Part shown: positions 1 through 64,000 of the stretch, piece after piece
Numbering within the stretch: position 1 is the stretch's first letter
Layout of the letters: each line of letters begins with the position of its first letter
NCBI RefSeq assembly: GCF_013033515.1
Contig: NZ_WQEG01000004.1
Span: 124,001-188,000, forward strand
DNA: 64,000 bases
Direction of reading: 5' to 3'
From: Ruegeria sp. HKCCA6707
GTDB lineage: Bacteria; Pseudomonadota; Alphaproteobacteria; Rhodobacterales; Rhodobacteraceae
Position numbers and translations under genes: made by a program
The notes under the pieces: generated by a model
Told to the model about the DNA's origin: nothing
Databases searched by the model: none
What the model saw: the letters and a program-made list of their open reading frames with translations, nothing else

Positions 1-96
1 GGAGTGATAGGGATCCAGCCGGAACGGATCCCCATTGAGGCGGCCATTGTAATAGCCCCGTGCCCGATAGAACATCTTGCGCAACTTGATAAGCAT
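1..96 (-). CDS. N-terminal fragment, possible FkbM-type methyltransferase
   Basis: An open frame reads leftward from an ATG whose complement is at 94-96 to the window edge, giving 32 residues without a stop. It is rich in Arg and Tyr and ends in a stretch with RLDPYHS. That look recalls the N-terminus of FkbM-family methyltransferases, but the catalytic SAM-binding part lies outside the window, so the family is a guess. It follows the GNAT-like gene on the same strand after about 80 bases and is probably the next gene of that operon. Confidence 0.4.
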   Translation of the reverse strand, partial: MLIKLRKMFYRARGYYNGRLNGDPFRLDPYHS

Positions 97-175
97 GGCC
101 GGCCTTTGCTGAGGTTTGGTCTTTGTTTGCAACTGCTTGTGACACAACTTGGCGCGCCACCCAAGGGCGCGCGGT

Positions 176-1039
176 TCAATCCAGCTTGAGCGACAGCAGC
201 TGAAGCTCGGTATAAAGGTGATCCAGCTCTGGCCCGTTCAGGCTCTTGGATTTCACAAAGCGCGGTGCGGGCAGTTTGATACGCGTCGCATCGTCTGGGT
301 CACCGCCGCAGAACCGCGCATCTGCCGAAAGCACCGCGTTGTCGGCTGGCAATAGGGCGTCTGCGATCTCTTGCCCGAAACGGGTCAGAAACCCCTCATG
401 CGCGTCACGAATATAGAGCACATCCCACCACGGCTGATCCGCCCCTTTTTGCGTCACCGAAAAGATGGCGAAGCTTTCACCTTCGGGGTGACGCATCAAC
501 ACCGGGCGCACCCCATAGGGCAGCAGATCCTGCATATATCGCGCCTCATGCGGCTGAAGATGCGGCAGCAGATCCGCAGGATCGGTGATCACGTCCAACA
601 ACTCCGACCCGGCGCTGCTCCGCTGCCAATCCCAGCGATAATCGTCCAAAGAGGCAAATCCGCAGGCCCTTAGCGCCGCCATCGTGCGCGGATTGCTGGT
701 GCTCGTCATGCTGGTATAGTGTCGATCCGGGTCAGCTGTGGCCCGGACCATCATCAGCAGCCCCGCACTGCCACGGTATTCCTTTTCCACATACCACGCG
801 CACATATTTGTCAGGTTCAGCACCCCTTGCGGCAACATGCGTTGGGAGTGAACGGCCCCCAGATAGCCCACAATGCGCCCATCAGCCTCGGCCACATAGC
901 CATAGTTGGGCTTGGGCATGTTCCAGTCATAATCAAAGATGCCGCGCCAGCGTTCTGGCGACAGTTTTGAGTTCATCTTGCCATGCAGCAGCGCCACTGC
1001 GGCCTCGGTATCCTCTTTTTCGGCAGGTCGGATGATCAT
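176..1039 (-). CDS. GNAT-fold acyltransferase-like protein
   Basis: 287 residues. The ATG at 1039 overlaps the stop of the upstream deacetylase-like gene as ATGA, and the protein then begins with a typical GNAT first strand (MIIRPAEKED). A longer frame from 1114 would lie inside the neighbour. The N-terminal half resembles acetyl/acyl-CoA N-acyltransferases: a strand with YGYVAEADGRIVGYLGAV at about residues 46-63, then a long helix and a segment (SNPRTMAALRACGF) typical of the C-terminal part of the GNAT fold. The C-terminal third is unassigned. Next to a deacetylase-like protein and a carrier-protein/AMP-ligase set, a role in acylating an amino sugar or other amine is plausible; the substrate is unknown. 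Confidence 0.7.
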   Translation of the reverse strand: MIIRPAEKEDTEAAVALLHGKMNSKLSPERWRGIFDYDWNMPKPNYGYVAEADGRIVGYLGAVHSQRMLPQGVLNLTNMCAWYVEKEYRGSAGLLMMVRATADPDRHYTSMTSTSNPRTMAALRACGFASLDDYRWDWQRSSAGSELLDVITDPADLLPHLQPHEARYMQDLLPYGVRPVLMRHPEGESFAIFSVTQKGADQPWWDVLYIRDAHEGFLTRFGQEIADALLPADNAVLSADARFCGGDPDDATRIKLPAPRFVKSKSLNGPELDHLYTELQLLSLKLD

Positions 1040-1863
1040 GACGCCAAAACCTCGCTGGGCGCGGGAAACCGGACAGCCGGATGCGCCGTGAGGTGCCCCA
1101 AAAGCGTTTCGCAAAAATCCCAGGTGGCGGCGTCGTGATCGATATGATGGGTTAGCAGCCCGGTGGGTTCAGCCGCATCGGCAGAACCGGTCCGACGCGC
1201 GATCAAATGGTCGGTGAGGAACGATATGGATTTGGCCGTGCCGGTAAACCGGGCGCCGCCTTTCCATTTGATTGGATCGCAATGGCTGTTGACCAAGCGC
1301 AGCCCCGGCGCGGCCTCTGCCGCCGGCCGCGCATCACACAAGGACAGCGCGGTATAGCCCAACGCCGGAAGCCCCGCGACAACGCTCGGGTCAATGCGGT
1401 TCCAAGGGGGCACCATGACAGGTAGAAACCGGTCAGGCCCAAACAGCTCCGCCAGGACCCGGCGGCCTTGTTGCAGCTCGTCCAAAACAGTCTCTAACTG
1501 TCTATGACGGCCCAATTCCCACGCGCCTTTGTCACCGCTGCCCTTGGCGTGGTTAATATGCGCATACCCGTGCTGCGCGACATAGGCAGTTGGATGGGCC
1601 AGAACCGTGTCGGCAAAGGCAACATCCGCAGTCGCCGGAATCGAGGCCAGAACAACGGGTGTGCCGGTCTTGGCCGACAGCGACAGCAGACGCGACAGCT
1701 GTGGACCGGGGCGCGAGGCATCATCATCGCGCCACCAGAACGTGGCGATGCGTCCTTGAGCGTGCCATTGATCCAGTTCGGCGTTGAGCGTGTCCCAGGC
1801 TTCTGTATGTGCTGCCTCGGTCGAATTTGGCATGTCGCTATCTTGCGTCACCATAAGCCCCAT
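1036..1863 (-). CDS. Polysaccharide deacetylase-like (NodB-fold) protein
   Basis: 275 residues, about the size of a single NodB-homology domain. A WRDDD motif at residues 44-48 corresponds to the metal-binding and catalytic aspartates of carbohydrate esterase family 4. HGYAH at 98-102 corresponds to the His-x3-His metal site. A later PPWNR segment matches the family's third motif. No signal peptide is seen, so it probably acts in the cytosol, on an activated sugar or lipid-linked precursor rather than mature polymer. The ATG at 1863 has a GGGGCGAG stretch about ten bases upstream; internal ATGs at residues 4 and 11 are alternatives. It is the first gene of a leftward operon diverging from the AMP-ligase operon across 188 bases. 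Confidence 0.75.
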   Translation of the reverse strand: MGLMVTQDSDMPNSTEAAHTEAWDTLNAELDQWHAQGRIATFWWRDDDASRPGPQLSRLLSLSAKTGTPVVLASIPATADVAFADTVLAHPTAYVAQHGYAHINHAKGSGDKGAWELGRHRQLETVLDELQQGRRVLAELFGPDRFLPVMVPPWNRIDPSVVAGLPALGYTALSLCDARPAAEAAPGLRLVNSHCDPIKWKGGARFTGTAKSISFLTDHLIARRTGSADAAEPTGLLTHHIDHDAATWDFCETLLGHLTAHPAVRFPAPSEVLAS

Positions 1864-2051
1864 CGTTTGTCTCGCCCCATGTGCTATTACAACGGGTCGC
1901 GCGATGCCATTGCCAAACGCATGAACACCAAATTGCGAAGTGATTTTACCAAGATACCGACCAAGACTATCCTCGTCACAAGAGTTTCCTTCCCCTCTTT
2001 GCAGGGATAAGAGTTGAAAACCACAATTCCTGACCTGTCACCTGCGCGCTC

Positions 2052-3245
2052 ATGATCCTTCACGACCAAACCACCCCGGACTTTCTGCACGATCTTTCGC
2101 GGATGTGGCAGCCCGGCACGCCCAGCTTTGCCCTTCTGCCGCACCGGTTTGATCAGGACAGCGCGTGGGTCGAAGCCTGCGTGCAGGCGCTGCCCGAAAC
2201 TCTGCGCACCGATCATGTCTTGCTGGCCACGTCAGGCTCAACCGGGGCGCCCAAGCTGCTGGTGGCCAGCAGACTACGTGCCGAAGCCATCGCCGTTGAG
2301 ATCGGTCAGATGCAGGGCGTGGCCCCCGGGGATACGGCGATCATGACCCTGCCGCTCAGCTATTGTTTTTCTTTCGTAAACCAATGGGTGCTGGCACAGA
2401 AACAGAGTCTAAATAGGATCTTCGCGCGCTTGTCCGATCCGGACCACTTCGCAAAGGTTCTGGGGGAAAGCGAACGGGGTTTGCTCTGCCTTGTAGCGGC
2501 CCAAGTGCCGTTGCTGAGCGCTTTGGGTGAAGTCAGCTTTCACAAAATCAAGACCGTGGCATTTGCAGGCAGCCCGTTTCCCTGGGCTCAGTCCCACACC
2601 CTTGCCCGGCTGTTTCCCAATGCACGTTTCTTTGACAATTACGGCTGCGCCGAAGCCATGCCGCGCCTGACCATCGCGGACGTCACCGCGCATGTGCAGG
2701 CCGATACCACGCCGCCTTTGGGTCAGCTTGGTACTCCCTTGACCAGGATCACCCTGCGCAGCTCTGACAGCGGTGAGCTGCAATTCCAAAGCCCCTACGC
2801 CGCGCTGGGCTCTGTCGCGCCCGAGGGCTATACTCCCTTTGCGCCAGATGGCTGGATCGCGACCGGAGACCGCGCTGAGCAGGATAGCTCGGGTCATTGG
2901 CAGCTTCTGGGGCGCACAAGCGAAGTGTTCAAGCGCCATGGAGAAAAGATCTCGCTGCTGCGGCTACGGGAAACCATTGAAACCGTATGGGATCAGGAAT
3001 TCGTTCTGGCACCTGCAAAGGATCGCTCTGGCGAGCCCGGGGTGCAGCTGTTCCTGGCAGGGTCGGCGGATCGTGCCGCCGCACGCACGATCCTGCAAAG
3101 GTTTCGCGCGGCCCATCCGCGGGCACATTGGCCGCTGCAAATCATTCGCGTTGACAAGCTGCCACGGCTGAGCAATTCAAAAATCGATCTTCTGGCACTG
3201 GAAACGCTGCCGGATCAGGAAATCCTCTGGGATCAGCGCGTGTAA
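2052..3245 (+). CDS. AMP-dependent acyl ligase (ANL family), first gene of the Lux-like module
   Basis: 397 residues, short for an adenylate-forming enzyme (usually 500-600), mainly by a reduced N-terminal part. The nucleotide loop is LATSGSTGAPK at about residues 58-68. The ATP motif around DNYGCAEA is at 195-202, the TGD motif at 271-273, and the C-terminal catalytic Lys is in NSKID at about 377. It would adenylate a carboxylic acid and pass it to CoA or, given the adjacent carrier protein, to a phosphopantetheinyl Ser. It heads a compact five-gene rightward operon (ligase, carrier protein, alcohol dehydrogenase, LuxE-like, LuxC-like). The acid substrate cannot be read from the sequence. 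Confidence 0.8.
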   Translation: MILHDQTTPDFLHDLSRMWQPGTPSFALLPHRFDQDSAWVEACVQALPETLRTDHVLLATSGSTGAPKLLVASRLRAEAIAVEIGQMQGVAPGDTAIMTLPLSYCFSFVNQWVLAQKQSLNRIFARLSDPDHFAKVLGESERGLLCLVAAQVPLLSALGEVSFHKIKTVAFAGSPFPWAQSHTLARLFPNARFFDNYGCAEAMPRLTIADVTAHVQADTTPPLGQLGTPLTRITLRSSDSGELQFQSPYAALGSVAPEGYTPFAPDGWIATGDRAEQDSSGHWQLLGRTSEVFKRHGEKISLLRLRETIETVWDQEFVLAPAKDRSGEPGVQLFLAGSADRAAARTILQRFRAAHPRAHWPLQIIRVDKLPRLSNSKIDLLALETLPDQEILWDQRV

Positions 3246-3260
3246 AAGGAACAGATCTTC

Positions 3261-3503
3261 ATGACCAATCTCGAAAAGCTGCAGGATCTGCTTGAGGACG
3301 TGCTTTTGCTCGAAGACGGGCAGTTCTCGCTTGATCTGACGCGGGACGGGGTCGAGACGTGGGATTCGATGGCAACGGTTGCAGTGGCGATTGGGGTCGA
3401 AGAGGTGTTTGGTCATCACCCGACCGAAGAAGAAGCCATTGCGCTGGCCAGTGTCACGGACATTATCACCTTCCTGAAAGCCAAGGGTGTCGCCTTTGAT
3501 TGA
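3261..3503 (+). CDS. Acyl carrier protein-like protein
   Basis: 80 residues, acidic and helical. Ser36 in WDSMATV sits where carrier proteins have the phosphopantetheine Ser; the usual DSL is DSM here. The start ATG follows AAAGGAACAG. It begins 15 bases after the AMP ligase and overlaps the alcohol dehydrogenase gene, so the three are surely co-transcribed. Being a dedicated carrier inside a short operon, it probably receives the acyl group from the neighbouring ligase. The 4'-phosphopantetheinyl transferase needed for activation is not in the window. Confidence 0.8.
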   Translation: MTNLEKLQDLLEDVLLLEDGQFSLDLTRDGVETWDSMATVAVAIGVEEVFGHHPTEEEAIALASVTDIITFLKAKGVAFD

Positions 3504-4452
3504 CCTGCCCCCGCGCATCGCCCTGACGGATCTGCCCGATCTGCTGTCGGGTCGACGTGCGGTGATCACCGGCAGGGTGGCGGCAGCGCAGGATGTGCCC
3601 TCTTTGGCCGCGCTTCCCGTTGTCGAGACACCGGCTAAGACCCCCTCAGATGCAGATCTAGTGGTGGTGCTGGGCGGCGGTACGCGGCTGGACGCGGCAA
3701 AAGCCTGGCGCGGTCGCAACCGACCCGACTGCGCCTTGCTGGCCATCCCGACCCGGTTCGGTAGCGGGGCCGAGGCAAATGATATCGCCGTACTGGATGA
3801 TCGCGGTGCCAAGACCATTCAGAAAGGCCCGGAATTCCGGCCCGAATACCGGGCCTATCTGCCGGGTGTTTTGCAGACCCTGCCCGAGGACGCGCTTCTC
3901 TGGTCAAAAGGCGATGCGCTGACTCACGCTCTGGAAGGGCTCTTGTCCCCCCTGGCGACAGACGCGTTGCGCGCAGATCTTGCTGATGTACTACACACCA
4001 TGCTGGACCTGAGCGACCCCCGCGATGCCGAATGGTTCGAACTGTCCGCGCTGGCAAACGCGGGTCAAGCGCAGGCCTCGGTTGGTCTGGTGCATGGGCT
4101 GGCACATGTGCTTGAGGCCCCCGCGCGGGCCGAACTGGCTACAATGGGACGAGAGGATCAACTGGGTCACGCCCGCCTGTGTTCGGGCTTTCTGGCCCCG
4201 GTTCTGCGGTATAATTTCACGCGTTCAGACAAAGCGGCGGATCGCCTGAAAGCGGTGGGTATCGACCGCGATGCGCTGCTGGCGCTGGCCAATTCGATCT
4301 CGACCCCCGCACTTGATCTGCCCCTGGATTGGCCCGATTTGATCGAGGCACATTGGAAATCCATCCTGCGCGACTTCTGCACACGCACCAACGTCGCGAC
4401 GGTGCGGCCCGCCACGCTGACCGCTTTGATCACCGAGGTCAGCGCGCAATGA
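3487..4452 (+). CDS. Iron-containing alcohol dehydrogenase family protein
   Basis: 321 residues from GTG at 3487. TTG at 3496 is an equally good start because AAGGG lies eight bases before it; both overlap the carrier-protein gene. The nucleotide-binding GGG is at 63-65. Asp143 and His147 (GDALTH) and His203/His207 (VHGLAH) are the family's metal and catalytic residues. His228, followed 13 residues later by RYN, aligns with the last metal ligand, but an extra segment of about 11 residues lies between the last two His motifs. The family reduces aldehydes with NAD(P)H. Here it would convert the aldehyde from the LuxE/LuxC pair to an alcohol. It is shorter than typical family members (about 380). 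Confidence 0.75.
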   Translation: MSPLIDLPPRIALTDLPDLLSGRRAVITGRVAAAQDVPSLAALPVVETPAKTPSDADLVVVLGGGTRLDAAKAWRGRNRPDCALLAIPTRFGSGAEANDIAVLDDRGAKTIQKGPEFRPEYRAYLPGVLQTLPEDALLWSKGDALTHALEGLLSPLATDALRADLADVLHTMLDLSDPRDAEWFELSALANAGQAQASVGLVHGLAHVLEAPARAELATMGREDQLGHARLCSGFLAPVLRYNFTRSDKAADRLKAVGIDRDALLALANSISTPALDLPLDWPDLIEAHWKSILRDFCTRTNVATVRPATLTALITEVSAQ

Positions 4453-5495
4453 ACACGCTGCTCGACATGCCCGCCTATGGGCCCCGCGACGATACGGCGT
4501 TTTTGGCCGAGATGAACCGGCTGACCCGGTTTCACATCAACCATTGCCCGGAATACGCGCGGGTTTTCCCCGGTTTCACACCCACCACCAAGGTCGAGGA
4601 TCTGCCCTTTCTGCATGTCTCGGCCTTCAAAAATGTGTTGTTTCAAACCCAGGATGGGACGATCCGCCATGAAAGGGTGCTGAACTCATCCGCCACATCG
4701 TCGAACCTCTCCAGCCAAATTGCGCTGGATCGGGACAGCACCGCGTTACAGGCCAAAAGCAGCCGGGCCATCCTGTCGGATTTCATTGGTGAGGCCGAAC
4801 AACCGCTGATCATCCTCGACGCGAAATCGGCACTTGTGCAGCGTGGCACGGTCAGTGCCCGCATCGCGGCGGGGCTTGCGCTGCGCCCCTTTGCAACGCG
4901 GCTGTATTTCGGGCTGGCCTCGCAAGACCATGACAGTGCGGTCTTGTGGGATCACCTGCGCGATGCCCTGCACAGTAGCGATAGCGTTCTGGTTTATGGA
5001 TTTACCTGGGTCTTGTGGCGCATTTGGGCAGACAGCGACATGCCCGCAGATCTGGCCGAACGCCTGCGTGATGTAAAAGTGACTTATGTGCACAGCGGCG
5101 GTTGGAAAAAGCTGGAATCCGAACGGGTTGCGCCCGCCGCTTTGAAAGACAAATTGCTTGGGATTTCAGGCCCCGGATCTCAGATCATTGACTACTACGG
5201 GCTGGTTGAACAAAACGGGTTGCTCTATCCCGAATGCGTGGCGGGGTGGCGCCATGTCCCGGTTTGGGCCGATGTGCTGGGGCGTGATCCGATCAGCCAT
5301 GATGTGATCTATAACACGCCCGCACAGCTTCAGTTGATGAACGTGACACCACGCGGCGCGCCTTACCACAGCGTATTGACCGAAGATCAGGGCGAAGTGC
5401 GTCGCGATCCCTGCGCCTGTGGCCGGTCCGGGCGTCGGTTCAAGCTGCTGGGGCGCTTGCCCAAGTCCGAGACGCGGGGATGCGCCAATGTCTGA
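4449..5495 (+). CDS. LuxE-like acyl-protein synthetase
   Basis: 348 residues from the ATG at 4449, overlapping the preceding stop as ATGA. The protein matches the LuxE family of acyl-protein synthetases: a Ser/Thr-rich nucleotide loop (NSSATSSNLSSQ), a later YYGLVEQNG motif and a TEDQGEVRRD segment like the TGD region of adenylating enzymes. A CACGRSGRRFKLLGR segment follows. Cys345 lies four residues from the C-terminus; in luminous bacteria a Cys near the LuxE C-terminus carries the acyl group before reduction. With the LuxC-like gene next to it, it would activate or relay an acyl group for reduction. No luxA or luxB is nearby, so luminescence is not implied. Confidence 0.8.
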   Translation: MNTLLDMPAYGPRDDTAFLAEMNRLTRFHINHCPEYARVFPGFTPTTKVEDLPFLHVSAFKNVLFQTQDGTIRHERVLNSSATSSNLSSQIALDRDSTALQAKSSRAILSDFIGEAEQPLIILDAKSALVQRGTVSARIAAGLALRPFATRLYFGLASQDHDSAVLWDHLRDALHSSDSVLVYGFTWVLWRIWADSDMPADLAERLRDVKVTYVHSGGWKKLESERVAPAALKDKLLGISGPGSQIIDYYGLVEQNGLLYPECVAGWRHVPVWADVLGRDPISHDVIYNTPAQLQLMNVTPRGAPYHSVLTEDQGEVRRDPCACGRSGRRFKLLGRLPKSETRGCANV

Positions 5496-6684
5496 CACCT
5501 CCTCCGTCTACCACGGCTTTCGCGACGGCAACGGTGGCGTGGTTCAGGTTGCACTCCCCTTTGCGCTCGACGCTTTATGCGCCGAATATGACGAGGTGAC
5601 AGCCCGCATGGCACGGCGTACGGCCCCACCGGCATTCAGCCGCGACGAGTGGGGGTATCTTTTGGGCTTCATGCGCGGCTCAGCCCTGCGTGCGGTGTTC
5701 ACCCAAGGTTTTGGGCCTGCATCCGACGAACTGGATTCAATGCCTTTGCGCATCGCCCGCCCGCGCGCACATGTTGCGATCTGGCTGCCTAATAATGTCA
5801 GCCTTCTGGGGCCGCTAACGACCACTCTGTGTCTTTTGACCGGCGCGCATGTTCGCGCCAAGGCCGGAACGGGTTCAGAGAACCTGACGGCGCATCTGCG
5901 AGATGAAATCCTGGAAAACGGGGCCGGGCCAATCCTGACACGGCTCTGGCAACAGAACCTGACCGTCGAACAGTTTGACCGCCACGACCCCAGAAATGCA
6001 GACTGGTCTTCTGCCGCAGATGCGCGGATCTTCTTTGGTTCTGACACCGCTGCATTGTCGGTCGAATCTCTGCCACACAAGCCGGGCACACCCTTCTTTG
6101 CCTTTGCCGATCACAGCTCGCTGGTTTGGGCTGACCCCACAGCGCTTGATGACGCAGCGCTGACCACTTTGCTGCGTGTCTTCAGGATCTATGGCAAGGC
6201 TGGATGCACGTCGCCGCAAAGCCTTGTGCTGATCGACGCAGAGCCCAAAGACGCAATCGCTACCGCCAACCGGCTAAAGGATCTGAGCGATGCGCAGAAG
6301 GGCACAAACCCGCCCGTTCATATCGCATCTGACAGCTTCATGGCCGATCAGGTGGCCCGCGCCAATGGCTGGCATGCGGTGCGCACCGATAACAGGGATG
6401 CGGTATTCGTGGCCGGAGCGTCAGCATCCAAGGACTTGCCGGGGCTGATGAGCCTGAGCGTCATCGCACAGCCGCGCGAAGAGGCCCTCGCGACGTTGCC
6501 GGATGAAATACAAACTGTCGGGCATATCGCTGGTCCAGACAGGCTGCGAGATTGGGCGCTGTCCCTGACGGGCAGCCGGGCGTTGCGCTTTGTACCCGTG
6601 CAGCAGATGCATCATTTCGGTCCATTCTGGGACGGTCAGCCCTTCTGGCGCGGGCTTTTTCAAGATCTCGACATTCGTATCTGA
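5488..6684 (+). CDS. LuxC-like acyl reductase
   Basis: 398 residues from the ATG at 5488, overlapping luxE-like by eight bases; the longer frame from 5419 lies inside luxE. The protein belongs to the LuxC acyl-CoA reductase family of the aldehyde-dehydrogenase fold. WLPNNVSLLGP at about 99-109 fits the nucleotide-binding region. Cys240 in GCTSPQ is the expected catalytic Cys that accepts the acyl group. It should reduce an acyl thioester, supplied by the LuxE-like partner or the carrier protein, to an aldehyde using NADPH. It is the last gene of the operon and ends 12 bases before the convergent ROK regulator. Confidence 0.8.
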   Translation: MSDTSSVYHGFRDGNGGVVQVALPFALDALCAEYDEVTARMARRTAPPAFSRDEWGYLLGFMRGSALRAVFTQGFGPASDELDSMPLRIARPRAHVAIWLPNNVSLLGPLTTTLCLLTGAHVRAKAGTGSENLTAHLRDEILENGAGPILTRLWQQNLTVEQFDRHDPRNADWSSAADARIFFGSDTAALSVESLPHKPGTPFFAFADHSSLVWADPTALDDAALTTLLRVFRIYGKAGCTSPQSLVLIDAEPKDAIATANRLKDLSDAQKGTNPPVHIASDSFMADQVARANGWHAVRTDNRDAVFVAGASASKDLPGLMSLSVIAQPREEALATLPDEIQTVGHIAGPDRLRDWALSLTGSRALRFVPVQQMHHFGPFWDGQPFWRGLFQDLDIRI

Positions 6685-6696
6685 TCCCAAAAACCC

Positions 6697-7920
6697 CTAT
6701 GTCCGGAGCATGAACCGTTCCGACAGGGGCAGGCTTGCCGCCCCCAACGGGCGCGCGCGGGCGCCAAGGGTTCCGGCCTGAACATCGGGTCGGATCAAGC
6801 CAGAAAGAGGCATTTGGTCCAGCGCCGCGGATACGCGGGCCACGATCTTGTCGCGCAAAGTGTCTGGCATGTTGCCGTCGATCAGTATCGCGGGGAAATC
6901 GATGATCGAACACGCGCCCACAATCAACTGGGTCAAGGGTGGAATGGCATCCTCCAACCAGTCTTCGATCATCTCATGTTCGGCGGGTGACCACTCGGCG
7001 GCGACCTGAGACGACAGCTGCTCTTGTCCGGTACGGGCGAATAACCGGCGTTCCAGCCCGATCATCGAGGCCTTGTCGATAAGCTGCGAGGCCTCGCCTC
7101 TCTGGGACAGAATAGGAAAAGGCCCCACCGCACCTGCGTTGCCCGCGCGCCCGGCGTAAAGCGCGCCGTTCAACACCACACCTCCACCCACGAAATACCC
7201 GATATATATATAGAGAAAATCGGGTGGGAGCTCGGACGTTCCAAAGGTGAGTTCGGCCCCGCAGGCGCTGGTTGCGTCATTCCCCAGGTACACGGGAAAA
7301 TCGACAAGGGCATCGATTTCGGCGGCAAGGTCAAATCCCTTCCAGCCAGCCATCTTTTGCGGCTCTATTCCAATGACATTCGCCCATTCCCACAGGAAAT
7401 AGGGTGAGGCGACACCCATACCGGCGATGCGGGCTTGTTGTGCCGCAGGCAAGGTCGCGCACAGCTCGGCGACCGCGTCTTTCACAAAGGCCAGCACCTC
7501 TTGCGGGGTCGGATAGGCATAGTCCTTGTGGATATGCGCCAGCTCTTGCCCAACAAAATTGACAAGGGTCAGTTCAGTGGACCTCCGCCCGACCTTTAGC
7601 CCCAGAAAATAAGCGCCATCTGGCGCCAATCGCATCGGGATCGAAGGTTGACCTATTTTGCCACGGATCTTTTCGCCCTTTTGCAGCAGCCCGTCTCGCT
7701 CCAGGGCACGCATGATAACCGACACGGTTTGAGCCGAAAGTCCGGTCTTTCGGGCCAGATCGGCCTTGGGCAGAGGTCCTTGGCGGCGCAGGATAGTCAG
7801 CACCAGACGCTCGTTCCGTTCACGCATGGCGATGTGATTTGAGCCCGAATTCTCAAATTTATCTACGTTTTCAGATAGTTTTAAATTCGGTCCATCCACG
7901 GCACGTTTTCCCTTCGGCAC
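6697..7920 (-). CDS. frcR: ROK-family transcriptional regulator, probable FrcR
   Basis: 407 residues from a GTG at 7920. A winged helix-turn-helix at about residues 36-85 contains LPKADLARKTGLSAQTVSVI. A ROK sugar-binding/kinase-fold domain follows. The Cys-rich zinc motif of ROK sugar kinases is absent, as in many regulators. It is divergent from the fructose-type operon with 147 bases between starts, the arrangement of frcR next to frcBCAK in rhizobia. It probably binds one or both palindromes at 7956-7970 and 8013-8029 and is relieved by a sugar ligand. The gene name rests on this context. Confidence 0.8.
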   Translation of the reverse strand: MPKGKRAVDGPNLKLSENVDKFENSGSNHIAMRERNERLVLTILRRQGPLPKADLARKTGLSAQTVSVIMRALERDGLLQKGEKIRGKIGQPSIPMRLAPDGAYFLGLKVGRRSTELTLVNFVGQELAHIHKDYAYPTPQEVLAFVKDAVAELCATLPAAQQARIAGMGVASPYFLWEWANVIGIEPQKMAGWKGFDLAAEIDALVDFPVYLGNDATSACGAELTFGTSELPPDFLYIYIGYFVGGGVVLNGALYAGRAGNAGAVGPFPILSQRGEASQLIDKASMIGLERRLFARTGQEQLSSQVAAEWSPAEHEMIEDWLEDAIPPLTQLIVGACSIIDFPAILIDGNMPDTLRDKIVARVSAALDQMPLSGLIRPDVQAGTLGARARPLGAASLPLSERFMLRT

Positions 7921-7955
7921 TAGAATGGCGGCAGGTCATATATCTCGTCAATACT

Positions 7956-7970
7956 AAATCAAGTTGATTT
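7956..7970. promoter_or_regulatory. Perfect palindrome, candidate FrcR operator 1
   Basis: AAATCAAGTTGATTT is a 15-base perfect inverted repeat with a single central base. It lies between the divergent frcR and frcB genes, just upstream of the candidate frcB -35 box. Position and symmetry suit a regulator site controlling either promoter; binding is inferred. Confidence 0.5.
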
Positions 7971-7975
7971 ATTTA

Positions 7976-8005
7976 TTGACCGCAGAGGCGAATCGCAATT
8001 ACGAT
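7976..8005 (+). promoter_or_regulatory. Candidate frcB promoter
   Basis: TTGACC at 7976-7981 and TACGAT at 8000-8005, separated by 18 bases, resemble sigma-70 -35 and -10 elements. Transcription would start near 8012, at the edge of the second palindrome. The -10 match is only four of six, so confidence is moderate to low. Confidence 0.4.
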
Positions 8006-8012
8006 CCTGACA

Positions 8013-8029
8013 GCGCAATTCAATTGCGC
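8013..8029. promoter_or_regulatory. Perfect palindrome, candidate operator 2 at the frcB start site
   Basis: GCGCAATTCAATTGCGC is a 17-base perfect inverted repeat with one central base. It is located immediately after the predicted transcription start and 38 bases before the frcB ATG. A repressor bound here would block initiation or early elongation. Its half-site differs from the upstream palindrome except for a shared CAA/TTG core. Confidence 0.5.
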
Positions 8030-8067
8030 GGGTGGGCCAAGCCTGCCCGATCTACTGGGAGGATATC

Positions 8068-9075
8068 ATGAAGACATTACTGACAGCCGCTTTTGCGGCC
8101 ACTGTGGCGTGGTCTGGCGCGGCGTTTGCAGAGACAAGCGTTTGCCTGATTACAAAGACCGACACGAACCCGTTTTTCGTGAAGATGCGCGAAGGCGCCG
8201 AGGCAAAAGCAGCTGAGCTGGGCATGACGCTCAAGTCTTTTGCAGGCAAGATCGACGGCGACCATGAAACTCAGGTTCAGGCGATCGAAACCTGTATCCT
8301 TGACGGAGCTTCGGGCATTCTGCTGACCGCTTCTGATACATCATCCATCGTTCCCGCCGTGAAACAGGCGCGCGATGCGGGGCTTTTGGTCATTGCTTTG
8401 GACACACCACTGTCTCCGATTGACGCTGCCGATGCGACCTTTGCCACTGACAACTTCCTGGCAGGTGAGCTGATCGGAAAATGGGCGGCTGGCACGATTG
8501 GCGATACATCTTCGGCCAAGATCGGCATGATGAATATCAATGTATCGCAGCCCACCGTAGGCGTTCTGCGCAATCAGGGTTTCCTCCAGGGCTTTGGCAT
8601 CGACCTTGGTGATCCGGCCAAGTGGGGCGATGAAACCGACGCGCGGATCGTGAACAACGAGGTGACAAACGCCAATGAAGAAGGTGGCCGCAAGTCGATG
8701 GAAAACTTGTTGACCATGGACGCAGGCACCAACGTTCTTTACACAATCAACGAACCGGCAGCCGCTGGTGCACATGAGACGCTGAAGGATTTCGGCAAAG
8801 TCGATGATGTGATCGTGGTATCCGTCGATGGCGGTTGTCCGGGCGTACAGGCCGTTGCCGATGGTGCAATTGGCGCGACCTCACAGCAATACCCGCTGCT
8901 GATGGCATCTTTGGGTGTTGAGGCGGTGAAAGCCTGGGCCGATACGGGTGCGAAGCCTGAGAATACACCTGGCAAAGACTTCTTCGACACAGGTGTGGCC
9001 CTTGTCACCGATAACCCGGTCGATGGTGTTCCTTCGATCTCATCGGCTGAAGGGCTAGAGCTCTGCTGGGGCTGA
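8068..9075 (+). CDS. frcB: Sugar ABC transporter periplasmic binding protein (FrcB-like)
   Basis: 335 residues from the ATG at 8068, preceded by GGGAGG. The longer frame from 8032 lacks this. A signal peptide is clear (cleavage after AFA, about residue 21). The mature protein has the periplasmic binding protein-like I fold of ribose/fructose binders: a [15 protein letters not shown] start, a DTPLSP strand and [12 protein letters not shown]. The adjacent permease, ATPase, P-loop kinase-like protein and divergent ROK regulator match the rhizobial frcBCAK locus, a fructose importer. Sugar specificity is inferred from that synteny. Confidence 0.87.
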
Positions 9076-9093
9076 TCTGATCCCGAACATATC

Positions 9094-9120
9094 ACGGAGG
9101 GCGCAGCCTGTGCCCTCCGT
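9094..9120 (+). promoter_or_regulatory. Stem-loop between frcB and frcC
   Basis: A perfect nine-base stem (ACGGAGGGC with GCCCTCCGT) encloses a nine-base loop; no T-run follows. Such hairpins after binding-protein genes usually protect the upstream mRNA from 3' decay and help raise binding protein over permease levels, which is the likely role here. Confidence 0.6.
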
Positions 9121-9181
9121 TCTGCCTCAGGCACCCAAAGCCTGAAACACCGCAATCCTGCATACGCGCCAAGGGGGGATC

Positions 9182-10252
9182 ATGTCCGACAGCAAGGCAG
9201 AAAAGGAATTCGAATCGGGGCTGGTCGGCGCCGAAGACACGGTTGCCGAGTTTGAAGACACGCGGAAGGGTATCATCGGGCGCATCCAGCACTCGCTGCA
9301 TGTCAATCCGGCTTTGGTGCCGCTGATCGTCCTTTTGGCCTCGGTCATCCTGTTCGGAATGCTGATTGGCCAACGGTTCTTTTCTCCCTTCGCTATGACG
9401 CTGATCCTGCAACAGGTTCAGATCGTGGGCATCGTGGCTGCGGCTCAAAGCCTGGTGATCCTGACCGCAGGCATCGACCTGAGCGTTGGTGCGATCATGG
9501 TGTTGTCATCCGTGGTCATGGGCCAGTTTACCTTCCGCTATGGGATGCCGGTGGAGCTTGCCGTACTGTGCGGCCTGTCCGTTGGCATGATCTGCGGGCT
9601 GATCAACGGTTGGTTGGTCGCCTATATGAAGCTGCCGCCCTTCATCGTGACCCTGGGCACTTGGCAGATCATTCTGGCGGCGAACTTCCTCTATTCCGCC
9701 AATGAAACCATCCGCAGCGCGGATATCGAAGAGGTGGCTCCCTTGCTGCAAATCTTCGGTACCAAGTTCAAAGTTGGAGATGCACAACTGACGCTGGGCG
9801 TGATCTTCATGCTCGCGCTGGTGTTCACGCTGGCCTATGCGCTGAAACAGACCGCCTGGGGAAGGCATGTTTACGCGGTGGGCGACGACCCGGATGCAGC
9901 TGAACTGGCCGGCGTAAACGTCAAACGCACGCTGATTTCGGTCTATCTGTTATCCGGTTTGATCTGCGCCTTTGCAGGCTGGGCCATGGTCGGACGCATC
10001 GGATCGATCTCGCCCACGGTCGGACAGTTGGCCAATATCGAAAGCATCACCGCCGTGGTGATCGGAGGCATATCGCTATTCGGAGGGCGCGGCTCGATCC
10101 TGGGCGCGCTATTCGGAGCACTTATCGTTGGCGTGTTCACCCTTGGGCTGCGCCTGCTTGGGGCCGACGCCCAATGGACCTTCCTTCTGATCGGCCTGCT
10201 TATCATTGCCGCCGTCGCCGTTGATCAATGGATCAGAAAGGTATCTGCATAA
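9182..10252 (+). CDS. frcC: Sugar ABC transporter permease (FrcC-like)
   Basis: 356 residues; ATG at 9182 after AGGGGGGATC. A polar N-terminus of about 45 residues precedes eight to ten hydrophobic segments. The family signature regions are present: LTAGIDLSVGAIM near the middle of the first half, LPPFIVTLGT, and VYAVGDDPDAAELAGVNV in the cytoplasmic coupling loop. It forms the inner-membrane channel of the FrcBCA importer. Its stop overlaps the ATG of frcA by one base. Confidence 0.87.
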   Translation: MSDSKAEKEFESGLVGAEDTVAEFEDTRKGIIGRIQHSLHVNPALVPLIVLLASVILFGMLIGQRFFSPFAMTLILQQVQIVGIVAAAQSLVILTAGIDLSVGAIMVLSSVVMGQFTFRYGMPVELAVLCGLSVGMICGLINGWLVAYMKLPPFIVTLGTWQIILAANFLYSANETIRSADIEEVAPLLQIFGTKFKVGDAQLTLGVIFMLALVFTLAYALKQTAWGRHVYAVGDDPDAAELAGVNVKRTLISVYLLSGLICAFAGWAMVGRIGSISPTVGQLANIESITAVVIGGISLFGGRGSILGALFGALIVGVFTLGLRLLGADAQWTFLLIGLLIIAAVAVDQWIRKVSA

Positions 10253-11022
10253 TGGAACCGATCCTCAAAGCCCGAAACCTGGTCAAACGCTATGGGCGTG
10301 TAACGGCCTTGGATCATTGCGATTTTGAGCTTATGCCCGGTGAAATCCTAGGCGTGATCGGCGATAACGGGGCCGGTAAATCGACCCTAATCAAAGCCCT
10401 ATGCGGCGCCGTCATCCCTGATCAGGGCGAGGTGTTTCTGGATGGAACCAAAGTCGCGTTCTCATCACCGATCGAAGCGCGCGAACAAGGCATCGAAACC
10501 GTCTATCAGACCCTGGCCATGAGCCCTGCACTTTCGATTGCAGACAACATGTTCATGGGGCGCGAGTTGCGCAAACCTGGCATCATGGGCAAAGTCTTTG
10601 GTCAACTCGACAAAAAGAAGATGCAGGATTTCGCGCGCGAAAAACTCACCGAGTTGGGCCTGATGACGATCCAGAATATCAACCAAGCGGTTGAAACATT
10701 GTCGGGCGGGCAGCGGCAGGGCGTGGCTGTGGCACGCGCGGCTGCCTTTGGATCCAAGGTTATTATCCTGGACGAACCGACTGCGGCGCTCGGCGTCAAG
10801 GAAAGCCGCCGCGTGCTGGACCTGATCCAGGATGTCAAAGCGCGCGGTATCCCGATCATCCTGATCAGCCACAACATGCCTCATGTGTTCGAGGTCTGCG
10901 ACCGCATCCATATCCACCGCCTTGGCAAGCGCCTGACTGTCATTGATCCGAAAGACCATGAAATGTCCGACGCCGTCGCTTATATGACCGGCGCGAAAAG
11001 GCCGGAAACAGCCGCTGCGTGA
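10252..11022 (+). CDS. frcA: Sugar ABC transporter ATP-binding protein (FrcA-like)
   Basis: 256 residues from the ATG at 10252, overlapping the frcC stop (TAATG). It is a single ABC domain, as in FrcA, unlike the duplicated RbsA type. Walker A GDNGAGKST is at 37-45. The Q-loop is in VYQTLAM, the signature is LSGGQRQ, Walker B is VIILDEP and the switch His is in LISHNM. It powers uptake through FrcC. The stop is overlapped by the GTG of the kinase gene. Confidence 0.87.
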   Translation: MEPILKARNLVKRYGRVTALDHCDFELMPGEILGVIGDNGAGKSTLIKALCGAVIPDQGEVFLDGTKVAFSSPIEAREQGIETVYQTLAMSPALSIADNMFMGRELRKPGIMGKVFGQLDKKKMQDFAREKLTELGLMTIQNINQAVETLSGGQRQGVAVARAAAFGSKVIILDEPTAALGVKESRRVLDLIQDVKARGIPIILISHNMPHVFEVCDRIHIHRLGKRLTVIDPKDHEMSDAVAYMTGAKRPETAAA

Positions 11023-11654
11023 CACCCATGGATCTCGAGGAACAGGTCAACCGCATTGTTGCATTGATTAAGCCGTCCAAGGTCAAAGACACACGCCAGT
11101 TGATCGCAATCGCCGGGCCACCCGCATCGGGCAAGTCCACGCTTGCCGAAAAGGTCCGCCAACGGCTTGAGAAAAACGGGATACCCTGCGGGCTGGTGCC
11201 CATGGACGGCTTTCATCTGGACAATGACACTCTGTCAAATCGCGGTCTTCTGGCCCGTAAAGGTGCGCCTGAAACCTTTGATACCGAAGGGTTCAACGAT
11301 CTTCTTTCGCGCGCATTACGCGAAGACACCGTCACCGTTCCGTTGTTTGATCGAAGCAGGGATTGCGTCGTTCAGAACGCTGCGCGCATTGACGTGTCTC
11401 AAAGACACGTGGTCGTTGAGGGCAACTATCTCTTTCTAAAAGATCCAGCATGGCGCCCTTTGACCCAATACTGGTCGTTGAGCGTGTTTATTGAACCCAA
11501 GCTTGATGTGCTCAAAGAGCGACTGATAAACAGATGGCTCGATCATGGCTATCACCCAAACCAAGCGCTTGAAAAAGCAACTGAGAACGACCTTGTCAAC
11601 GCAAGGCTTGTTCTTGAACAATGCGACAGATCGGTGGTCGATCTGATCCTTTGA
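11019..11654 (+). CDS. frcK: P-loop kinase-like protein (FrcK-like)
   Basis: 211 residues from GTG at 11019 (GTGA overlap with frcA); the ATG at 11028 is an alternative. A P-loop GPPASGKST is at 33-41 and is followed by the pantothenate/uridine-kinase-type motif MDGFHLDN. A VVEGNYL strand and a C-terminal helix typical of that kinase group follow. FrcK of rhizobia is a putative kinase in the fructose operon whose substrate is unsettled. This protein could phosphorylate the imported sugar or a derivative. Last gene of the operon. Confidence 0.75.
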   Translation: MTPMDLEEQVNRIVALIKPSKVKDTRQLIAIAGPPASGKSTLAEKVRQRLEKNGIPCGLVPMDGFHLDNDTLSNRGLLARKGAPETFDTEGFNDLLSRALREDTVTVPLFDRSRDCVVQNAARIDVSQRHVVVEGNYLFLKDPAWRPLTQYWSLSVFIEPKLDVLKERLINRWLDHGYHPNQALEKATENDLVNARLVLEQCDRSVVDLIL

Positions 11655-11991
11655 ACGCTCTCCTTAGATTGGCTACCTGTGCGACGGTCAACACTTACGT
11701 TTGCAAGATTACCGACCATCAAGATGCCAGATGCCAGATGCCAGATGCCATCGAATGTGCCGTTCCAACCATCAAAGAAATGATGCTCGATAGTGGTCAC
11801 GTCCATCGCGCGCACGGCAAGCGTTGTTCGGCAAAACGCCCGCTGGTGCCTTTTCAGCGTCGGCAAGTCACAAATGGCAAAGAGTTGCACAGGTCACACT
11901 CGATGTGCTTTCGTGAGTTAGCGCGATTGGAGGCGTTTGCTGTCGATCGAGCTATGCGCCAGCTTGTATCCAAACCGATGCGTAAACGGTC
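11655..11991. other. Intergenic stretch without a convincing gene
   Basis: About 340 bases lie between frcK and the convergent glycosyltransferase. Both strands have open frames of about 110-140 codons, but they overlap neighbouring genes, lack good ribosome sites and show no family I recognise. The only structured element is the seven-base tandem repeat at 11723-11750. No integrase or copy of the tRNA-Arg 3' end was seen. Confidence 0.5.
11723..11750. repeat. Tandem repeat, four perfect GATGCCA units
   Basis: Four exact, uninterrupted heptamers occupy 28 bases in the spacer at the left edge of the AT-rich glycosyltransferase block. The unit length is not a multiple of three, so slippage would shift any frame crossing it. 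Confidence 0.9.
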
Positions 11992-12993
11992 TTATTTCGA
12001 ACGATCTCTCTTCATTCGCCGTCGGATTCGACCGATGTAGATGAGACGAGGCAGTTTATGCGGATAGCGGATAGCCAATTGCAATAAACTACGCTCGTCT
12101 TCGAGAAGCTTCTCAAAACGGCCTTCCTTCTTTAGCCACCTTGGGGCAATCGACCTAAATTTTTCTTCGAACGTAATCTCGTCAGAGTCAGTCGACGCGT
12201 TGGAATCTCTTGTCTGAATAGGTTTTTCTGTCCGAATTTTTTCTCTCCGCACATACCGTTTCACAAAATCCTGACCATAGAACCTTTCGACTACCTTCTC
12301 AGGATGGTTTGAATATCTACTGTAAACATCGGCCCACTCGGCAACGCAGCGTGTTGCGTTTTGTGCGGAAAACCCTCCGCCATAGTACCTGCATACGAAC
12401 AGTTCAGCATGCTGAATTTGGTAACCCTTTGCATGCGCACGAAGCAGCAGATCGTGGTCCGCGACAATGCGTAGCTGAGTGTCAAAGGGTTCTTTCGCAA
12501 GCAACTCACGTTTGTAGAAGGTTGCCTGATGGCAGGGAAAACGTCCATGCCAGCCACCTTCTAAATTACCATCAGATAAACGTTTGGCGAGCTGATCCAT
12601 TCCAGAAGCTCTTCGGAAATGATGAGCGCCGCCGGACACGTAGTCATGGTCACCATATAGAATATCGGGTTCGTTTCGCAGAAACTGTGAGACCTCTGTC
12701 AAAGTGTCCTGCTTGAAGAAGATGTCACCGGAATTCAGAAACACGACATATTCACCGGTAGCTTTTTCACACGCGGTATTCATCGCCGCGTACACACCCT
12801 CGTCAGGGCAAGACGCATAATAATCAAAGGCTTCTTTATACCGATTGAGATACTGGCGGCCAGGGTCAGACCAGCTGGACCCATCAAGAACGACCCATTC
12901 GACTTCTGTGTAATTCTGCGCAAGAACGCTTTCTGCTGTCCTGGCAAAGTCACTGTCAGGGTTAAGAACAATTGTGACGACCGAGATTTTCAT
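11992..12993 (-). CDS. Glycosyltransferase family 2 protein
   Basis: 333 residues. The GT-A start MKISVVTIVLN is followed by VEWVVLDGSSWSDPG (about 32-45), the nucleotide-sugar region, and VVFLNSGD (83-90), the DXD-like metal site. A catalytic-base region around ADHDLLLRA follows. The C-terminal 80 residues are basic and of no known domain. It transfers a sugar to a surface glycan, substrate unknown. Its ATG overlaps the stop of the upstream glycosyltransferase (ATGA). Base composition is clearly more AT-rich than the flanking frc and lacI-type genes, suggesting acquisition. Confidence 0.85.
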   Translation of the reverse strand: MKISVVTIVLNPDSDFARTAESVLAQNYTEVEWVVLDGSSWSDPGRQYLNRYKEAFDYYASCPDEGVYAAMNTACEKATGEYVVFLNSGDIFFKQDTLTEVSQFLRNEPDILYGDHDYVSGGAHHFRRASGMDQLAKRLSDGNLEGGWHGRFPCHQATFYKRELLAKEPFDTQLRIVADHDLLLRAHAKGYQIQHAELFVCRYYGGGFSAQNATRCVAEWADVYSRYSNHPEKVVERFYGQDFVKRYVRREKIRTEKPIQTRDSNASTDSDEITFEEKFRSIAPRWLKKEGRFEKLLEDERSLLQLAIRYPHKLPRLIYIGRIRRRMKRDRSK

Positions 12994-14018
12994 TGACGAA
13001 GACCAGCTTGGATTGTCACTTGGCGTTCAAACTCGGATCCGGGGTCCGAGGTGTAAGCGGAGTACCCCTGCGTGAGAACGTCTTCGAGCCGTTTCACGTC
13101 CTGCAGCCAATTATTGCGACCGCGCGCTACGCTTTCAAGAATCCGGTCTGACATCTCCAAGAGACCATTTTCGGTCAGAGATGGAAGACTTTCTGAGCCA
13201 TGGTTTTTTCCAAGCAAAAAACCGGTCTCTCCGTCCGAAATGTATTCGTTTAGCGTAGGTTTGTCCGGTCCAATGACAATTTGCCCGCTCGCCATTGCTT
13301 CAAGAAAGCTCATTCCAATACCTTCGGCTTCACGCGGTGCAAAATAGACGGCATGTTTACGCGCTTCTGCGATAGCCTGTTCTTTGCTGTCGTACCACTC
13401 GGAAAACGCAAGCTCGATCGCAGGCCCACCAGACGAAGCGGCGGCCAACAGTGTTGCTTTTCGCTCTTCGATCTCAGACGAAAAATCTCCGGCAAGATGT
13501 ATTTGTAGTTTTTGGATCCCAAGAACGCGACACGCCTCGATTACTGTTTCTCCGTCATAATCCGTGCCCGGTCGACGTTCCCAGAAATATGCAGATAATG
13601 GCCCGTCAGCTTGCCAAAGCCTTGTCTCGACCTCGGGATAATACCGAACCAGGACACTGTTGCAGCGAGCAGCTTGAAGAATGGAATGCATAGCAAAGCT
13701 GAACGATACAAAGGTTGCTCTTGGAAATCGTTGCCAAAATTCTTCTTTCAGCTGAATCGAGCCATCATACATTGGAATAATATTGAATTGTCCGGAAACG
13801 TGATGGTAAAGCCGGCTCGCTGCGAGTTCTGATTGCCAAAAAAATAGATGTTCATACTCGTTATCGAGAAACGGAGTATAGTCAAACCCGTAAGGGTCAG
13901 CTGGATCGAAAAAGAAAGAGTCAACTTCGAAGAACTTCGATACGATTTCTTGAAAAAACTTACTCGACCCAGTTTTTTCGTGAAATGTATGTCCAATAAA
14001 GGCAGCGCGCTTTTTCAT
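12990..14018 (-). CDS. Glycosyltransferase, GT-B fold (family 4-like)
   Basis: 342 residues from ATG at 14018 (MKKRAAFIGHTF), seven bases after the sulfotransferase stop; a 20-residue longer frame would start inside that gene. The C-terminal half carries the retaining GT-B signature APREAEGIGMSFLEAMASG, with the two Glu of the E-x7-E motif. ISDGETGFLLG follows. The N-terminal acceptor domain is unlike common families. Middle gene of the sulfotransferase-GT-GT operon; codon use is AT-rich. Likely builds a sulfated or locally decorated glycan; donor sugar unknown. Confidence 0.75.
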   Translation of the reverse strand: MKKRAAFIGHTFHEKTGSSKFFQEIVSKFFEVDSFFFDPADPYGFDYTPFLDNEYEHLFFWQSELAASRLYHHVSGQFNIIPMYDGSIQLKEEFWQRFPRATFVSFSFAMHSILQAARCNSVLVRYYPEVETRLWQADGPLSAYFWERRPGTDYDGETVIEACRVLGIQKLQIHLAGDFSSEIEERKATLLAAASSGGPAIELAFSEWYDSKEQAIAEARKHAVYFAPREAEGIGMSFLEAMASGQIVIGPDKPTLNEYISDGETGFLLGKNHGSESLPSLTENGLLEMSDRILESVARGRNNWLQDVKRLEDVLTQGYSAYTSDPGSEFERQVTIQAGLRQ

Positions 14019-14025
14019 TATCTCA

Positions 14026-14793
14026 CTATTCCAGAATCTTTGGCCAATTTTGTATTTCTTGTGCGGAAATTTCGTCAACTTTCTTGATGATTTTTTTGCT
14101 CAAAACGAGCTTATCGTAACTGTTTGCGGCCTCACCATGGTTTGGTCTGTTGACAACACGGTTTTGTTTCCAAAAGGCAGCTAACGCCTCAGAGTCTCTG
14201 GTTCCAAGAGAAAGAAATCTTCTAATCTCGTCGACAACATTTTCAGGCCTGTCTCTTAGGTCAGGCTGAAAAATTTCCAAACGCTTCTCTTCGGGGATAT
14301 GACTTCGCATTTTCCGCCAAGCCTCTTGGCATTTAACCCAGCGGTTCGCTACTTCCAGCTCTTTTCCATTCAAGATATCTGGCCAAGTTGCGACGTTCGA
14401 ACGTACAGCTTCACGCGGATCTCTGTAAATATAAAAAAACCACGCTTCGGGGAACAGTTCGATGAGTGCTGGAATTGCGTTCACCTGTTGAATATCAGGT
14501 GTTTTATCAATCCACTTTAAAGAGTCTGCATCCAGGGAATTAATAAAAGCTTCGTCAACGGCCTTGGCAATTGAAGAAAACAGCGCAGCTTTGGCACTTT
14601 CTTCCCGAACGATACAATTCGGATTAACTCGATTGTCTCTGATGCGCAGTATTGCCTCAGTAAAGAGGTATATAAAATGACCCTCTTTAGAGTAAGACGC
14701 AAATCCGTCCAAACAGCTTAATCCACTCGCTAACCCAGTGGTCCCAGAACGAGGAAAGCCTAAAATAAAGATAGGTCCACATACGGATTTCAT
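14026..14793 (-). CDS. PAPS-dependent sulfotransferase family protein
   Basis: 255 residues. GFPRSGTT at 12-19 is the 5'-phosphosulfate-binding loop and YIYRDPREAVRS at 121-132 is the 3'-phosphate-binding motif of PAPS sulfotransferases. A central KTPD element also fits. It would move sulfate from PAPS to a hydroxyl on a glycan or lipid, releasing PAP, which CysQ-type nucleotidases remove. It is the first gene of a leftward three-gene operon with two glycosyltransferases. The gene is AT-rich with many AAA, GAA and TTT codons, unlike the GC-rich core. Confidence 0.85.
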   Translation of the reverse strand: MKSVCGPIFILGFPRSGTTGLASGLSCLDGFASYSKEGHFIYLFTEAILRIRDNRVNPNCIVREESAKAALFSSIAKAVDEAFINSLDADSLKWIDKTPDIQQVNAIPALIELFPEAWFFYIYRDPREAVRSNVATWPDILNGKELEVANRWVKCQEAWRKMRSHIPEEKRLEIFQPDLRDRPENVVDEIRRFLSLGTRDSEALAAFWKQNRVVNRPNHGEAANSYDKLVLSKKIIKKVDEISAQEIQNWPKILE

Positions 14794-15215
14794 ACCACTA
14801 CTTTCCTCGACAGAGCCAAGTAAACTGTGTCTTACAGGCGATTAGATAGCACCACCCGCAGAGATAGTTTCGGATAGTTTGGTTTTGGCTCGAGTGCAAT
14901 AGCCCATCACATCTAGGCTCGCCCATGTGCGTTGTGGCCTCAATACCGGTTGATCTTTGTGACGTGTTTTTCTGATCTCCGGTAAGGCACAGACCTTCTG
15001 AATGATGGTGACACTTCATTCCTACCGGATCACGGGAGTGCTCGCAGTGATCAGAGCTTTTCGCGCTCGGTTTCTTGCTGTTGCCATCGACAATGAGATT
15101 TCGTGAGCCCGAACCGCAGCGGTAGAGCAGGTTCACACTGCGAAACAGGCGACGCGCCGACGACCAACGCATACGGACCCCAAGGCAAAGACACCACATA
15201 GTTTTGAAGATCGCC
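14794..15215. other. Spacer between sulfotransferase operon and tRNA-Arg, no gene recognised
   Basis: About 420 bases. A leftward frame of 133 codons fills most of it, but it overlaps the tRNA side of the region, has odd composition and matches no family I know. This is the side where elements inserting at the tRNA 3' end would lie, yet no integrase or repeated tRNA end is visible. It presumably holds the promoter of the sulfotransferase operon. Confidence 0.45.
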
Positions 15216-15292
15216 TGGCGACCCCGGCAGGATTCGAACCTGCAACCTGCCCCTTAGGAGGGGGCTGCTCTATCCAGTTGAGCCACGGGGCC
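15216..15292 (-). tRNA. tRNA-Arg (anticodon CCT)
   Basis: 77 bases on the minus strand fold as a complete tRNA. The seven-pair acceptor stem has one G-U pair. The D arm is closed by GCTC/GAGC, the five-pair anticodon stem is GCCCC/GGGGC with loop CTCCTAA, and the T arm is GCAGG-TTCGAAT-CCTGC. The discriminator is G and the CCA end is encoded. Anticodon CCT reads the rare Arg codon AGG. Confidence 0.95.
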
Positions 15293-15406
15293 GCGCGTCG
15301 ATGTCTGTAACCGGCTTTTTCGGCGATGTCATCGGCTTTGCTCGAGTATTGAACAGTTTGCCTTGTTTACGATAGCATCGGACAAAACAACGACGCAGGT
15401 CCTCCG

Positions 15407-16432
15407 GTGACGACAGACACAAAACGCCCGCTTACCCTTCGTGATGTTTCAGAAGCGTCCGGAGTATCCGAAATGACGGTCAGCCGGGTGTTGCGCAATC
15501 GAGGCGATGTGTCTGATGCCACGCGCACTCGGGTTCTGGCCGCGGCGAAAGAGCTGGGCTATGTGCCCAACAAGATAGCAGGTGCCTTGGCATCGAGCCG
15601 GGTGAACCTGGTTGCGGTTATCATCCCGTCACTGTCGAATATGGTGTTTCCTGAGGTTCTGACCGGCATCAACCAGATTCTGGAAGATACCGAGCTACAA
15701 CCCGTGGTCGGCGTCACCGATTATCTTCCTGAAAAAGAAGAGAAAGTTCTGTACGAGATGCTATCCTGGCGTCCGTCTGGGGTGATCATCGCGGGGCTGG
15801 AGCATACCGAGGCGTCGCGCGCCATGCTGGATGCGGCTGGTATTCCGGTGGTCGAGATCATGGATACAGATGGTAAACCGGTGGACGCGATGGTTGGTAT
15901 ATCGCACCGGCGCGCCGGGCGCGAAATGGCGCAGGCGATTCTGAAAGCCGGGTATCAGCATATCGGGTTCATGGGCACCAAAATGCCGCTGGATCACCGC
16001 GCCCGCAAACGGTTTGAAGGCTTTACCGAAGTTCTGGGCAAGAACGGGATCGAAATCGAAGATCGCGAGTTCTATTCCGGCGGCTCGGCCCTGGCAAAAG
16101 GGCGAGAGATGACGCAATCCATGCTGGAACGCTCGCCTGATCTGGATTTTCTGTATTACTCGAACGACATGATCGGTGCGGGTGGGCTGTTGTATCTGCT
16201 GGAACAGGGTATTGATGTGCCCGGTCAGATTGGTCTGGCCGGGTTTAACAATGTCGAACTGCTGCAAGGGCTGCCGCGCAAGCTGGCCACGATGGATGCC
16301 TGCCGTCTGGAAATCGGGCGCAACGCGGCGCAGATCATCGCGGCACAGCTTGAGGATCCGGAGGCCGAGGTTGAAACCCGCGTGACCCTGACGCCCAAGA
16401 TCAACTTTGGCGATACGTTGAAGCGGCGCTAG
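15407..16432 (+). CDS. LacI-family transcriptional regulator, GntR (gluconate)-like
   Basis: 341 residues from a GTG at 15407 with GCAGGT upstream. The LacI helix-turn-helix lies near residues 10-30 (LTLRDVSEASGVSEMTVSRV) with a hinge helix ending ALASSRVNLVAVI. A periplasmic-binding-protein-like effector domain follows (IIAGLEHTE, MGTKMPLDHRARKR, YYSNDMIGAGG). These effector motifs are like those of gluconate repressors of the GntR/LacI type. No gluconate genes are adjacent, so the regulon lies elsewhere. The next gene starts five bases after its stop. Confidence 0.8.
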   Translation: MTTDTKRPLTLRDVSEASGVSEMTVSRVLRNRGDVSDATRTRVLAAAKELGYVPNKIAGALASSRVNLVAVIIPSLSNMVFPEVLTGINQILEDTELQPVVGVTDYLPEKEEKVLYEMLSWRPSGVIIAGLEHTEASRAMLDAAGIPVVEIMDTDGKPVDAMVGISHRRAGREMAQAILKAGYQHIGFMGTKMPLDHRARKRFEGFTEVLGKNGIEIEDREFYSGGSALAKGREMTQSMLERSPDLDFLYYSNDMIGAGGLLYLLEQGIDVPGQIGLAGFNNVELLQGLPRKLATMDACRLEIGRNAAQIIAAQLEDPEAEVETRVTLTPKINFGDTLKRR

Positions 16433-16436
16433 ACGC

Positions 16437-17651
16437 TTGGCGCTACCGCGACTGGACAACCGGGCCGCACGGGCCCTTTTCATGCACCACCATGCGCTGG
16501 CCGAGCAACCCTCGGGCGGTGCCAAGGGTGCGGATCTGCTGGAATTAATCCACCGGTTGGGATTTGTTCAACTGGACAGTATCAACACCGTCGCGCGGGC
16601 GCATGACATGATCTTGTTCTCGCGCCGCCCGTCCTACCGGCCAAAGAACCTAAAACGCCTGTACGAAAGCGACAAAGCGCTGTTCGAACACTGGACCCAT
16701 GATGCCGCTGTCATTCCGATGGCGTTCTACCCGCATTGGCATTTACGGTTTCAGCGCGATGCACAAAAGCTTCGAGCGCGATGGAAAAACTGGCGTCGTG
16801 ACGGGTATGAGGAACGCTTTCAGACCGTCTTGCGCCATATCCAAGACCACGGGCCCGTCTGTTCATCTGATGTCGGCAAGGATGAGGAAAAGACATCCGG
16901 TGGTTGGTGGGATTGGCACCCATCGAAAACCGCTCTGGAGTATCTGTGGCGGTCTGGCGCTCTGACCGTCGTGGGGCGGGTCGGGTTTCAAAAGCACTTT
17001 GACCTGACCGAACGAGTGATCGAACAGCATCTTTGTCCCGGTGTCTTGCCCTGTGATGCAGACCGAACGGTCGATTGGCTGTGCAATGCGGCGCTGGATC
17101 GGCTTGGCTTTGCCACGTCAGGCGAGATCGCGGCCTTTTGGGATTCCGTTGCGCCAGCCGAAGCGAAACTCTGGTGTGTTCATGCTCTAACAAAGGGCGA
17201 AATTCAAGAAATCGAGGTTGAATGCGCAGATGGTCGTCTGCGCAAATGCTTTGCCAGACCCGAGGCTGTGGCCACCGCGCAAGCGGTACCGCCACCGCCT
17301 GGGCGTATCCGCGTTCTCAGCCCCTTTGATCCGATGCTCAGGGATCGTCACAGGGCCGAGCGCCTGTTTGGCTTTTACTATCGCATTGAGGTGTTTGTGC
17401 CCGAAGCCAAGCGCATCTATGGCTATTACGTCTTTCCGCTTTTGGAAGGGGATCGCCTGATTGGGCGGATTGATATGAAAGCCCAGCGCGATGCTTCTGA
17501 ACTGAGCATAAAGGCCGTATGGCCTGAACGGAAAATCCGCTGGTCTGACGCTCGCACCAAACGTCTCGAGTCCGAGCTGGATCGGGTCCGGAGGTTTGTA
17601 GGCTTGGACAAGGTCGTATTTCTGGATGGCTGGTTACGGGACCCTGTTTAG
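16437..17651 (+). CDS. AlkZ/YcaQ-like winged-helix DNA glycosylase
   Basis: 404 residues from a TTG at 16437, five bases after the LacI-type gene; an ATG 15 codons in is an alternative. The protein has the HTH_42 (AlkX/AlkZ) architecture of repeated winged helices. VQLDSIN at about 44-50 contains the Gln-x-Asp catalytic motif, and a HDMILFSRRPSY segment follows as in YcaQ. Later DPMLRDR and GYYVFPLLEGDRLIGRID motifs are typical. YcaQ-type members remove alkylated bases and unhook interstrand crosslinks; the same activity is likely here. Confidence 0.8.
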   Translation: MALPRLDNRAARALFMHHHALAEQPSGGAKGADLLELIHRLGFVQLDSINTVARAHDMILFSRRPSYRPKNLKRLYESDKALFEHWTHDAAVIPMAFYPHWHLRFQRDAQKLRARWKNWRRDGYEERFQTVLRHIQDHGPVCSSDVGKDEEKTSGGWWDWHPSKTALEYLWRSGALTVVGRVGFQKHFDLTERVIEQHLCPGVLPCDADRTVDWLCNAALDRLGFATSGEIAAFWDSVAPAEAKLWCVHALTKGEIQEIEVECADGRLRKCFARPEAVATAQAVPPPPGRIRVLSPFDPMLRDRHRAERLFGFYYRIEVFVPEAKRIYGYYVFPLLEGDRLIGRIDMKAQRDASELSIKAVWPERKIRWSDARTKRLESELDRVRRFVGLDKVVFLDGWLRDPV

Positions 17652-17702
17652 CGACATTTGAGGTTCAGCGGAACGCGCACGCGACCCATTCGAAGCGCAA
17701 GA

Positions 17703-18137
17703 TCAGCTTTCAAGCGTATTGAAATCACCCAGAAGATCCAGCAGCAATTCGTGTCGATCCGGGCCCAGCGCTTCGCGCACACGGTCGGCCTGCGCCAGGA
17801 TTGCGGTCAGATTTGCTTCGATGACATTCAACCCCTTGCGGCTGATCTGGATCTTCTGCCGGCGCCGATCCTGCACGTCCGGGTGTCGGTCGATCAGACC
17901 TTTTTGTTCCAATTTACGCAGAATACGCGTCAGGCTTGGCAGCAAAAGACAGGCTTGTTCGGCAATTTGCGTGGGTTCCATCGGGCCTTGCTCGTTCAGA
18001 ACGCGCAGGACACGCCATTGTTGCTCGGTCACACCCGCATCTGTCAGTGTTGCACGTATGGGACCCATCACCTTTTCCCGAGCACGCAGCAACGCGATCG
18101 GCAAGGATCGAGACGTCAGGGGCAGTTTACCGGCCAT
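17703..18137 (-). CDS. MarR-family regulator, HpaR/HpcR-like
   Basis: 144 residues from the ATG at 18137; an 11-residue longer version would use a TTG. The winged helix contains VTEQQWRVLRVLNEQGPMEPTQIAEQ and the recognition helix LLPSLTRILRKLEQKGLI, with the wing DVQDRRRQK. The start RSLPIALLRAREKVMGPIR is characteristic of HpaR, the repressor of homoprotocatechuate degradation. No aromatic catabolic genes are adjacent, so the targets are unknown. It lies convergent with the AlkZ-like gene. Confidence 0.8.
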   Translation of the reverse strand: MAGKLPLTSRSLPIALLRAREKVMGPIRATLTDAGVTEQQWRVLRVLNEQGPMEPTQIAEQACLLLPSLTRILRKLEQKGLIDRHPDVQDRRRQKIQISRKGLNVIEANLTAILAQADRVREALGPDRHELLLDLLGDFNTLES

Positions 18138-18209
18138 ACGCGATTCTACATCACTCGCGGGTATCTTCAAAATCTCGAATTTGTGAAGAGAAGAAGCCCG
18201 AATTAGAGC

Positions 18210-19355
18210 CTATTTCGAGCGCATTTCAGCTGCGGCCTGTGCATATCCTCCAGACGCACCATCCACGAAATGAACGTGATCGTCGCGCATCGCAGACGGA
18301 ACAAAGCAGGTCATCATTGCTTCGGTCTGGGCGTGCAGACCATAGGTGATCTTGCCTTCGGTTTTTGCGCGATCCAACATTTGGGTGATCCGGGCCAGAG
18401 TTTCTGAATCGCAATCCAATGTCATCTTCAGACCGTCATCGAACTTACGGAAATCCGCGTTTTCGCTGACCATGCGTTGATACCGCACAGGCTCAAACGA
18501 ACCCAGGCGGATTTTGAACTTAAACAACCCCCTGATCATCAGGTTTTCGAATAACAACCGCATCTTGTGGAGCTTTAAATTACGCCCAGCACGCGACACA
18601 TGCGCGTCCAGCGTTACACCGGGCGGTGGCCACTTCATCGGCGGCCCCTGTTCGGCAACCGGATGTCCGGCACGTCTCAGACCTTCCGAGGCCGCAACGA
18701 CGGACTGTGCCAGATCGGCAAAGTCGCTTTCGGTTGCTCTGTCTGTCGGCTGAATCACAACAGACACGATCTGTCCATTTTGCGCCGGACTGTTGGACCA
18801 TCGGCACGACAGGCCAGTCAGGTCTGGCAGCGCATCGTCTTCGGCCGGTTGCACCCCGATTGTTCCAGCTTTCATCTGCTGCTCTGCCCAGGCCAGCCCA
18901 CCCCCCGAAAACATGGCATAATCAACCCCGGATGAGGGCGCATGACGCGCCACGCGCAGATCGCGCCCTGCAGATCGAATCTCGGTTACAGGAACCAGTG
19001 CTGCTCTTAGCGAAATACCGAATTCCTCTTGGGCCCAACTGCGCAATTTGGCCAATGTCTCGCGCGCGACCTCTGAATCAGAAGCAGGGATCGCAAATCC
19101 TGCACCATCCCCGCCAAACACGTAGGGAAACAGCTTTCCATCCATCGCATTGATCATGGCGGAAATCACGGCAGCCCCGACCATATTCACAACCTTATAG
19201 CGCCCGTTTGCGATCTCGCCGGTCGAGTTGACGATATCCGCGACACCCAGGACCCAATCGTCGGGCACAGGTGTAAAGGCCGCAGGGTTACTGAGACCCA
19301 GAAAGTCACGTGTCACGGGAACCGAGTCGTAAAAGTCTGAAATCGCGTTGGTCAT
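18210..19355 (-). CDS. DUF3095 protein with class III nucleotidyl cyclase-like N-terminus
   Basis: 381 residues, soluble, no signal peptide. The whole length resembles DUF3095 proteins. The N-terminal half has VADIVNSTGEI at 38-48 and VFGGDGAGFAIP at 79-90. Together these look like the two metal-binding strands (Asp40 and Asp83) of class III adenylyl/guanylyl cyclases or GGDEF enzymes. The C-terminal half is less clear and has a Cys-containing segment. Nucleotide signalling is a reasonable inference but no activity is known to me for the family. It sits on the same strand as the MarR-type gene, upstream of it. Confidence 0.7.
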   Translation of the reverse strand: MTNAISDFYDSVPVTRDFLGLSNPAAFTPVPDDWVLGVADIVNSTGEIANGRYKVVNMVGAAVISAMINAMDGKLFPYVFGGDGAGFAIPASDSEVARETLAKLRSWAQEEFGISLRAALVPVTEIRSAGRDLRVARHAPSSGVDYAMFSGGGLAWAEQQMKAGTIGVQPAEDDALPDLTGLSCRWSNSPAQNGQIVSVVIQPTDRATESDFADLAQSVVAASEGLRRAGHPVAEQGPPMKWPPPGVTLDAHVSRAGRNLKLHKMRLLFENLMIRGLFKFKIRLGSFEPVRYQRMVSENADFRKFDDGLKMTLDCDSETLARITQMLDRAKTEGKITYGLHAQTEAMMTCFVPSAMRDDHVHFVDGASGGYAQAAAEMRSK

Positions 19356-19489
19356 GGGTCTCTCAACGGTGAGGTGTAAATGCTGAAAAAGCTAGAGCAA
19401 TTGTGAATGTTGTCAGCCTCCGGCAGCAAATTGCACGCGCTTGTGCACGTTCCTCAGACATGCAAAGCATGCAGACAAGGAGGACAAAG

Positions 19490-20662
19490 ATGCAGGCAGG
19501 TTTGATTGTATTATGTCTGGCTTACGTCCTCAGCCAGTTTTTTCGCGCGTTTCTGGCTGTTCTGACGGTGGATCTTGGCCGCGATATCGGCGCCACACCC
19601 GAGGATCTGGCTTTTGCCTCCGGGCTTTGGTTCCTGGTCTTTGCTGCTATGCAGATCCCGGTCGGATGGGCGCTTGACCGCGTTGGTCCCCGGCAAAGCT
19701 CGGCGGTTCTGCTGATGATCGGTGGTGCCGGAGGGGCAGCCTTGTTTGCCATGGCCAGTACACCGTTTCATGTCAGCCTTGCGATGGCCCTGATCGGGGT
19801 TGGATGCTCACCCGTCCTAATGGCCTCGTATTTCATCTTCGCCCGCGAATATCCTCCGGCAAAATTCGCCACGCTGGCAGCGGTTATGTTAGGAGTTGGC
19901 TCGGTCGGCAACCTGGTTGCCTCCTACCCGACCGCATTGGCGGTGGAATGGATTGGCTGGCGCGGTACATTGACGGGGTTAGCTGTCATCTCGGCGATCA
20001 TCGCTATCGCGATCTGGGCAACGGTGCGTGACCCCGAAAAGGTTGTGACCGAACATAAAGGCTCGCTGCTGGATTTGCTCAAGCAGCCCGCGCTTTGGAC
20101 GATCTTGCCCTTGATGCTGGTCGCCTATGTGCCCTCTGCCGCGCTCCGAGGTCTGTGGATCGGGCCCTATTTGCGAGATGTCTTTGACCTAAACATCACC
20201 CAGATCGGTCAGGCCACTTTGGTCATGGGTGCCGCGATGATCGCGGGCACATTCTCCTATGGGCCGCTTGATCGCCTTTTACAGACCCGAAAATGGGTGA
20301 TCTTTGGCGGCAACGCGCTGAGCGTCCTTGCCTTGGTGCTGCTGTGCATCTGGATACAGAACGCTGTCTGGATTTCCATTGCGCTGGCCGCGGTCATAGG
20401 TTTCACCGGGGCGTCTTTTCCTGTCATCATGGCGCATGGTCGTGCCTTCATCCCGCCCCATCTGGTCGGGCGTGGGGTTACGCTGCTGAACCTCTTTGGC
20501 ATTGGCGGTGTGGGGATCGCCCAATTCGCAACCGGTCGTATCCACGCGGCAACGGTAGACATCAGCCCAACCGCACCCTACACAGCGATATTCAGCTTTT
20601 TCGCTGTCGCGCTGGCGATCGGCTGTTTGATCTATCTGTTCAGCCGCGACAGCCTGGACTGA
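19490..20662 (+). CDS. Major facilitator superfamily transporter
   Basis: 390 residues from ATG at 19490, chosen because AAGGAGGA lies just upstream; the open frame reaches back to 19403 without such a site. About 12 hydrophobic segments are seen. Two MFS loops fit: GWALDRVGPRQ between helices 2 and 3, and a conserved central loop near residues 180-210. Substrate unknown. It ends 19 bases before the glycosyltransferase gene and may be co-transcribed with it. Confidence 0.8.
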   Translation: MQAGLIVLCLAYVLSQFFRAFLAVLTVDLGRDIGATPEDLAFASGLWFLVFAAMQIPVGWALDRVGPRQSSAVLLMIGGAGGAALFAMASTPFHVSLAMALIGVGCSPVLMASYFIFAREYPPAKFATLAAVMLGVGSVGNLVASYPTALAVEWIGWRGTLTGLAVISAIIAIAIWATVRDPEKVVTEHKGSLLDLLKQPALWTILPLMLVAYVPSAALRGLWIGPYLRDVFDLNITQIGQATLVMGAAMIAGTFSYGPLDRLLQTRKWVIFGGNALSVLALVLLCIWIQNAVWISIALAAVIGFTGASFPVIMAHGRAFIPPHLVGRGVTLLNLFGIGGVGIAQFATGRIHAATVDISPTAPYTAIFSFFAVALAIGCLIYLFSRDSLD

Positions 20663-20681
20663 TCATACTCAGGAGACCTGC

Positions 20682-21722
20682 GTGAAAGACCCGGTTGTCA
20701 TTGCCCCCAATCTCAAGCGCAGACTGTCGGGCGTCACTGCAACGATAGCGCGGCTGGTGCCGCTCCAGGCGCAGTGGATCGACATCGCTGCCACCGGGCC
20801 CGGTCTGCCGGATGATATCCCGCATATCCCACTAAGCCGCCTGCCATTTCTATCACGTAAAACCCTGCGGGTCTGGCACGCCCGCCGCAATACCGAGATG
20901 TTGCTGGGCCTGATCCTGCGCGACGTCCTGCGATTGCGGCTCAAGCTGCTGTTCACCAGCGCTTCGCAACGGGCACATACCGGCTATACCAAATGGCTGA
21001 TCGGCAAGATGGACGCGCTTGTAGCGACCTCGCGCAAGACCGCCGGGTATCTGGAGCGCGATGCTCAGGTCATCCTGCACGGCATCAATCTTCAGGACTT
21101 CACCCCGCCGCAGGACAAAGCCGCGCTGCGTTCGCGGTTGGGCCTGCCGAATGGGCTTGTGCTTGGCTGCTATGGTCGCATCCGCCATCAGAAGGGCACG
21201 GACGCTTTCGTTGATACCATGATCGAGCTTTGTGGACGTTTCGATGATCTCTCGGGCATCGTGATGGGCCGCGCGACCGAAAAGCACACGGGCTTTCTGG
21301 CAGAGCTGAAAGACAAGGTCACCGCCGCAGGGCTTTCTGATCGTATCCTGTTCAAGCCCGAGGTCACAGTGGATCAGATCGCCGAATGGTATCAGGTGCT
21401 GGATCTGTTCATCGCTCCGCAACGTTGGGAAGGGTTCGGTCTGACCCCGCTTGAGGCTATGGCCTGCGGCGTGCCTGTGGTCGCGACGGATGTTGGCGCA
21501 TTTTCCGAGATCGTGACAGACGTTTCAGTGGGGCGCATAGTCGAACCCGGCAACATATCGGAAATGACCAACGCCGCGGCAGAGATGCTGGAGAACCGCG
21601 ATTCCCTTGCACTGTCCGGCCAGGCTTCCCGTGCCCATGTCGAAGAGAATTTCGACATCAATGGTGAAGCAAAAACGCTGGTGGCCCTCTATCAGACGCT
21701 GTTGGGCGAAAGAACCGGTTAA
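20682..21722 (+). CDS. Glycosyltransferase family 4, LpcC-like LPS core mannosyltransferase
   Basis: 346 residues from a GTG with CAGGAGA upstream. The N-terminus (VVIAPNLKRRLSGVTATI) is distinctive for LpcC, the mannosyltransferase of rhizobial lipopolysaccharide core. The C-terminal GT-B domain has GCYGRIRHQKGTD, and APQRWEGFGLTPLEAMACG contains the E-x7-E retaining motif. It probably adds mannose to the Kdo-lipid A core on the cytoplasmic side of the inner membrane. Assignment to LpcC is by recognition of the N-terminal motif, so donor specificity remains inferred. Confidence 0.8.
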   Translation: MKDPVVIAPNLKRRLSGVTATIARLVPLQAQWIDIAATGPGLPDDIPHIPLSRLPFLSRKTLRVWHARRNTEMLLGLILRDVLRLRLKLLFTSASQRAHTGYTKWLIGKMDALVATSRKTAGYLERDAQVILHGINLQDFTPPQDKAALRSRLGLPNGLVLGCYGRIRHQKGTDAFVDTMIELCGRFDDLSGIVMGRATEKHTGFLAELKDKVTAAGLSDRILFKPEVTVDQIAEWYQVLDLFIAPQRWEGFGLTPLEAMACGVPVVATDVGAFSEIVTDVSVGRIVEPGNISEMTNAAAEMLENRDSLALSGQASRAHVEENFDINGEAKTLVALYQTLLGERTG

Positions 21723-21817
21723 AATCGGCGTCAATTCGGCGAAATCCACACCGATTGCCCTTTTTTCTTTGCTGCAACGCGGCTATGAACGCGCGTCCTT
21801 AACTTTGGAGACATGAA

Positions 21818-22840
21818 ATGGGCTATCGCGTCGTTGTCGCCGGCGCCACAGGCAATGTGGGCCGCGAAATGCTGAACATCCTGGCAGAACGCCAGTTCCC
21901 CGTCGATGAAATTGCCGTACTGGCAAGCCGTCGTTCGCTGGGAACAGAGGTGAGCTTTGGCGACAAGACACTGACGACCCAGGACATCGACACGTTTGAC
22001 TTTACCGGCTGGGACATGGCGCTGTTTGCCATCGGCTCGGACGCAACCAAAACCTATGGCCCCAAGGCGGCTGCGGCGGGTTGCGTGGTGATCGATAACA
22101 GCTCGCTCTATCGCTATGACCCCGAAATTCCGTTGATCGTGCCCGAATGCAACCCGCAAGCGATCCACGACTATAAGAACAAAAACATCATCGCCAACCC
22201 CAACTGCTCGACCGCGCAGATGGTTGTCGCACTGAAACCGCTGCATGACCGCGCCAAGATCAAGCGCGTGGTTGTGTCGACCTATCAGTCGGTTTCTGGT
22301 GCCGGTAAAGACGGGATGGATGAGCTGTGGGATCAGACCAAAGCCATCTACAACCCGACCACAGAGGTTGAACCCAAGAAGTTCCAGAAGCAGATCGCCT
22401 TCAACGTCATTCCGCAGATCGATGTCTTCATGGAAGACGGCTCGACCAAGGAAGAGTGGAAGATGGTGGTCGAGACCAAAAAGATCGTCGATCCGTCGAT
22501 CAAGGTCACTGCCACCTGCGTCCGCGTTCCAGTCTTTGTGGGCCATTCCGAGGCCGTGAATATCGAGTTCGAGGAATTCCTGGACGAAGACGAAGCCCGC
22601 GACATCCTGCGCGAGGCCCCCGGCATCATGGTGATCGATAAGCGCGAAGACGGCGGTTATGTCTCGCCCATCGAAAGCGCAGGCGATTTCGCCACCTTCA
22701 TCAGCCGCATCCGCCAGGATTCAACCATCGAAAACGGCCTGAACCTGTGGTGCGTCTCAGACAACCTGCGTAAAGGTGCTGCGCTGAATGCGGTACAGAT
22801 CGCCGAACTTCTGGGCCGCGAGGTTCTGAAAAAGGGTTAA
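21818..22840 (+). CDS. asd: Aspartate-semialdehyde dehydrogenase
   Basis: 340 residues, the family's normal length. The Rossmann loop VAGATGNVGREM is near the N-terminus. The catalytic Cys is in NPNCSTAQMV and the substrate-binding region is STYQSVSGAGK. It reduces aspartyl phosphate to aspartate semialdehyde with NADPH, feeding lysine, threonine, methionine and diaminopimelate synthesis. GGAGACATGAA precedes the ATG. It stands alone with its own terminator at 22864-22892. Confidence 0.95.
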   Translation: MGYRVVVAGATGNVGREMLNILAERQFPVDEIAVLASRRSLGTEVSFGDKTLTTQDIDTFDFTGWDMALFAIGSDATKTYGPKAAAAGCVVIDNSSLYRYDPEIPLIVPECNPQAIHDYKNKNIIANPNCSTAQMVVALKPLHDRAKIKRVVVSTYQSVSGAGKDGMDELWDQTKAIYNPTTEVEPKKFQKQIAFNVIPQIDVFMEDGSTKEEWKMVVETKKIVDPSIKVTATCVRVPVFVGHSEAVNIEFEEFLDEDEARDILREAPGIMVIDKREDGGYVSPIESAGDFATFISRIRQDSTIENGLNLWCVSDNLRKGAALNAVQIAELLGREVLKKG

Positions 22841-22863
22841 GGTTGATATTCTGCAACCCACTT

Positions 22864-22892
22864 AAGCCGCTTCGCCTAGAAGCGGCTTTTTT
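22864..22892 (+). terminator. Rho-independent terminator of asd
   Basis: A ten-base stem (AAGCCGCTTC with GAAGCGGCTT) and a five-base loop GCCTA are followed by four further Ts. It lies 24 bases after the asd stop codon. Confidence 0.9.
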
Positions 22893-23043
22893 GTTGATCA
22901 GATTTGACCTTGGCATAGCAGCTCTAATGCAATTCTTGACAAACCCTTGGTGTCGCGTCACCTGACGGGTAAGGCAGACCATTCGGTTCCAAAAGCTCAA
23001 TAACCCGCGTCATACAATCCAAGCGGGGCAATCGAGGCAGTAT

Positions 23044-23961
23044 ATGGCGGTTTTCACAGGCAATACCCGGTGGCATACCCTGCTTGTGGTTTTCTGCGTC
23101 TTGCTGATTGCGCTGGTGTTGGCCGGATTCACCGGGCGGTTTCTGAGTGTAGGAGACTCGCTGGCGATCTTGCGCCCGCAGGCCGGTGCGTTGCTTTTGC
23201 TGTGCGCGCTTGCATTCGTGTTGCTTCGGTCGATACGTCTGGCCCTGGTTTCGGTTCTGTTTTCCGCGCTTGCTTTTGGTTCGATCCTTGGCGATCTCAG
23301 GGGGCCGTCAGGTGATTGCGATGACACCTGCCTGACCCTTTATCAAAAGAACCTGCTGCAAAAGGCCTGGCCGCGTTATTCTCTGGCCGATGACATCATC
23401 GCCTCAGATGCCGATATCGTCGCGCTGCAAGAGGTCTCGGCCCATAACCGCGAATACATGGCCAACATGTTCGCGTTTTTTCCAAACCGCGTATTTTGCC
23501 AGTTTCGCCCCGATCAGCACGTCGTTGTCCTGACGCAACTGCCTGTGGTCGAGGGGACCGAGTTCTGTACCGAGGGAAGTGGTTTGGCCGGGATGAAAGT
23601 GATCGCACCAGACGGTCAGGAAATCTGGGCCGTGTCCGTACATCTGGACTGGCCCTTTCCCTTCGAACAATTCGAACAGACCAAAGAGGCGGTAGAGACC
23701 ATTTCAGCCCTGGACGCGCCGGTTGTGATCGCCGGTGACTTCAACATGGTGCCTTGGGGCGCAAGCGTGCGCCGGATCGCCGAGGCCGCCGGAAACGAAC
23801 TGTTCGGCACCATTGAGAACACCCATTACTTAGGGGGCACATTCCTGCCCCTGTCGATTGACAATATCCTGCTGCCTGAAGGTACCCGGGGCACGATCGA
23901 GCTGCGCCCCTATATGGGATCGGACCACTTGGGCAAACTCGCCCGCTTCAAGCTGAATTAG
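23044..23961 (+). CDS. Membrane-anchored endonuclease/exonuclease/phosphatase family protein
   Basis: 305 residues. Three hydrophobic segments in the first 80 residues would anchor the protein in the inner membrane. The rest is an EEP (DNase I-like) domain. The metal Glu is in ADIVALQEVS, the catalytic region is WAVSVHLDWP, GDFNMVPW carries the Asp-x-Asn pair, and MGSDHL is the final His motif. Such proteins cleave phosphodiesters or phosphomonoesters; the substrate here is unknown. The active domain probably faces the periplasm. It has its own upstream spacer and ends 14 bases before a convergent gene. Confidence 0.8.
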   Translation: MAVFTGNTRWHTLLVVFCVLLIALVLAGFTGRFLSVGDSLAILRPQAGALLLLCALAFVLLRSIRLALVSVLFSALAFGSILGDLRGPSGDCDDTCLTLYQKNLLQKAWPRYSLADDIIASDADIVALQEVSAHNREYMANMFAFFPNRVFCQFRPDQHVVVLTQLPVVEGTEFCTEGSGLAGMKVIAPDGQEIWAVSVHLDWPFPFEQFEQTKEAVETISALDAPVVIAGDFNMVPWGASVRRIAEAAGNELFGTIENTHYLGGTFLPLSIDNILLPEGTRGTIELRPYMGSDHLGKLARFKLN

Positions 23962-23975
23962 AGCCTTTTCGCACC

Positions 23976-24512
23976 TTAACCTTGGCTTTCAACCATGGTT
24001 TTCAAATTTTCCAAACCACGCTCATAATCGCCACCGACCCATCCATCCATCATCAGGCCCATCCAGCGCGACATCGGGTTAAGCCCCAGATCGGATTCGA
24101 AGCCCCATGTCACGAGGGTTTCACTTCCTTCCGGCTGCAATTGAAACGAAGCCGTCGCTTTGCCCATCGGACCAAAATCCAGCGCGGTCTTAACCAACTC
24201 GTTCTCGACGCTTTCGACGATCTCTTGCGAACCCGTGCCGACCTGAGGGTGTTCAGAGCTCCAGTTGAGAGTGTTGCCCACTCCGGCCTCGGGGCCGCTA
24301 TAGCTCAGTTGCGTTTCCGGGTCGCGTGACAGCCAGGGTGACCATTTTTCCGTCTCTTGCATCGAGTTCACATAGGGAAAGATCGCATCCGCAGGGGCAT
24401 TGATCGCTATGCTGCGCGACACTTCGGCCTTGCCGGGCAGCAAATAGGATATGCCCACAAGAGCCAGGATAAGAACCAAAAGAAAACCAAATATTCGCTT
24501 AATCAGTCTCAT
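23976..24512 (-). CDS. SRPBCC-superfamily (polyketide cyclase-like) protein
   Basis: 178 residues. An N-terminal hydrophobic segment (FGFLLVLILALVGISYLL) is a membrane anchor or signal. The remainder is a START/SRPBCC fold: INAPADAIFPYVNSMQETEKWSPW, then alternating strands and the closing helix around MGLMMDGWVGGDYERGLENL. Members bind hydrophobic ligands or act in stress responses; no specific role can be assigned. It lies downstream of the carbonic anhydrase on the same strand. Confidence 0.75.
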   Translation of the reverse strand: MRLIKRIFGFLLVLILALVGISYLLPGKAEVSRSIAINAPADAIFPYVNSMQETEKWSPWLSRDPETQLSYSGPEAGVGNTLNWSSEHPQVGTGSQEIVESVENELVKTALDFGPMGKATASFQLQPEGSETLVTWGFESDLGLNPMSRWMGLMMDGWVGGDYERGLENLKTMVESQG

Positions 24513-24575
24513 GAAACCACTCCGAATCCGGTGTTATGCCGGGATGATACATGGACCGAAGGCGAATCCTACAGC

Positions 24576-25226
24576 CTAGACCGAGACAAAGGCCTTTTGC
24601 TGCGGGTCATAGCATTGCAAACCCCCTTCGCCGATATCGGTCCACAGACCATGCAGGCTCAGCTCACCCTCTTTCACCGCGTCCGCGACAAACGGGAAGG
24701 TCATCAGGTTTTCAAGTGAGGCGACGACGGCCTGACGCTCGAAGTTGCGGGCTTGTTCCTGAGGGTCTTCGATATCCGAGACCAGATCGTATTTCGGCTT
24801 GAGGATATCCATCCAACGCCCAACAAAGCTTTCTTTCGCTTCCAGGTGTGGCGCATGGCCTTTGCACATGTCGATACAGCCCTGAATGCCGCCGCATTGC
24901 GAATGTCCCAACACGATCAGGTGCGACACTTTCAAAGCGGTCACAGCATATTCAATCGCAGCACTTGTGCCGTGGTGATCCCCATCCGGAAGATAGGGCG
25001 GCACCAGATTGGCAATGTTGCGATGGATGAAAAAGTCGCCCTGATCCGCACCAAACATTGAGGTCACGTGCACCCGGCTGTCGCAGCACGAAATCACCAT
25101 GGCACGCGGGCGCTGCCCTTCCGTTGCCAAACGTTTATACCACCCCTGGTTTTCCGAAAAGGTTGTGGCTTTCCAGCCTTGATACCGCTTCGTCAGATAG
25201 GTCGGCAATGGTTTGGCAAATTCCAT
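24576..25226 (-). CDS. Beta-class carbonic anhydrase
   Basis: 216 residues from the ATG at 25226, with AAGGA ten bases before it; the frame open to 25406 has no support. Zinc ligands Cys47, His108 and Cys111 (CCDSR and HSQCGG) and the Asp49-Arg51 dyad are all present. It interconverts CO2 and bicarbonate in the cytosol, supplying carboxylases. It is divergent from the 129-residue gene at 25371, with about 145 bases between. Confidence 0.92.
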   Translation of the reverse strand: MEFAKPLPTYLTKRYQGWKATTFSENQGWYKRLATEGQRPRAMVISCCDSRVHVTSMFGADQGDFFIHRNIANLVPPYLPDGDHHGTSAAIEYAVTALKVSHLIVLGHSQCGGIQGCIDMCKGHAPHLEAKESFVGRWMDILKPKYDLVSDIEDPQEQARNFERQAVVASLENLMTFPFVADAVKEGELSLHGLWTDIGEGGLQCYDPQQKAFVSV

Positions 25227-25370
25227 CTTGTCATCCTTGAACTTCGCACTAAGGGCCGCTGTAACCTGAATTCTCGCAAAATTCGAGACATTATCCGTAT
25301 TCACCGCAAGGTTTTGCAAACCCATTGCACTCAATATCGCCACTGTGCCGTGGGGGCATAAGACATTGGG

Positions 25371-25760
25371 GTGAATGTGGTGGAAAAGATAATCACACTT
25401 GTACAAAAGGAATCCGTACGCCTTGATCCGGATAGGCTAAAGGGGTTGTGCGCTCATCTGGGGGACACCAACGCGATTGATGTGCTGTGCCGCACCATTG
25501 AAGAGCTGGCCGTGCGGATTTCCCATTGCGAGCGGTTTTGGCGGCAGCGCGACTGGACCGAGCTGCGCAAATGCGCGCGCTCGCTGGTCGCTATCGCCGA
25601 CCAGGCTGGAATGACCGTGTTGGCCCGCGTTGCCAGCGACGTGGTGCACACGGTCGAAGCCGGGGATGCCGTGGGCACTGGGGCCACGCTCAATCGTCTG
25701 ATCCGCGTGGGTGAAAAATCGCTGACAGCGGTTTGGGACCAACAGGACCTTTCTGTCTAA
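25371..25760 (+). CDS. HPt-like helical protein lacking the phosphorylatable His
   Basis: 129 residues from GTG at 25371; a GTG two codons later is possible. It appears all-helical. Residues 68-81 (CARSLVAIADQAGM) occupy the place of the HPt motif AHxLKGxAxxLG, but Arg70 stands where the phosphoacceptor His would be. It might be a degenerate phosphotransfer or response-regulator-binding protein. No kinase is adjacent. It precedes leucyl aminopeptidase by 64 bases. The fold assignment is tentative. Confidence 0.6.
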   Translation: MNVVEKIITLVQKESVRLDPDRLKGLCAHLGDTNAIDVLCRTIEELAVRISHCERFWRQRDWTELRKCARSLVAIADQAGMTVLARVASDVVHTVEAGDAVGTGATLNRLIRVGEKSLTAVWDQQDLSV

Positions 25761-25824
25761 CGGGGGTTGCCGATGCAGTGTGGGCGGCTAGTGTGAGCGC
25801 AGCACAAAACCAGCCGGATCCCCC

Positions 25825-27207
25825 ATGCCCCTCACCTTCGCCCCAGCTTCAGACACGGCCATCGACCTGCATATCATTGCCCAATCGGAAATGGAGCGCT
25901 GGCTGGCCGACCAACCAGATCAAATCCAGATCTGGGTCGGCGCCAATGGGTTCTCAGGTGGTTTAGGGCAGGTTCTGTTGATACCGCGTGGCGATGGGGC
26001 ACCGAAATATGCGCTAGCCGGGTACGGAACAGCCGCAAGCCGGGCGCGCAAACGGTTCCCTCTGGCCGCTGCGGCTCAGGCTCTGCCCGAAGGCACCTAC
26101 CGGATTGCTTCGGGCCTGCCCACTGACGTCGCCGAGGTCGAGTGTCTGGGATGGTTGCTGACCGGTTATACCTTTGATCGGTATGCCGCCCAGTCGGTTG
26201 CCAATGCACGGCTGATTGCTCCGGATACGGTTGACTCAGACCTGATCGAAGCTTTGGCCGCAGCCGAGGGGCTGACCCGTGATCTGGTGAATACACCGGC
26301 AGCCGATATGGGGCCCGAGCAGTTGCAGAAGGCCGCCGAAGATCTGGCGCAAAACTTTGACGCAAGTTGCGGCGTGATCGCAGGTGAGGCTCTGATACAG
26401 CAGAATTTCCCGATGATTCACGCCGTCGGCCGCGCTGCGGATCAGGCGCCGCGTCTGATCGATATGCGTTGGGGCAATGCCGGCCCCAAGCTGACCTTGG
26501 TGGGCAAGGGTGTCTGTTTCGATACCGGCGGGCTGGATCTGAAACCGGCAGCAGCCATGGGGCTGATGAAGAAAGACATGGGCGGGGCGGCCAATGTTTT
26601 GGGGCTGGCGCGTATGATCATGTCACTGAACCTGCCTGTGCAGCTTCGGGTGCTGATCCCAGCGGTTGAAAACGCGGTGGCCGGCGATGCCTTTCGCCCC
26701 GGTGATATCCTGACCGCGCGCAACGGGCTGACAGTTGAGATCAACAATACAGACGCCGAGGGCCGTCTGGTTCTGGCCGACGCGCTGACCCTGGCGTCCG
26801 AGGGTGACCCGGATCTGGTGATCTCAATGGCGACGCTGACGGGCGCGGCGCGCGTCGCGGTGGGCGCGGATCTGGCCCCGTTCTACACCGACGACGATGC
26901 TGCGGCCCAAGCGCTCAGCGACGCGGCAGCCAAGGCCGCTGACCCGGTTTGGCGGATGCCATTTCATACACCCTATGAATCCTTGATCGAGCCCGGGATT
27001 GCCGATCTGGACAATGCGCCCTCTGGCGGGTTTGCAGGTTCGATAACGGCAGCGCTATTCCTGCGCCGCTTCGTGGGCGACTGTCGCTATATGCATTTCG
27101 ACATCTATTCCTGGCAACGCAGCAAAGAACCCGGGCGCAGCAAAGGCGGATTGGGTCAGGGCCCCCGCGCGATACTGGCCGCTCTGCCGGAAATCCTGGA
27201 CCTGTGA
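25825..27207 (+). CDS. Leucyl aminopeptidase (family M17)
   Basis: 460 residues. The M17 signature NTDAEGRL is present, and VGKGVCFDTGGLDLKP and MKKDMGGAANVLG supply the metal-binding Lys, Asp and Glu residues. The N-terminal domain is shorter than in E. coli PepA. It releases N-terminal amino acids from peptides in the cytosol. Its stop overlaps the start of the NlpC/P60 gene, an arrangement that suggests joint use of peptides from wall turnover. Confidence 0.9.
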   Translation: MPLTFAPASDTAIDLHIIAQSEMERWLADQPDQIQIWVGANGFSGGLGQVLLIPRGDGAPKYALAGYGTAASRARKRFPLAAAAQALPEGTYRIASGLPTDVAEVECLGWLLTGYTFDRYAAQSVANARLIAPDTVDSDLIEALAAAEGLTRDLVNTPAADMGPEQLQKAAEDLAQNFDASCGVIAGEALIQQNFPMIHAVGRAADQAPRLIDMRWGNAGPKLTLVGKGVCFDTGGLDLKPAAAMGLMKKDMGGAANVLGLARMIMSLNLPVQLRVLIPAVENAVAGDAFRPGDILTARNGLTVEINNTDAEGRLVLADALTLASEGDPDLVISMATLTGAARVAVGADLAPFYTDDDAAAQALSDAAAKAADPVWRMPFHTPYESLIEPGIADLDNAPSGGFAGSITAALFLRRFVGDCRYMHFDIYSWQRSKEPGRSKGGLGQGPRAILAALPEILDL

Positions 27208-28073
27208 TGGACAGGCGGCTTCTGCGTTCAAATGGCCGGGTTGCGCATAGCTCGCTGAAGGGTCAGGTTGAGGCCGAGCATTTCACCGAAGGCGAAGTGA
27301 CGTATTTTCAACGGGTTGTGACCGACATTCTGGACGATCCCGAAGGCACACGGCAATGCCAGTTGCTGAGCGGCGAGGCCTTTGTTGTTCTGGACAAAAC
27401 GCAGAAACACCTGTTCGGCTACCGCGAAAAAGATGGATATGTCGGGTGGGTGGACACCGATGTGGGACATGCAAAGTTCCATCCGACACATCGCGTCTGC
27501 GTGCCGCGCGCAGTCGCTTTGCAGCATCCCGATGTCACGAAAAACGCCAATGAACAGGTCCTGCCCTTTGGCTGTGGCGTGGAACACTGGCCTGAGCATG
27601 ATGCGATGCCAAGCGCCTCAGGCTGGATGCCCATCAAACACCCTAGCCACATCGCAACACCGCTTTATCTGCGCGACACACAACTGGCTAAGATCAACTG
27701 GCGCGCGTCCGACCCGGCAGCGGTGGCCGAAAGCTTTCTGACCACGCCATATATCTATGGAGGCGACACGGCGCTGGGGATTGATTGCTCGGGCCTGATG
27801 CAAACCGCCTTCAACGCCTGTGGCCTTTCCTGCCCGCGCGACAGCGATATGCAATTAGCCTGCTTCAAACCTATCCAAAAAACCGATCTGCGCCGGGGCG
27901 ATCTGGTGTTCTGGAAAGGTCATGTGGGCATGATGCTGGATCCGGGCACATTGTTGCACGCCAATGCATATCACATGGCGGTCACCAACGAGCCTCTGGA
28001 CCAAGCCATTCAGCGTATCGGTCAGAAAGAGTTCGGGGCAGTGATCGGTTTTGGCCGACACCCTGCGGTTTAG
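27207..28073 (+). CDS. NlpC/P60 (C40) peptidase with SH3-like region
   Basis: 288 residues from ATG at 27207 (TGATG overlap with leucyl aminopeptidase); a GTG one codon earlier is possible. An N-terminal SH3-like part spans about 20-110. The C40 catalytic domain carries Cys194 (GIDCSG), His239 (KGHVGMM) and His251 (LLHAN). It resembles gamma-D-glutamyl-diamino acid endopeptidases that cut wall peptides. There is no signal peptide, so it probably acts on recycled muropeptides in the cytosol, passing products to the aminopeptidase. Confidence 0.85.
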   Translation: MDRRLLRSNGRVAHSSLKGQVEAEHFTEGEVTYFQRVVTDILDDPEGTRQCQLLSGEAFVVLDKTQKHLFGYREKDGYVGWVDTDVGHAKFHPTHRVCVPRAVALQHPDVTKNANEQVLPFGCGVEHWPEHDAMPSASGWMPIKHPSHIATPLYLRDTQLAKINWRASDPAAVAESFLTTPYIYGGDTALGIDCSGLMQTAFNACGLSCPRDSDMQLACFKPIQKTDLRRGDLVFWKGHVGMMLDPGTLLHANAYHMAVTNEPLDQAIQRIGQKEFGAVIGFGRHPAV

Positions 28074-28076
28074 GCT

Positions 28077-28427
28077 CTAATCCAGGTCCACTGAGCGGAT
28101 CAGCTTGCGTTCCAGCACCCGTAAAACGGCGGTCAGGTCCTGGCCGCGCTTCAGGATACGACCGTCCATCCCCACCACCGAATACATCCCCTGACGCATG
28201 CGCAGGCGGGGGTGTTTCTCGACCCGATAGATCGGATGCTCTGCCGTGCGCCGAAAGATCGAGAATATTGCCACATCTTTGAGGTTGGATATCCCGTAAT
28301 CCCGCCATTCCCCGGCGGCGACCATCCGGCCATATACGGAAAGGATCTGAGACATCTCTCGCCGGTCGAAAGCGACGGGCATCTGGGCCGGGCGTGAGGG
28401 AAACCGGCTGGGAGGCTGCATATTCAT
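28077..28427 (-). CDS. DUF2794 family protein
   Basis: 116 residues from ATG at 28427, preceded by AAGG; a GTG eight codons earlier is open. The protein matches the DUF2794 family that is widespread in Alphaproteobacteria: FDRREMSQILSVYGRMVAAG, then EWRDYGIS and IFRRTAEHPIYRVEK. No function is known to me. It ends three bases from the convergent NlpC/P60 gene. Confidence 0.8.
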   Translation of the reverse strand: MNMQPPSRFPSRPAQMPVAFDRREMSQILSVYGRMVAAGEWRDYGISNLKDVAIFSIFRRTAEHPIYRVEKHPRLRMRQGMYSVVGMDGRILKRGQDLTAVLRVLERKLIRSVDLD

Positions 28428-28491
28428 GACACAAGCCTTGCCGGAATTCACAAATGAATCAAGCCCGGCGGTAACAATTTGGGTGCAGGTG

Positions 28492-30156
28492 TCATCTGCG
28501 CCCGACCTGACGGCAAATCAGGATCACGGGCAGCAAACCGACAGCCAGAATGGCCAATGACGGCACTGCCGCGCCCTCAAGCCGTTCGTCCGAGGCGAGA
28601 CGATAGGCCTGCACCGCCAGCGTGTCGAAATTGAAAGGTCGCATGATCAGGGTCGCTGGCAGCTCTTTCATCACATCGACAAACACGATCAGCAAAGCGG
28701 TCAGAAGTGATGGCGTCAGGATCGGCAGGTGAACACGCCGCAGCGTGCCAATCGGCGATTGCCCAAGCGATCGGGCAGCAGCGTCCATATTGGCATGAAC
28801 CGTGCTTTGACCACCTTCATACGCGCTGAGCGCGGCAGCCAGAAACCGCACCATATAGGCTCCGATCAGCAGCCAGATGGATCCGGTCACCAACAAGCCC
28901 GTCGACACATCAAAGGTCTTGCGCATCCAGGCGTCCAGCGCGTTGTCAAACCCGGCAAAGGGCACAATCAACCCCACCGCAATCACCCCGCCTGGAACCG
29001 CATAGCCCAGACGGGCAAGATAGGCGGCGGCAGAGGATCCTTTGCCCGGTCTGAGGCGTTGAAAGAACCCGATGGAAATGGCCGCCCCAACCGTGACCAC
29101 GGCGGCAATACCAGCCAGCATCAAAGAGTTCTGGATGAACCCGATATAGCGCCGCGACAGCAGGTTCTGCTCGGACTCCAGCCCCATTTGCACCAGAATG
29201 ATCACCGGCAGCACGAAGCCCAGGAAGACGGGTATTGCGCAGAGAAGAAACGCAAACGCTGCACCCCACCCCTTTAGGTGAGAGGCCGCGCCCGCCACGT
29301 GGCGTTTGCCCTGCTGATAGTATTTGGCCTTACCGCGCTGCTGGCGTTCTGTCATCGCCATGATCAGCGCAAAAGCCAGCAAACACAGCGCCAGTTGCGC
29401 TGCTGCCGCACGGTCTGCCAGTGAAAACCAGCTGGAATAAATCCCGGTGGCAAAGGTCTGAACGCCGAAATACGAGACGGTGCCAAAATCGGCGATGGTC
29501 TCCATCACCGCCAGCAGGACGCCTCCGGCAATGGCCGGTCGCGCCATCGGCAAAGACACCCGCCAGAACGCCGCCCACGGGCTATTGCCCAAGGCCCGCG
29601 CGGCCAGAAACGCCCGGTCGCTTTGCTGTAAGAACGCGGCTCGCGCCAGCAGGTATACATAAGGATAAAGCACCAAAACCAGCATCGCGGCTGCGCCCTC
29701 GGTCGAGCGAATTTCAGGAAACCAATAGTCGCGCGGCCCCCAGCCGGTGACCTGCCGCAATGTGGATTGAACAATGCCCGGGTGATCCAGAATGAACGTA
29801 TAGGCATAGGCCAGCACATAGGCGGGAAAGGCCAAGGGCAGGACCAGAGCGATTTCAAAGAAACGTACACCGGGAAACCGTGTCATCGTCACAAGCCACG
29901 CTGCGCCAACGCCGATTGAAAACGTGCCGATCGACACCAGAACAACCAGCACCGCCGTCGTCAGCGTATAGCCCGGCAGCACCGTGCTGATCAGGTGTGA
30001 GACGGTATCTGTTCCGCCAGTGACCGCAGCAAGGGCAACAGCGACCATCGGCAGAAGACAGGCTGCAGCCACCGCATAGGCCACAAAGCCAAGCACGCGG
30101 GTGCCCAGCGCCCCGCGATTGCGGGTCCCGTTTTCTGAGTATTCGACTTCGGCCAT
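28492..30156 (-). CDS. Ferric-iron-type ABC transporter permease (FbpB-like, fused)
   Basis: 554 residues, two permease halves in one chain with about 12 hydrophobic segments. Each half has the cytoplasmic coupling motif: FLAARALGNSPWAAFWRVSLPMARPAIAGG and an AARSLGQSPIGTLRRVHLPILTPS copy in the C-terminal half. This layout is that of FbpB/AfuB permeases for ferric iron. The cognate binding protein and ATPase are not adjacent, so the gene works with partners elsewhere or is part of a split locus. The substrate is inferred. Confidence 0.8.
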   Translation of the reverse strand: MAEVEYSENGTRNRGALGTRVLGFVAYAVAAACLLPMVAVALAAVTGGTDTVSHLISTVLPGYTLTTAVLVVLVSIGTFSIGVGAAWLVTMTRFPGVRFFEIALVLPLAFPAYVLAYAYTFILDHPGIVQSTLRQVTGWGPRDYWFPEIRSTEGAAAMLVLVLYPYVYLLARAAFLQQSDRAFLAARALGNSPWAAFWRVSLPMARPAIAGGVLLAVMETIADFGTVSYFGVQTFATGIYSSWFSLADRAAAAQLALCLLAFALIMAMTERQQRGKAKYYQQGKRHVAGAASHLKGWGAAFAFLLCAIPVFLGFVLPVIILVQMGLESEQNLLSRRYIGFIQNSLMLAGIAAVVTVGAAISIGFFQRLRPGKGSSAAAYLARLGYAVPGGVIAVGLIVPFAGFDNALDAWMRKTFDVSTGLLVTGSIWLLIGAYMVRFLAAALSAYEGGQSTVHANMDAAARSLGQSPIGTLRRVHLPILTPSLLTALLIVFVDVMKELPATLIMRPFNFDTLAVQAYRLASDERLEGAAVPSLAILAVGLLPVILICRQVGRR

Positions 30157-30259
30157 GCGTCTTAGGCAGCCCCAATTCAGGTTGCTGCCTTTATTCGACG
30201 AAAACGGTCGGAAACACCAGTGGGGGCGCCAACAATTCTATGGCACCGTCACCCGTGCG

Positions 30260-31456
30260 CTATTCGTAAACGCGCTGATCTTCGATCACCAAACCGTCCT
30301 TGGGCAAGGATCCCGGGGCCACAACCTCGATCGCGCCTTTCAGTTTCAGCACTTCGGTGACCGATTTGGCATAGGCCATGTCATCACCACCCGGGCTTTC
30401 GATCTGTACCGTCATCGTGTCCATTTCGCCCTGACGCGCCGCGATGACGCGGGCTTTGACGATCTCGTCATGTTTGTCGACCAGCGCAGCCACCTGCTCG
30501 GGCCGCACGAACATGCCTTTGATCTTGGTAGTCTGATCCGCGCGCCCCATCCAGCCCTTGATGCGCAGGTTGGTGCGCCCGCAGGGCGACTGCCCCGGCA
30601 TCACGGCAGACAGATCGCCGGTTGCAAAACGGATGAGCGGGTAGTCGGGGTTCAGCGAGGTGACGATCACCTCACCCACCTCACCCGGGGCGACCGGGGT
30701 GCCCGTGCCGGGGGTCACGATCTCGACAATGACATGCTCATCGATGATCATGCCCTCCATCGCAGGGCTTTCATAGGCCACGTTGCCCAGATCGGCGGTG
30801 GCATAGCATTGCAGGCATGAGATCTCACGATCCGCATATTCCTGACGCAGAGACGGGAACAGCGCGCCACCGCCCACGACAGCTTTTGAGAAGTTGAGCC
30901 CGACGCCCATCGCATCCGCCTTGTCCAAAATCACTTTCAGATAATCCGGTGTCCCGGCATAGGCGGTACAGCCGATGTCACGGGCGGCGGTAACCTGCAA
31001 TTCCGTCTGACCTGTGCCCGCAGGCAGCACGGTGGCCCCGACCGCGCGCGCGCCGCTTTCAAAGATCATACCCGCCGGTGTCAGATGATAACCAAAGCAG
31101 TTCTGGACGATGTCCCCAGACCCTATGCCTGCCGCGTGCAGAAACCGCCCCATGCGCCACCAGTCATGGCTGATGCCACCGGGTTCATAAATCGGGCCCG
31201 GGCTTTGAAAGATATGCGCGACATTGGACGTAAAAACCCCACCAAACGGAGGGTTTTCCGACTGCCACGCCGCCAGTTCCGACTTGCGCAGCACAGGCAG
31301 CTTGGCCAGATCATCCAGCGTTTCGACTGTGTGGTCCGTGATCCGGCAAGCGCCCGGAACGGAACTGGCCCGTTCGATCTGGTCTTTGACGCGCGTAAGT
31401 TGATCTGCCGCGCGTTCATCGGCAGAGCGGGTTTCCAATGCGTCGAAATAGGTCAT
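30260..31456 (-). CDS. Phenylacetate-CoA ligase-like AMP-forming enzyme
   Basis: 398 residues from the ATG at 31456 (MTYFDALE), eight bases after GGAGG; an ATG two codons earlier is too close to that site. The fold and motifs are those of PaaK-like ligases: an N-terminal LPVLRKSEL segment, CYATADLGN for the ATP region, IRFATGDL for the TGD motif and KIKGMFVRPEQ before the C-terminal domain. It would adenylate an aromatic or other acid and form its CoA ester. It is the last gene of the ABC-transporter operon, so the substrate is probably what the transporter imports. Confidence 0.8.
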   Translation of the reverse strand: MTYFDALETRSADERAADQLTRVKDQIERASSVPGACRITDHTVETLDDLAKLPVLRKSELAAWQSENPPFGGVFTSNVAHIFQSPGPIYEPGGISHDWWRMGRFLHAAGIGSGDIVQNCFGYHLTPAGMIFESGARAVGATVLPAGTGQTELQVTAARDIGCTAYAGTPDYLKVILDKADAMGVGLNFSKAVVGGGALFPSLRQEYADREISCLQCYATADLGNVAYESPAMEGMIIDEHVIVEIVTPGTGTPVAPGEVGEVIVTSLNPDYPLIRFATGDLSAVMPGQSPCGRTNLRIKGWMGRADQTTKIKGMFVRPEQVAALVDKHDEIVKARVIAARQGEMDTMTVQIESPGGDDMAYAKSVTEVLKLKGAIEVVAPGSLPKDGLVIEDQRVYE

Positions 31457-31475
31457 TGTCATATCCTCCATCCGC

Positions 31476-32309
31476 TTACAGCCATCTCTTGCGGCGGCGG
31501 TACGAGCGTACGTCGCGAAAGCTTTTGCGGCCTTCATCCGACATGCCAAGGTAAAATTCTTTAACGTCCGGGTTCTCACGCAATTCAGCAGCTGGCCCAT
31601 CCATCACAACGCGTCCCGATTCCAGGATGTATCCGTAGTGCGCAAACCGCAGCGCCACGTTGGTGTTCTGTTCCGCCAGCAGGAAAGACACGCCTTCCTT
31701 TTCGTTCAGATCCTTCACGATGCCGAAAATCTCTTCAACCAATTGCGGCGCCAAACCCATCGAAGGTTCGTCCAGCAGAATGGTTTCGGGTCGCGACATC
31801 AGGGCGCGGCCCATGGCCACCATCTGCTGTTCCCCGCCCGAGGTATAGCCCGCCTGGCTTTTGCGCCGTTCTGCAAGGCGGGGGAAATAGCTATAGACCA
31901 GTTGCAGATCCTTCTGGATCGCGGCGGCCCCGTCTTTGCGCGTATAAGCGCCGGTCAGCAGGTTCTCTTCCACCGTCAGATGCTCGAAGCAGTGGCGGCC
32001 TTCCATCACCTGAATTACACCTTTTTCTACCAGAACAGCCGGATCGCTTTCATGAACGCTCTCGCCGCGATACTTGATCGAGCCTTTGGTGACTTCACCG
32101 CGTTCGGAATGCAAAAGGTTTGATACGGCTTTCAAGGTCGTTGTCTTGCCCGCACCATTGCCGCCCAAGAGCGCCGTGATACCGCCCTTGGGAACGGTCA
32201 GGCTGACGCCTTTCAACACGAGGATCACGTGGTTATAGATCACCTCGATATTGTTGACCTCAAGCAGGGTTTCCGCCTGCACGTCGGTGGTTTGTGCCGC
32301 ATCAAGCAT
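31476..32309 (-). CDS. ABC transporter ATP-binding protein, LivF type
   Basis: 277 residues. Walker A is GGNGAGKTT, the signature is TSGGEQQ (unusual for LSGGQ but normal in LivF-like proteins), Walker B is TILLDEP and AEQN carries the switch region. A basic C-terminal tail (RSYRRRKRW) is extra to the usual LivF length. It pairs with the LivG-type ATPase encoded upstream to power the transporter. It is separated from the binding-protein gene by 76 bases with a strong hairpin. Confidence 0.87.
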   Translation of the reverse strand: MLDAAQTTDVQAETLLEVNNIEVIYNHVILVLKGVSLTVPKGGITALLGGNGAGKTTTLKAVSNLLHSERGEVTKGSIKYRGESVHESDPAVLVEKGVIQVMEGRHCFEHLTVEENLLTGAYTRKDGAAAIQKDLQLVYSYFPRLAERRKSQAGYTSGGEQQMVAMGRALMSRPETILLDEPSMGLAPQLVEEIFGIVKDLNEKEGVSFLLAEQNTNVALRFAHYGYILESGRVVMDGPAAELRENPDVKEFYLGMSDEGRKSFRDVRSYRRRKRWL

Positions 32310-32350
32310 CAGCGCGTGTCCTTAAGCCTGCCCTGTTCGGGCCGATTGAT

Positions 32351-32376
32351 AGGGGCGGCAGCTGCCCGCCGCCCCT
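32351..32376 (-). promoter_or_regulatory. Stem-loop after the binding-protein gene
   Basis: A perfect nine-base stem (AGGGGCGGC with GCCGCCCCT) with an eight-base loop sits just downstream of the binding-protein stop, in the 76-base gap before the LivF-type gene. No T-run follows. It likely stabilises or partly terminates the mRNA, giving excess binding protein. Confidence 0.6.
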
Positions 32377-32385
32377 GGGGTTTCA

Positions 32386-33669
32386 TCAGTTGCAGCGTGT
32401 TTCGATGTTGTTCTCAGCCGCATAAGCTGCCGAGTCCTCTGCGATCAACGCGTTGATGACTTCGGCATCGGTTGGCTTGAAATCCTGGATCGAGTTCCAG
32501 GTTCCAGCTGCCGCATCCCACTGGACAACACCAACCAGACCGGGGCCACCGTGGTTTTCACAGGACACCGAGAACTCGGGGCCGAAACCTGCCATGCCCA
32601 AAGCTTCCATTTTGGCATTGGTCATCTCAAGCGCTTCCATCCCATCGCGCATCATGGACGGGTCGATCTCGGCCGTGCCATGCATCTCCTGCGCGGTTTT
32701 CACAGCTTCGGCGGCCAGCATTGCAGCATAAAGACCACGGTTGTACTGCACCGAGCCAAGCTGATCTCCAGCACCCGCAGCCTTACCGGCATCAACGACG
32801 TATTTCTGAAGATCTTCATAAACCGGATAGTCCTTGCCCAGACCGGTAAAGGTCAGCGCCTTATAGCCGGTGGCCTTGTCACCTGCCGGTTCAACGTCGA
32901 ATTCGGCACCCGACCACCAGACACCGATGAAGTTCTCCATCGGGAAGCGGATATTGGCGGCTTCCTGAACCGCGACCTGGTTCATTACGCCCCAGCCCCA
33001 CATGATCACATAGTCAGGCTTTTCACGGCGGATTTGCAGCCATTGCGATTTCTGTTCCTGACCTGGGTGGTCAACAGGCAGCAGCGTCAGGTCATAGCCA
33101 TGTTTTTCGGCCAGAGTTTCCAACGTGCGGATCGGTTCTTTGCCATAGGCCGAGTTATGATAGACCAGCGCAATTGTTTTGCCGCTCAGATCTCCACCGT
33201 TTTCGTCCAGCAGATAGTTGATCGCGCCCGATGCACCGTTCCAATAGTTGGCCGGATAGTTGAACACGTGGCTGAACACGTCGCCATTCGCCGCTGAGGT
33301 TCGGCCATACCCCATGGTGTGCAGCGGAATGCCATCTGCGGTCACTTTGGGGATGAGCTGATACGTGATCCCGGTCGACAGCGGCTGATAGACCAGCGCG
33401 CCCTCACCTTTGGTGGACTCATAACATTCCACACCTTTTTCGGTGTTATAACCGGTTTCGCACTCGATCACGCGGGCCGGAACACCGCCGATACCACCGT
33501 CACGTTCGTTCAGCAGAGTGAAATAATCGGCATAGCCATCCGCAAACGGAATACCGCCCGCTGCGTAAGGACCGGTGCGGTAGCTGAGCGAGGGGAACAC
33601 AAGGTCGGCCATTGCCGGACCTGCGGCCATCAGCGCGCCCAGCGCCAGGGTTGCCATTTTCTTTTTCAT
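32386..33669 (-). CDS. ABC transporter substrate-binding protein (HAAT/branched-chain type)
   Basis: 427 residues. A signal peptide is clear (KKKMATLALGALMAAGPAMA, cleavage near residue 21). The mature protein has the periplasmic-binding-protein type I fold of Leu/Ile/Val and aromatic-acid binders: YRTGPYAAGGIPFADGYADYF at its start, the TGITYQLIPK strand and IALVYHNSAYGKEP. The ligand is not evident. Because two CoA ligases share the operon, a carboxylic acid is more likely than an amino acid. Confidence 0.85.
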   Translation of the reverse strand: MKKKMATLALGALMAAGPAMADLVFPSLSYRTGPYAAGGIPFADGYADYFTLLNERDGGIGGVPARVIECETGYNTEKGVECYESTKGEGALVYQPLSTGITYQLIPKVTADGIPLHTMGYGRTSAANGDVFSHVFNYPANYWNGASGAINYLLDENGGDLSGKTIALVYHNSAYGKEPIRTLETLAEKHGYDLTLLPVDHPGQEQKSQWLQIRREKPDYVIMWGWGVMNQVAVQEAANIRFPMENFIGVWWSGAEFDVEPAGDKATGYKALTFTGLGKDYPVYEDLQKYVVDAGKAAGAGDQLGSVQYNRGLYAAMLAAEAVKTAQEMHGTAEIDPSMMRDGMEALEMTNAKMEALGMAGFGPEFSVSCENHGGPGLVGVVQWDAAAGTWNSIQDFKPTDAEVINALIAEDSAAYAAENNIETRCN

Positions 33670-33745
33670 CGGGTGTCTCCTCCCTTGATTGATCCGATGG
33701 TGAACACGGGCTTATGCCGCCCGTCTTGTCTTTGGGCCGGCCCCG

Positions 33746-34822
33746 TCAATGGGGGAACGGCCAGAGTCTGAGTTTCTCTTTCGCGACACGCCACAGCTGT
33801 GCCAGCCCGTGCGGTTCGAGGATCAGGAACATGATGATCATGGCGCCCACGATCACCAGGTTCAGATGCGCCACGATATCCGTCGGCCATCCAAGCAGAT
33901 CGACCCCGATCAGTTTCAGAAGCACCGGCAACAGCACCAAGAACGCCGCCCCGGCGAAGGATCCAAAGATCGAACCCAGCCCGCCGATGATGATCATGAA
34001 CAGGACCAGAAATGATTTCTGGATGCCGAAAACTTCGCCCACTTCGACCGCGCCCAGATAGACCGCAAAGAACAACGCGCCCGAGATGCCCACAAAGAAC
34101 GAGCTAACGGCAAAGGCAGTCAGTTTGGCCTTAAGCGGGTTCACTCCGATGATTTCAGCTGCGATATCCATATCGCGGATCGCCATCCAGGTCCGGCCGA
34201 TGGTGCCCCGCGTCAGATTGCGCGCAATGATGGCACAGACAGTCAGGAAAACCAGGCAGAACAGATAGGTCGCCCAAGCGGGCGCATTTGGGCCGGTGAT
34301 GATGATGCCGAACACATCACGCTCGGGCGCATTGATCTGACCCGAGGCCGAGTAGTTGTAGAACCACGGCACTCGGTTGAAGAGCCAAACAAGAAAGAAC
34401 TGCGCCGCCAAGGTGGCAACCGCCAGATAGAACCCTTTGATCCGCAGGCTGGGAAGGCCGAACAACACGCCCACCAACGCCGTGATCCCGCCCGCAAGTA
34501 TGACATGGATGAACATGCTGACATCGGGAAAGGCCGTCATCAGCTTGTAACAGGCATAAGCGCCCACAGCCATGAAGCCGCCGGTGCCAAGGCTGACCTG
34601 CCCGCAATACCCCACCAGAATATTCAACCCGATCGCCGCGATGGCATAGATCAGAAACGGCAGCAGCAGGGCGTTTGCCCAATAGTCGTTGATCAGAAAC
34701 GGAACGATCCCGAACGCGACCGCCAACACCACATAGTACCGATACCGGTCAAACTTGATCGGGAAAGTCTGGCTGTCGGCGATGTAGGATGTTTTGAAAT
34801 CCCCGGCCTCACGATAGAACAT
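33746..34822 (-). CDS. ABC transporter permease, LivM type
   Basis: 358 residues with about ten hydrophobic segments. The LivM motif GYCGQVSLGTGGFMAVGAY follows the second or third helix, and RDMDIAAEIIGVNPLKAKLTAFAVSSF is the coupling loop. It forms the channel with the LivH-type permease. An unusual N-terminal extension of about 30 polar residues (FYREAGDFKTSYIADSQTFP) precedes the first helix. It begins three bases after the small membrane protein gene. Confidence 0.87.
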   Translation of the reverse strand: MFYREAGDFKTSYIADSQTFPIKFDRYRYYVVLAVAFGIVPFLINDYWANALLLPFLIYAIAAIGLNILVGYCGQVSLGTGGFMAVGAYACYKLMTAFPDVSMFIHVILAGGITALVGVLFGLPSLRIKGFYLAVATLAAQFFLVWLFNRVPWFYNYSASGQINAPERDVFGIIITGPNAPAWATYLFCLVFLTVCAIIARNLTRGTIGRTWMAIRDMDIAAEIIGVNPLKAKLTAFAVSSFFVGISGALFFAVYLGAVEVGEVFGIQKSFLVLFMIIIGGLGSIFGSFAGAAFLVLLPVLLKLIGVDLLGWPTDIVAHLNLVIVGAMIIMFLILEPHGLAQLWRVAKEKLRLWPFPH

Positions 34823-34825
34823 GTA

Positions 34826-35083
34826 TTACTTTCCCCATTCCTGTTGCGCCCGGTTGCGGGCAGCAGCGTCCAGTTGATTGGATCCTTTGGCATATCCGCT
34901 CGCCTCCGAGGCGCGCACCAGTTTCATGTACGCCAGAACACCCATGATCAGCCCGGCAAAAGCCAAAATCGACGCAATTACCAACTGGCCCTGGGTCAGA
35001 TCATCGGATGTCAGCGCGATGTACCCAAAAGCCCAGAACCCGGCCCAAGCGACGACGTTGATGATGGCGATGAGTTTGGTCAT
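34826..35083 (-). CDS. Small two-helix membrane protein inside the ABC operon
   Basis: 85 residues from the ATG at 35083 (MTKLIAIINVV), two bases after the LivH-type stop; the longer open frame runs into that gene. Two hydrophobic segments (about 5-25 and 38-58) are followed by a polar tail ending RNRAQQEWGK. No family is recognised. Its placement between the two permease genes with almost no spacing suggests an accessory subunit of the transporter or a membrane chaperone for it. Confidence 0.7.
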   Translation of the reverse strand: MTKLIAIINVVAWAGFWAFGYIALTSDDLTQGQLVIASILAFAGLIMGVLAYMKLVRASEASGYAKGSNQLDAAARNRAQQEWGK

Positions 35084-35085
35084 GC

Positions 35086-36072
35086 CTACACTCTCTCGAT
35101 GATCTTCTCGCCGAACAGACCCTGCGGTCGGAACACCAGGAAGATCAACGCCAGCACATAGGCGAACCAATTCTCCGTCGCGCCACCCAGCGCAGGCCCA
35201 AGCGCGAATTCGAACAGTTTCTCACCCACACCGATGATCAAACCGCCCACGATCGCTCCGGGGATCGAGGTGAACCCGCCCAGCATCAGAACCGGCAGCG
35301 CCTTGAGCGCGATCAGGCTCAGCGAGAACTGAACGCCAGATTTGGTGCCCCACATGATCCCCGCGACCAGGGCTACGAAACCCGCCACGGACCAGACCAT
35401 GATCCAGATGAAGTTCAACGAGATGCCCACCGACAGCGCCGCCTGATGGTCGTCGGCAACCGCGCGCATCGCGCGACCCTGCTTGGTGTATTGGCTAAAG
35501 GCCACCAGCGCGGCCACCAGCAGCGCCGCAATGATCGTCGCCACAATATCCAGATTGTCGATGAAGAACCCGTAGTCAAAGATCTGCAATGTGGTCTCGT
35601 CGATCCACAGGTTGATCCCCTGCGGCAGCCCCACATCCAGCGTCTTGATCTCGGACCCCCACATCAGGTCGGCCACGCCCTCAAGGAAAAACGCAAGCCC
35701 GATGGTCGCCATGAACAGAATGATCGGCTCCTGCCCCACCAGATGCCGCATGACAAAGCGCTGCACCGCCCAAGCCATCAACACCATCACCGCCATGGTC
35801 AGGAGGATCGCTAGCAATGCCGGCACGTTCCAGCCGAAATAATGCACATGAGTGCCGAAAATCGCATTGATCAGATGCGCAAACGGCACCTGCCCATTCA
35901 TGATCCCAACCAGCGTCATCGCAGCAAACAGGGCCATAACCCCTTGAGCATAATTGAAAATCCCCGACGCTTTGTAAATCAGCACAAAGCCCAGCGCGAC
36001 CAGAGCATAAAGCACCCCGGCCATCAGGCCGTTAAGGATGACCTCCATCGCGAAAATCAGTTGTTCAGGCAT
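35086..36072 (-). CDS. ABC transporter permease, LivH type
   Basis: 328 residues from ATG at 36072 after GGGGGAGG; the five-codon longer frame would start at a TTG overlapping this site. About eight hydrophobic segments are seen. LivH motifs are present: NGLMAGVLYALVALGFVLIYKASG near the start (as overlapping family elements), and RAMRAVADDHQAALSVGIS in the coupling loop. It forms the permease heterodimer with the LivM-type protein. Confidence 0.87.
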   Translation of the reverse strand: MPEQLIFAMEVILNGLMAGVLYALVALGFVLIYKASGIFNYAQGVMALFAAMTLVGIMNGQVPFAHLINAIFGTHVHYFGWNVPALLAILLTMAVMVLMAWAVQRFVMRHLVGQEPIILFMATIGLAFFLEGVADLMWGSEIKTLDVGLPQGINLWIDETTLQIFDYGFFIDNLDIVATIIAALLVAALVAFSQYTKQGRAMRAVADDHQAALSVGISLNFIWIMVWSVAGFVALVAGIMWGTKSGVQFSLSLIALKALPVLMLGGFTSIPGAIVGGLIIGVGEKLFEFALGPALGGATENWFAYVLALIFLVFRPQGLFGEKIIERV

Positions 36073-36101
36073 CAGCGCCTCCCCCAATTTCTGCCCGCAC
36101 C

Positions 36102-36920
36102 TCAGTCATGGCTGACCCCCAGATAGGCGTCGATCACCTCTTGGTTGTTGCGCACCTCATCTGGCGTGCCGTCCCCGATCTTGCGCCCGTAATCCATGAC
36201 GACCACGCGGTCGCTCAGATCCATCACCACGCCCATGTCATGTTCGATCAGCGCAATGGTCGTGCCGAACTCATCATTCACATCCAGGATAAAGCGACTC
36301 ATGTCCTCTTTTTCCTCGACATTCATGCCGGCCATCGGCTCGTCCAGCAGCAAGAGCTTGGGTTCCGCCGCCAGCGCGCGCGCCAGCTCGACCCGTTTCT
36401 TCAACCCGTAGGGCAGCCGCGACACAGGCGTTTTGCGGATATGCTGGATCTCAAGGAAATCGATGATCTTCTCGACCGCCTCGCGGTTTTCCGTCTCTTC
36501 GGCCTCGGCTTTTCCCTTCCACCAGGCCTGTTGCAGGATGTTGGTCTTCATAAAGCTCAGCCGCCCGGTCATGACATTGTCCAGAACACTCATGCCTTCG
36601 AACAAGGCGATGTTCTGGAAGGTCCGCGCAATTCCCTGTTGCGCCACCTCAAACGGCCGCATTTGCGGGCGCTTTGCACCATGGAACCAGACTTCGCCTT
36701 CCTGCGGGACATAAAAGCCCGAGATCACGTTCAGCATCGAGGATTTGCCTGCCCCGTTCGGCCCGATGATGGCGCGGATCTCGCCTTCGCGAATGTCGAA
36801 CGAGATATCCTTGATCGCCACCACGCCGCCAAATCGCAGGGTGATGTTCTTCATCTCCATCACCACACCACCGATCTTGCGGCCGTCTTCGGTGACATAT
36901 CCTTCAGATTGATCCAGCAT
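36102..36920 (-). CDS. ABC transporter ATP-binding protein, LivG type
   Basis: 272 residues from ATG at 36920 with GGGAGGGG upstream; the frame open to 37013 overlaps the acyl-CoA ligase gene and lacks a site. Walker A is GPNGAGKSS, ARTFQNIALF is the Q-loop, RLPYGLKKRVELARAL is the degenerate signature typical of LivG-like proteins, LLLDEPMAGMN is Walker B and EHDM carries the switch His. It pairs with the LivF-type ATPase. Confidence 0.87.
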   Translation of the reverse strand: MLDQSEGYVTEDGRKIGGVVMEMKNITLRFGGVVAIKDISFDIREGEIRAIIGPNGAGKSSMLNVISGFYVPQEGEVWFHGAKRPQMRPFEVAQQGIARTFQNIALFEGMSVLDNVMTGRLSFMKTNILQQAWWKGKAEAEETENREAVEKIIDFLEIQHIRKTPVSRLPYGLKKRVELARALAAEPKLLLLDEPMAGMNVEEKEDMSRFILDVNDEFGTTIALIEHDMGVVMDLSDRVVVMDYGRKIGDGTPDEVRNNQEVIDAYLGVSHD

Positions 36921-36999
36921 CAGCCCCTCCCGGCGATACGTAAAAAACGGGACGGTGGGCGGGGCGATGACCGCAGGTCGAGCGGCGCGCGACGGCCCA

Positions 37000-38973
37000 T
37001 CATTCCGCCGCAACCTTATGCTGTGTCACGGCCACAACCGGCGCGTCGATGATCTGCAACGTTGCCGAAATCGACCCCTTGCGCCCATCCTCATAGGTCA
37101 CCTCGGTTGTCGTCGACACGCTCTCGGACCCGTCATAAAGCGCGTCAATGATGTCTTGGAACTTCTCTTCCACAAACCGACGGCGCACCTTGCGCGTCCG
37201 CGTCATCTCGCCGTCATCGGCGTCCAATTCCTTGTGCAACACGACAAAGCGATGCACCTGACAGCCCGACAGCATCTCATCCGCCGCGATGGACCGGTTG
37301 ACCTCTTCGACATGCCCCTTGATCGTCTCTAACACACGCGGATGTGCCGTCAGTTCCTGATAAGACGCATAGGCCACATTGTTGCGCTCCGCCCAGTTGC
37401 CCACCGCCGTCAGGTCGATATTGATAAAGGCCACGCAGCGATCCTTGCCGTTGCCGAACAGAACAACCTCAAGAATATCGGGATAGAATTTCAGTTTGTT
37501 CTCGACATATTTCGGCGCAAACATCGACCCGTCGGCCATCTTGCCGACATCCTTGGCGCGGTCGATGATCCGCAAATGGCCCGAGCTTTCCTCGATAAAC
37601 CCTGCGTCCCCCGTGGCCACCCAGCCTTCGGCATCTTTGGTCGAGGCGGTCGATTCCGGGTTGTTGTAATATTCCACAAAAACCCCTGGTGACCGGTAAT
37701 GGATTTCACCACTCTCATCGATCTTCAGCTCAACCGCTGGGGCGGGCACGCCAACTGTATCGGCGCGCACTTCGCCGTCAGGTTGCTGCGTGATGAACAC
37801 CGTCGCTTCGGTCTGCCCATAAAGCTGCTTCAGATTGATCCCCAGCGAGCGGTAGAAATCAAAGATCTCGGGCCCAATCGCCTCACCCGCCGTATAGCCT
37901 ACGCGAAAGCGGCCATAGCCCAGCGTATCCTTGAGCGGGCCGTAGACCAGCAGATTGCCCAGCGCGTATTTCAGGCGGTCACCAAAACCCACTGGTTTGC
38001 CATCCAACAGCAACCCGCCCACTTTGTTTGCATGTGTCATGAAGTGACGGAACATGCGCTGCTTCAGTTTGCCCGCGTCTTCCATGCGGATCATCACATT
38101 GGTCAGCTGCGTCTCAAACACGCGCGGCGGCGCAAAGAAATAGGTCGGTCCGATCTCGCGCAGATCGGTCATCATCGTGTCGGCGCTTTCGGGGCAGTTC
38201 ACACAGAAGCCGCACCAATAGGCCTGCCCGATGGAAAAGATGAAATCCCCCACCCAGGCCATCGGCAGGTAAGACAGGATGTCCTCATCTCGCGTCAGAT
38301 GATCGAACTCAGCCGAGTTTTTCGCGCTCTCAATCACGTTCCGGTTTGACAGTACTACGCCCTTGGGCTTGCCTGTGGTGCCCGAGGTATAGAGCATCAC
38401 GCAGGTATCGTCATAGGTGATCGCCGCAATGCGCTGATCCAGTTCCGCGTCAAACCGCGCGTGACCGGCGCGGCCTTCAGCCATGATGTCGTCCAGCGCG
38501 TTCATCTGGGAATGGTCGTATTTCCGCATCCCGCGCTTGTCGGTATAGAGGATATGCTTGACCTGATGCAGGGTCTCCTGGATCTCGATAACTTTGTCGA
38601 CCTGCTCCTGATCGCCGCAAACCACGTATTTCGCGCCGCAATGCTCCAGAACATAGGCCATCTCTTCCGCGACCGAATCCTGATACAGAGGCACCGGCAC
38701 CGCACCCACCATCTGAGCCGCGACCATCGACCAGTAGTGCGCCGGACGATTGCGGCCTATGACAGCGATATGATCGCCTTGCGCAACGCCCAGTTCCAGA
38801 AATCCCAGCGCGATAGCGCGGATTTCCTCGGCCGCTTCTGCCCAGGTCCAGCATTGCCAGATCCCGAATTCCTTTTCCCGGTATGCCGGGGCATCCCCGA
38901 ACTGGGTCGCATTGCGATGAAGCAGCGCCGGAAGGGATTGTATCCCTTCCGCGCCCGACTGCGTCTGAGCCAA
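37000..38973 (-). CDS. Long-chain acyl-CoA synthetase-like AMP-forming ligase
   Basis: 657 residues if started at TTG 38973, which follows GGGGAGGAG; an ATG at 38991 behind GGGGAGGGG is nearly as good. The motifs are YTSGTTGKPKG (P-loop), YGQTEAT (ATP region), WVATGDAG and a lid region around RAKDVGKMADG. It has the extended C-terminal domain of bacterial FAA1-like long-chain ligases, with KVRRRFVEEKF near the end. It heads the ABC operon, so the transporter and this enzyme probably serve uptake and activation of one class of acid. Confidence 0.85.
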   Translation of the reverse strand: MAQTQSGAEGIQSLPALLHRNATQFGDAPAYREKEFGIWQCWTWAEAAEEIRAIALGFLELGVAQGDHIAVIGRNRPAHYWSMVAAQMVGAVPVPLYQDSVAEEMAYVLEHCGAKYVVCGDQEQVDKVIEIQETLHQVKHILYTDKRGMRKYDHSQMNALDDIMAEGRAGHARFDAELDQRIAAITYDDTCVMLYTSGTTGKPKGVVLSNRNVIESAKNSAEFDHLTRDEDILSYLPMAWVGDFIFSIGQAYWCGFCVNCPESADTMMTDLREIGPTYFFAPPRVFETQLTNVMIRMEDAGKLKQRMFRHFMTHANKVGGLLLDGKPVGFGDRLKYALGNLLVYGPLKDTLGYGRFRVGYTAGEAIGPEIFDFYRSLGINLKQLYGQTEATVFITQQPDGEVRADTVGVPAPAVELKIDESGEIHYRSPGVFVEYYNNPESTASTKDAEGWVATGDAGFIEESSGHLRIIDRAKDVGKMADGSMFAPKYVENKLKFYPDILEVVLFGNGKDRCVAFINIDLTAVGNWAERNNVAYASYQELTAHPRVLETIKGHVEEVNRSIAADEMLSGCQVHRFVVLHKELDADDGEMTRTRKVRRRFVEEKFQDIIDALYDGSESVSTTTEVTYEDGRKGSISATLQIIDAPVVAVTQHKVAAE

Positions 38974-39275
38974 TCTTTCTCTCCTCCCCATCCGACCCCT
39001 CCCCGGGCCGGAAACGGCGGGCCGGATTATCGCCCGGTCGCCAGTGCTTCGATTAAGAAGCACCGGAAAGATCAGCGTCAAGTTTTGCCTGATGTTTTCT
39101 CAATTCTTACGAATTGTAACAAAGAGATGGAAAAAGTTCCGATAACTTCAATTTTGCGGTGGCATTCAGAAAACAGTTGATAAACAGTCGATTGGAGGAT
39201 CCAAAGCACGATGCTATCTGGGTTCTTTTTTTGTTAGATTAGGTTTTCACATAACTTTCGATGATCGGTGAACAA
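38974..39275. other. AT-rich spacer holding the promoter of the ABC/ligase operon
   Basis: No gene is apparent in about 300 bases. The region becomes distinctly AT-rich away from the ligase gene. It contains the inverted repeat at 39101-39116, listed separately. Confidence 0.4.
39101..39116. promoter_or_regulatory. Inverted repeat, candidate operator of the ABC/ligase operon
   Basis: CAATTC-TTAC-GAATTG is a six-base-arm palindrome about 130 bases upstream of the acyl-CoA ligase start, in its presumed promoter region. Size and position suit a TetR- or MarR-like regulator; none is encoded next to it. Confidence 0.35.
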
Positions 39276-39797
39276 ATGAAAATTAAAACAAAAAGTATCA
39301 CATTCATAACTTGGTTTAAGGCCCTAATGCTCTCAGCTGTCGTAAGCAGTGGTGCTGCAGCGAAGGTGTTTGTAGTAATCGACGACACATTTGAGGTAAC
39401 AACCCATGGCGCGTAGATAAAAGAATTGGGAAACAACTGGCATCAACTTGTCACATTTCACAAAGTGGTAAAGGTCAAAAACAGAGCGTATGCCTGCGTT
39501 GGTTATCTGGGTAACGTTCCGAGAAAAGAGTTCCTGCAAAAGGCCAGAGTTGTTTCGGGCAATACAGAAGTCAAAACACAACTAGGCCGAGCAACTTGGT
39601 TGGTGAACGAACCAAAGGTGATTTCCGAACGAAAACGCTCTAACGTAAGCTTGTTGGGGGCCGTAGCTGAACCAGCGGATATCAGCTTAGTTACTGGCTC
39701 AAAAGTCAAATGTCTTAAGGGGGTGAAATGGCAAGACAACTTCACCTCGGATCCGTCTAGGCTTGAAATCCCTGATAAAGTGTGGGTCGAACAATGA
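39276..39797 (+). pseudogene. Exported-protein gene interrupted by an in-frame TAG
   Basis: An ATG at 39276 opens a frame with a good signal peptide (MKIKTKSITF start, hydrophobic core, cleavage near SSGAAA). It meets TAG at 39414-39416 after 46 codons. The same frame then continues without further stops for 126 codons to TGA at 39795-39797. The second part has two Cys (AYAC and VKCLKG) and no family I recognise. A single substitution (for example TGG to TAG) would explain the break, so it is either a recent pseudogene or an amber readthrough case. It is AT-rich and isolated. Translation of the 3' part from TTG at 39426 has no good ribosome site. Confidence 0.65.
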
Positions 39798-39836
39798 AAA
39801 CCGGTGTGCTGATTCAGCTAAACTCAGGGCTCACCA

Positions 39837-39960
39837 TCAATCCCTAAAAGCCGGAACCAGCGGAACATCCGCTTCAGGCATAGATTAGTTGCTCAGGTCA
39901 CTCACACACACCCATTTCAACGCCTGCGTCGGCTACAAACTTTTCCCACTGCAAACAGGC
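39837..39960 (-). pseudogene. Decayed fragment of a second mutT (C-terminal part)
   Basis: Read leftward from 39932, the frame gives LKWVCVSDLSN, a stop, then SMPEADVPLVPAFRD and a stop. The functional MutT at 40535-40933 ends LKWVRANDLRN, Tyr, then PMPAADVPLIPILRD, Trp-Leu. By eye 18 of 32 aligned positions are identical, and both stops fall where the intact gene has Tyr and Trp codons. Farther upstream an ACLQWE segment matches ACRKWE of MutT in another frame, showing a frameshift. No N-terminal Nudix box remains. Confidence 0.75.
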
Positions 39961-40099
39961 CGAAACTAAGAAGAAATTCGATTAACCCACAATTCATCCA
40001 CAAGAAAAACCTACCTTTTTCAATAGCTTATCCACAAGAAATTTGCGAAACTGCGACATTTTTTCTTGATCGACTCACAGCGAATTCATAGCGTTTCAA

Positions 40100-40480
40100 T
40101 ACCGCAGCCGAAGATCTCGATCAGAGGATGCGGACGCAAAGACCCCGGTTGCTTTCGGGCACTCATGGACGGATCATTGATTTAGCTTTGAGTGTAACGG
40201 GTAGCTGGATGCGGATCGGATCGCGTGGGGGTGAAAGCCTCGTGGCGAATGGGTTTGTGTAAGCCGGAAGGTTTCTTACCGTGTGGGTGCATCAGCGCCG
40301 TGACGGACGAGACAGAAGGCAGGGTTGAGCGAGGAGGATCTGGTCTTCGGATCGATGCTCCGGTGTCGAATGGTAACGTTCGAACACAAGCTGGGCCTGC
40401 TGTCGCCCTCTGGGGGGATGATGAGGTTCAATAGGGCGCCAGAAAGTGCGGGCTTATGTCCAGCTTTCTGGCGCCTTTTT
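40100..40480 (+). ncRNA. Candidate structured RNA of unknown family
   Basis: About 370 bases without a convincing protein gene, more GC-rich than the AT-rich DNA to its left, end at a very strong terminator on the plus strand. Local hairpins can be drawn, for example CACTCA/TGAGTG near 40160-40193, GGGTTT/AAGCC near 40250-40265 and GTGTCGAA/TTCGAACAC near 40361-40387. A weak promoter-like TTGATC lies near 40068. A 69-codon frame (GTG at 40225, stop at 40434) ends at the terminator but looks non-coding. It lacks the hallmarks of RNase P RNA, tmRNA, SRP RNA and known riboswitches. The 5' end is a guess. Confidence 0.45.
40435..40480 (+). terminator. Strong Rho-independent terminator
   Basis: A perfect 12-base stem (GGCGCCAGAAAG at 40435-40446 with CTTTCTGGCGCC at 40464-40475) encloses a 17-base loop and is followed by TTTTT. 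No annotated protein gene precedes it on the plus strand, so it marks the end of the candidate RNA at 40100-40480. It also lies beyond the 3' end of mutT on the other strand. Confidence 0.9.
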
Positions 40481-40534
40481 ACTTCCGGATGGCAACGCCT
40501 TAGCTCTGCTAGATCGCTCGCATCTGTCTCACCG

Positions 40535-40933
40535 CTATAGCCAATCCCGCAAAATCGGTATCAGTGGCACATCCGCTGCGGGCATCGGATAGTTCCGCAG
40601 ATCATTTGCCCGGACCCATTTCAGGGTCTGACCCTCTTTCGACTGCGGAATGCCCTCCCATTTGCGGCAGGCAAAGAGCGGCATCAGCAGGTGAAAATCG
40701 TCATAGCTGTGGCTGGCGAAGGTCAGAGGCGCGAGACAAGAGGTCCAGGTGTTGATGCCCAGCTCTTCCTCAAGCTCTCGGATCAGCGCGGCTTCGGGAG
40801 TTTCACCGGGTTCGATTTTGCCACCGGGGAATTCCCAGAGCCCCGCCATGGATTTGCCCTCGGGCCGTTGCGCCAGCAGGACGCGGCCCTCGATGTCGAT
40901 CAAAGCCACGGCGGATACCAATACGGTTTTCAT
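40535..40933 (-). CDS. mutT: 8-oxo-dGTP diphosphatase MutT
   Basis: 132 residues from the ATG at 40933, overlapping the argJ stop as ATGA; the extra 18 codons of the open frame belong to argJ sequence. The Nudix box is complete (GGKIEPGETPEAALIRELEE continuing ELGI), and FPGG and the C-terminal LKWVRANDL region are typical of MutT. It hydrolyses oxidised dGTP to prevent A:T to C:G mutation. A decayed relative of its 3' end lies at 39837-39960. Confidence 0.9.
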   Translation of the reverse strand: MKTVLVSAVALIDIEGRVLLAQRPEGKSMAGLWEFPGGKIEPGETPEAALIRELEEELGINTWTSCLAPLTFASHSYDDFHLLMPLFACRKWEGIPQSKEGQTLKWVRANDLRNYPMPAADVPLIPILRDWL

Positions 40934-42156
40934 GACCGGTAGTCCGCGTTGATCTCGATATAACCATGTGTCAGGTCGCAGGTCCAAACAGTGGATGCTC
41001 CGTCACCGATCCCCAAATCGACCGCAATCACCAGATCCTGACCTTTCATATAGGCCGCGGCGTCTTCCTCGCGATAATCGGGGCTGACCCAGCCTTTTTC
41101 GGCGACCAGAATGTCGCCAAACGAGATGCTCAGCAGATCCCGATCCGCGGCGGCCCCCGATTTGCCGATGGCCATAACCACACGGCCCCAGTTCGGGTCT
41201 TCACCCGCGATGGCGGTCTTGACCAAAGGCGAGTTGGCGATCGCCAGCCCGTGCACCTTGGCGTCCGATTCCGAGGCGGCTCCGGTCACGCGGATTTCCA
41301 CAAACTTGGTCGCCCCTTCGCCGTCGCGCACCACCTGCTGTGCGAGATCCAGCATCACCGACTCCAATGCCCGCGCGAAAGCCGGGTCCCCCGTCGCATC
41401 GACGCCCGAGGCCCCCGTTGCACAAAGCAGCAGGCTGTCCGAGGTCGAGGTATCGCTGTCCACCGTGATGCAATTGAACGTCCGATCCGTCTGCGCGCCC
41501 AACATCTCTTGCAGCGCTGATTGTTCGACCATTGCGTCGGTAAAAATATAAACCAGCATCGTCGCCATATCAGGCGCAATCATGCCGGACCCCTTGGCAA
41601 TCCCCGCGACAGAGACTGTTTTTCCACCAATCTCAACCTGCGCCGAGGCACCTTTGGGAAAGGTGTCGGTGGTCATGATCGCCCGCGCCGCGTCTTCGAT
41701 GGCGTGACGGCTGAGGCCGGATTTCAACGCCTCAAGCTGCGCGACGATCTTGTCATGGGGTAGCGGCTCGCCGATCACGCCGGTCGACGACGTAAAAACC
41801 CGTTCCACCGGAACACCGGTGGCCGTCGCGACCGCTTGCGTCAGTTCGGCCACCGACGTCTGGCCATAGTGGCCAGTAAAGGCATTGGCATTGCCCGAGT
41901 TCACAAGAATAGCCGCCGGTCCATCGCTGGGTCCGCCGATCTTGTCCTGGCAATCCAGCACGGGGGCTGCGCGGGTGGCCGAGCGCGTGAAGACACCCGC
42001 AACCGAAGTGCCCGGATCCAACACCGCCAACATGACATCGGTGCGACCCTGATACCGCACACCCGCCCCGACTGTTGCAAAACGCACGCCATCAATCGCG
42101 GGCAGATCGGGAAACCCCGCCGGCGCCAGCGGAGAGACCTTGGTGATATTGGCCAC
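40930..42156 (-). CDS. argJ: Bifunctional glutamate N-acetyltransferase / ornithine acetyltransferase ArgJ
   Basis: 408 residues. The self-cleavage site KGSGMIAPDMATML is present, with the nucleophilic Thr of ATML, so the protein should split into alpha and beta chains. SGNANAFTG and AIAGEDPNWGRV are further ArgJ motifs. It recycles the acetyl group from N-acetylornithine to glutamate in arginine synthesis. It lies between the PpiC isomerase gene (five bases upstream) and mutT (overlap), as one leftward operon. Confidence 0.93.
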   Translation of the reverse strand: MANITKVSPLAPAGFPDLPAIDGVRFATVGAGVRYQGRTDVMLAVLDPGTSVAGVFTRSATRAAPVLDCQDKIGGPSDGPAAILVNSGNANAFTGHYGQTSVAELTQAVATATGVPVERVFTSSTGVIGEPLPHDKIVAQLEALKSGLSRHAIEDAARAIMTTDTFPKGASAQVEIGGKTVSVAGIAKGSGMIAPDMATMLVYIFTDAMVEQSALQEMLGAQTDRTFNCITVDSDTSTSDSLLLCATGASGVDATGDPAFARALESVMLDLAQQVVRDGEGATKFVEIRVTGAASESDAKVHGLAIANSPLVKTAIAGEDPNWGRVVMAIGKSGAAADRDLLSISFGDILVAEKGWVSPDYREEDAAAYMKGQDLVIAVDLGIGDGASTVWTCDLTHGYIEINADYRS

Positions 42157-42161
42157 GCGGA

Positions 42162-43010
42162 TTACTCCTGAATCAGGGTCGTCTGACGGATGATCTCGGG
42201 GCCGACCCCTTCCAGTTCAGAGCGCTCGATCTGCGCTTGTTCTGTCAGCTCTGCGATCTTGGCCTGAATGGCCTCTTGCTGCAGAGTTTGGGCCAGCTCA
42301 TTGCGCACGGCGTCCAACGCAGGCGCTTCGGATTTGCGCTTGTCATTCAGGATCACAAGGTGCCAGCCGAACTGGGTTTGCACCGGCTCCGAAACCTGGC
42401 CCTTTTCCAAGTCGATCACGGCTGCTTCGAACTCGGGTACCATGCGGCCTTTACCGAACCAGCCCAGCGCACCCCCATTCGGGCCCGAAGGGCCGGTCGA
42501 ATGCTCGCGCGCCATCTCGGCAAAATCGGCGCCATCATCCAGCTGCGCCTTTACCTCTTGGGCCTTTTCTTCGGTCTCAACCAGAATATGGCTGGCATCA
42601 TATTCGTCTTCACCCTCGAAATTGGCGAATTGAGCGTCATAAGCGGCCTGGATCGCCTCATCCGTGACCTCTGCGGTCGAGATTGCCTCGACCGTTTGCA
42701 CCGCTTGCAGCGAACGGGCTTCATTTTCCAACGCCAGCTTGTTGCGGGTGGTCAGGCCTTCTTGTTCCTGGCTGAGCAATTGTTGCTGCACCAATTGTTC
42801 AATGATGAAGTCGAACAGCACCGCGTCTTCCAGTTGCTGATACTGCGGCGGCAACACCGCGACGCTGGCGATAACGTGACCCAGTGTGATCTCGTCTCCG
42901 TTCACATTTGCCACAACGGTGTCGGCATCCGGGGTGGTCTGCGCCGCCAGCGGCAGGGCGAACACAGCGGCCAGTGCCATCGACGAGAGAAAAGTGAGGC
43001 CTTTGGGCAT
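42162..43010 (-). CDS. PpiC-type (parvulin) peptidyl-prolyl isomerase
   Basis: 282 residues. A signal peptide (cleavage near LPLAA-QT) directs it to the periplasm. A helical chaperone-like N-domain is followed by a parvulin domain: YDASHILVETEEKA, DFAEMAREHSTGPSGPNGGALGWFGKGRMVPEF and PVQTQFGWHLVIL, read as consecutive family elements. It likely assists folding of exported proteins. Its start is divergent from secA across 176 bases, a functionally sensible pairing. Confidence 0.87.
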   Translation of the reverse strand: MPKGLTFLSSMALAAVFALPLAAQTTPDADTVVANVNGDEITLGHVIASVAVLPPQYQQLEDAVLFDFIIEQLVQQQLLSQEQEGLTTRNKLALENEARSLQAVQTVEAISTAEVTDEAIQAAYDAQFANFEGEDEYDASHILVETEEKAQEVKAQLDDGADFAEMAREHSTGPSGPNGGALGWFGKGRMVPEFEAAVIDLEKGQVSEPVQTQFGWHLVILNDKRKSEAPALDAVRNELAQTLQQEAIQAKIAELTEQAQIERSELEGVGPEIIRQTTLIQE

Positions 43011-43186
43011 GGAATCATCCTATTTCTTTGCCACGACAGGGCGCGGCGTTGACACTTTAGAACCTGCCGCTTACATCGCTTTGAAGCCTTGGACAGGGCC
43101 GCCTTTCACCCCCCGTATCTATGGGTTGCGCGCAAGGGGGGCAAGCCTGTCGAAACCAAGACAAGAACAGATCCGCTGGAGTGAAC

Positions 43187-45904
43187 ATGCTGGGACTCGG
43201 AACGCTCGCCAAAAAGGTGTTCGGAACACCGAACGACCGCAAGATCAAGGCGACCCGCCCGCTGATCGAAAAGATCAACGCGCTGGAGCCCGAGTTCGAG
43301 AAACTGTCCGACGAGGGCCTGAAGGAAAAGACCGAAGAGCTGCGCAAGCGGGCGCTGGATGGCGAGAGCCTGGATGACCTGCTGCCCGAGGCCTTTGCCA
43401 ATGTGCGTGAAGGCGCAAAGCGCGCGCTGGGTCTGCGCGCCTTTGATGTGCAGTTGATGGGCGGCACCTTCCTGCATCAGGGCAATATCTCGGAAATGAA
43501 AACCGGTGAGGGCAAAACCCTTGTCGCAACCTTCCCCGCTTATCTGAACGCGCTGACCGGCAAGGGTGTGCATGTGGTCACGGTGAACGAATACCTGGCC
43601 AAGCGCGACTCGGAATGGATGGGCAAGGTGTTCGCCGCTGTGGGCATGACCACCGGAGTGATCTGGTCGGGCCAACCCGATGCCGAGAAGAAGGCCGCTT
43701 ATTCCTGCGATATCACCTATGCCACCAATAATGAGCTGGGCTTTGACTATCTGCGTGATAACATGAAGGCCAATCTGGATGACGTCTATCAGCTGCACCA
43801 CAATTTCGCGATCGTGGATGAGGTAGACTCGATCCTGATCGATGAGGCGCGGACTCCGCTGATCATCTCGGGACCGTCCGAGGACCGGTCGGAACTTTAT
43901 ACCAAGATTGACGCTGTGATCCCATCCTTGCAGGACGATCATTTTACGCTGGACGAAAAGACGCGGAACGTGACCTTCACTGACGAAGGCAACGAGTTTC
44001 TGGAGCAGCAACTGCACGCCGCCGGCCTGCTGCCGGAAGACCACTCGCTCTATGATCCCGAAAGCACCACAGTGGTGCACCATGTCAATCAGGGCCTGCG
44101 CGCGCACAAACTGTTCCAGCGCGACAAGGACTATATCGTGCGGGATGGCAACGTTGTTCTGATCGACGAATTCACCGGCCGCATGATGCCGGGCCGCCGA
44201 TTGTCCGAAGGCCTGCACCAAGCACTTGAGGCCAAGGAAGAGGTGCAGATCCAGCCCGAAAACGTGACCATGGCCAGCGTGACGTTCCAGAACTATTTCC
44301 GTCTCTATGACAAGCTGAGCGGCATGACCGGGACAGCCCTGACCGAGGCTGAGGAATTTCAGGAGATCTATGGGCTGGGCGTGGTCGAAGTGCCAACAAA
44401 CAAGCCGATTGCCCGTGACGACCGGGACGATCAGGTCTATCGCACGGCTGCGGAAAAATACAACGCGATGATCGAGCAGACCAAAAAGGCCACCGAAAAA
44501 GGCCAGCCGGTTTTGTTGGGCACTACGTCGATTGAGAAATCAGAACTGCTGAGCCAGATGCTGACCAAAGAAGGCATCGAGCATAACGTTCTGAACGCCC
44601 GCCAGCACGAGCAAGAAGCGCAGATCGTCGCTGACGCGGGCCGTTTGGGCGCGGTGACCATCGCCACCAACATGGCCGGGCGCGGCACCGATATTCAATT
44701 GGGCGGCAATGTCGAGATGAAGGTGCTGCAAGCACTGGCCGAGAACCCCGAAGCAGACCCCAACGAGCTGCGCGCCGCGGAGGAGGCCAAACACGCCGAA
44801 GAAAAGCAAAAGGTTCTGGATGCCGGTGGTCTTTACGTGATGGCCTCGGAACGGCATGAAAGCCGCCGGATCGACAATCAGCTGCGCGGTCGCTCGGGCC
44901 GTCAGGGCGATCCGGGTAAGACGGTGTTCTACCTCAGCCTCGAAGACGACCTGATGCGCATCTTTGGTTCGGAACGGTTGGACAAGGTGCTGACCACCCT
45001 GGGGATGCAAGAGGGCGAAGCGATCATCCACCCCTGGGTGAACAAATCGCTGGAGCGCGCGCAATCCAAGGTCGAAGGTCGTAATTTCGACATGCGCAAA
45101 AACGTCCTGAAGTTTGACGATGTGATGAACGATCAGCGTAAGGTGATCTTCAGCCAACGGCGCGAGATCATGTCGTCTGACGATCTATCGGATATCGCGT
45201 CTGATATGCGCGAACAGGTTATTGACGACCTGATCGATGAATACATGCCTCCGAAATCCTATGCCGATCAGTGGGATGTCGACGGGCTGCACGAGGCTAT
45301 CAAGGACAAACTGACCATTGATGCCCCGGTTCAAGAGTGGGCCGCCGAGGAGGGCGTGGACGACGAACAGATCCGCGAACGTCTGGTCAAGGCCGCGAAT
45401 GAGATGATGGCGCAGAAGGCATCCGCATTCGGGCCCGAAAACATGCGCAACATCGAAAAGCAGGTCCTGCTGCAGACCATCGACAGCAAATGGCGCGAAC
45501 ATCTGCTGACTTTGGAACATCTGCGTTCGGTTGTGGCGTTCCGTGGCTATGCCCAGCGTGATCCGTTGAACGAATACAAGAATGAAAGCTTCCAACTGTT
45601 CGAAGGCATGTTGGACAGCCTGCGCGAGACGGTGACGCAACAATTGTCGCGCGTGCGCCCTCTGACTGAGGAAGAACAGGCGCAGATGCTCGCGCAAATG
45701 GCCGCGCAACAGGCGCAGGTTCAGAAAACGGTGGATCAGGCAACCGATCAGGCCGAGGCCAAGGCCGAAGCGGCGGCTTCTGGTGATGCACTGCCAGGTT
45801 TTAACGAAAACGACCCGTCAACCTGGGGGAACCCCTCGCGTAATGACCTGTGCCCCTGCGGATCGGGCAAAAAGTTCAAACATTGCCACGGTCGGTTGAC
45901 GTAA
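43187..45904 (+). CDS. secA: Preprotein translocase ATPase SecA
   Basis: 905 residues from ATG at 43187 with GGAG upstream; the open frame to 43121 lacks support. Walker A MKTGEGKT is at 104-111 and the [13 protein letters not shown] helicase motif follows. [10 protein letters not shown] and [12 protein letters not shown] are the second NBD motifs. The C-terminus ends in the zinc motif [14 protein letters not shown] that binds SecB and phospholipid. It drives secretion of unfolded proteins through SecYEG. Confidence 0.97.
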
Positions 45905-46006
45905 CGACAGTTTATCACATGGACACAATGACTCCGTTAGGTGGTCACAGTTCCGCCCTGATTGCTTAACAGAGTACGACTCGCTCCTTCAACTGGGGAG
46001 GGTGTT

Positions 46007-46924
46007 TTGTTTGTCGTAAGAAACTATGTGACCATGGGCGGGACCGTCGCGTGCGCCTTGGCCATTGGCTATTTGATGCAATACGGTCCGGCCGCGCAAA
46101 AAAATGCGATGTCAGGCCAGGATGAGGTGATTGTCGCCTCGAATGCGGCTGTCGATCTGACCGGTATCAAGCGCGTTGTGTTGACGGCCTCGACCTCAGC
46201 AGCAAACACCAGCTTTTCTGAATCTGGCACCTCTGAAAACACCAGCCGTTTTCAACCCAGGGTCGCTCAGAAATGCGCCCTGAGTGCCCGGGCCAAACCA
46301 GCTCCTGACGCCACCGCAACGCTTTCCATCAAAGCTCCATGCCACGAAAACGCGACCCTCGAAATTCACCACAATGGTCTGATCTTCAATACCGTAACCA
46401 ACGAAGAAGGGGCAGCACGCCTGACAGTGCCGGTGATGGCTGAATACGCGATTTTTCTGATCTCGATGGGTGAGGATGGTGGAACCGTCGCAACCACCCA
46501 TGTTCCCGAGGTTCGAAATTTCGATCGCGTCGCGCTGCAATGGACGGGCGATACCGCTTTGCAGCTTCACGCTTTGGAGTTCGGCGCCAGCTATGGCCAA
46601 CCCGGCCATGTGTGGGCCAATCCAGAAGCAAGCGGTGCAGGCTCGATTGTTGGTTTGGGGCTGCGCGGATTGTCTGAATCACGAAATGTCGAGGTCTATT
46701 CCTTCCCGAAAAGCTCTACCTCTAGCGGTACCATCGAACTAAGCATCGAGGCCGAGATCACCGCGTCCAATTGCGACAGCGAACTGGCCGTACAGTCGCT
46801 GGAATTGCGTGATGCGCTGCTGACCACCCGTGACCTGTCGCTGACACTTCCGGACTGTTCGCAGGCCGGACAGTTTCTAGTGTTGAATAATCTGCTGCAA
46901 GATCTGACAATCGCCGCAAAATAA
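46007..46924 (+). CDS. Uncharacterised exported or membrane-anchored protein
   Basis: 305 residues if started at TTG 46007, placed five bases after GGGGAGG; the open frame begins at 45962 with another TTG. One N-terminal hydrophobic segment (VTMGGTVACALAIGYLM) acts as anchor or uncleaved signal. The remaining 270 residues are predicted beta-rich with several Cys (QKCALS, KAPCHEN, SNCDSEL, LPDCSQ) that could form disulfides in the periplasm. No family is recognised. It is 24 bases upstream of the PstS/OmpA fusion gene and probably works with it. Confidence 0.65.
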   Translation: MFVVRNYVTMGGTVACALAIGYLMQYGPAAQKNAMSGQDEVIVASNAAVDLTGIKRVVLTASTSAANTSFSESGTSENTSRFQPRVAQKCALSARAKPAPDATATLSIKAPCHENATLEIHHNGLIFNTVTNEEGAARLTVPVMAEYAIFLISMGEDGGTVATTHVPEVRNFDRVALQWTGDTALQLHALEFGASYGQPGHVWANPEASGAGSIVGLGLRGLSESRNVEVYSFPKSSTSSGTIELSIEAEITASNCDSELAVQSLELRDALLTTRDLSLTLPDCSQAGQFLVLNNLLQDLTIAAK

Positions 46925-46948
46925 ATCGCAGGCGGGTATCAAACTTTC

Positions 46949-48505
46949 ATGACCTTTTTCCGTATGGCGGCGGCCGCGCTGATCTGGCTGTCCAATTCGG
47001 TGATCGTGCAGGCTCAGGACATCACCCTGACATCCCATGATGGCAAGGTCGAAGTCACCGGCAACCTGCTGTCCTATGACGGCGAATTCTACCGGGTCGC
47101 CACCCAGTTCGGAGAGCTGACTGTAGACGGCTCGGGCGTGACATGTGAGGGGCTGGCCTGCCCCAACCTGATCGACTTTGTGGCCGAAGTTCGGTTTTCA
47201 GGCTCGTCAGTCATGGCGGAAACCGTGTTGCCCGCCCTGATAAAGGGGTTCGCAGATCAAGAAGGGATGACCGCGACCCGTACCCAGCTGGATGACTCAA
47301 CACTTCAGTTCGAGCTGTCAAAGCCAGATCGTAACGCCCCGATGGCACGGTTCAGTTTTCGCACTGGCACAACTGATGATGGCTTCGCCGATCTAATCGC
47401 GGACGAGACCGATGTGGTGCTGGCCCTGCGCGCCGTGCGCGACGCCGAAAACGAAGCCGCGCGCGCGGCTGGACTGGGTGATCTGACCCAAACGCGCCGC
47501 TCTCGTATCGTTGCACTGGACGCGATGGTGCCGGTTGTTGCCGATGAAAACCCTTTCCGCCAGATCTCATTGGTTGACCTGGCCCGCATCCTGTCGGGCG
47601 AAGTACAGAACTGGCTCGATCTGGGCGGACCGGATGCGCCAATTGCGCTGCACGTGCCGGGTGCCGGTACGGGGTTGCGCCAGGTGATCGAAGACCAGCT
47701 TCTGAGCCCGGCAAAGCTGCAATTGACCGAAGCAACCATACCCCATGATCAAAATGCTGACCTGATCCGCGCCGTGGCCCGTGACCCGTTTGCCATCGGT
47801 ATCACCAGCCAGGCCGGAACCGGCGAGACACGCGCGCTGCCCCTTGCAGGTGGGTGCGGTCATGCGCTGGCCGCCACCCGGCAATCGATCAAGACCGAGG
47901 ACTACCCTCTGACGTCACCCATGTTCCTGTACCTGCCCGCACGCCGCCTGCCCCGCATCGCGCGACAGTTTCTGGCCTTCTCGCAAAGCCCCGCCGCCCA
48001 GGACGTGATCCGGCAAGCGGGTTATGTGGATCAGGCACCCGAGATGCTTGGGGTTAGCGCACAGGGGGATCGCCTGGCCAATGCCATCGCCGCCGGCGGG
48101 GCCGAGGTGGGACTGGAAGAGTTACAACGCATGATCGCCGTCATGCGCCCCTCCGACCGCCTGTCCCTGTCCTTCCGGTTCGAGCCTGGGTCTTCGCGAC
48201 CTGACGCACAATCGCGGGCCAATATCCTGCAATTGGCGCAGGCGCTGGAGGCCGGAACATTTGAAGGCCGTCAGCTGACCTTTGTCGGGTTCAGCGACGG
48301 CAGCGGCGCCGCGTCGGCCAACGCCCGAATCGCGCAACTGCGCGCGCGCACCGTCCGCAACGCAGTGCTTGCCGCCGTTGAAACCGAAATCCCCGAAACG
48401 GTCGAACTGCTTGTCGATGGGTTCGGAGAAGCGATGCCCATGGCCTGCGACGACAGCGAATGGGGCCGCAAGGTCAACCGACGGGTCGAAATCTGGGTGC
48501 AATAG
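46949..48505 (+). CDS. PstS-like substrate-binding / OmpA-domain fusion protein
   Basis: 518 residues with a signal peptide (cleavage near residue 22, VQA-QD). The middle (about 80-360) resembles phosphate-type periplasmic binding proteins: VRFSGSSVMAETVLPALIKGF and later a GAGTGLRQVIEDQL segment. The C-terminal 120 residues form an OmpA peptidoglycan-binding domain: FRFEPGSSRPD, TFVGFSDGSG and NRRVEIWVQ. The protein should be tethered to the wall while binding a small anion. Such PstS-OmpA fusions occur in Rhodobacterales, but I know no tested role. It follows the uncharacterised exported protein. Confidence 0.75.
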   Translation: MTFFRMAAAALIWLSNSVIVQAQDITLTSHDGKVEVTGNLLSYDGEFYRVATQFGELTVDGSGVTCEGLACPNLIDFVAEVRFSGSSVMAETVLPALIKGFADQEGMTATRTQLDDSTLQFELSKPDRNAPMARFSFRTGTTDDGFADLIADETDVVLALRAVRDAENEAARAAGLGDLTQTRRSRIVALDAMVPVVADENPFRQISLVDLARILSGEVQNWLDLGGPDAPIALHVPGAGTGLRQVIEDQLLSPAKLQLTEATIPHDQNADLIRAVARDPFAIGITSQAGTGETRALPLAGGCGHALAATRQSIKTEDYPLTSPMFLYLPARRLPRIARQFLAFSQSPAAQDVIRQAGYVDQAPEMLGVSAQGDRLANAIAAGGAEVGLEELQRMIAVMRPSDRLSLSFRFEPGSSRPDAQSRANILQLAQALEAGTFEGRQLTFVGFSDGSGAASANARIAQLRARTVRNAVLAAVETEIPETVELLVDGFGEAMPMACDDSEWGRKVNRRVEIWVQ

Positions 48506-48575
48506 TCCCCTGCTTCTTCTTGTCAAAAATACGGTGGGGGTGAATTGGCCCTTGGGCCAAGAGGGGCAAAGCCCC

Positions 48576-49331
48576 CTAAAGATACCCCTGCGCCCGAAAG
48601 CTGAGTTCTGTCGATTTCCCAATGATCAGATGATCATGCAACGTCAGCCCCAGCGCCAGACAGGCATCCTGAATACGGTTGGTCATGTCGATATCCGATT
48701 GCGACGGCGTCGGATCGCCAGAGGGGTGATTATGCACCAGGATCAGGGCCGAGGCGTTCAACTCCAGCGCACGTTTCGCCACCTCGCGTGGATAGACCGG
48801 CACGTGATCCACCGTACCTTTGGCCTGTTCCTCATCTGCAATCAGAACGTTCTTGCGGTCCAGATAAAACACCCGGAATTGCTCGGTCTCACGATGGGCC
48901 ATTGTGGTGTGGCAATAATCCAGCAGCGCATCCCAGCCCGAGATCACATGCCGCTGCATCACGCGCGCGCGGGCCATGCGATGCGCGCAGGCCTCAAGGA
49001 TTTTCAGATCGGTGATCACGGAATCCCCGAGACCCTTGATCTGACGTAGTCGCTCTTCGGGCGCGGTCAGCACCCGGTTGAAATCTCCAAACGCATCCAA
49101 CAAAGCCCGCGCCAAAGGCTTCACATCCTGCCGCGGGATCGAGCGGAATAGCACCAGTTCCAGCAACTCATAATCCGGGATCGCAGCCGAGCCACCCGCC
49201 ATGAACCGTTCGCGCAGCCGCTTGCGGTGATCTTTGATGTAGGAGGGTAACCGGCCACCGGGCAGCGGCTGCGCCGGCGCTTCGTCTGTGTCAAACAACA
49301 TGGGGGCTTCGGCGAATGCATCCTGTGTCAT
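48576..49331 (-). CDS. radC: RadC-family JAB-domain protein
   Basis: 251 residues. A helix-hairpin-helix region (about 50-110, LRQIKGLGDSVITDLK) is followed by the JAB/MPN+ domain with metal motif HNHPSGDPTPSQSD. Length and layout are those of chromosomal RadC. A repair role has been questioned in the family and no enzymatic activity is firmly known. It is 35 bases downstream of the thiamine transporter permease and may receive read-through from that operon. Confidence 0.9.
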   Translation of the reverse strand: MTQDAFAEAPMLFDTDEAPAQPLPGGRLPSYIKDHRKRLRERFMAGGSAAIPDYELLELVLFRSIPRQDVKPLARALLDAFGDFNRVLTAPEERLRQIKGLGDSVITDLKILEACAHRMARARVMQRHVISGWDALLDYCHTTMAHRETEQFRVFYLDRKNVLIADEEQAKGTVDHVPVYPREVAKRALELNASALILVHNHPSGDPTPSQSDIDMTNRIQDACLALGLTLHDHLIIGKSTELSFRAQGYL

Positions 49332-49366
49332 ACCCCGACACTGGCTCAGAATCGGTTTCCGAAACG

Positions 49367-50101
49367 TTAACGCGTCTCACCCGCCATCCGCGCCGTGGCG
49401 CGTCGGATAACCATATGCAGAAGGATGGAAAACACGCCCAGTGTCAGCATGGCTGCAAACATCAGATCGGTCTTGGCCCGGCCATTGGCCAGCAACATCA
49501 GATACCCCAACCCTTTCGAGGACCCGACCCATTCGCCAATCACCGCCCCAATCGGCGCATAAACAGCGGCCAGACGCAAACCCGAAGCCAGCGACGGCAA
49601 GGCCGCCGGAATACGGATATGCCACAGCACCGAGCGTTTGCTGGCCTGCATCGTGCGCGCCAGATCCAGATACCCCGGAGGCGTCCGCATCAGACCGTCA
49701 AAAAAGGACGAAGTGATCGGGAAATAGATGATCAAAACCGCCATGGCGACCTTCGACCACAGGCCATAGCCCAGCCAAAGTGTCAGCAACGGTGCCAGTG
49801 CAAAAACGGGCAGCGCCTGAGTAAAGACCAACATCGGTTGCACCAGCACACGTGCGGCACGTGAATTGGCCAGTTGCAAGGCCGTGATCACACCCAAAAG
49901 CGTGCCACAGGCTAAACCGATGATCACCTCAATAGCCGTAATCCAGGTATGTTCCGCAATCAGCCACCGATTCTGCCACCAGGTTTCGGCAACCACGCCG
50001 GGCCCGGGCAGGATGAACTTTGGCAACCCGGTCACCCAGACAATACCTTGCCACAAGGCAAGCGCAAAGACGGTCGCGGCAAGGGCAGACAGGTACTTCA
50101 C
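49367..50101 (-). CDS. Thiamine-precursor ABC transporter permease (ThiX-like)
   Basis: 244 residues from GTG at 50101, overlapping the ATPase stop as GTGA; the longer frame lies within the ATPase gene. Six or so hydrophobic segments are seen. The coupling motif ARTMQASKRSVLWHIRIPAALPSLASG is of the SsuC/TauC/ThiX permease family. With the binding protein, ATPase and TenA encoded upstream in one riboswitch-controlled operon, it should import the pyrimidine moiety of thiamine or a related precursor. Last gene of the thiamine operon. Confidence 0.82.
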   Translation of the reverse strand: MKYLSALAATVFALALWQGIVWVTGLPKFILPGPGVVAETWWQNRWLIAEHTWITAIEVIIGLACGTLLGVITALQLANSRAARVLVQPMLVFTQALPVFALAPLLTLWLGYGLWSKVAMAVLIIYFPITSSFFDGLMRTPPGYLDLARTMQASKRSVLWHIRIPAALPSLASGLRLAAVYAPIGAVIGEWVGSSKGLGYLMLLANGRAKTDLMFAAMLTLGVFSILLHMVIRRATARMAGETR

Positions 50102-50826
50102 GCCACCCCCTCCCGCAGCAGACGCAGCAGGGCGCCTTGGGTTTCGAGCGTTTCCAGATCGTCCACATGGCGTGGCGCGGGCGCTTTGGGAGGCGCGCAA
50201 TGTGTCAGGCCCTGTTGCGTCATTACGCTGATCGACTGACCCAAACGCGCAGCCTCGGCCGGGTCATGCGTGACCAGCAACACGGTCCGGCCCTGCAACG
50301 CCTCGGCTGCCAGATCCTGCATATCCGCGCGGGTCCGGGCATCGAGCGCTGAAAACGGCTCATCCAGCAAAACAAAGGGGCGGTCTTCCATCAAGGTCCG
50401 GGCCAGCGCCACGCGTTGCCGTTGCCCACCAGACAGTTCCGCCGGTTTCTTGGCCATATGATCCTGCAACCGCATCCGCTCGATCAACCGATCGCGGCGA
50501 TCCAGGTCGACCTTTTCGCCCCTCAGTCGCGCGCCCAAAGACACGTTCTGCGCCACTGTCGCCCAAGGCAGCAACAGGTCGTCCTGCGCCATATAGGCCA
50601 CGCGATCGGCCACCGGTTTCCCATCACTTGCAGTGATCTGGCCTTGGAATGCTGCCCCGGTTTCAAGCCCGGCGATCAGGCGCAGAACAGTGGTTTTGCC
50701 AACACCCGATCCGCCCAGCAAACAGGTCCATGCCCCGGACGCAAGCGTCAGGGTCAGCGGCGCAAACAACGTCGCGCCGTCAATGGTGGCTGTACCGCTG
50801 ATTGTCAGATCGGGCGCTTGTGTCAC
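50098..50826 (-). CDS. Thiamine-precursor ABC transporter ATP-binding protein (ThiZ-like)
   Basis: 242 residues from GTG at 50826, overlapping the tenA stop as GTGA. Walker A is GGSGVGKTT, the Q-loop is MAQDDLLLPW (SsuB/ThiZ-type), the signature is LSGGQRQR, Walker B is FVLLDEP and the switch is VTHDP. It powers the ThiX-like permease. Its place between tenA and thiX-like genes with four-base overlaps on both sides ties it to pyrimidine uptake. Confidence 0.83.
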   Translation of the reverse strand: MTQAPDLTISGTATIDGATLFAPLTLTLASGAWTCLLGGSGVGKTTVLRLIAGLETGAAFQGQITASDGKPVADRVAYMAQDDLLLPWATVAQNVSLGARLRGEKVDLDRRDRLIERMRLQDHMAKKPAELSGGQRQRVALARTLMEDRPFVLLDEPFSALDARTRADMQDLAAEALQGRTVLLVTHDPAEAARLGQSISVMTQQGLTHCAPPKAPAPRHVDDLETLETQGALLRLLREGVA

Positions 50827-51497
50827 GGGTTCAGGCCCATCTGCCAGAAGTTCACCTCCAGTTCGGTCGCGGTACGGAAGGTCTGGCACAAGCGGTCCCA
50901 ACGGGGTGAGGCGTGGAAATTCGCGCCAAGACGCCGTGTTAGAGCCTGATCCAGCAACTCTCCAACCGCCTGACACGCGCCTTGATACTCGTCACCGGCA
51001 TAGGCGTTGATCCAATCGGCATAAGTATCAGATGTGGCCTCGGCCTTCAGCCGCGCGCCAATCTCACCATAGCCCATCACGCAAGGTGCAAGCGCCGCTA
51101 ACAGATCAAGCAGATCACCGCTATATCCCGCCTCAAGCACAAAGCGGGTATAGGCCAGATTCTCGGCGCGCTCAGCGGTCGAGAACAGCTCCTCCTGCGA
51201 TATACCCGCAGCCTCGCAAACACCAATATGCAGCTGCATCTCTTCGGTGATCAGAGCGTTCACTGTGCCCACAGCCGCCAACATCTCGGAATGCGTTTCC
51301 GACTTGACGACCGCCAGCGCCCAGGCGCGCGAGAAATGGATCAGGAACACATAGTCCTGACGCAAATAGTGCAGGAACGCCGCGCGCGGCAGCGTTCCAT
51401 CTTTCAGACCTTCGACAAAAGCGTGATGGGTATATTCCCGCCACGGCCCCGGTACGGCGTCGCGCATCAAGGCAAAGGCCTTGCCATATCCGCTCAT
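50823..51497 (-). CDS. tenA: Aminopyrimidine aminohydrolase / thiaminase II TenA
   Basis: 224 residues, the normal TenA length. The all-helical fold is recognisable from FLHYLRQDYVFLIHFSRAWA, the active-site Cys in LAPCVMGYGEIG and a C-terminal FWQMGL with the conserved aromatic region. It hydrolyses aminomethyl- or formylaminopyrimidines from degraded thiamine to HMP. It overlaps the binding-protein gene (ATGA), so import and salvage are coupled. Confidence 0.9.
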   Translation of the reverse strand: MSGYGKAFALMRDAVPGPWREYTHHAFVEGLKDGTLPRAAFLHYLRQDYVFLIHFSRAWALAVVKSETHSEMLAAVGTVNALITEEMQLHIGVCEAAGISQEELFSTAERAENLAYTRFVLEAGYSGDLLDLLAALAPCVMGYGEIGARLKAEATSDTYADWINAYAGDEYQGACQAVGELLDQALTRRLGANFHASPRWDRLCQTFRTATELEVNFWQMGLNP

Positions 51498-52429
51498 TGC
51501 GCGGTCACGTCGATGGCAATGTCGCTGACAGGATTCAGGCTGTCGATCATGCCGCTGTCTTTCAGGAATTGCTCGAACCGGGCATAGCGACCGGCGTCGA
51601 ACCCTGCCGGACGCAAAGCAAACCGGGGCAGAGTATCCACCCAGGCGCGTGCGTTCAGTTCATCCTGCAATTCGGGCGAGGTTGCTGCAAAGATCTCCCA
51701 GCTTTTTTCGGGGTTGTTGACGATGTATTGCGTCGCTTTCTCGGTCGCGGCCAGGAAACGCGCGATCATGTCTGCATCCATCGTGTCGGGATTGGCCACA
51801 TAGATCAGTTCGTCATAAGACGGGATGCCTTCTTCTTCGATATAGAAACACCGACCCGCGACACCTTCGATATCCATCTGGTTCAGCTCAAAGTTCCGAA
51901 ACGCACCGATTACTGCATCCACCTGATTGGTCATCAGGGACGGGGACAGCGAAAAGTTGACGTTGATCAACTCGATCTCATCCAACCCGATATCATGCTG
52001 GCTAAGCAAAGTGGTCAGGATCGCCTCTTCCACGCCCGCAACCGAAAACCCGATCTTTTTGCCGCGCAGGTCCGCCAGCGATTTGATCGGCCCGTCTTCC
52101 AACACCAGCAAACAGTTCAGCGGTGTCGCGACCAGAGTGCCCACGCGTTTCAGCGGCAGGCCTTCATGGATCTGCAAGTGCAATTGCGGCTGATAGGATA
52201 CCGCCAGATCGGCCTGCCCCGCGGCCACCAGACGCGGCGGAGCCGACGGGTCGGCGGGCGGCACGATCTCGACCTCAAGCCCTTCATCCGCGAAATAGCC
52301 GTTTTCCTGCGCCACGATGATGGGGCCATGGTCGGGGTTCACGAACCAGTCCAGCAAAACGGTCATCTTATCCTCAGCCCAGGCTGGCGCGGCGGCGAGC
52401 AGGGCAATCGCTGCAATCAGTTTCTTCAT
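51494..52429 (-). CDS. Thiamine-precursor binding protein (ThiY-like, NMT1 family)
   Basis: 311 residues from ATG at 52429, with AAAAGGAACC upstream. The signal peptide is MKKLIAAIALLAAAPAWA. The mature protein shows NMT1/THI5-like motifs: VLLDWFVNPDHGPIIVAQENG near the start, then PPRLVAAGQADLAVSY and GKKIGFSV. ThiY of this family binds formylaminopyrimidine. The neighbouring tenA, ATPase and permease support the same ligand class. It starts 20 bases after the ThiF-like gene. Confidence 0.85.
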   Translation of the reverse strand: MKKLIAAIALLAAAPAWAEDKMTVLLDWFVNPDHGPIIVAQENGYFADEGLEVEIVPPADPSAPPRLVAAGQADLAVSYQPQLHLQIHEGLPLKRVGTLVATPLNCLLVLEDGPIKSLADLRGKKIGFSVAGVEEAILTTLLSQHDIGLDEIELINVNFSLSPSLMTNQVDAVIGAFRNFELNQMDIEGVAGRCFYIEEEGIPSYDELIYVANPDTMDADMIARFLAATEKATQYIVNNPEKSWEIFAATSPELQDELNARAWVDTLPRFALRPAGFDAGRYARFEQFLKDSGMIDSLNPVSDIAIDVTAQ

Positions 52430-52449
52430 ATCTCGCGGTTCCTTTTCAT

Positions 52450-53415
52450 TCACGAGGTTGCGGCCGCAACGAGCACAATCTCGCCCGGCCAATCCGGTTG
52501 AATTTGTTCAGCAGCACGCCAGGCGCGCAGCCCGGTGGCGCAACAGAGTGCCAGTCTTCTGTCCGTGTTAGGCTCTATTTCATGAAGGTTTTCGGGCAGT
52601 ACGCGCATTGCGTCGGGATGCGCGGGTATGGGCGCCTCTTCGATACTGCGGAGATCAACGATGTGATCCTGGGCGGTCAACTGCCCGGCTGAGAGAAAGC
52701 GGAAACAGCTGTCTGGCTCAGGTGCGGTGTCAAATCTGAATGACGTGCTGCGCAGGGTCCGACCATCAAACTGAACCTTCTGTCCCAGGGGCGATGGATC
52801 AATCTGCAGGATCAGGTTCAACGCCATCTGCGCCTGCATCGCACCAATACTGGCCACGACCGGCCCCAAAACGCCCGCTGTCGCGCAGCTGGCGCTGCTG
52901 TCCGGCGCGTCCGGGAATAGCGCCCGCAGTGACGGCGCCCCGCCGCAAAACCCGCCCACATAACCGGAAAGCCCAAGAACCGAAGCCGAGATCAGAGGCT
53001 TATGCAACGCCAGACACGTATCCGAGAGGACATAGCTGGCGGCATAACTGTCTGCGCAATCCAGCACCACATCCGCCTGCGCCACCAACGCTTGCGCGTT
53101 TTCGGCGGTCAAAACCTGCGCAAGATCTGCGACCTCAATGTCACCGTTCAAGGCACGACAACGCGCGGCAGCTGCTTCGGCTTTGGAACGCCCCTGATCG
53201 GCCTCAGAAAACAAGGTCTGGCGATGCAGGTTCGACAGATCAACCGTGTCACCATCGACAATGGTGATCCGCCCGACCCCGGCCCCCGCCAGCAAAGGCA
53301 AAGCCGGAGCGGCCAATCCACCCGCCCCAACGACCAGAGCATGGGCTGAGCCAAGACGGGCCTGCCCATCCGCCCCAACCTCGGACAACAAAAGCTGGCG
53401 GGCATAGCGGCTCAT
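52450..53415 (-). CDS. thiF: ThiF/MoeB-like adenylyltransferase with C-terminal rhodanese-like region
   Basis: 321 residues from ATG at 53415, overlapping the thiE stop as ATGA; the frame open to 53616 lies in thiE. The E1-like domain has GAGGLAAPALPLLAGAG, the DGDTVDLSNLHRQTLF motif and LDCADSYAASYVLSD. The last 90 residues contain DHIVDLRSIEEAPIP and LALCCATGLRAW, a rhodanese-like layout with candidate Cys. It should adenylate the ThiS C-terminus and may also help deliver sulfur for ThiS thiocarboxylate formation. A MoeB role in molybdopterin synthesis is the alternative, but the operon favours ThiF. Confidence 0.82.
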   Translation of the reverse strand: MSRYARQLLLSEVGADGQARLGSAHALVVGAGGLAAPALPLLAGAGVGRITIVDGDTVDLSNLHRQTLFSEADQGRSKAEAAAARCRALNGDIEVADLAQVLTAENAQALVAQADVVLDCADSYAASYVLSDTCLALHKPLISASVLGLSGYVGGFCGGAPSLRALFPDAPDSSASCATAGVLGPVVASIGAMQAQMALNLILQIDPSPLGQKVQFDGRTLRSTSFRFDTAPEPDSCFRFLSAGQLTAQDHIVDLRSIEEAPIPAHPDAMRVLPENLHEIEPNTDRRLALCCATGLRAWRAAEQIQPDWPGEIVLVAAATS

Positions 53416-54008
53416 CTTGTCGCCTCGATCCATTGACGCACCCGAGCCTCGGGGTCGGCGTTCAAGGTGATGTCCGTGACAACCGAGACGATATCGGCCC
53501 CGGCCTGCAAAACACCCGCGGCACGCTCGACGCTCATCCCACCGATACCCACCAAAGGAATGTCTCCCACTCGGGCCTTCCATTCGGTCACGCGCGGCAG
53601 GCCTTGCTGATGCCATTTCATCTTTTTCAGGATGGTCGGGTAAACAGGCCCCAGCGCCACATAGTCGGGATCCATCGCCAGCACGCGCTCCAGCTCATCG
53701 TCGTCATGCGTGGAAACGCCCAGTTTTAGACCCGCTTTTCGGATGGCTTCCAGATCTGCATCATCCAGATCTTCCTGCCCCAGATGGATCCAGTCACAGC
53801 CGAGGTCAATCGCTATCTGCCAATAGTCATTCACGACAAGGATAGCGCCGTGCTGACGGCAAAGATCACGCGAAAGGGCAATCTGCTCGCGCACCATATC
53901 GTCCGGTTGATCCTTGACCCGAAGCTGCACCAGCTTCACGCCAAGCGGTAGCATCCGCCGTAGCCAGTCCGAGTGGTCGAAGATCGGATAGAAACGATCC
54001 AGCGTCAT
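53412..54008 (-). CDS. thiE: Thiamine phosphate synthase ThiE
   Basis: 198 residues, typical TIM-barrel ThiE length. [10 protein letters not shown] at the start, [26 protein letters not shown] (consecutive elements) and [13 protein letters not shown] are the phosphate- and pyrimidine-binding motifs. It joins HMP-pyrophosphate and thiazole phosphate. It overlaps thiG by four bases at its start and the ThiF-like gene at its end. Confidence 0.92.
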
Positions 54009-54769
54009 GACAGAAACGCCTTTCCGATAACAGGGGTCGAGGCCTCGGCCATATCGCGCGCCTCGATCGGGTCGGCCTGATGGGCCAGTTGTCCGGCCTG
54101 GATGGCCTGCATCATGGCTTTGGCCATCAAAACCGGATCGCCCGCGCGCGCTACGGCCGTGTTGAGCAATACGGCGTCATAGCCCAACTCCATAGCCTGC
54201 GCCGCGTGGCTGGGCAGGCCGATGCCCGCATCGATCACCAGCGGCACGTCAGGAAACTCCGCCCGCATCGCACGCAGGGCGTATGCGTTGTTTAGACCAC
54301 GCCCGGACCCAATGGGCGCGCCCCAGGGCATCAACACTTCGCACCCAGCGGCCAATAGACGTTCGCCCACGATCAAATCATCGGTTGTATAGGGAAAGAC
54401 CTGAAACCCTTCGTCGGTCAGGACGCGCGCGGCCTCAACCAGTTGGAACACATCCGGTTGAAGACTGTCAGTGTGCCCGATCAGCTCCAGCTTGATCCAT
54501 TTGGTATCAAACACCTCCCGCGCCATCTGCGCGGTGGTCACCGCCTCTTTCACGGTATGACACCCGGCCGTGTTGGGCAGAATCAGGACCCCAAGCTCTT
54601 GAATCATCTTCCAAAACGTCTGCCCAGCCCCAGATTCGCGCCGCAATGAAACCGTCGCCACCCCAGCGCCGCTTTCGCAAAAAGCCTGTTCCAAAATCGC
54701 AGGGCTGGGATATTGCGCCGTGCCCAGCATCAATGGGTTCGGCAGTTCCGTGCCGTAAAACCTCTTCAT
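54005..54769 (-). CDS. thiG: Thiazole synthase ThiG
   Basis: 254 residues. MLGTAQYPS near the start, [15 protein letters not shown], and [14 protein letters not shown] for the phosphate site are clear ThiG motifs; WIKLELIGH carries the Schiff-base Lys. It forms the thiazole ring from deoxyxylulose phosphate, dehydroglycine and ThiS thiocarboxylate. It starts two bases after thiS ends. Confidence 0.94.
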
Positions 54770-54771
54770 CC

Positions 54772-54966
54772 TCAGCCCCCCTGCATCGGTGCAACAACTT
54801 CAACCCTGTCGCCATCAACAAGCTTGAGCGCGATGCGAAGGCTGGAGGGCACGAAGTCTTCATTCACCGCCGTGGCGACACGGCCCGAATATCCGCACTC
54901 GTCCAAAAGGTCCGACAGGGTTTCGGCCTGCACCTCGCGCACTTCGCCGTTAAGCACGATCTTCAT
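54772..54966 (-). CDS. thiS: Sulfur carrier protein ThiS
   Basis: 64 residues from ATG at 54966 (MKIVLNGE), with the obligatory C-terminal Gly-Gly (MQGG). The beta-grasp fold is plain from [20 protein letters not shown] near the end. The much longer open frame to 55158 is within thiO. The C-terminus is adenylated by ThiF and converted to a thiocarboxylate for ThiG. It overlaps the 3' end of thiO by 17 bases. Confidence 0.92.
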
Positions 54967-55927
54967 CGACCATCTCCGAATGTTTGTTCTCAAGCGCCAA
55001 GTCCGCCACACCCTGCGCCAGGGCAGGTGCCAGAAGGTATCCGTGTCGATATAGCCCGTTGGCATAGATCCGACCGCCCCGGCGGCGGATGCGCGGTAGG
55101 TTGTCAGGGAAGGCGGGACGCAGATCGACACCGATTTCCAGCACCTCCGCCTCACCAAAACCGGGATTCAACGCATAGGCCGCGCTGAGCAATTCCAGCA
55201 TCGACCGCGCGGTGATCCTGTCACTGTCCTCGGACTCGATCATCGTCGCGCCCAGCATATACACCCCGTCCCCGCGCGGCACGATATAAAGCGGCATGCG
55301 CGGATGCAGCAGGCGGACAGGACGGGTGAGTGTTATCTCGGGGCAGCGGATCACCAGCATCTCACCCTTTACGCCACGCAGGTCTGTCAAACTCTCTCGT
55401 GCATGCAACCCGCGGCAATCGATAACATTGTCCAACGCCTCGGGCGCGGGCACCTTGTGAAATACGACCCCCTGTTTCTTCAGGGTGTGATAGAGGTCAT
55501 GCAAGGCGCGGCGCGGATCAAGATGCGCTTCATCCGTAAAGAACAGGCCTTTACCAAAACCATGTAGATCAGGCTCTAATTGGGCGATATCGTCGGTTAC
55601 AACCTCTTGGAACCCATGCGTGCGGCGCGCGAAACGGCGCAAGTCCGGCAGATCACGAGCATTGGCTACGACCAGCGTACCCAAGCGATCCACCTTGGTG
55701 CGTGCAGCCCACCACCCCAGCGCCTGTTGACCCAAGCGCAAGACCGGCTCTTCCGCGTTTTCGAACTCACACCACGGCGCCAACATGCCCCCGGCCCACC
55801 AGGAACACCCATGCGGCCCCGGAGGGCCACCGGGGTCAAAAACCTGCACAGTCGCGCCGCGCGCTGCCAGCTCGCTGGCCACCGCCAATCCGGCAACGCC
55901 TGCCCCTATGACCGACCAAACTGTCAC
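54950..55927 (-). CDS. thiO: Glycine oxidase ThiO
   Basis: 325 residues from GTG at 55927, overlapping the thiD stop as GTGA. The FAD-binding motif VIGAGVAGLAVASELAARG is at the N-terminus, and a C-terminal GLYRHGYLLAPALAQ segment is typical of ThiO/DAO enzymes. It oxidises glycine to the iminoacetate (dehydroglycine) used by ThiG, so this organism makes thiazole aerobically rather than via ThiH. Confidence 0.92.
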   Translation of the reverse strand: MTVWSVIGAGVAGLAVASELAARGATVQVFDPGGPPGPHGCSWWAGGMLAPWCEFENAEEPVLRLGQQALGWWAARTKVDRLGTLVVANARDLPDLRRFARRTHGFQEVVTDDIAQLEPDLHGFGKGLFFTDEAHLDPRRALHDLYHTLKKQGVVFHKVPAPEALDNVIDCRGLHARESLTDLRGVKGEMLVIRCPEITLTRPVRLLHPRMPLYIVPRGDGVYMLGATMIESEDSDRITARSMLELLSAAYALNPGFGEAEVLEIGVDLRPAFPDNLPRIRRRGGRIYANGLYRHGYLLAPALAQGVADLALENKHSEMVDEDRA

Positions 55928-56727
55928 GCAGACCAAACCTTGTGAAAGTGATGCACGGGTCCATGGCCCTGCCCGATCTTCAGATCATCCGCCGCCCGTA
56001 TCGCCCCTTGTAGATATACATGCGCCTCGGCCACTGCGACCTCAAGAGCAAGGCCTTTCGCAAGGCCCGCTGCAATCGCCGATGACAGCGTGCATCCGGT
56101 GCCATGAGTGTTCTTGGTTGCCTGACGCGGTGCTTTGAACGCACTCAGCGTGCCTGACCCGTCGATCAGCAGATCGTTGCACATGTATCCTGACCCGTGA
56201 CCGCCCTTCATGAGCACTGCCTTGGCGCCAAGGGCACAGAGCGCGCGACCCTGCGCAGTCATGTCTTCCAACGTGTGCGCCTCTGGCTGATCCAGCAAGC
56301 GTGCCGCTTCTGGCAAATTGGGGGTCATAACAGTGGCGCGCGGTAGCAGGGCGTCACGCAGAGTCTGAACGGCCTCGCTCGCCAGAAGGGCATCCCCCGA
56401 TTTGGCGACCATTACCGGATCCAGTACGATTGGCCCCTCAAAGCCCGAAATCGCCTTGGCCACTGTGTGAATGATATCAGGCGTCGCCAACATACCGATC
56501 TTGATTGCGCGCACGTCAAGATCATCCAGAACCGCAGCAATCTGGGCCGAGATTACATCTAGCGGGATGCCATGTACTGCGGTGACGGCTTTGGTGTTCT
56601 GCGCGGTCACTGCGGTGATCACGCTGGCTCCGTAAACACCCAACGCAGACATGGCTTTCAGATCCGCTTGAATGCCGGCACCACCGCCGCTGTCCGACCC
56701 TGCGATTGTCAGCGCAATAGGCGCCAT
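55924..56727 (-). CDS. thiD: Hydroxymethylpyrimidine/phosphomethylpyrimidine kinase ThiD
   Basis: 267 residues. TIAGSDSGGGAGIQADLKA at 7-25 is the family start. DPVMVAKSGDALL, LMKGGHG and the anion hole THGTGCTLSSAIA are present. It phosphorylates HMP twice to HMP-PP. It is the first gene downstream of the TPP riboswitch, 57 bases after it. Confidence 0.93.
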   Translation of the reverse strand: MAPIALTIAGSDSGGGAGIQADLKAMSALGVYGASVITAVTAQNTKAVTAVHGIPLDVISAQIAAVLDDLDVRAIKIGMLATPDIIHTVAKAISGFEGPIVLDPVMVAKSGDALLASEAVQTLRDALLPRATVMTPNLPEAARLLDQPEAHTLEDMTAQGRALCALGAKAVLMKGGHGSGYMCNDLLIDGSGTLSAFKAPRQATKNTHGTGCTLSSAIAAGLAKGLALEVAVAEAHVYLQGAIRAADDLKIGQGHGPVHHFHKVWSA

Positions 56728-56784
56728 CCGAATGCTCCATCAATTCTGGGGCAACGGGCTTGGAAAACGTCTGTAGTGTTAAGA

Positions 56785-56872
56785 CCGTTCCCTCCGCCGG
56801 TATTGCCCGGATCAGGTTCGATGGGTTGATGCGCCAGCACCTCTCAGCCCCTTGACCAGGGCACCCCAACGG
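56785..56872 (-). promoter_or_regulatory. TPP riboswitch (THI element)
   Basis: Read leftward, the conserved elements occur in order: GGGGTGCCC, GGGGCTGAGAGG, ACCC, CGAACCTGATCCGGG and TACCGGCGGAGGGAAC, closed by outer arms CCGTT and AACGG. This is a complete thi-box aptamer. It lies 57 bases upstream of the thiD ATG and should switch off the operon when thiamine pyrophosphate is ample. No classical terminator follows, so control is probably at translation initiation. Confidence 0.95.
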
Positions 56873-57291
56873 TTGGCGCGGAACATCTCAGGCAAGGCAA
56901 AAAGAATCAAGAGGTTTTTGCGAGGCTCTGCCTCGCGCTCAGGGATATTATCAGCCAGATGAAGCGAGGTATCTGCTCGATGTCTTCCGCTAAGATCGGA
57001 GCAAATGAACACCATAGTCAAATCAAAGCCATGTAGTGGTATACCACTCTATTTTGTATCTGACAGAGTTATCCACACCAAATCATTGACTCAACGGCAA
57101 CTTCGGGGAATCATGGGTTGTCTTGAAGGTGCGCCATCGGGGAATCGCTAAACTGCCCGACAGCGCTTTCCTTCAGGCAAACGCAACAGAGGTTGCTTTC
57201 GACTGCTTGGACTCTGACACTAGAATCCACTTGTCAGAAACTGTCAAGAGCGGCCTCTTCAAACCGGTAGAACCGGAGAAAGGTCGTTATC
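56873..57291. other. Spacer upstream of thiamine operon and the 51-residue gene
   Basis: About 420 bases with no convincing gene; a 72-codon TTG-started frame from 57123 overlaps the small gene and looks spurious. The region must contain the leftward promoter of the thiamine operon and the rightward promoter of the small gene. It holds the palindrome at 57035-57048. Confidence 0.45.
57035..57048. promoter_or_regulatory. Perfect 14-base palindrome of GntR-operator type
   Basis: AGTGGTATACCACT contains the TGGT-N2-ACCA core seen in operators of FadR/GntR-family regulators. It lies about 160 bases beyond the TPP aptamer and about 245 bases before the small gene, so it could act on either promoter. 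Confidence 0.4.
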
Positions 57292-57447
57292 ATGGCCAAA
57301 CGAGCACCATGGCATTCAATCAAATCGAATGTTTATCATGACGATACTGAATGCAACACTGGCAACAACATTGAGCGAGAAAACTTGCGTTCCGGTACAG
57401 GTGGAAAACCGAAGTGCCAAGAGTGCAAGAGCATCAATAGCCGATAG
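57292..57447 (+). CDS. 51-residue Cys-containing conserved small protein
   Basis: ATG at 57292 with AAAGG nine bases upstream; 51 codons and a TAG at 57445. The sequence is polar and basic, begins MAKRAPWHSIKSNVYHD and contains Cys21 (ECNTGNNIE) plus a Cys-x2-Cys pair at 42-45 (KCQEC). I recall very similar short proteins with HSIKSNVYH and TGNNIE segments in other alphaproteobacteria, none with an assigned role. The Cys/His pattern could hold a metal. It is convergent with dnaJ. Confidence 0.7.
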   Translation: MAKRAPWHSIKSNVYHDDTECNTGNNIERENLRSGTGGKPKCQECKSINSR

Positions 57448-57459
57448 CCAAAAAGATGG

Positions 57460-57481
57460 GTAGGCGGCCGTTGTCGCCTAC
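57460..57481. terminator. Hairpin between the small gene and dnaJ
   Basis: GTAGGCG and CGCCTAC form a seven-base stem with an eight-base loop, ending right at the dnaJ stop codon. On the minus strand it would follow dnaJ and on the plus strand the small gene. T-runs are short, so it may be a weak bidirectional terminator. Confidence 0.5.
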
Positions 57482-58630
57482 TCAACCTTTCATGCCATCC
57501 CAGAAGGATTTGACAGACGAGAAAAAGCTTTTGGATTCCGGGTGGTTGTCTTCACCCAGATCATCGAACTCTCGCAGCAGTTCTTTTTGACGACTGGTCA
57601 GGTTCACCGGCGTTTCGACCGCCAACTCGATGAACATGTCACCCGTGCCGCCACCGCGCAGGGCGGGCATACCTTTGCCGCGCAGACGCATTTGGCGACC
57701 GGATTGGCTGCCGGCCGGGATCTGGATACGACCGCGCCCGCCATCGATGGTCGGCACCTCAATCGATCCGCCCAGCGCGGCTTTGGCCATGCTGACCGGC
57801 ACCCGACAATAAAGGTTCACACTGTCGCGTTCGAAGAGCTTATGTTCCGTCACTTCGAGGAAGATATAAAGATCGCCCGGAGGGCCACCGCGCATACCAG
57901 CCTCGCCCTCGCCAGCCAGACGAATGCGCGTTCCTGTTTCGACACCTGCCGGAATATTCACCGACAAAGCCCGGTCTTTTTCGACCCGACCCGCACCCTG
58001 ACAAGATTTGCAGGGGTTCTTGATGATCTGGCCCAGACCGGAACAGGTCGGACAGGTGCGTTCAACCGTGAAAAAGCCCTGTTGCGCACGGACTTTGCCC
58101 ATGCCCGAACAGGTCGGACAGGTGGTGGGCTCGGCACCGCCTTCAGCACCCGTGCCCTCACAGGCCGAACACGCAACAGCGGTCGGAACATTGATGGTTT
58201 TCTGCAGGCCAGCAAAAGCCTCTTCCAGCGTCACGCGCAGGTTATAGCGCAGGTCCGAGCCGCGCGCCGCGCGACGTCCACCGCCGCCGCCACGCTGTCC
58301 GCCCATGAAATCGCCGAACAGGTCGTCAAACACATCGGAAAACGCGCTCGAGAAGTCACTCTGGCCGAAACCGCCACCCGGGCGACCGCCGCCGCCCATA
58401 CCGTTTTCAAACGCGGCATGACCAAAGCGGTCATAAGCCGCCTTTTTCTCGGCATCACGCAGGACGTCATAGGCCTCATTGGCCTCTTTGAACTGCGCCT
58501 CGGCGTCGGGATTGTCTTTGTTGCGGTCGGGATGCAATTCCTTGGCCTTCTTGCGAAAGCCTTTCTTGATCTCATCCGCCGAAGCGCCCTTGGACACGCC
58601 GAGCACGTCGTAGTAGTCGCGTTTTGACAT
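57482..58630 (-). CDS. dnaJ: Chaperone DnaJ
   Basis: 382 residues from ATG at 58630 ([12 protein letters not shown]). The J domain has the HPD motif in [10 protein letters not shown] Gly-rich stretch follows. Four zinc-binding repeats are present: [24 protein letters not shown] and CKSCQGAG. The C-terminal substrate domains are normal. It stimulates DnaK ATPase. It lies 74 bases downstream of dnaK on the same strand. Confidence 0.97.
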
Positions 58631-58658
58631 CAGTATTTCCTTCTGCCTCAACGTAAAT

Positions 58659-58685
58659 GGGCCGGCCCGATGCCCGGACCGGCCC
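58659..58685 (-). promoter_or_regulatory. Hairpin in the dnaK-dnaJ spacer
   Basis: GGGCCGG and CCGGCCC form a seven-base GC-only stem with a 13-base loop in the 74-base spacer. It could reduce read-through or protect the dnaK message and so keep DnaK in excess of DnaJ. Confidence 0.5.
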
Positions 58686-58704
58686 CGATTGGCCCGGTGA
58701 CCCG

Positions 58705-60612
58705 TTAGTTACGCTTGTTGTCGTCCAGATCTTCGAACTCGGCATCGACGATATCGTCATCGCCCGGTGCCGCATCTGCTGCCGCAGGTTCGTCCTCGGC
58801 CTCTTCCGACTGCGCCTTATAGATCGCTTCACCCAGTTTCATGGCCGCTTCGGTCACGTTCTGGATGCCGGCTTTGATCTTGTCGGCATTGTCTGTTTCC
58901 AGCTCATCCTTGAGCGCGGCAACAGCCAGTTCGATCGCTTCGACGGTCGACGGATCGACCTTGTCGCCATGATCCTCGATCGATTTCTCGGTCGCGTGGA
59001 CAAGGCTTTCGGCCTGGTTCTTGGCTTCGACCAGCTCTTTGCGGGCCTTGTCTGCCTCGGCATTTTCCTCGGCGTCCTTGACCATCTTTTCGATGTCGTC
59101 ATCCGACAGACCGCCAGAGGCCTGGATCGTGATCTTCTGCTCTTTGCCGGTGCCTTTGTCTTTGGCCGAAACCGAGACAATGCCGTTGGCGTCGATGTCA
59201 AAAGTCACCTCGATCTGAGGCATACCGCGCGGTGCGGGCGGGATTTCTTCCAGGTTGAACTGACCCAGGATCTTGTTGTCCGCAGCCATTTCCCGCTCAC
59301 CCTGGAACACCCGGATGGTTACGGCGTTCTGGTTGTCTTCGGCGGTCGAGAAGACCTGAGACTTTTTAGTCGGGATCGTGGTGTTGCGGTCGATCAAACG
59401 GGTGAACACGCCACCCAGTGTCTCGATGCCCAGAGACAGCGGGGTCACGTCCAGCAGAACCACGTCTTTGACGTCACCTTGCAGAACACCGGCCTGAATG
59501 GCGGCGCCCATAGCAACAACCTCATCCGGATTCACACCCTTGTGCGGCTCTTTGCCGAAGAATTTGGTGACCTCTTCGATCACTTTCGGCATCCGGGTCA
59601 TACCACCAACCAGAACAACCTCATCCACGTCTCCAGCCGACAGGCCCGCGTCTTTCAACGCCGCCTGGCAAGGCTTCATCGATTTCTTGATCAGATCCGA
59701 GACCAGCGATTCCAGTTTGGCACGGGTCAGTTTCATGACCATGTGCAGCGGCTGACCGTTCGAACCCATCGAGATGAACGGCTGGTTGATTTCAGTCTGC
59801 GAGGTCGAGCTGAGCTCGATCTTGGCTTTTTCAGCGGCTTCTTTCAGACGCTGCAAGGCCATCTTGTCCTGGCTCAGGTCAACGCCGTGTTCCTTTTTGA
59901 ACTCATCCGCCAGATAGTTGACGATGCGCATGTCAAAGTCTTCACCGCCCAGGAAGGTGTCACCATTGGTCGACTTAACTTCGAACAGGCCGTCGTCGAT
60001 TTCCAGGATGGTCACATCGAAAGTACCGCCACCAAGGTCATAGACAGCGATGGTTTGGGTTTCTTCCTTGTCCAGACCATAGGCCAGAGCAGCCGCTGTC
60101 GGTTCGTTGATGATCCGCAGCACTTCCAGACCGGCGATTTTACCGGCGTCTTTGGTGGCCTGACGCTGTGCGTCGTTGAAATAGGCCGGAACGGTGATGA
60201 CCGCCTGCGTGACTTCCTCACCCAAATAGCTCTCGGCGGTTTCCTTCATCTTGCCCAGAGTGAAGGCCGAGATCTGGCTTGGGGAGTACTTTTCGCCGCG
60301 GGCTTCTACCCACGCGTCGCCATTGCCGCCATCAACGATGGAATACGGCACCATCTTCTTGTCTTTTTCGACTTCGGCATCATCCACACGACGACCGATC
60401 AAGCGCTTGACGCCAAAGATCGTGTTGTCGGGGTTGGTGACCGCCTGACGTTTTGCAGGCTGACCGACCAGTCGCTCATCTTCGGTGAAGGCGACAATCG
60501 AGGGCGTGGTCCGCGCCCCTTCGGCGTTTTCGATGACCTTCGGCTGCGAGCCGTCCATGATCGCAACGCAGGAGTTGGTGGTTCCGAGGTCAATCCCGAT
60601 TACTTTTCCCAT
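58705..60612 (-). CDS. dnaK: Chaperone DnaK (Hsp70)
   Basis: 635 residues. [13 protein letters not shown] begins the ATPase domain, and [13 protein letters not shown] and [12 protein letters not shown] are Hsp70 signatures. The substrate domain and helical lid follow, ending in an acidic tail with [10 protein letters not shown]. It folds and holds client proteins in an ATP cycle with DnaJ and GrpE. Start ATG after GGGATTGAAAGA. A heat-shock-like promoter lies about 110-140 bases upstream. Confidence 0.97.
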
Positions 60613-60722
60613 TCTTTCAATCCCTTTCTCTTCAAGGCGATGTCCCGAGGGCCGGACCCATTATGGCATCCTGTCCCCGATCTGATGTGCGCGACAGCAC
60701 TAAACCATCGCGCGTCTCGGCG

Positions 60723-60752
60723 TATATAAGGGCGCAAACAGGGGGCTGCAAG
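60723..60752 (-). promoter_or_regulatory. Candidate heat-shock (RpoH) promoter of dnaK
   Basis: Read leftward: CTTG at 60752-60749, a 16-base spacer, and CCCTTATATA at 60732-60723. This resembles alphaproteobacterial sigma-32 promoters (CTTG, then a C-rich TATAT-like -10). A start would fall about 105 bases before the dnaK ATG. Confidence 0.5.
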
Positions 60753-60827
60753 CGTTGTAAATCGCTGGTTTTCAGGATTCTGAGCCCTTTTTTGTCAAGG
60801 TTTTGGTAAGGATCGGGAAAACCGAAT

Positions 60828-61430
60828 ATGACTCAGCTGCTGTTGCGGGGTTTTGACATCCGAAAGGGCTATCTGGATGCGCACGCTCAGACAGCGCTGG
60901 TCGAGAGGCTGCGCCCGATTCTTAAGGCCGCGCCTTTGTTCCATCCCACAACGCCTTCCGGCAAACACATGTCGGTTCGCATGACCTCGGCAGGCGCATT
61001 GGGATGGGTGTCTGACAAGAGCGGGTACAGATATCAGGATCATCACCCCAAGGGCATGACGTGGCCGTCTATTCCGGACGCTATCCTGAACATTTGGTAC
61101 GATATCACCAAGGCCGAACGCGCACCGGATTGCTGCCTGATCAACTACTATGGTGAGAACACGCGCATGGGTATGCATCAGGACAAGGATGAGGCCGATT
61201 TTTCCTGGCCGGTCCTGTCGATCTCGCTGGGTGACGATGCACTATTTCGGATTGGCAACACGTCGCGCGGCGGAAAGACCGAGTCGATCTGGCTGAGTTC
61301 TGGTGATGTCGTTGTGATGGGAGGGCCTGCGCGGCTGACCTATCACGGGATTGACCGGATCCGTTTTGGCTCATCCCGGTTGCTGCCCAAGGGCGGGCGC
61401 ATCAACCTGACGCTACGCGTGGCGACCTAA
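60828..61430 (+). CDS. alkB: Alkylated DNA dioxygenase AlkB
   Basis: 200 residues. The iron ligands are His and Asp in MGMHQDKDEAD and the distal His in LTYHGIDRI. The 2-oxoglutarate-binding Arg is in RINLTLR near the C-terminus. NYYGENTRMGMHQD matches AlkB. It oxidatively demethylates 1-methyladenine and 3-methylcytosine. Its stop overlaps the convergent ABC permease stop. No ada box or alkA lies nearby. Confidence 0.92.
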   Translation: MTQLLLRGFDIRKGYLDAHAQTALVERLRPILKAAPLFHPTTPSGKHMSVRMTSAGALGWVSDKSGYRYQDHHPKGMTWPSIPDAILNIWYDITKAERAPDCCLINYYGENTRMGMHQDKDEADFSWPVLSISLGDDALFRIGNTSRGGKTESIWLSSGDVVVMGGPARLTYHGIDRIRFGSSRLLPKGGRINLTLRVAT

Positions 61431-62248
61431 CGCCTTGCGTCCCAGCTTTTGGATACATGCTGGCGGGTATAGAACTCGGCCAGAAGACCAATGATCAGCA
61501 ACACAATTCCAACCCAAAGCGCATATTCCCAGCTGGAATTTCGCGGATAGTAGTTTCGGAACACAAAGCCCCGGCACTGGTCGATGGCATGAAACAGCGG
61601 GTTCCAAGTGAACAGGCTCAGCATGAAACCGCCCAGCGCGTTGCCAACAAACATCTTGCCCGAGAACAGCATGTTCATACGGCGATAAACTTGGGTGAGA
61701 ATACTGACTGTCCTTGGAAACCAAGGTGAGAGCGCCAAGAACACCACACCAACCGCACATCCGGTGAACCACGCCAACATCAGCATTGCGAACGCGCCGC
61801 CTGGGTTCTGGATATCCACCGGCCCTATAAGAACGACGTAAACAAGCAATATTACCAAAATTGACACAACCTGCGTGTAAAGCTGACCGAACGCAGCCGC
61901 CATAAGGACAACCGAAAAGTTCATTGGTGAATGCAGTGTCAGCGGATTGTTGGCCGTGCCAAGCCCGGCGACCGAGCCCACGGCCTTTATATGGGTCATG
62001 AACAAAAAGACGCCCGAGAGCAGAAAAAGAATGAAATCACCCCGGATTTTTGCGATCCGCGTACCCAGCAGCGACATGATCAGATAAAAAACGGTCACGA
62101 TCACCAATATCTGCATAATGTTCATCAACACAGCCAGCACGGCATTGGAATGCTGCGACCGTATGTTTCGTACGATCGCATGAAACACCAATTCCATCGT
62201 GGTGAAGGCGCCGCCCAGAAGCGATTGGTTTCGCTCAAACTTGAACAC
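61427..62248 (-). CDS. ABC-2 type polysaccharide export permease (KpsM/Wzm-like)
   Basis: 273 residues from GTG at 62248. Six hydrophobic segments and the ABC-2 layout are seen: a cytoplasmic N-terminus, then an SILTQVYRRMNMLFSGKMFVG region (two consecutive elements) and a C-terminal FYTRQHVSK tail. This is the membrane part of capsule or O-polysaccharide exporters. The ATPase partner must lie elsewhere. Neighbouring kdsB and an epimerase support a surface-glycan locus, though cysQ and kdsB are on the opposite strand. Confidence 0.8.
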   Translation of the reverse strand: MFKFERNQSLLGGAFTTMELVFHAIVRNIRSQHSNAVLAVLMNIMQILVIVTVFYLIMSLLGTRIAKIRGDFILFLLSGVFLFMTHIKAVGSVAGLGTANNPLTLHSPMNFSVVLMAAAFGQLYTQVVSILVILLVYVVLIGPVDIQNPGGAFAMLMLAWFTGCAVGVVFLALSPWFPRTVSILTQVYRRMNMLFSGKMFVGNALGGFMLSLFTWNPLFHAIDQCRGFVFRNYYPRNSSWEYALWVGIVLLIIGLLAEFYTRQHVSKSWDARR

Positions 62249-62369
62249 GGGTTTTGGTCATCCTGCTGTTTGGCCAACAATCTGGCACGAAATTCTTGCT
62301 GTTCCGTTTCCAGCGCATCATAAGTCCGTCAGGATTTTGGATCAACAAACCCCGTGAACGGAGCAATTT

Positions 62370-63167
62370 GTGACTTACGACGCGCTAATTCCTGTCATCA
62401 GACGTCTGGCTTTGGAAGCTGGCGACACGATTATGAAGATTTATGATGCGGATGATTTCGACGTCAAAGTCAAATCCGATGCCAGCCCCGTGACCGAGGC
62501 GGATGAGGCTGCCGATGCCCTGATCTCGGCCGGCTTACGCGCTGCCTTCCCTGATATTCTACTGGTCACCGAAGAACAGGCTGCCTCGCATTCCGAAAAG
62601 GGCGACACATTCCTGATCGTCGATCCCCTGGACGGCACCAAAGAGTTCATCAACCGACGCGGTGATTTTACCGTTAATATCGCGCTGGTAGAAAACGGTG
62701 TACCGACGCGCGGCGTGGTTTATGCGCCTGCGAAAGGTCGAATGTTCTATACGCAGCCCGATGGTCAGGCGGTCGAAGAGACCGGTTCTCTGGACAAAGA
62801 TGCTCCTGGCCCAGTCACCGCGATATCAGTGTCTAAACCGGATAATTCTTCCCTGATGATCGTCGCATCCAAATCGCACCGCGATCAGGCGACCGAAGAC
62901 TACATCAACAAATATCAGGTCAAAGACAGCAAAAGTGCAGGCTCGTCCCTGAAATTCTGTCTGGTGGCGACAGGTGAGGCTGATCTTTATCCCCGCGTCG
63001 GTCGCACGATGGAGTGGGACACGGCTGCCGGTCATGCCGTTTTGGCAGGCGCCGGGGGCCAAGTTGTGCGCTTTGACGACCATACGCCGCTGAAATATGG
63101 CAAGGACGGCTATGCAAACCCGTTCTTTATTGCCTACGCTCCGGGTGTTGACCTGAAAGAGGCTTGA
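62370..63167 (+). CDS. cysQ: 3'(2'),5'-bisphosphate nucleotidase CysQ
   Basis: 265 residues from GTG at 62370 with GGAG upstream. DPLDGTKEFINRRGDFTVNI is the metal-binding inositol-phosphatase motif, EEQA is the upstream Glu site and EWDTAAGHAVL is the C-terminal motif. It dephosphorylates PAP to AMP, which prevents PAP inhibition in sulfur assimilation and after sulfotransfer. It overlaps kdsB. Confidence 0.92.
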   Translation: MTYDALIPVIRRLALEAGDTIMKIYDADDFDVKVKSDASPVTEADEAADALISAGLRAAFPDILLVTEEQAASHSEKGDTFLIVDPLDGTKEFINRRGDFTVNIALVENGVPTRGVVYAPAKGRMFYTQPDGQAVEETGSLDKDAPGPVTAISVSKPDNSSLMIVASKSHRDQATEDYINKYQVKDSKSAGSSLKFCLVATGEADLYPRVGRTMEWDTAAGHAVLAGAGGQVVRFDDHTPLKYGKDGYANPFFIAYAPGVDLKEA

Positions 63168-63967
63168 TGTCTGTCCTGATTGCCATCCCTGCACGCTATG
63201 CCTCGACCCGGTATCCGGGCAAACCTTTGGTGCCACTGACCGGTGCAAGCGGCGTGTCGATGACGCTGATCGAACGCTCATGGCGCGCCGCCTGTTCGGT
63301 ATCGGGCGTGGACCGGGTGGTAGTGGCCACCGACGATGACCGCATTCGCGAGGTCTCGGAAGCGTTCGGGGCCGAGGTTGTGATGACGTCCGAAACCTGC
63401 GCCAACGGCACCGAACGCTGCGCCGAGACCCATGTGGCCTTGGGTGGCGGATACGATATTGTCGTCAACCTGCAAGGCGACGCGCCGCTGACGCCCCATT
63501 GGTTCATCGAAGATCTGGTCAAAGGTTTGAATGCCGCGCCCGAGGCGGAAATCGCCACCCCGGTCCTGCGCTGTGACGGAGACGCGTTGAACGGGCTGTT
63601 GAATGACCGCAAGCACGGGCGCGTCGGCGGCACCACCGCAGTATTCGGCACCGATCACAGCGCGCTTTATTTCTCGAAAGAGGTGATCCCGTTCACCTCA
63701 GACACCTATGCGGGTACCGACAAAACACCCGTATTCCACCATGTTGGGGTCTATGCATACCGCCCCGATGCATTGGCCGCCTATCCCGGCTGGCCCACCG
63801 GCCCGTTGGAAACCCTGGAAGGGCTGGAACAGCTGCGATTCATGGAAAACGGGCGCAAGGTCTTGTGTGTCGAGGTTGAGGCCAAAGGCCGCCAGTTCTG
63901 GGAATTGAACAACCCGCAAGACGTGGCCAAGATCGAAGAGATGATGGCCACGATGGGGTTGGAATGA
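63167..63967 (+). CDS. kdsB: 3-deoxy-manno-octulosonate cytidylyltransferase (KdsB-like)
   Basis: 266 residues from ATG at 63167 (TGATG overlap with cysQ). IAIPARYASTRYPGKPL is the nucleotide-binding start. VVVATDD, NGTERCAE and VVNLQGDAPL are CMP-Kdo synthetase motifs. It activates Kdo for lipopolysaccharide core or capsule. A second Kdo-type acid is possible, since a tandem copy linked to export genes may serve capsule rather than core. Confidence 0.9.
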   Translation: MSVLIAIPARYASTRYPGKPLVPLTGASGVSMTLIERSWRAACSVSGVDRVVVATDDDRIREVSEAFGAEVVMTSETCANGTERCAETHVALGGGYDIVVNLQGDAPLTPHWFIEDLVKGLNAAPEAEIATPVLRCDGDALNGLLNDRKHGRVGGTTAVFGTDHSALYFSKEVIPFTSDTYAGTDKTPVFHHVGVYAYRPDALAAYPGWPTGPLETLEGLEQLRFMENGRKVLCVEVEAKGRQFWELNNPQDVAKIEEMMATMGLE

Positions 63968-64000
63968 CGCATATCCTTGTCACCGGTGGTGCGGGCTTTA
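63964..64000 (+). CDS. N-terminal fragment of an NAD-dependent sugar epimerase/dehydratase
   Basis: ATG at 63964 overlaps the kdsB stop (ATGA). The 12 codons visible read MTHILVTGGAGF, the Rossmann GxxGxxG start of extended short-chain dehydrogenases such as GalE-like epimerases. The rest is outside the window, so the exact enzyme is open. Confidence 0.75.
   Translation, partial: MTHILVTGGAGF

Follow-up and report, generated by a model that had tools for sequence, protein, structure and literature searches.

Why should a Ruegeria genome carry a tight cluster of genes resembling luxE and luxC with no luciferase gene beside them? We addressed this question in a stretch of 64,000 nucleotides (the window), in which five intact plus-strand genes are packed between positions 2052 and 6684, each with a frame open to a single stop:

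2052-3245, plus strand: short AMP-forming acyl ligase, 397 aa (PF00501, 5.7e-12), with a proposed role in acyl loading on the carrier protein
3261-3503, plus strand: dedicated acyl carrier protein (ACP), 80 aa, with Ser36 in a WDS motif and weak NCBIfam ACP matches
3487-4452, plus strand: iron-containing alcohol dehydrogenase (Fe-ADH), 321 aa (PF00465, 1.6e-8), predicted to convert an aldehyde to an alcohol
4449-5495, plus strand: LuxE-like acyl-protein synthetase, 348 aa (PF04443, 5.6e-35), with Cys345 in an RGC motif
5488-6684, plus strand: LuxC-like acyl reductase, 398 aa (PF05893, 5.3e-11), with Cys240

The ACP and Fe-ADH genes overlap by 17 bases, the Fe-ADH and LuxE genes by 4 and the LuxE and LuxC genes by 8, the LuxE-like and LuxC-like starts having been chosen within longer open frames. 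Scans of the operon returned zero promoter-like sites and one terminator-like site, on the opposite strand, both results lying below those for shuffled sequence. The Pfam matches of the ligase, Fe-ADH, LuxE and LuxC all exceed the curated cut-offs; the ACP has no Pfam match at 1e-3, and its NCBIfam matches (3.4e-4) fall far under the cut-off. A PF05893 match is by itself weak evidence for a LuxC, because the same model matches in 9 of 14 control genomes, above the cut-off in seven of them. The predicted model of the LuxC-like protein (pLDDT 88.6) has the solved LuxC 7xc6_A as its top PDB match (TM 0.73), with aldehyde dehydrogenases ranking next, and this fold search supports its assignment as a putative LuxC-type acyl reductase. 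A PDB profile search with LuxC gave no match; one with the LuxE clade profile found the solved LuxE 7xc6_E at 1.5e-19. The open frames, the Pfam matches and the LuxC fold match thus bear out the five packed genes and their identities as given in the original prediction.

Given the LuxC and LuxE folds and motifs, the operon might be thought to produce a fatty aldehyde or fatty alcohol, or to be the remnant of a bioluminescence operon. We consider this very improbable: the module's own contig (C25) has no luciferase-family match, on which ground a lux remnant was rejected, its relatives adjoin sugar genes, and the nearest arrays in the published passages are glycan arrays. PF00296 (Bac_luciferase), a broad family with matches in 10 of 14 control genomes, matches twice in the genome, on contigs C12 and C29; the predicted lack of luxA and luxB at the module is thus confirmed. 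A luciferase-bearing homologous cluster, which the original prediction took as evidence against itself, has not come to light, the PF00296 matches in the genomes of four relatives being on contigs that were not mapped against those of the module. A defence system was also considered and rejected, PADLOC having returned nothing for the module.

The same five-gene order, which it had been suggested to look for in other genomes, was found at eight further loci: ligase, ACP, Fe-ADH, LuxE and LuxC follow one another identically in all nine copies including the window's, with LuxE and LuxC always as separate genes. Judged by record titles the nine copies represent six phyla, and conservation of the order over six phyla rules out chance. 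ACP Ser36, the Fe-ADH residues D143, H147, H207 and H228 (which align with the ligand columns of a solved Fe-ADH), LuxE Cys345 and LuxC Cys240 are invariant in the nine copies, as are the TSGxTGxP loop and Lys377 of the ligase in the eight copies aligned, the ligase of locus L021 being cut and left out; L019 has Arg in place of the Lys of the loop. Across these eight full-length copies the ligase measures 392-397 aa. The conserved residues are predicted to be catalytic from the families to which the proteins belong.

In a LuxE tree the nine Fe-ADH-type copies form one clade (support 100/99). The tree also holds 28 hand-picked representatives of 72 distant loci, all eight other distant LuxE rows (L006-L010, L014-L016) and six rows labelled as fused (L123-L128), with L171 and L172 left out; one of these six, L127, in fact has LuxE as a separate protein, with a very long branch in the tree, and falls outside the tetronate kind discussed below. 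A Mantel test of co-inheritance was mixed, with 6 of 10 gene pairs at p<0.05 and one of the four ACP pairs. Close LuxE relatives were found neither in viral contigs nor by single-protein search of genome contigs, and relatives of the window LuxC were absent from the plasmids searched.

What do these copies neighbour? A gene for a WecD-like sugar N-acyltransferase adjoins the module in seven of the nine, immediately 3' of LuxC in six and one gene further in L019; its predicted model (pLDDT 89.6) has WecD, 2fs5, as top PDB match (TM 0.74). An ArnC-like GT2 lies beside five copies and a WecE-like aminotransferase beside four, the neighbourhoods of L018 and L021 being limited to contigs of about 5 kb. 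The two WecE proteins tested (L019 and L020) score above the cut-off of the NCBIfam model that describes dTDP-4-amino-4,6-dideoxygalactose transaminase, and the GT2 proteins of the same loci are nearest to undecaprenyl-phosphate amino-arabinose transferase, with a score under the cut-off. Profiles for these three gene types found none of them within the stretches read around the window copy and L024, and a search of the window's own genome, run without a positive control, gave no WecD-like match at 1e-3.

A precedent exists in Vibrio cholerae O1. In the passages available from the literature on tetronate and glycan genes (PMC3441752, PMC12208996, PMC4772473, PMC9201469, PMC2890568), rfbK-rfbL-rfbM-rfbN-rfbO (VC0248-VC0252) are assigned to tetronate synthesis and described as a carrier protein, an AMP ligase, an Fe-ADH, and an acyl-protein synthase with an acyl-CoA reductase; RfbN is LuxE and LuxC fused, and VC0248-VC0251 run in the order ACP, ligase, Fe-ADH, LuxEC. 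The same passages give 2,4-dihydroxybutanoate, the finished acid, as the substrate of RfbL, and 471 aa as the length of WbeL (RfbL); the pathway is titled putative there, and these passages hold no in vitro tests of its enzyme steps. The original prediction saw a Lux module to which a ligase, an ACP and an alcohol dehydrogenase had been added; the full set is rather that printed for V. cholerae O1, of which the ligase and ACP are standard parts.

On balance we favor the view that the operon makes a short hydroxyacyl-ACP, the donor from which an amino sugar in a surface glycan would be N-acylated, along the lines suggested for the tetronate of V. cholerae O1. LuxE would use Cys345 to activate a small diacid at one of its carboxyls and hand it over to Cys240 of LuxC, which with a nicotinamide cofactor would reduce the acyl group to an aldehyde; the Fe-ADH would convert the aldehyde to an alcohol, and the AMP ligase would then load the remaining carboxyl onto the ACP. 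Finally, an N-acyltransferase would transfer the acyl group to the sugar, a part that the WecD-like protein could play in the seven of nine copies that have its gene beside them. The simplest substrates would be malate, giving 2,4-dihydroxybutanoyl, or succinate, giving 4-hydroxybutanoyl. The genes, their conserved order and residues, the predicted LuxC and WecD-like folds and the sugar genes near relatives are observed; the substrate, the order of the steps and the acceptor are inferred. Reduction of one carboxyl followed by ACP loading appears likelier than a free alcohol product because seven of the nine copies adjoin a gene for an N-acyltransferase, which would need an acyl thioester. Of the predicted series from acid through thioester and aldehyde to alcohol, acid reduction is supported, but it is less probable that the series stops at an alcohol; the earlier guess at a glycan substituent is supported as well.

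The phosphate loop of LuxE complicates this account. It reads SSATSS in the window, and the usual Gly is replaced by Ala or Ser in all nine five-gene copies, as against SSGT in 83 of 83 distant LuxE frames (L065 and L087 have SSGT) and SSGTSG in six other fused LuxE; ATP use by LuxE is in doubt because the loop lacks its usual Gly in every copy. For this reason some weight is left to the serial route of the original prediction, in which the ligase, whose own loop is intact, makes acyl-ACP, LuxE is an ATP-independent transacylase, and LuxC and Fe-ADH release an alcohol, free or on another carrier. We regard this route as rather unlikely: the N-acyltransferases beside seven copies require an acyl donor and not an alcohol, and the LuxE motifs other than the loop are retained, Cys345 included.

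Fused arrays also bear on the serial route. Fused LuxEC frames of 820-825 aa occur in L123-L126, L128, L129, L171 and L172, the last two with the order ACP, ligase, Fe-ADH, LuxEC. BLAST of the window proteins against the three large L172 proteins gave 2e-44 for LuxE, 2e-12 for Fe-ADH, 3e-10 for LuxC and 5e-9 for the ligase and, judged by sequence, the L171 and L172 arrays are homologous to the window proteins. Both retain the LuxC Cys and have the Gly-to-Ala loop change. That the change extends beyond the window clade makes the altered loop weaker evidence for the serial route, without discounting that route. Moreover, L123, L124, L128 and L129, fused relatives with a normal loop, have ligase and Fe-ADH too, which again speaks against that route. 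The fused-array ligases score 162-168 bits with the SDR-type profile as compared to 50-55 with the window-clade profile, and their LuxC 132-136 as compared to 90, so for these two proteins no special kinship to the window clade is apparent.

Alternatively, the diacid might be loaded on the ACP first and its far carboxyl reduced there by LuxE, LuxC and Fe-ADH, the product being the same as in the tetronate-like pathway. Such an on-carrier variant would account for the two activating enzymes and for a tight operon with a private ACP, but RfbL in the printed passages acts on the finished acid, and we judge the variant quite improbable. We further speculate, as a bolder and unlikely extension, that in the Fe-ADH-type arrays LuxE now shuttles between ACP and LuxC without using ATP; the operon would then be a carrier-bound carboxylate reductase building an amino-sugar acyl group, and would have spread by transfer over at least six phyla.

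Two divergent genes upstream are doubtful candidate partners:

176-1114, minus strand: GNAT-like acyltransferase (Acetyltransf_9, 1.7e-4, under the cut-off)
1036-1863, minus strand: polysaccharide-deacetylase-like protein, by our own reading of the sequence, with no Pfam match at 1e-3

The pair recurs in three other genomes with no module gene in the stretches read there, as a deacetylase-GNAT-FkbM trio in L142 and a deacetylase-GNAT pair in L147 and L148, and we therefore do not count the divergent deacetylase-GNAT-FkbM genes among the constant parts of the module. A GNAT homolog immediately precedes an SDR-type module in L097. With the window's own genome counted in both samples, the GNAT is present in 2 of the 54 genus genomes, where the second copy has one internal stop, and in 4 of the 248 genomes sampled from the family. 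GNAT-like and deacetylase-like genes also lie 3' of the fused LuxEC in L171 and L172; profile comparison with those of the window gave probabilities of 5% and 3%, and homology is not claimed.

The tetronate-like pathway offers a reason for LuxC and LuxE in non-luminous bacteria, namely the provision of hydroxyacyl groups for sugars. The five-gene unit with its WecD-like partner is a small protein set with which a tetronate-type route could be assayed outside V. cholerae, and the loop change shared by the window clade and L171 and L172 poses a defined puzzle as to how the thioester is made.

As compared to luxCDE of luminous bacteria (Photobacterium phosphoreum LuxC-LuxE, 7xc6), the window shares the LuxC fold and the LuxE profile match given above, but its contig lacks a luciferase gene and it has an ACP, a ligase, an Fe-ADH and an altered LuxE loop. 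The wecE-wecD genes for dTDP-Fuc4N synthesis and N-acetylation resemble the WecE-like and WecD-like genes beside module relatives, neither being found beside the window copy; the donor of WecD is acetyl-CoA, whereas we propose an acyl-ACP. Available passages on Aeromonas and Enterobacteriaceae flagellin glycosylation islands (PMC7874193, PMC4875605) describe ACP, 3-oxoacyl-ACP reductase, AMP ligase, LuxE and LuxC, thus sharing with the window an ACP, ligase, LuxE and LuxC among glycan genes. These sets have an SDR in place of the Fe-ADH, a ligase of about 440-475 aa, and LuxE proteins of 29-37% identity to the window LuxE on other branches of the tree. Of the 72 distant loci, 42 have an SDR encoded no more than 6 kb away on the same strand; the nine loci as read gave no SDR match, the nearest being more than 7 kb upstream of the first gene of the window module (L003).

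Closest is the V. cholerae O1 tetronate operon which, compared through its printed descriptions and not its proteins, likewise encodes ACP, AMP ligase, Fe-ADH, LuxE and LuxC together. In the window LuxE and LuxC are split and not fused as in RfbN, the ligase comes first rather than the ACP, the ligase is about 75 aa shorter than WbeL, and the neighbourhood of the module showed no recognisable genes for making an amino sugar. An open-access literature search tentatively suggests that this Fe-ADH-type version is undescribed, and the window operon is most likely a distinct version of a tetronate-like acyl-decoration set found in several bacterial phyla.

The module comprises five intact genes on the + strand of the window (2052-6684), four of them overlapping in turn, with a GC content of 60.6% as compared to 57.2% downstream and 54.1% upstream. 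Its proteins exceed the Pfam cut-offs for AMP-binding, iron alcohol dehydrogenase (Fe-ADH), LuxE and LuxC, and the carrier protein (ACP) was recognised from its WDS serine motif together with weak NCBIfam ACP matches. The Pfam LuxC model is loose, responding in 9 of the 14 control genomes, and a LuxC structure was therefore predicted using nine aligned relatives. The best PDB hit of this prediction (pLDDT 88.6) comes from the Photobacterium phosphoreum LuxC-LuxE complex (LuxC, 7xc6_A; E 3.6e-16, TM 0.73), aldehyde dehydrogenases rank below it (3e-12 and weaker), and the LuxE clade profile retrieves the LuxE of that entry (1.5e-19). Pfam, WDS motif and LuxC fold agree with the original prediction of a five-gene module with AMP ligase, carrier, Fe-ADH, LuxE and LuxC. 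Two further gene groups follow in the window:

6697-11654: ROK-type repressor, sugar ABC transporter and kinase-like gene
11992-14793, - strand: GT2, group 1 glycosyltransferase and sulfotransferase, in a low-GC stretch (about 45-48%)

The former has the appearance of a common sugar uptake operon with no tie to the module, and the latter is perhaps a separate acquired glycan island. Outside the window, some 10.6 kb upstream of the first module gene on the same contig (C25), lies a reverse transcriptase close to PADLOC RT_UG9_small (5.8e-166; L003:8275-9480), a candidate anti-phage DRT protein.

LuxE relatives are rare, occurring in 2 of 295 genomes of the family and in 5 of the 390 sampled from the order (own genome included in both); the own genome holds two LuxC-family matches, that of the module and another, over cut-off at 28.7 bits, on contig C1. 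When 84,980 species, one genome each, were scanned with a LuxE alignment, eight of the best 80 of 557 relatives stood apart at 46-53% identity, the remaining 72 (L025, L027-L097) lying at 32-37%. These eight loci share the window's gene order, so the proposed check for it in other genomes gave a positive answer: AMP ligase, ACP, Fe-ADH, LuxE, LuxC in 9/9 copies, counting L021, whose AMP gene is cut at the contig start. Going by record titles and the taxonomy in the tree, three of the eight are from Pseudomonadota (L018, L019, L024) and the others from Acidobacteriota (L020), Myxococcota (L021), Kiritimatiellota (L022), Verrucomicrobiota (L023) and Planctomycetota (L026). In a 51-row LuxE tree the nine copies form one clade (support 100/99), for which we claim no sister group because long branches meeting the fused group, in which LuxE and LuxC are one protein, were flagged. 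With the gammaproteobacterial copies the window LuxE shares 53% identity, against 46% with L024 of Rhodospirillales, a pattern suggestive of transfer. The five proteins have partly concordant distance matrices (Mantel p < 0.05 in 6 of 10 pairs; p = 0.06 for LuxE with LuxC; ACP below 0.05 in one of its four pairs).

Of the 72 distant loci, 57 of which extend 4 kb or more in both directions, 42 carry an SDR on the LuxE strand no more than 6 kb from that gene, and a weak Fe-ADH match was found in 3 of the 30 others. By the same measure the longer kind of AMP ligase is present in 70, LuxC in 66, GT2 in 22 and a WecE-like gene in 21. Annotation shows the SDR type in Deinococcus sp. NW-56, among glycosyltransferases, and in Ponticoccus alexandrii, with LuxC apart. 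Two papers (PMC7874193, PMC4875605) place ACP, 3-oxoacyl-ACP reductase, AMP synthetase, LuxE and LuxC in Aeromonas flagellin glycosylation islands, give those genes as a list for Enterobacteriaceae islands, and propose a "liposugar". Transketolase-like or NeuB-like genes are joined to LuxE-LuxC on Rhizobium plasmids and in G521, as are DegT genes in L010 and L016. The L016 run (2431-11615; several names by eye) reads AMP ligase, NeuB-like synthase, thiamine-enzyme-like, dehydratase-like, ACP, LuxC, LuxE and DegT aminotransferase, and the aldehyde made by LuxC may here supply a sugar-acid condensation. LuxE with AMP-binding or LuxC-like and phenylacetate-CoA-ligase-like proteins was also seen on a Salmonella plasmid (L099:8410-13287, by annotation) and in L127:987-5811 (by eye).

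A profile of the nine LuxC proteins matched 20 of 398 genomes sampled from the phylum (E up to 1e-5) and, at 1e-6, 36 of 394 in an order sample. These searches led to the fused type, in which a single 820-825 aa frame encodes LuxE then LuxC (eight of the loci read: L123-L126, L128, L129, L171, L172). All eight fused proteins retain the LuxC cysteine. L171 and L172 read ACP, AMP ligase (473 aa), Fe-ADH (374 aa), fused LuxEC (825 aa), GNAT-like, deacetylase-like; L123, L124, L128 and L129 read Fe-ADH (split in two pieces in L123), fused LuxEC, AMP ligase. By BLAST, with E-values computed for three subject proteins, window and L172 share 32% in LuxE (2e-44), 26% in Fe-ADH (2e-12), 24% in LuxC (3e-10) and 22% in the AMP ligase (5e-9); for L171 and L172, SDR-type profiles outscore those of the window clade on both ligase and LuxC. 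The L171 array adjoins NeuB-, NeuC- and NeuD-like and aminotransferase genes with the look, by eye, of nonulosonic acid synthesis (1104-13795), and for this reason a hydroxyacyl group may be placed there on a nonulosonic acid.

Listing the neighbours of the nine Fe-ADH-type copies did reveal recurrent ones (L018 and L021 are contigs of about 5 kb): a WecD-like gene in 7/9 (L018-L023, L026; directly after LuxC in six, one gene further on in L019), GT2 in 5/9 (L019, L020, L022, L023, L026) and a WecE-like aminotransferase in 4/9 (L019, L020, L022, L023). No Pfam or NCBIfam model names the WecD-like protein (two copies tested); its predicted structure (pLDDT 89.6) best matches TDP-fucosamine acetyltransferase WecD (2fs5; E 1.2e-10, TM 0.74). 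Two loci were tested, L019 and L020: their aminotransferase passes the NCBIfam threshold set for dTDP-4-amino-4,6-dideoxygalactose transaminase, and their GT2 comes closest, below cut-off, to undecaprenyl-phosphate amino-arabinose transferase. L024 and the window have no WecD-like, WecE-like or ArnC-like GT2 gene beside the module in the stretch read, and the window GT2 at 11992-12993 gave no score with the ArnC-like profile. An amino-sugar acceptor could be made from elsewhere in the own genome, since contig C29 carries a dTDP-glucose dehydratase that exceeds its cut-off and C1 gives three partial matches to a WecE query. A genome-wide search at 1e-3, run without a positive control, found no WecD-like gene, and the stretch read at the window copy has no adjacent acyltransferase of known kind; a divergent GNAT-like gene is a candidate. 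One homolog, in L097, stands directly before an SDR-type module, and the GNAT-like and deacetylase-like genes also travel without the module. A trio of deacetylase-like, GNAT-like and FkbM methyltransferase genes (window 1-1863 with L003:17338-18147) turns up again in one further genome of the genus (L142:9236-11883), the deacetylase-GNAT pair alone in L147 and L148.

We propose that LuxE, LuxC and Fe-ADH, the last of which the SDR would replace in the distant type, would reduce one carboxyl, and that the ligase would then load the other on ACP as donor for the WecD-like enzyme. The substrate might be malate, giving 2,4-dihydroxybutanoyl, or succinate, giving 4-hydroxybutanoyl. We favour this route, which would employ all five genes once each and provide the WecD-like enzyme with its donor. 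The lack of a known kind of acyltransferase next to the window copy does not fit it, nor does the LuxE loop: SSGT in 83/83 LuxE ORFs of distant loci (the 72 and L006-L010, L014-L016) and SSGTSG in six fused proteins, the glycine is Ala or Ser in 9/9 Fe-ADH-type copies and Ala in L171 and L172. The change thus tracks complete Fe-ADH arrays in which an ACP is present as well; LuxE either tolerates it or no longer adenylates. Loss of adenylation, if real, would favour the serial route first suggested, from acid through acyl thioester and aldehyde to alcohol, a route we consider less likely than the proposed one.

The proposed route resembles tetronate synthesis in V. cholerae O1 (VC0248-VC0252), a likeness drawn from printed descriptions of the V. 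cholerae genes. In these, tetronate is borne on the amino groups of perosamine, RfbL activates 2,4-dihydroxybutanoate and putatively loads it on CoA or the carrier RfbK, and RfbN contains a LuxE domain. The module is real and conserved. As for the earlier description of a lux-like module without luciferase, the LuxC and LuxE folds and families bear out the likeness, but we judge glycan acyl decoration likelier than a stripped lux system: the module is most likely a variant of the glycan acyl-decoration operons.
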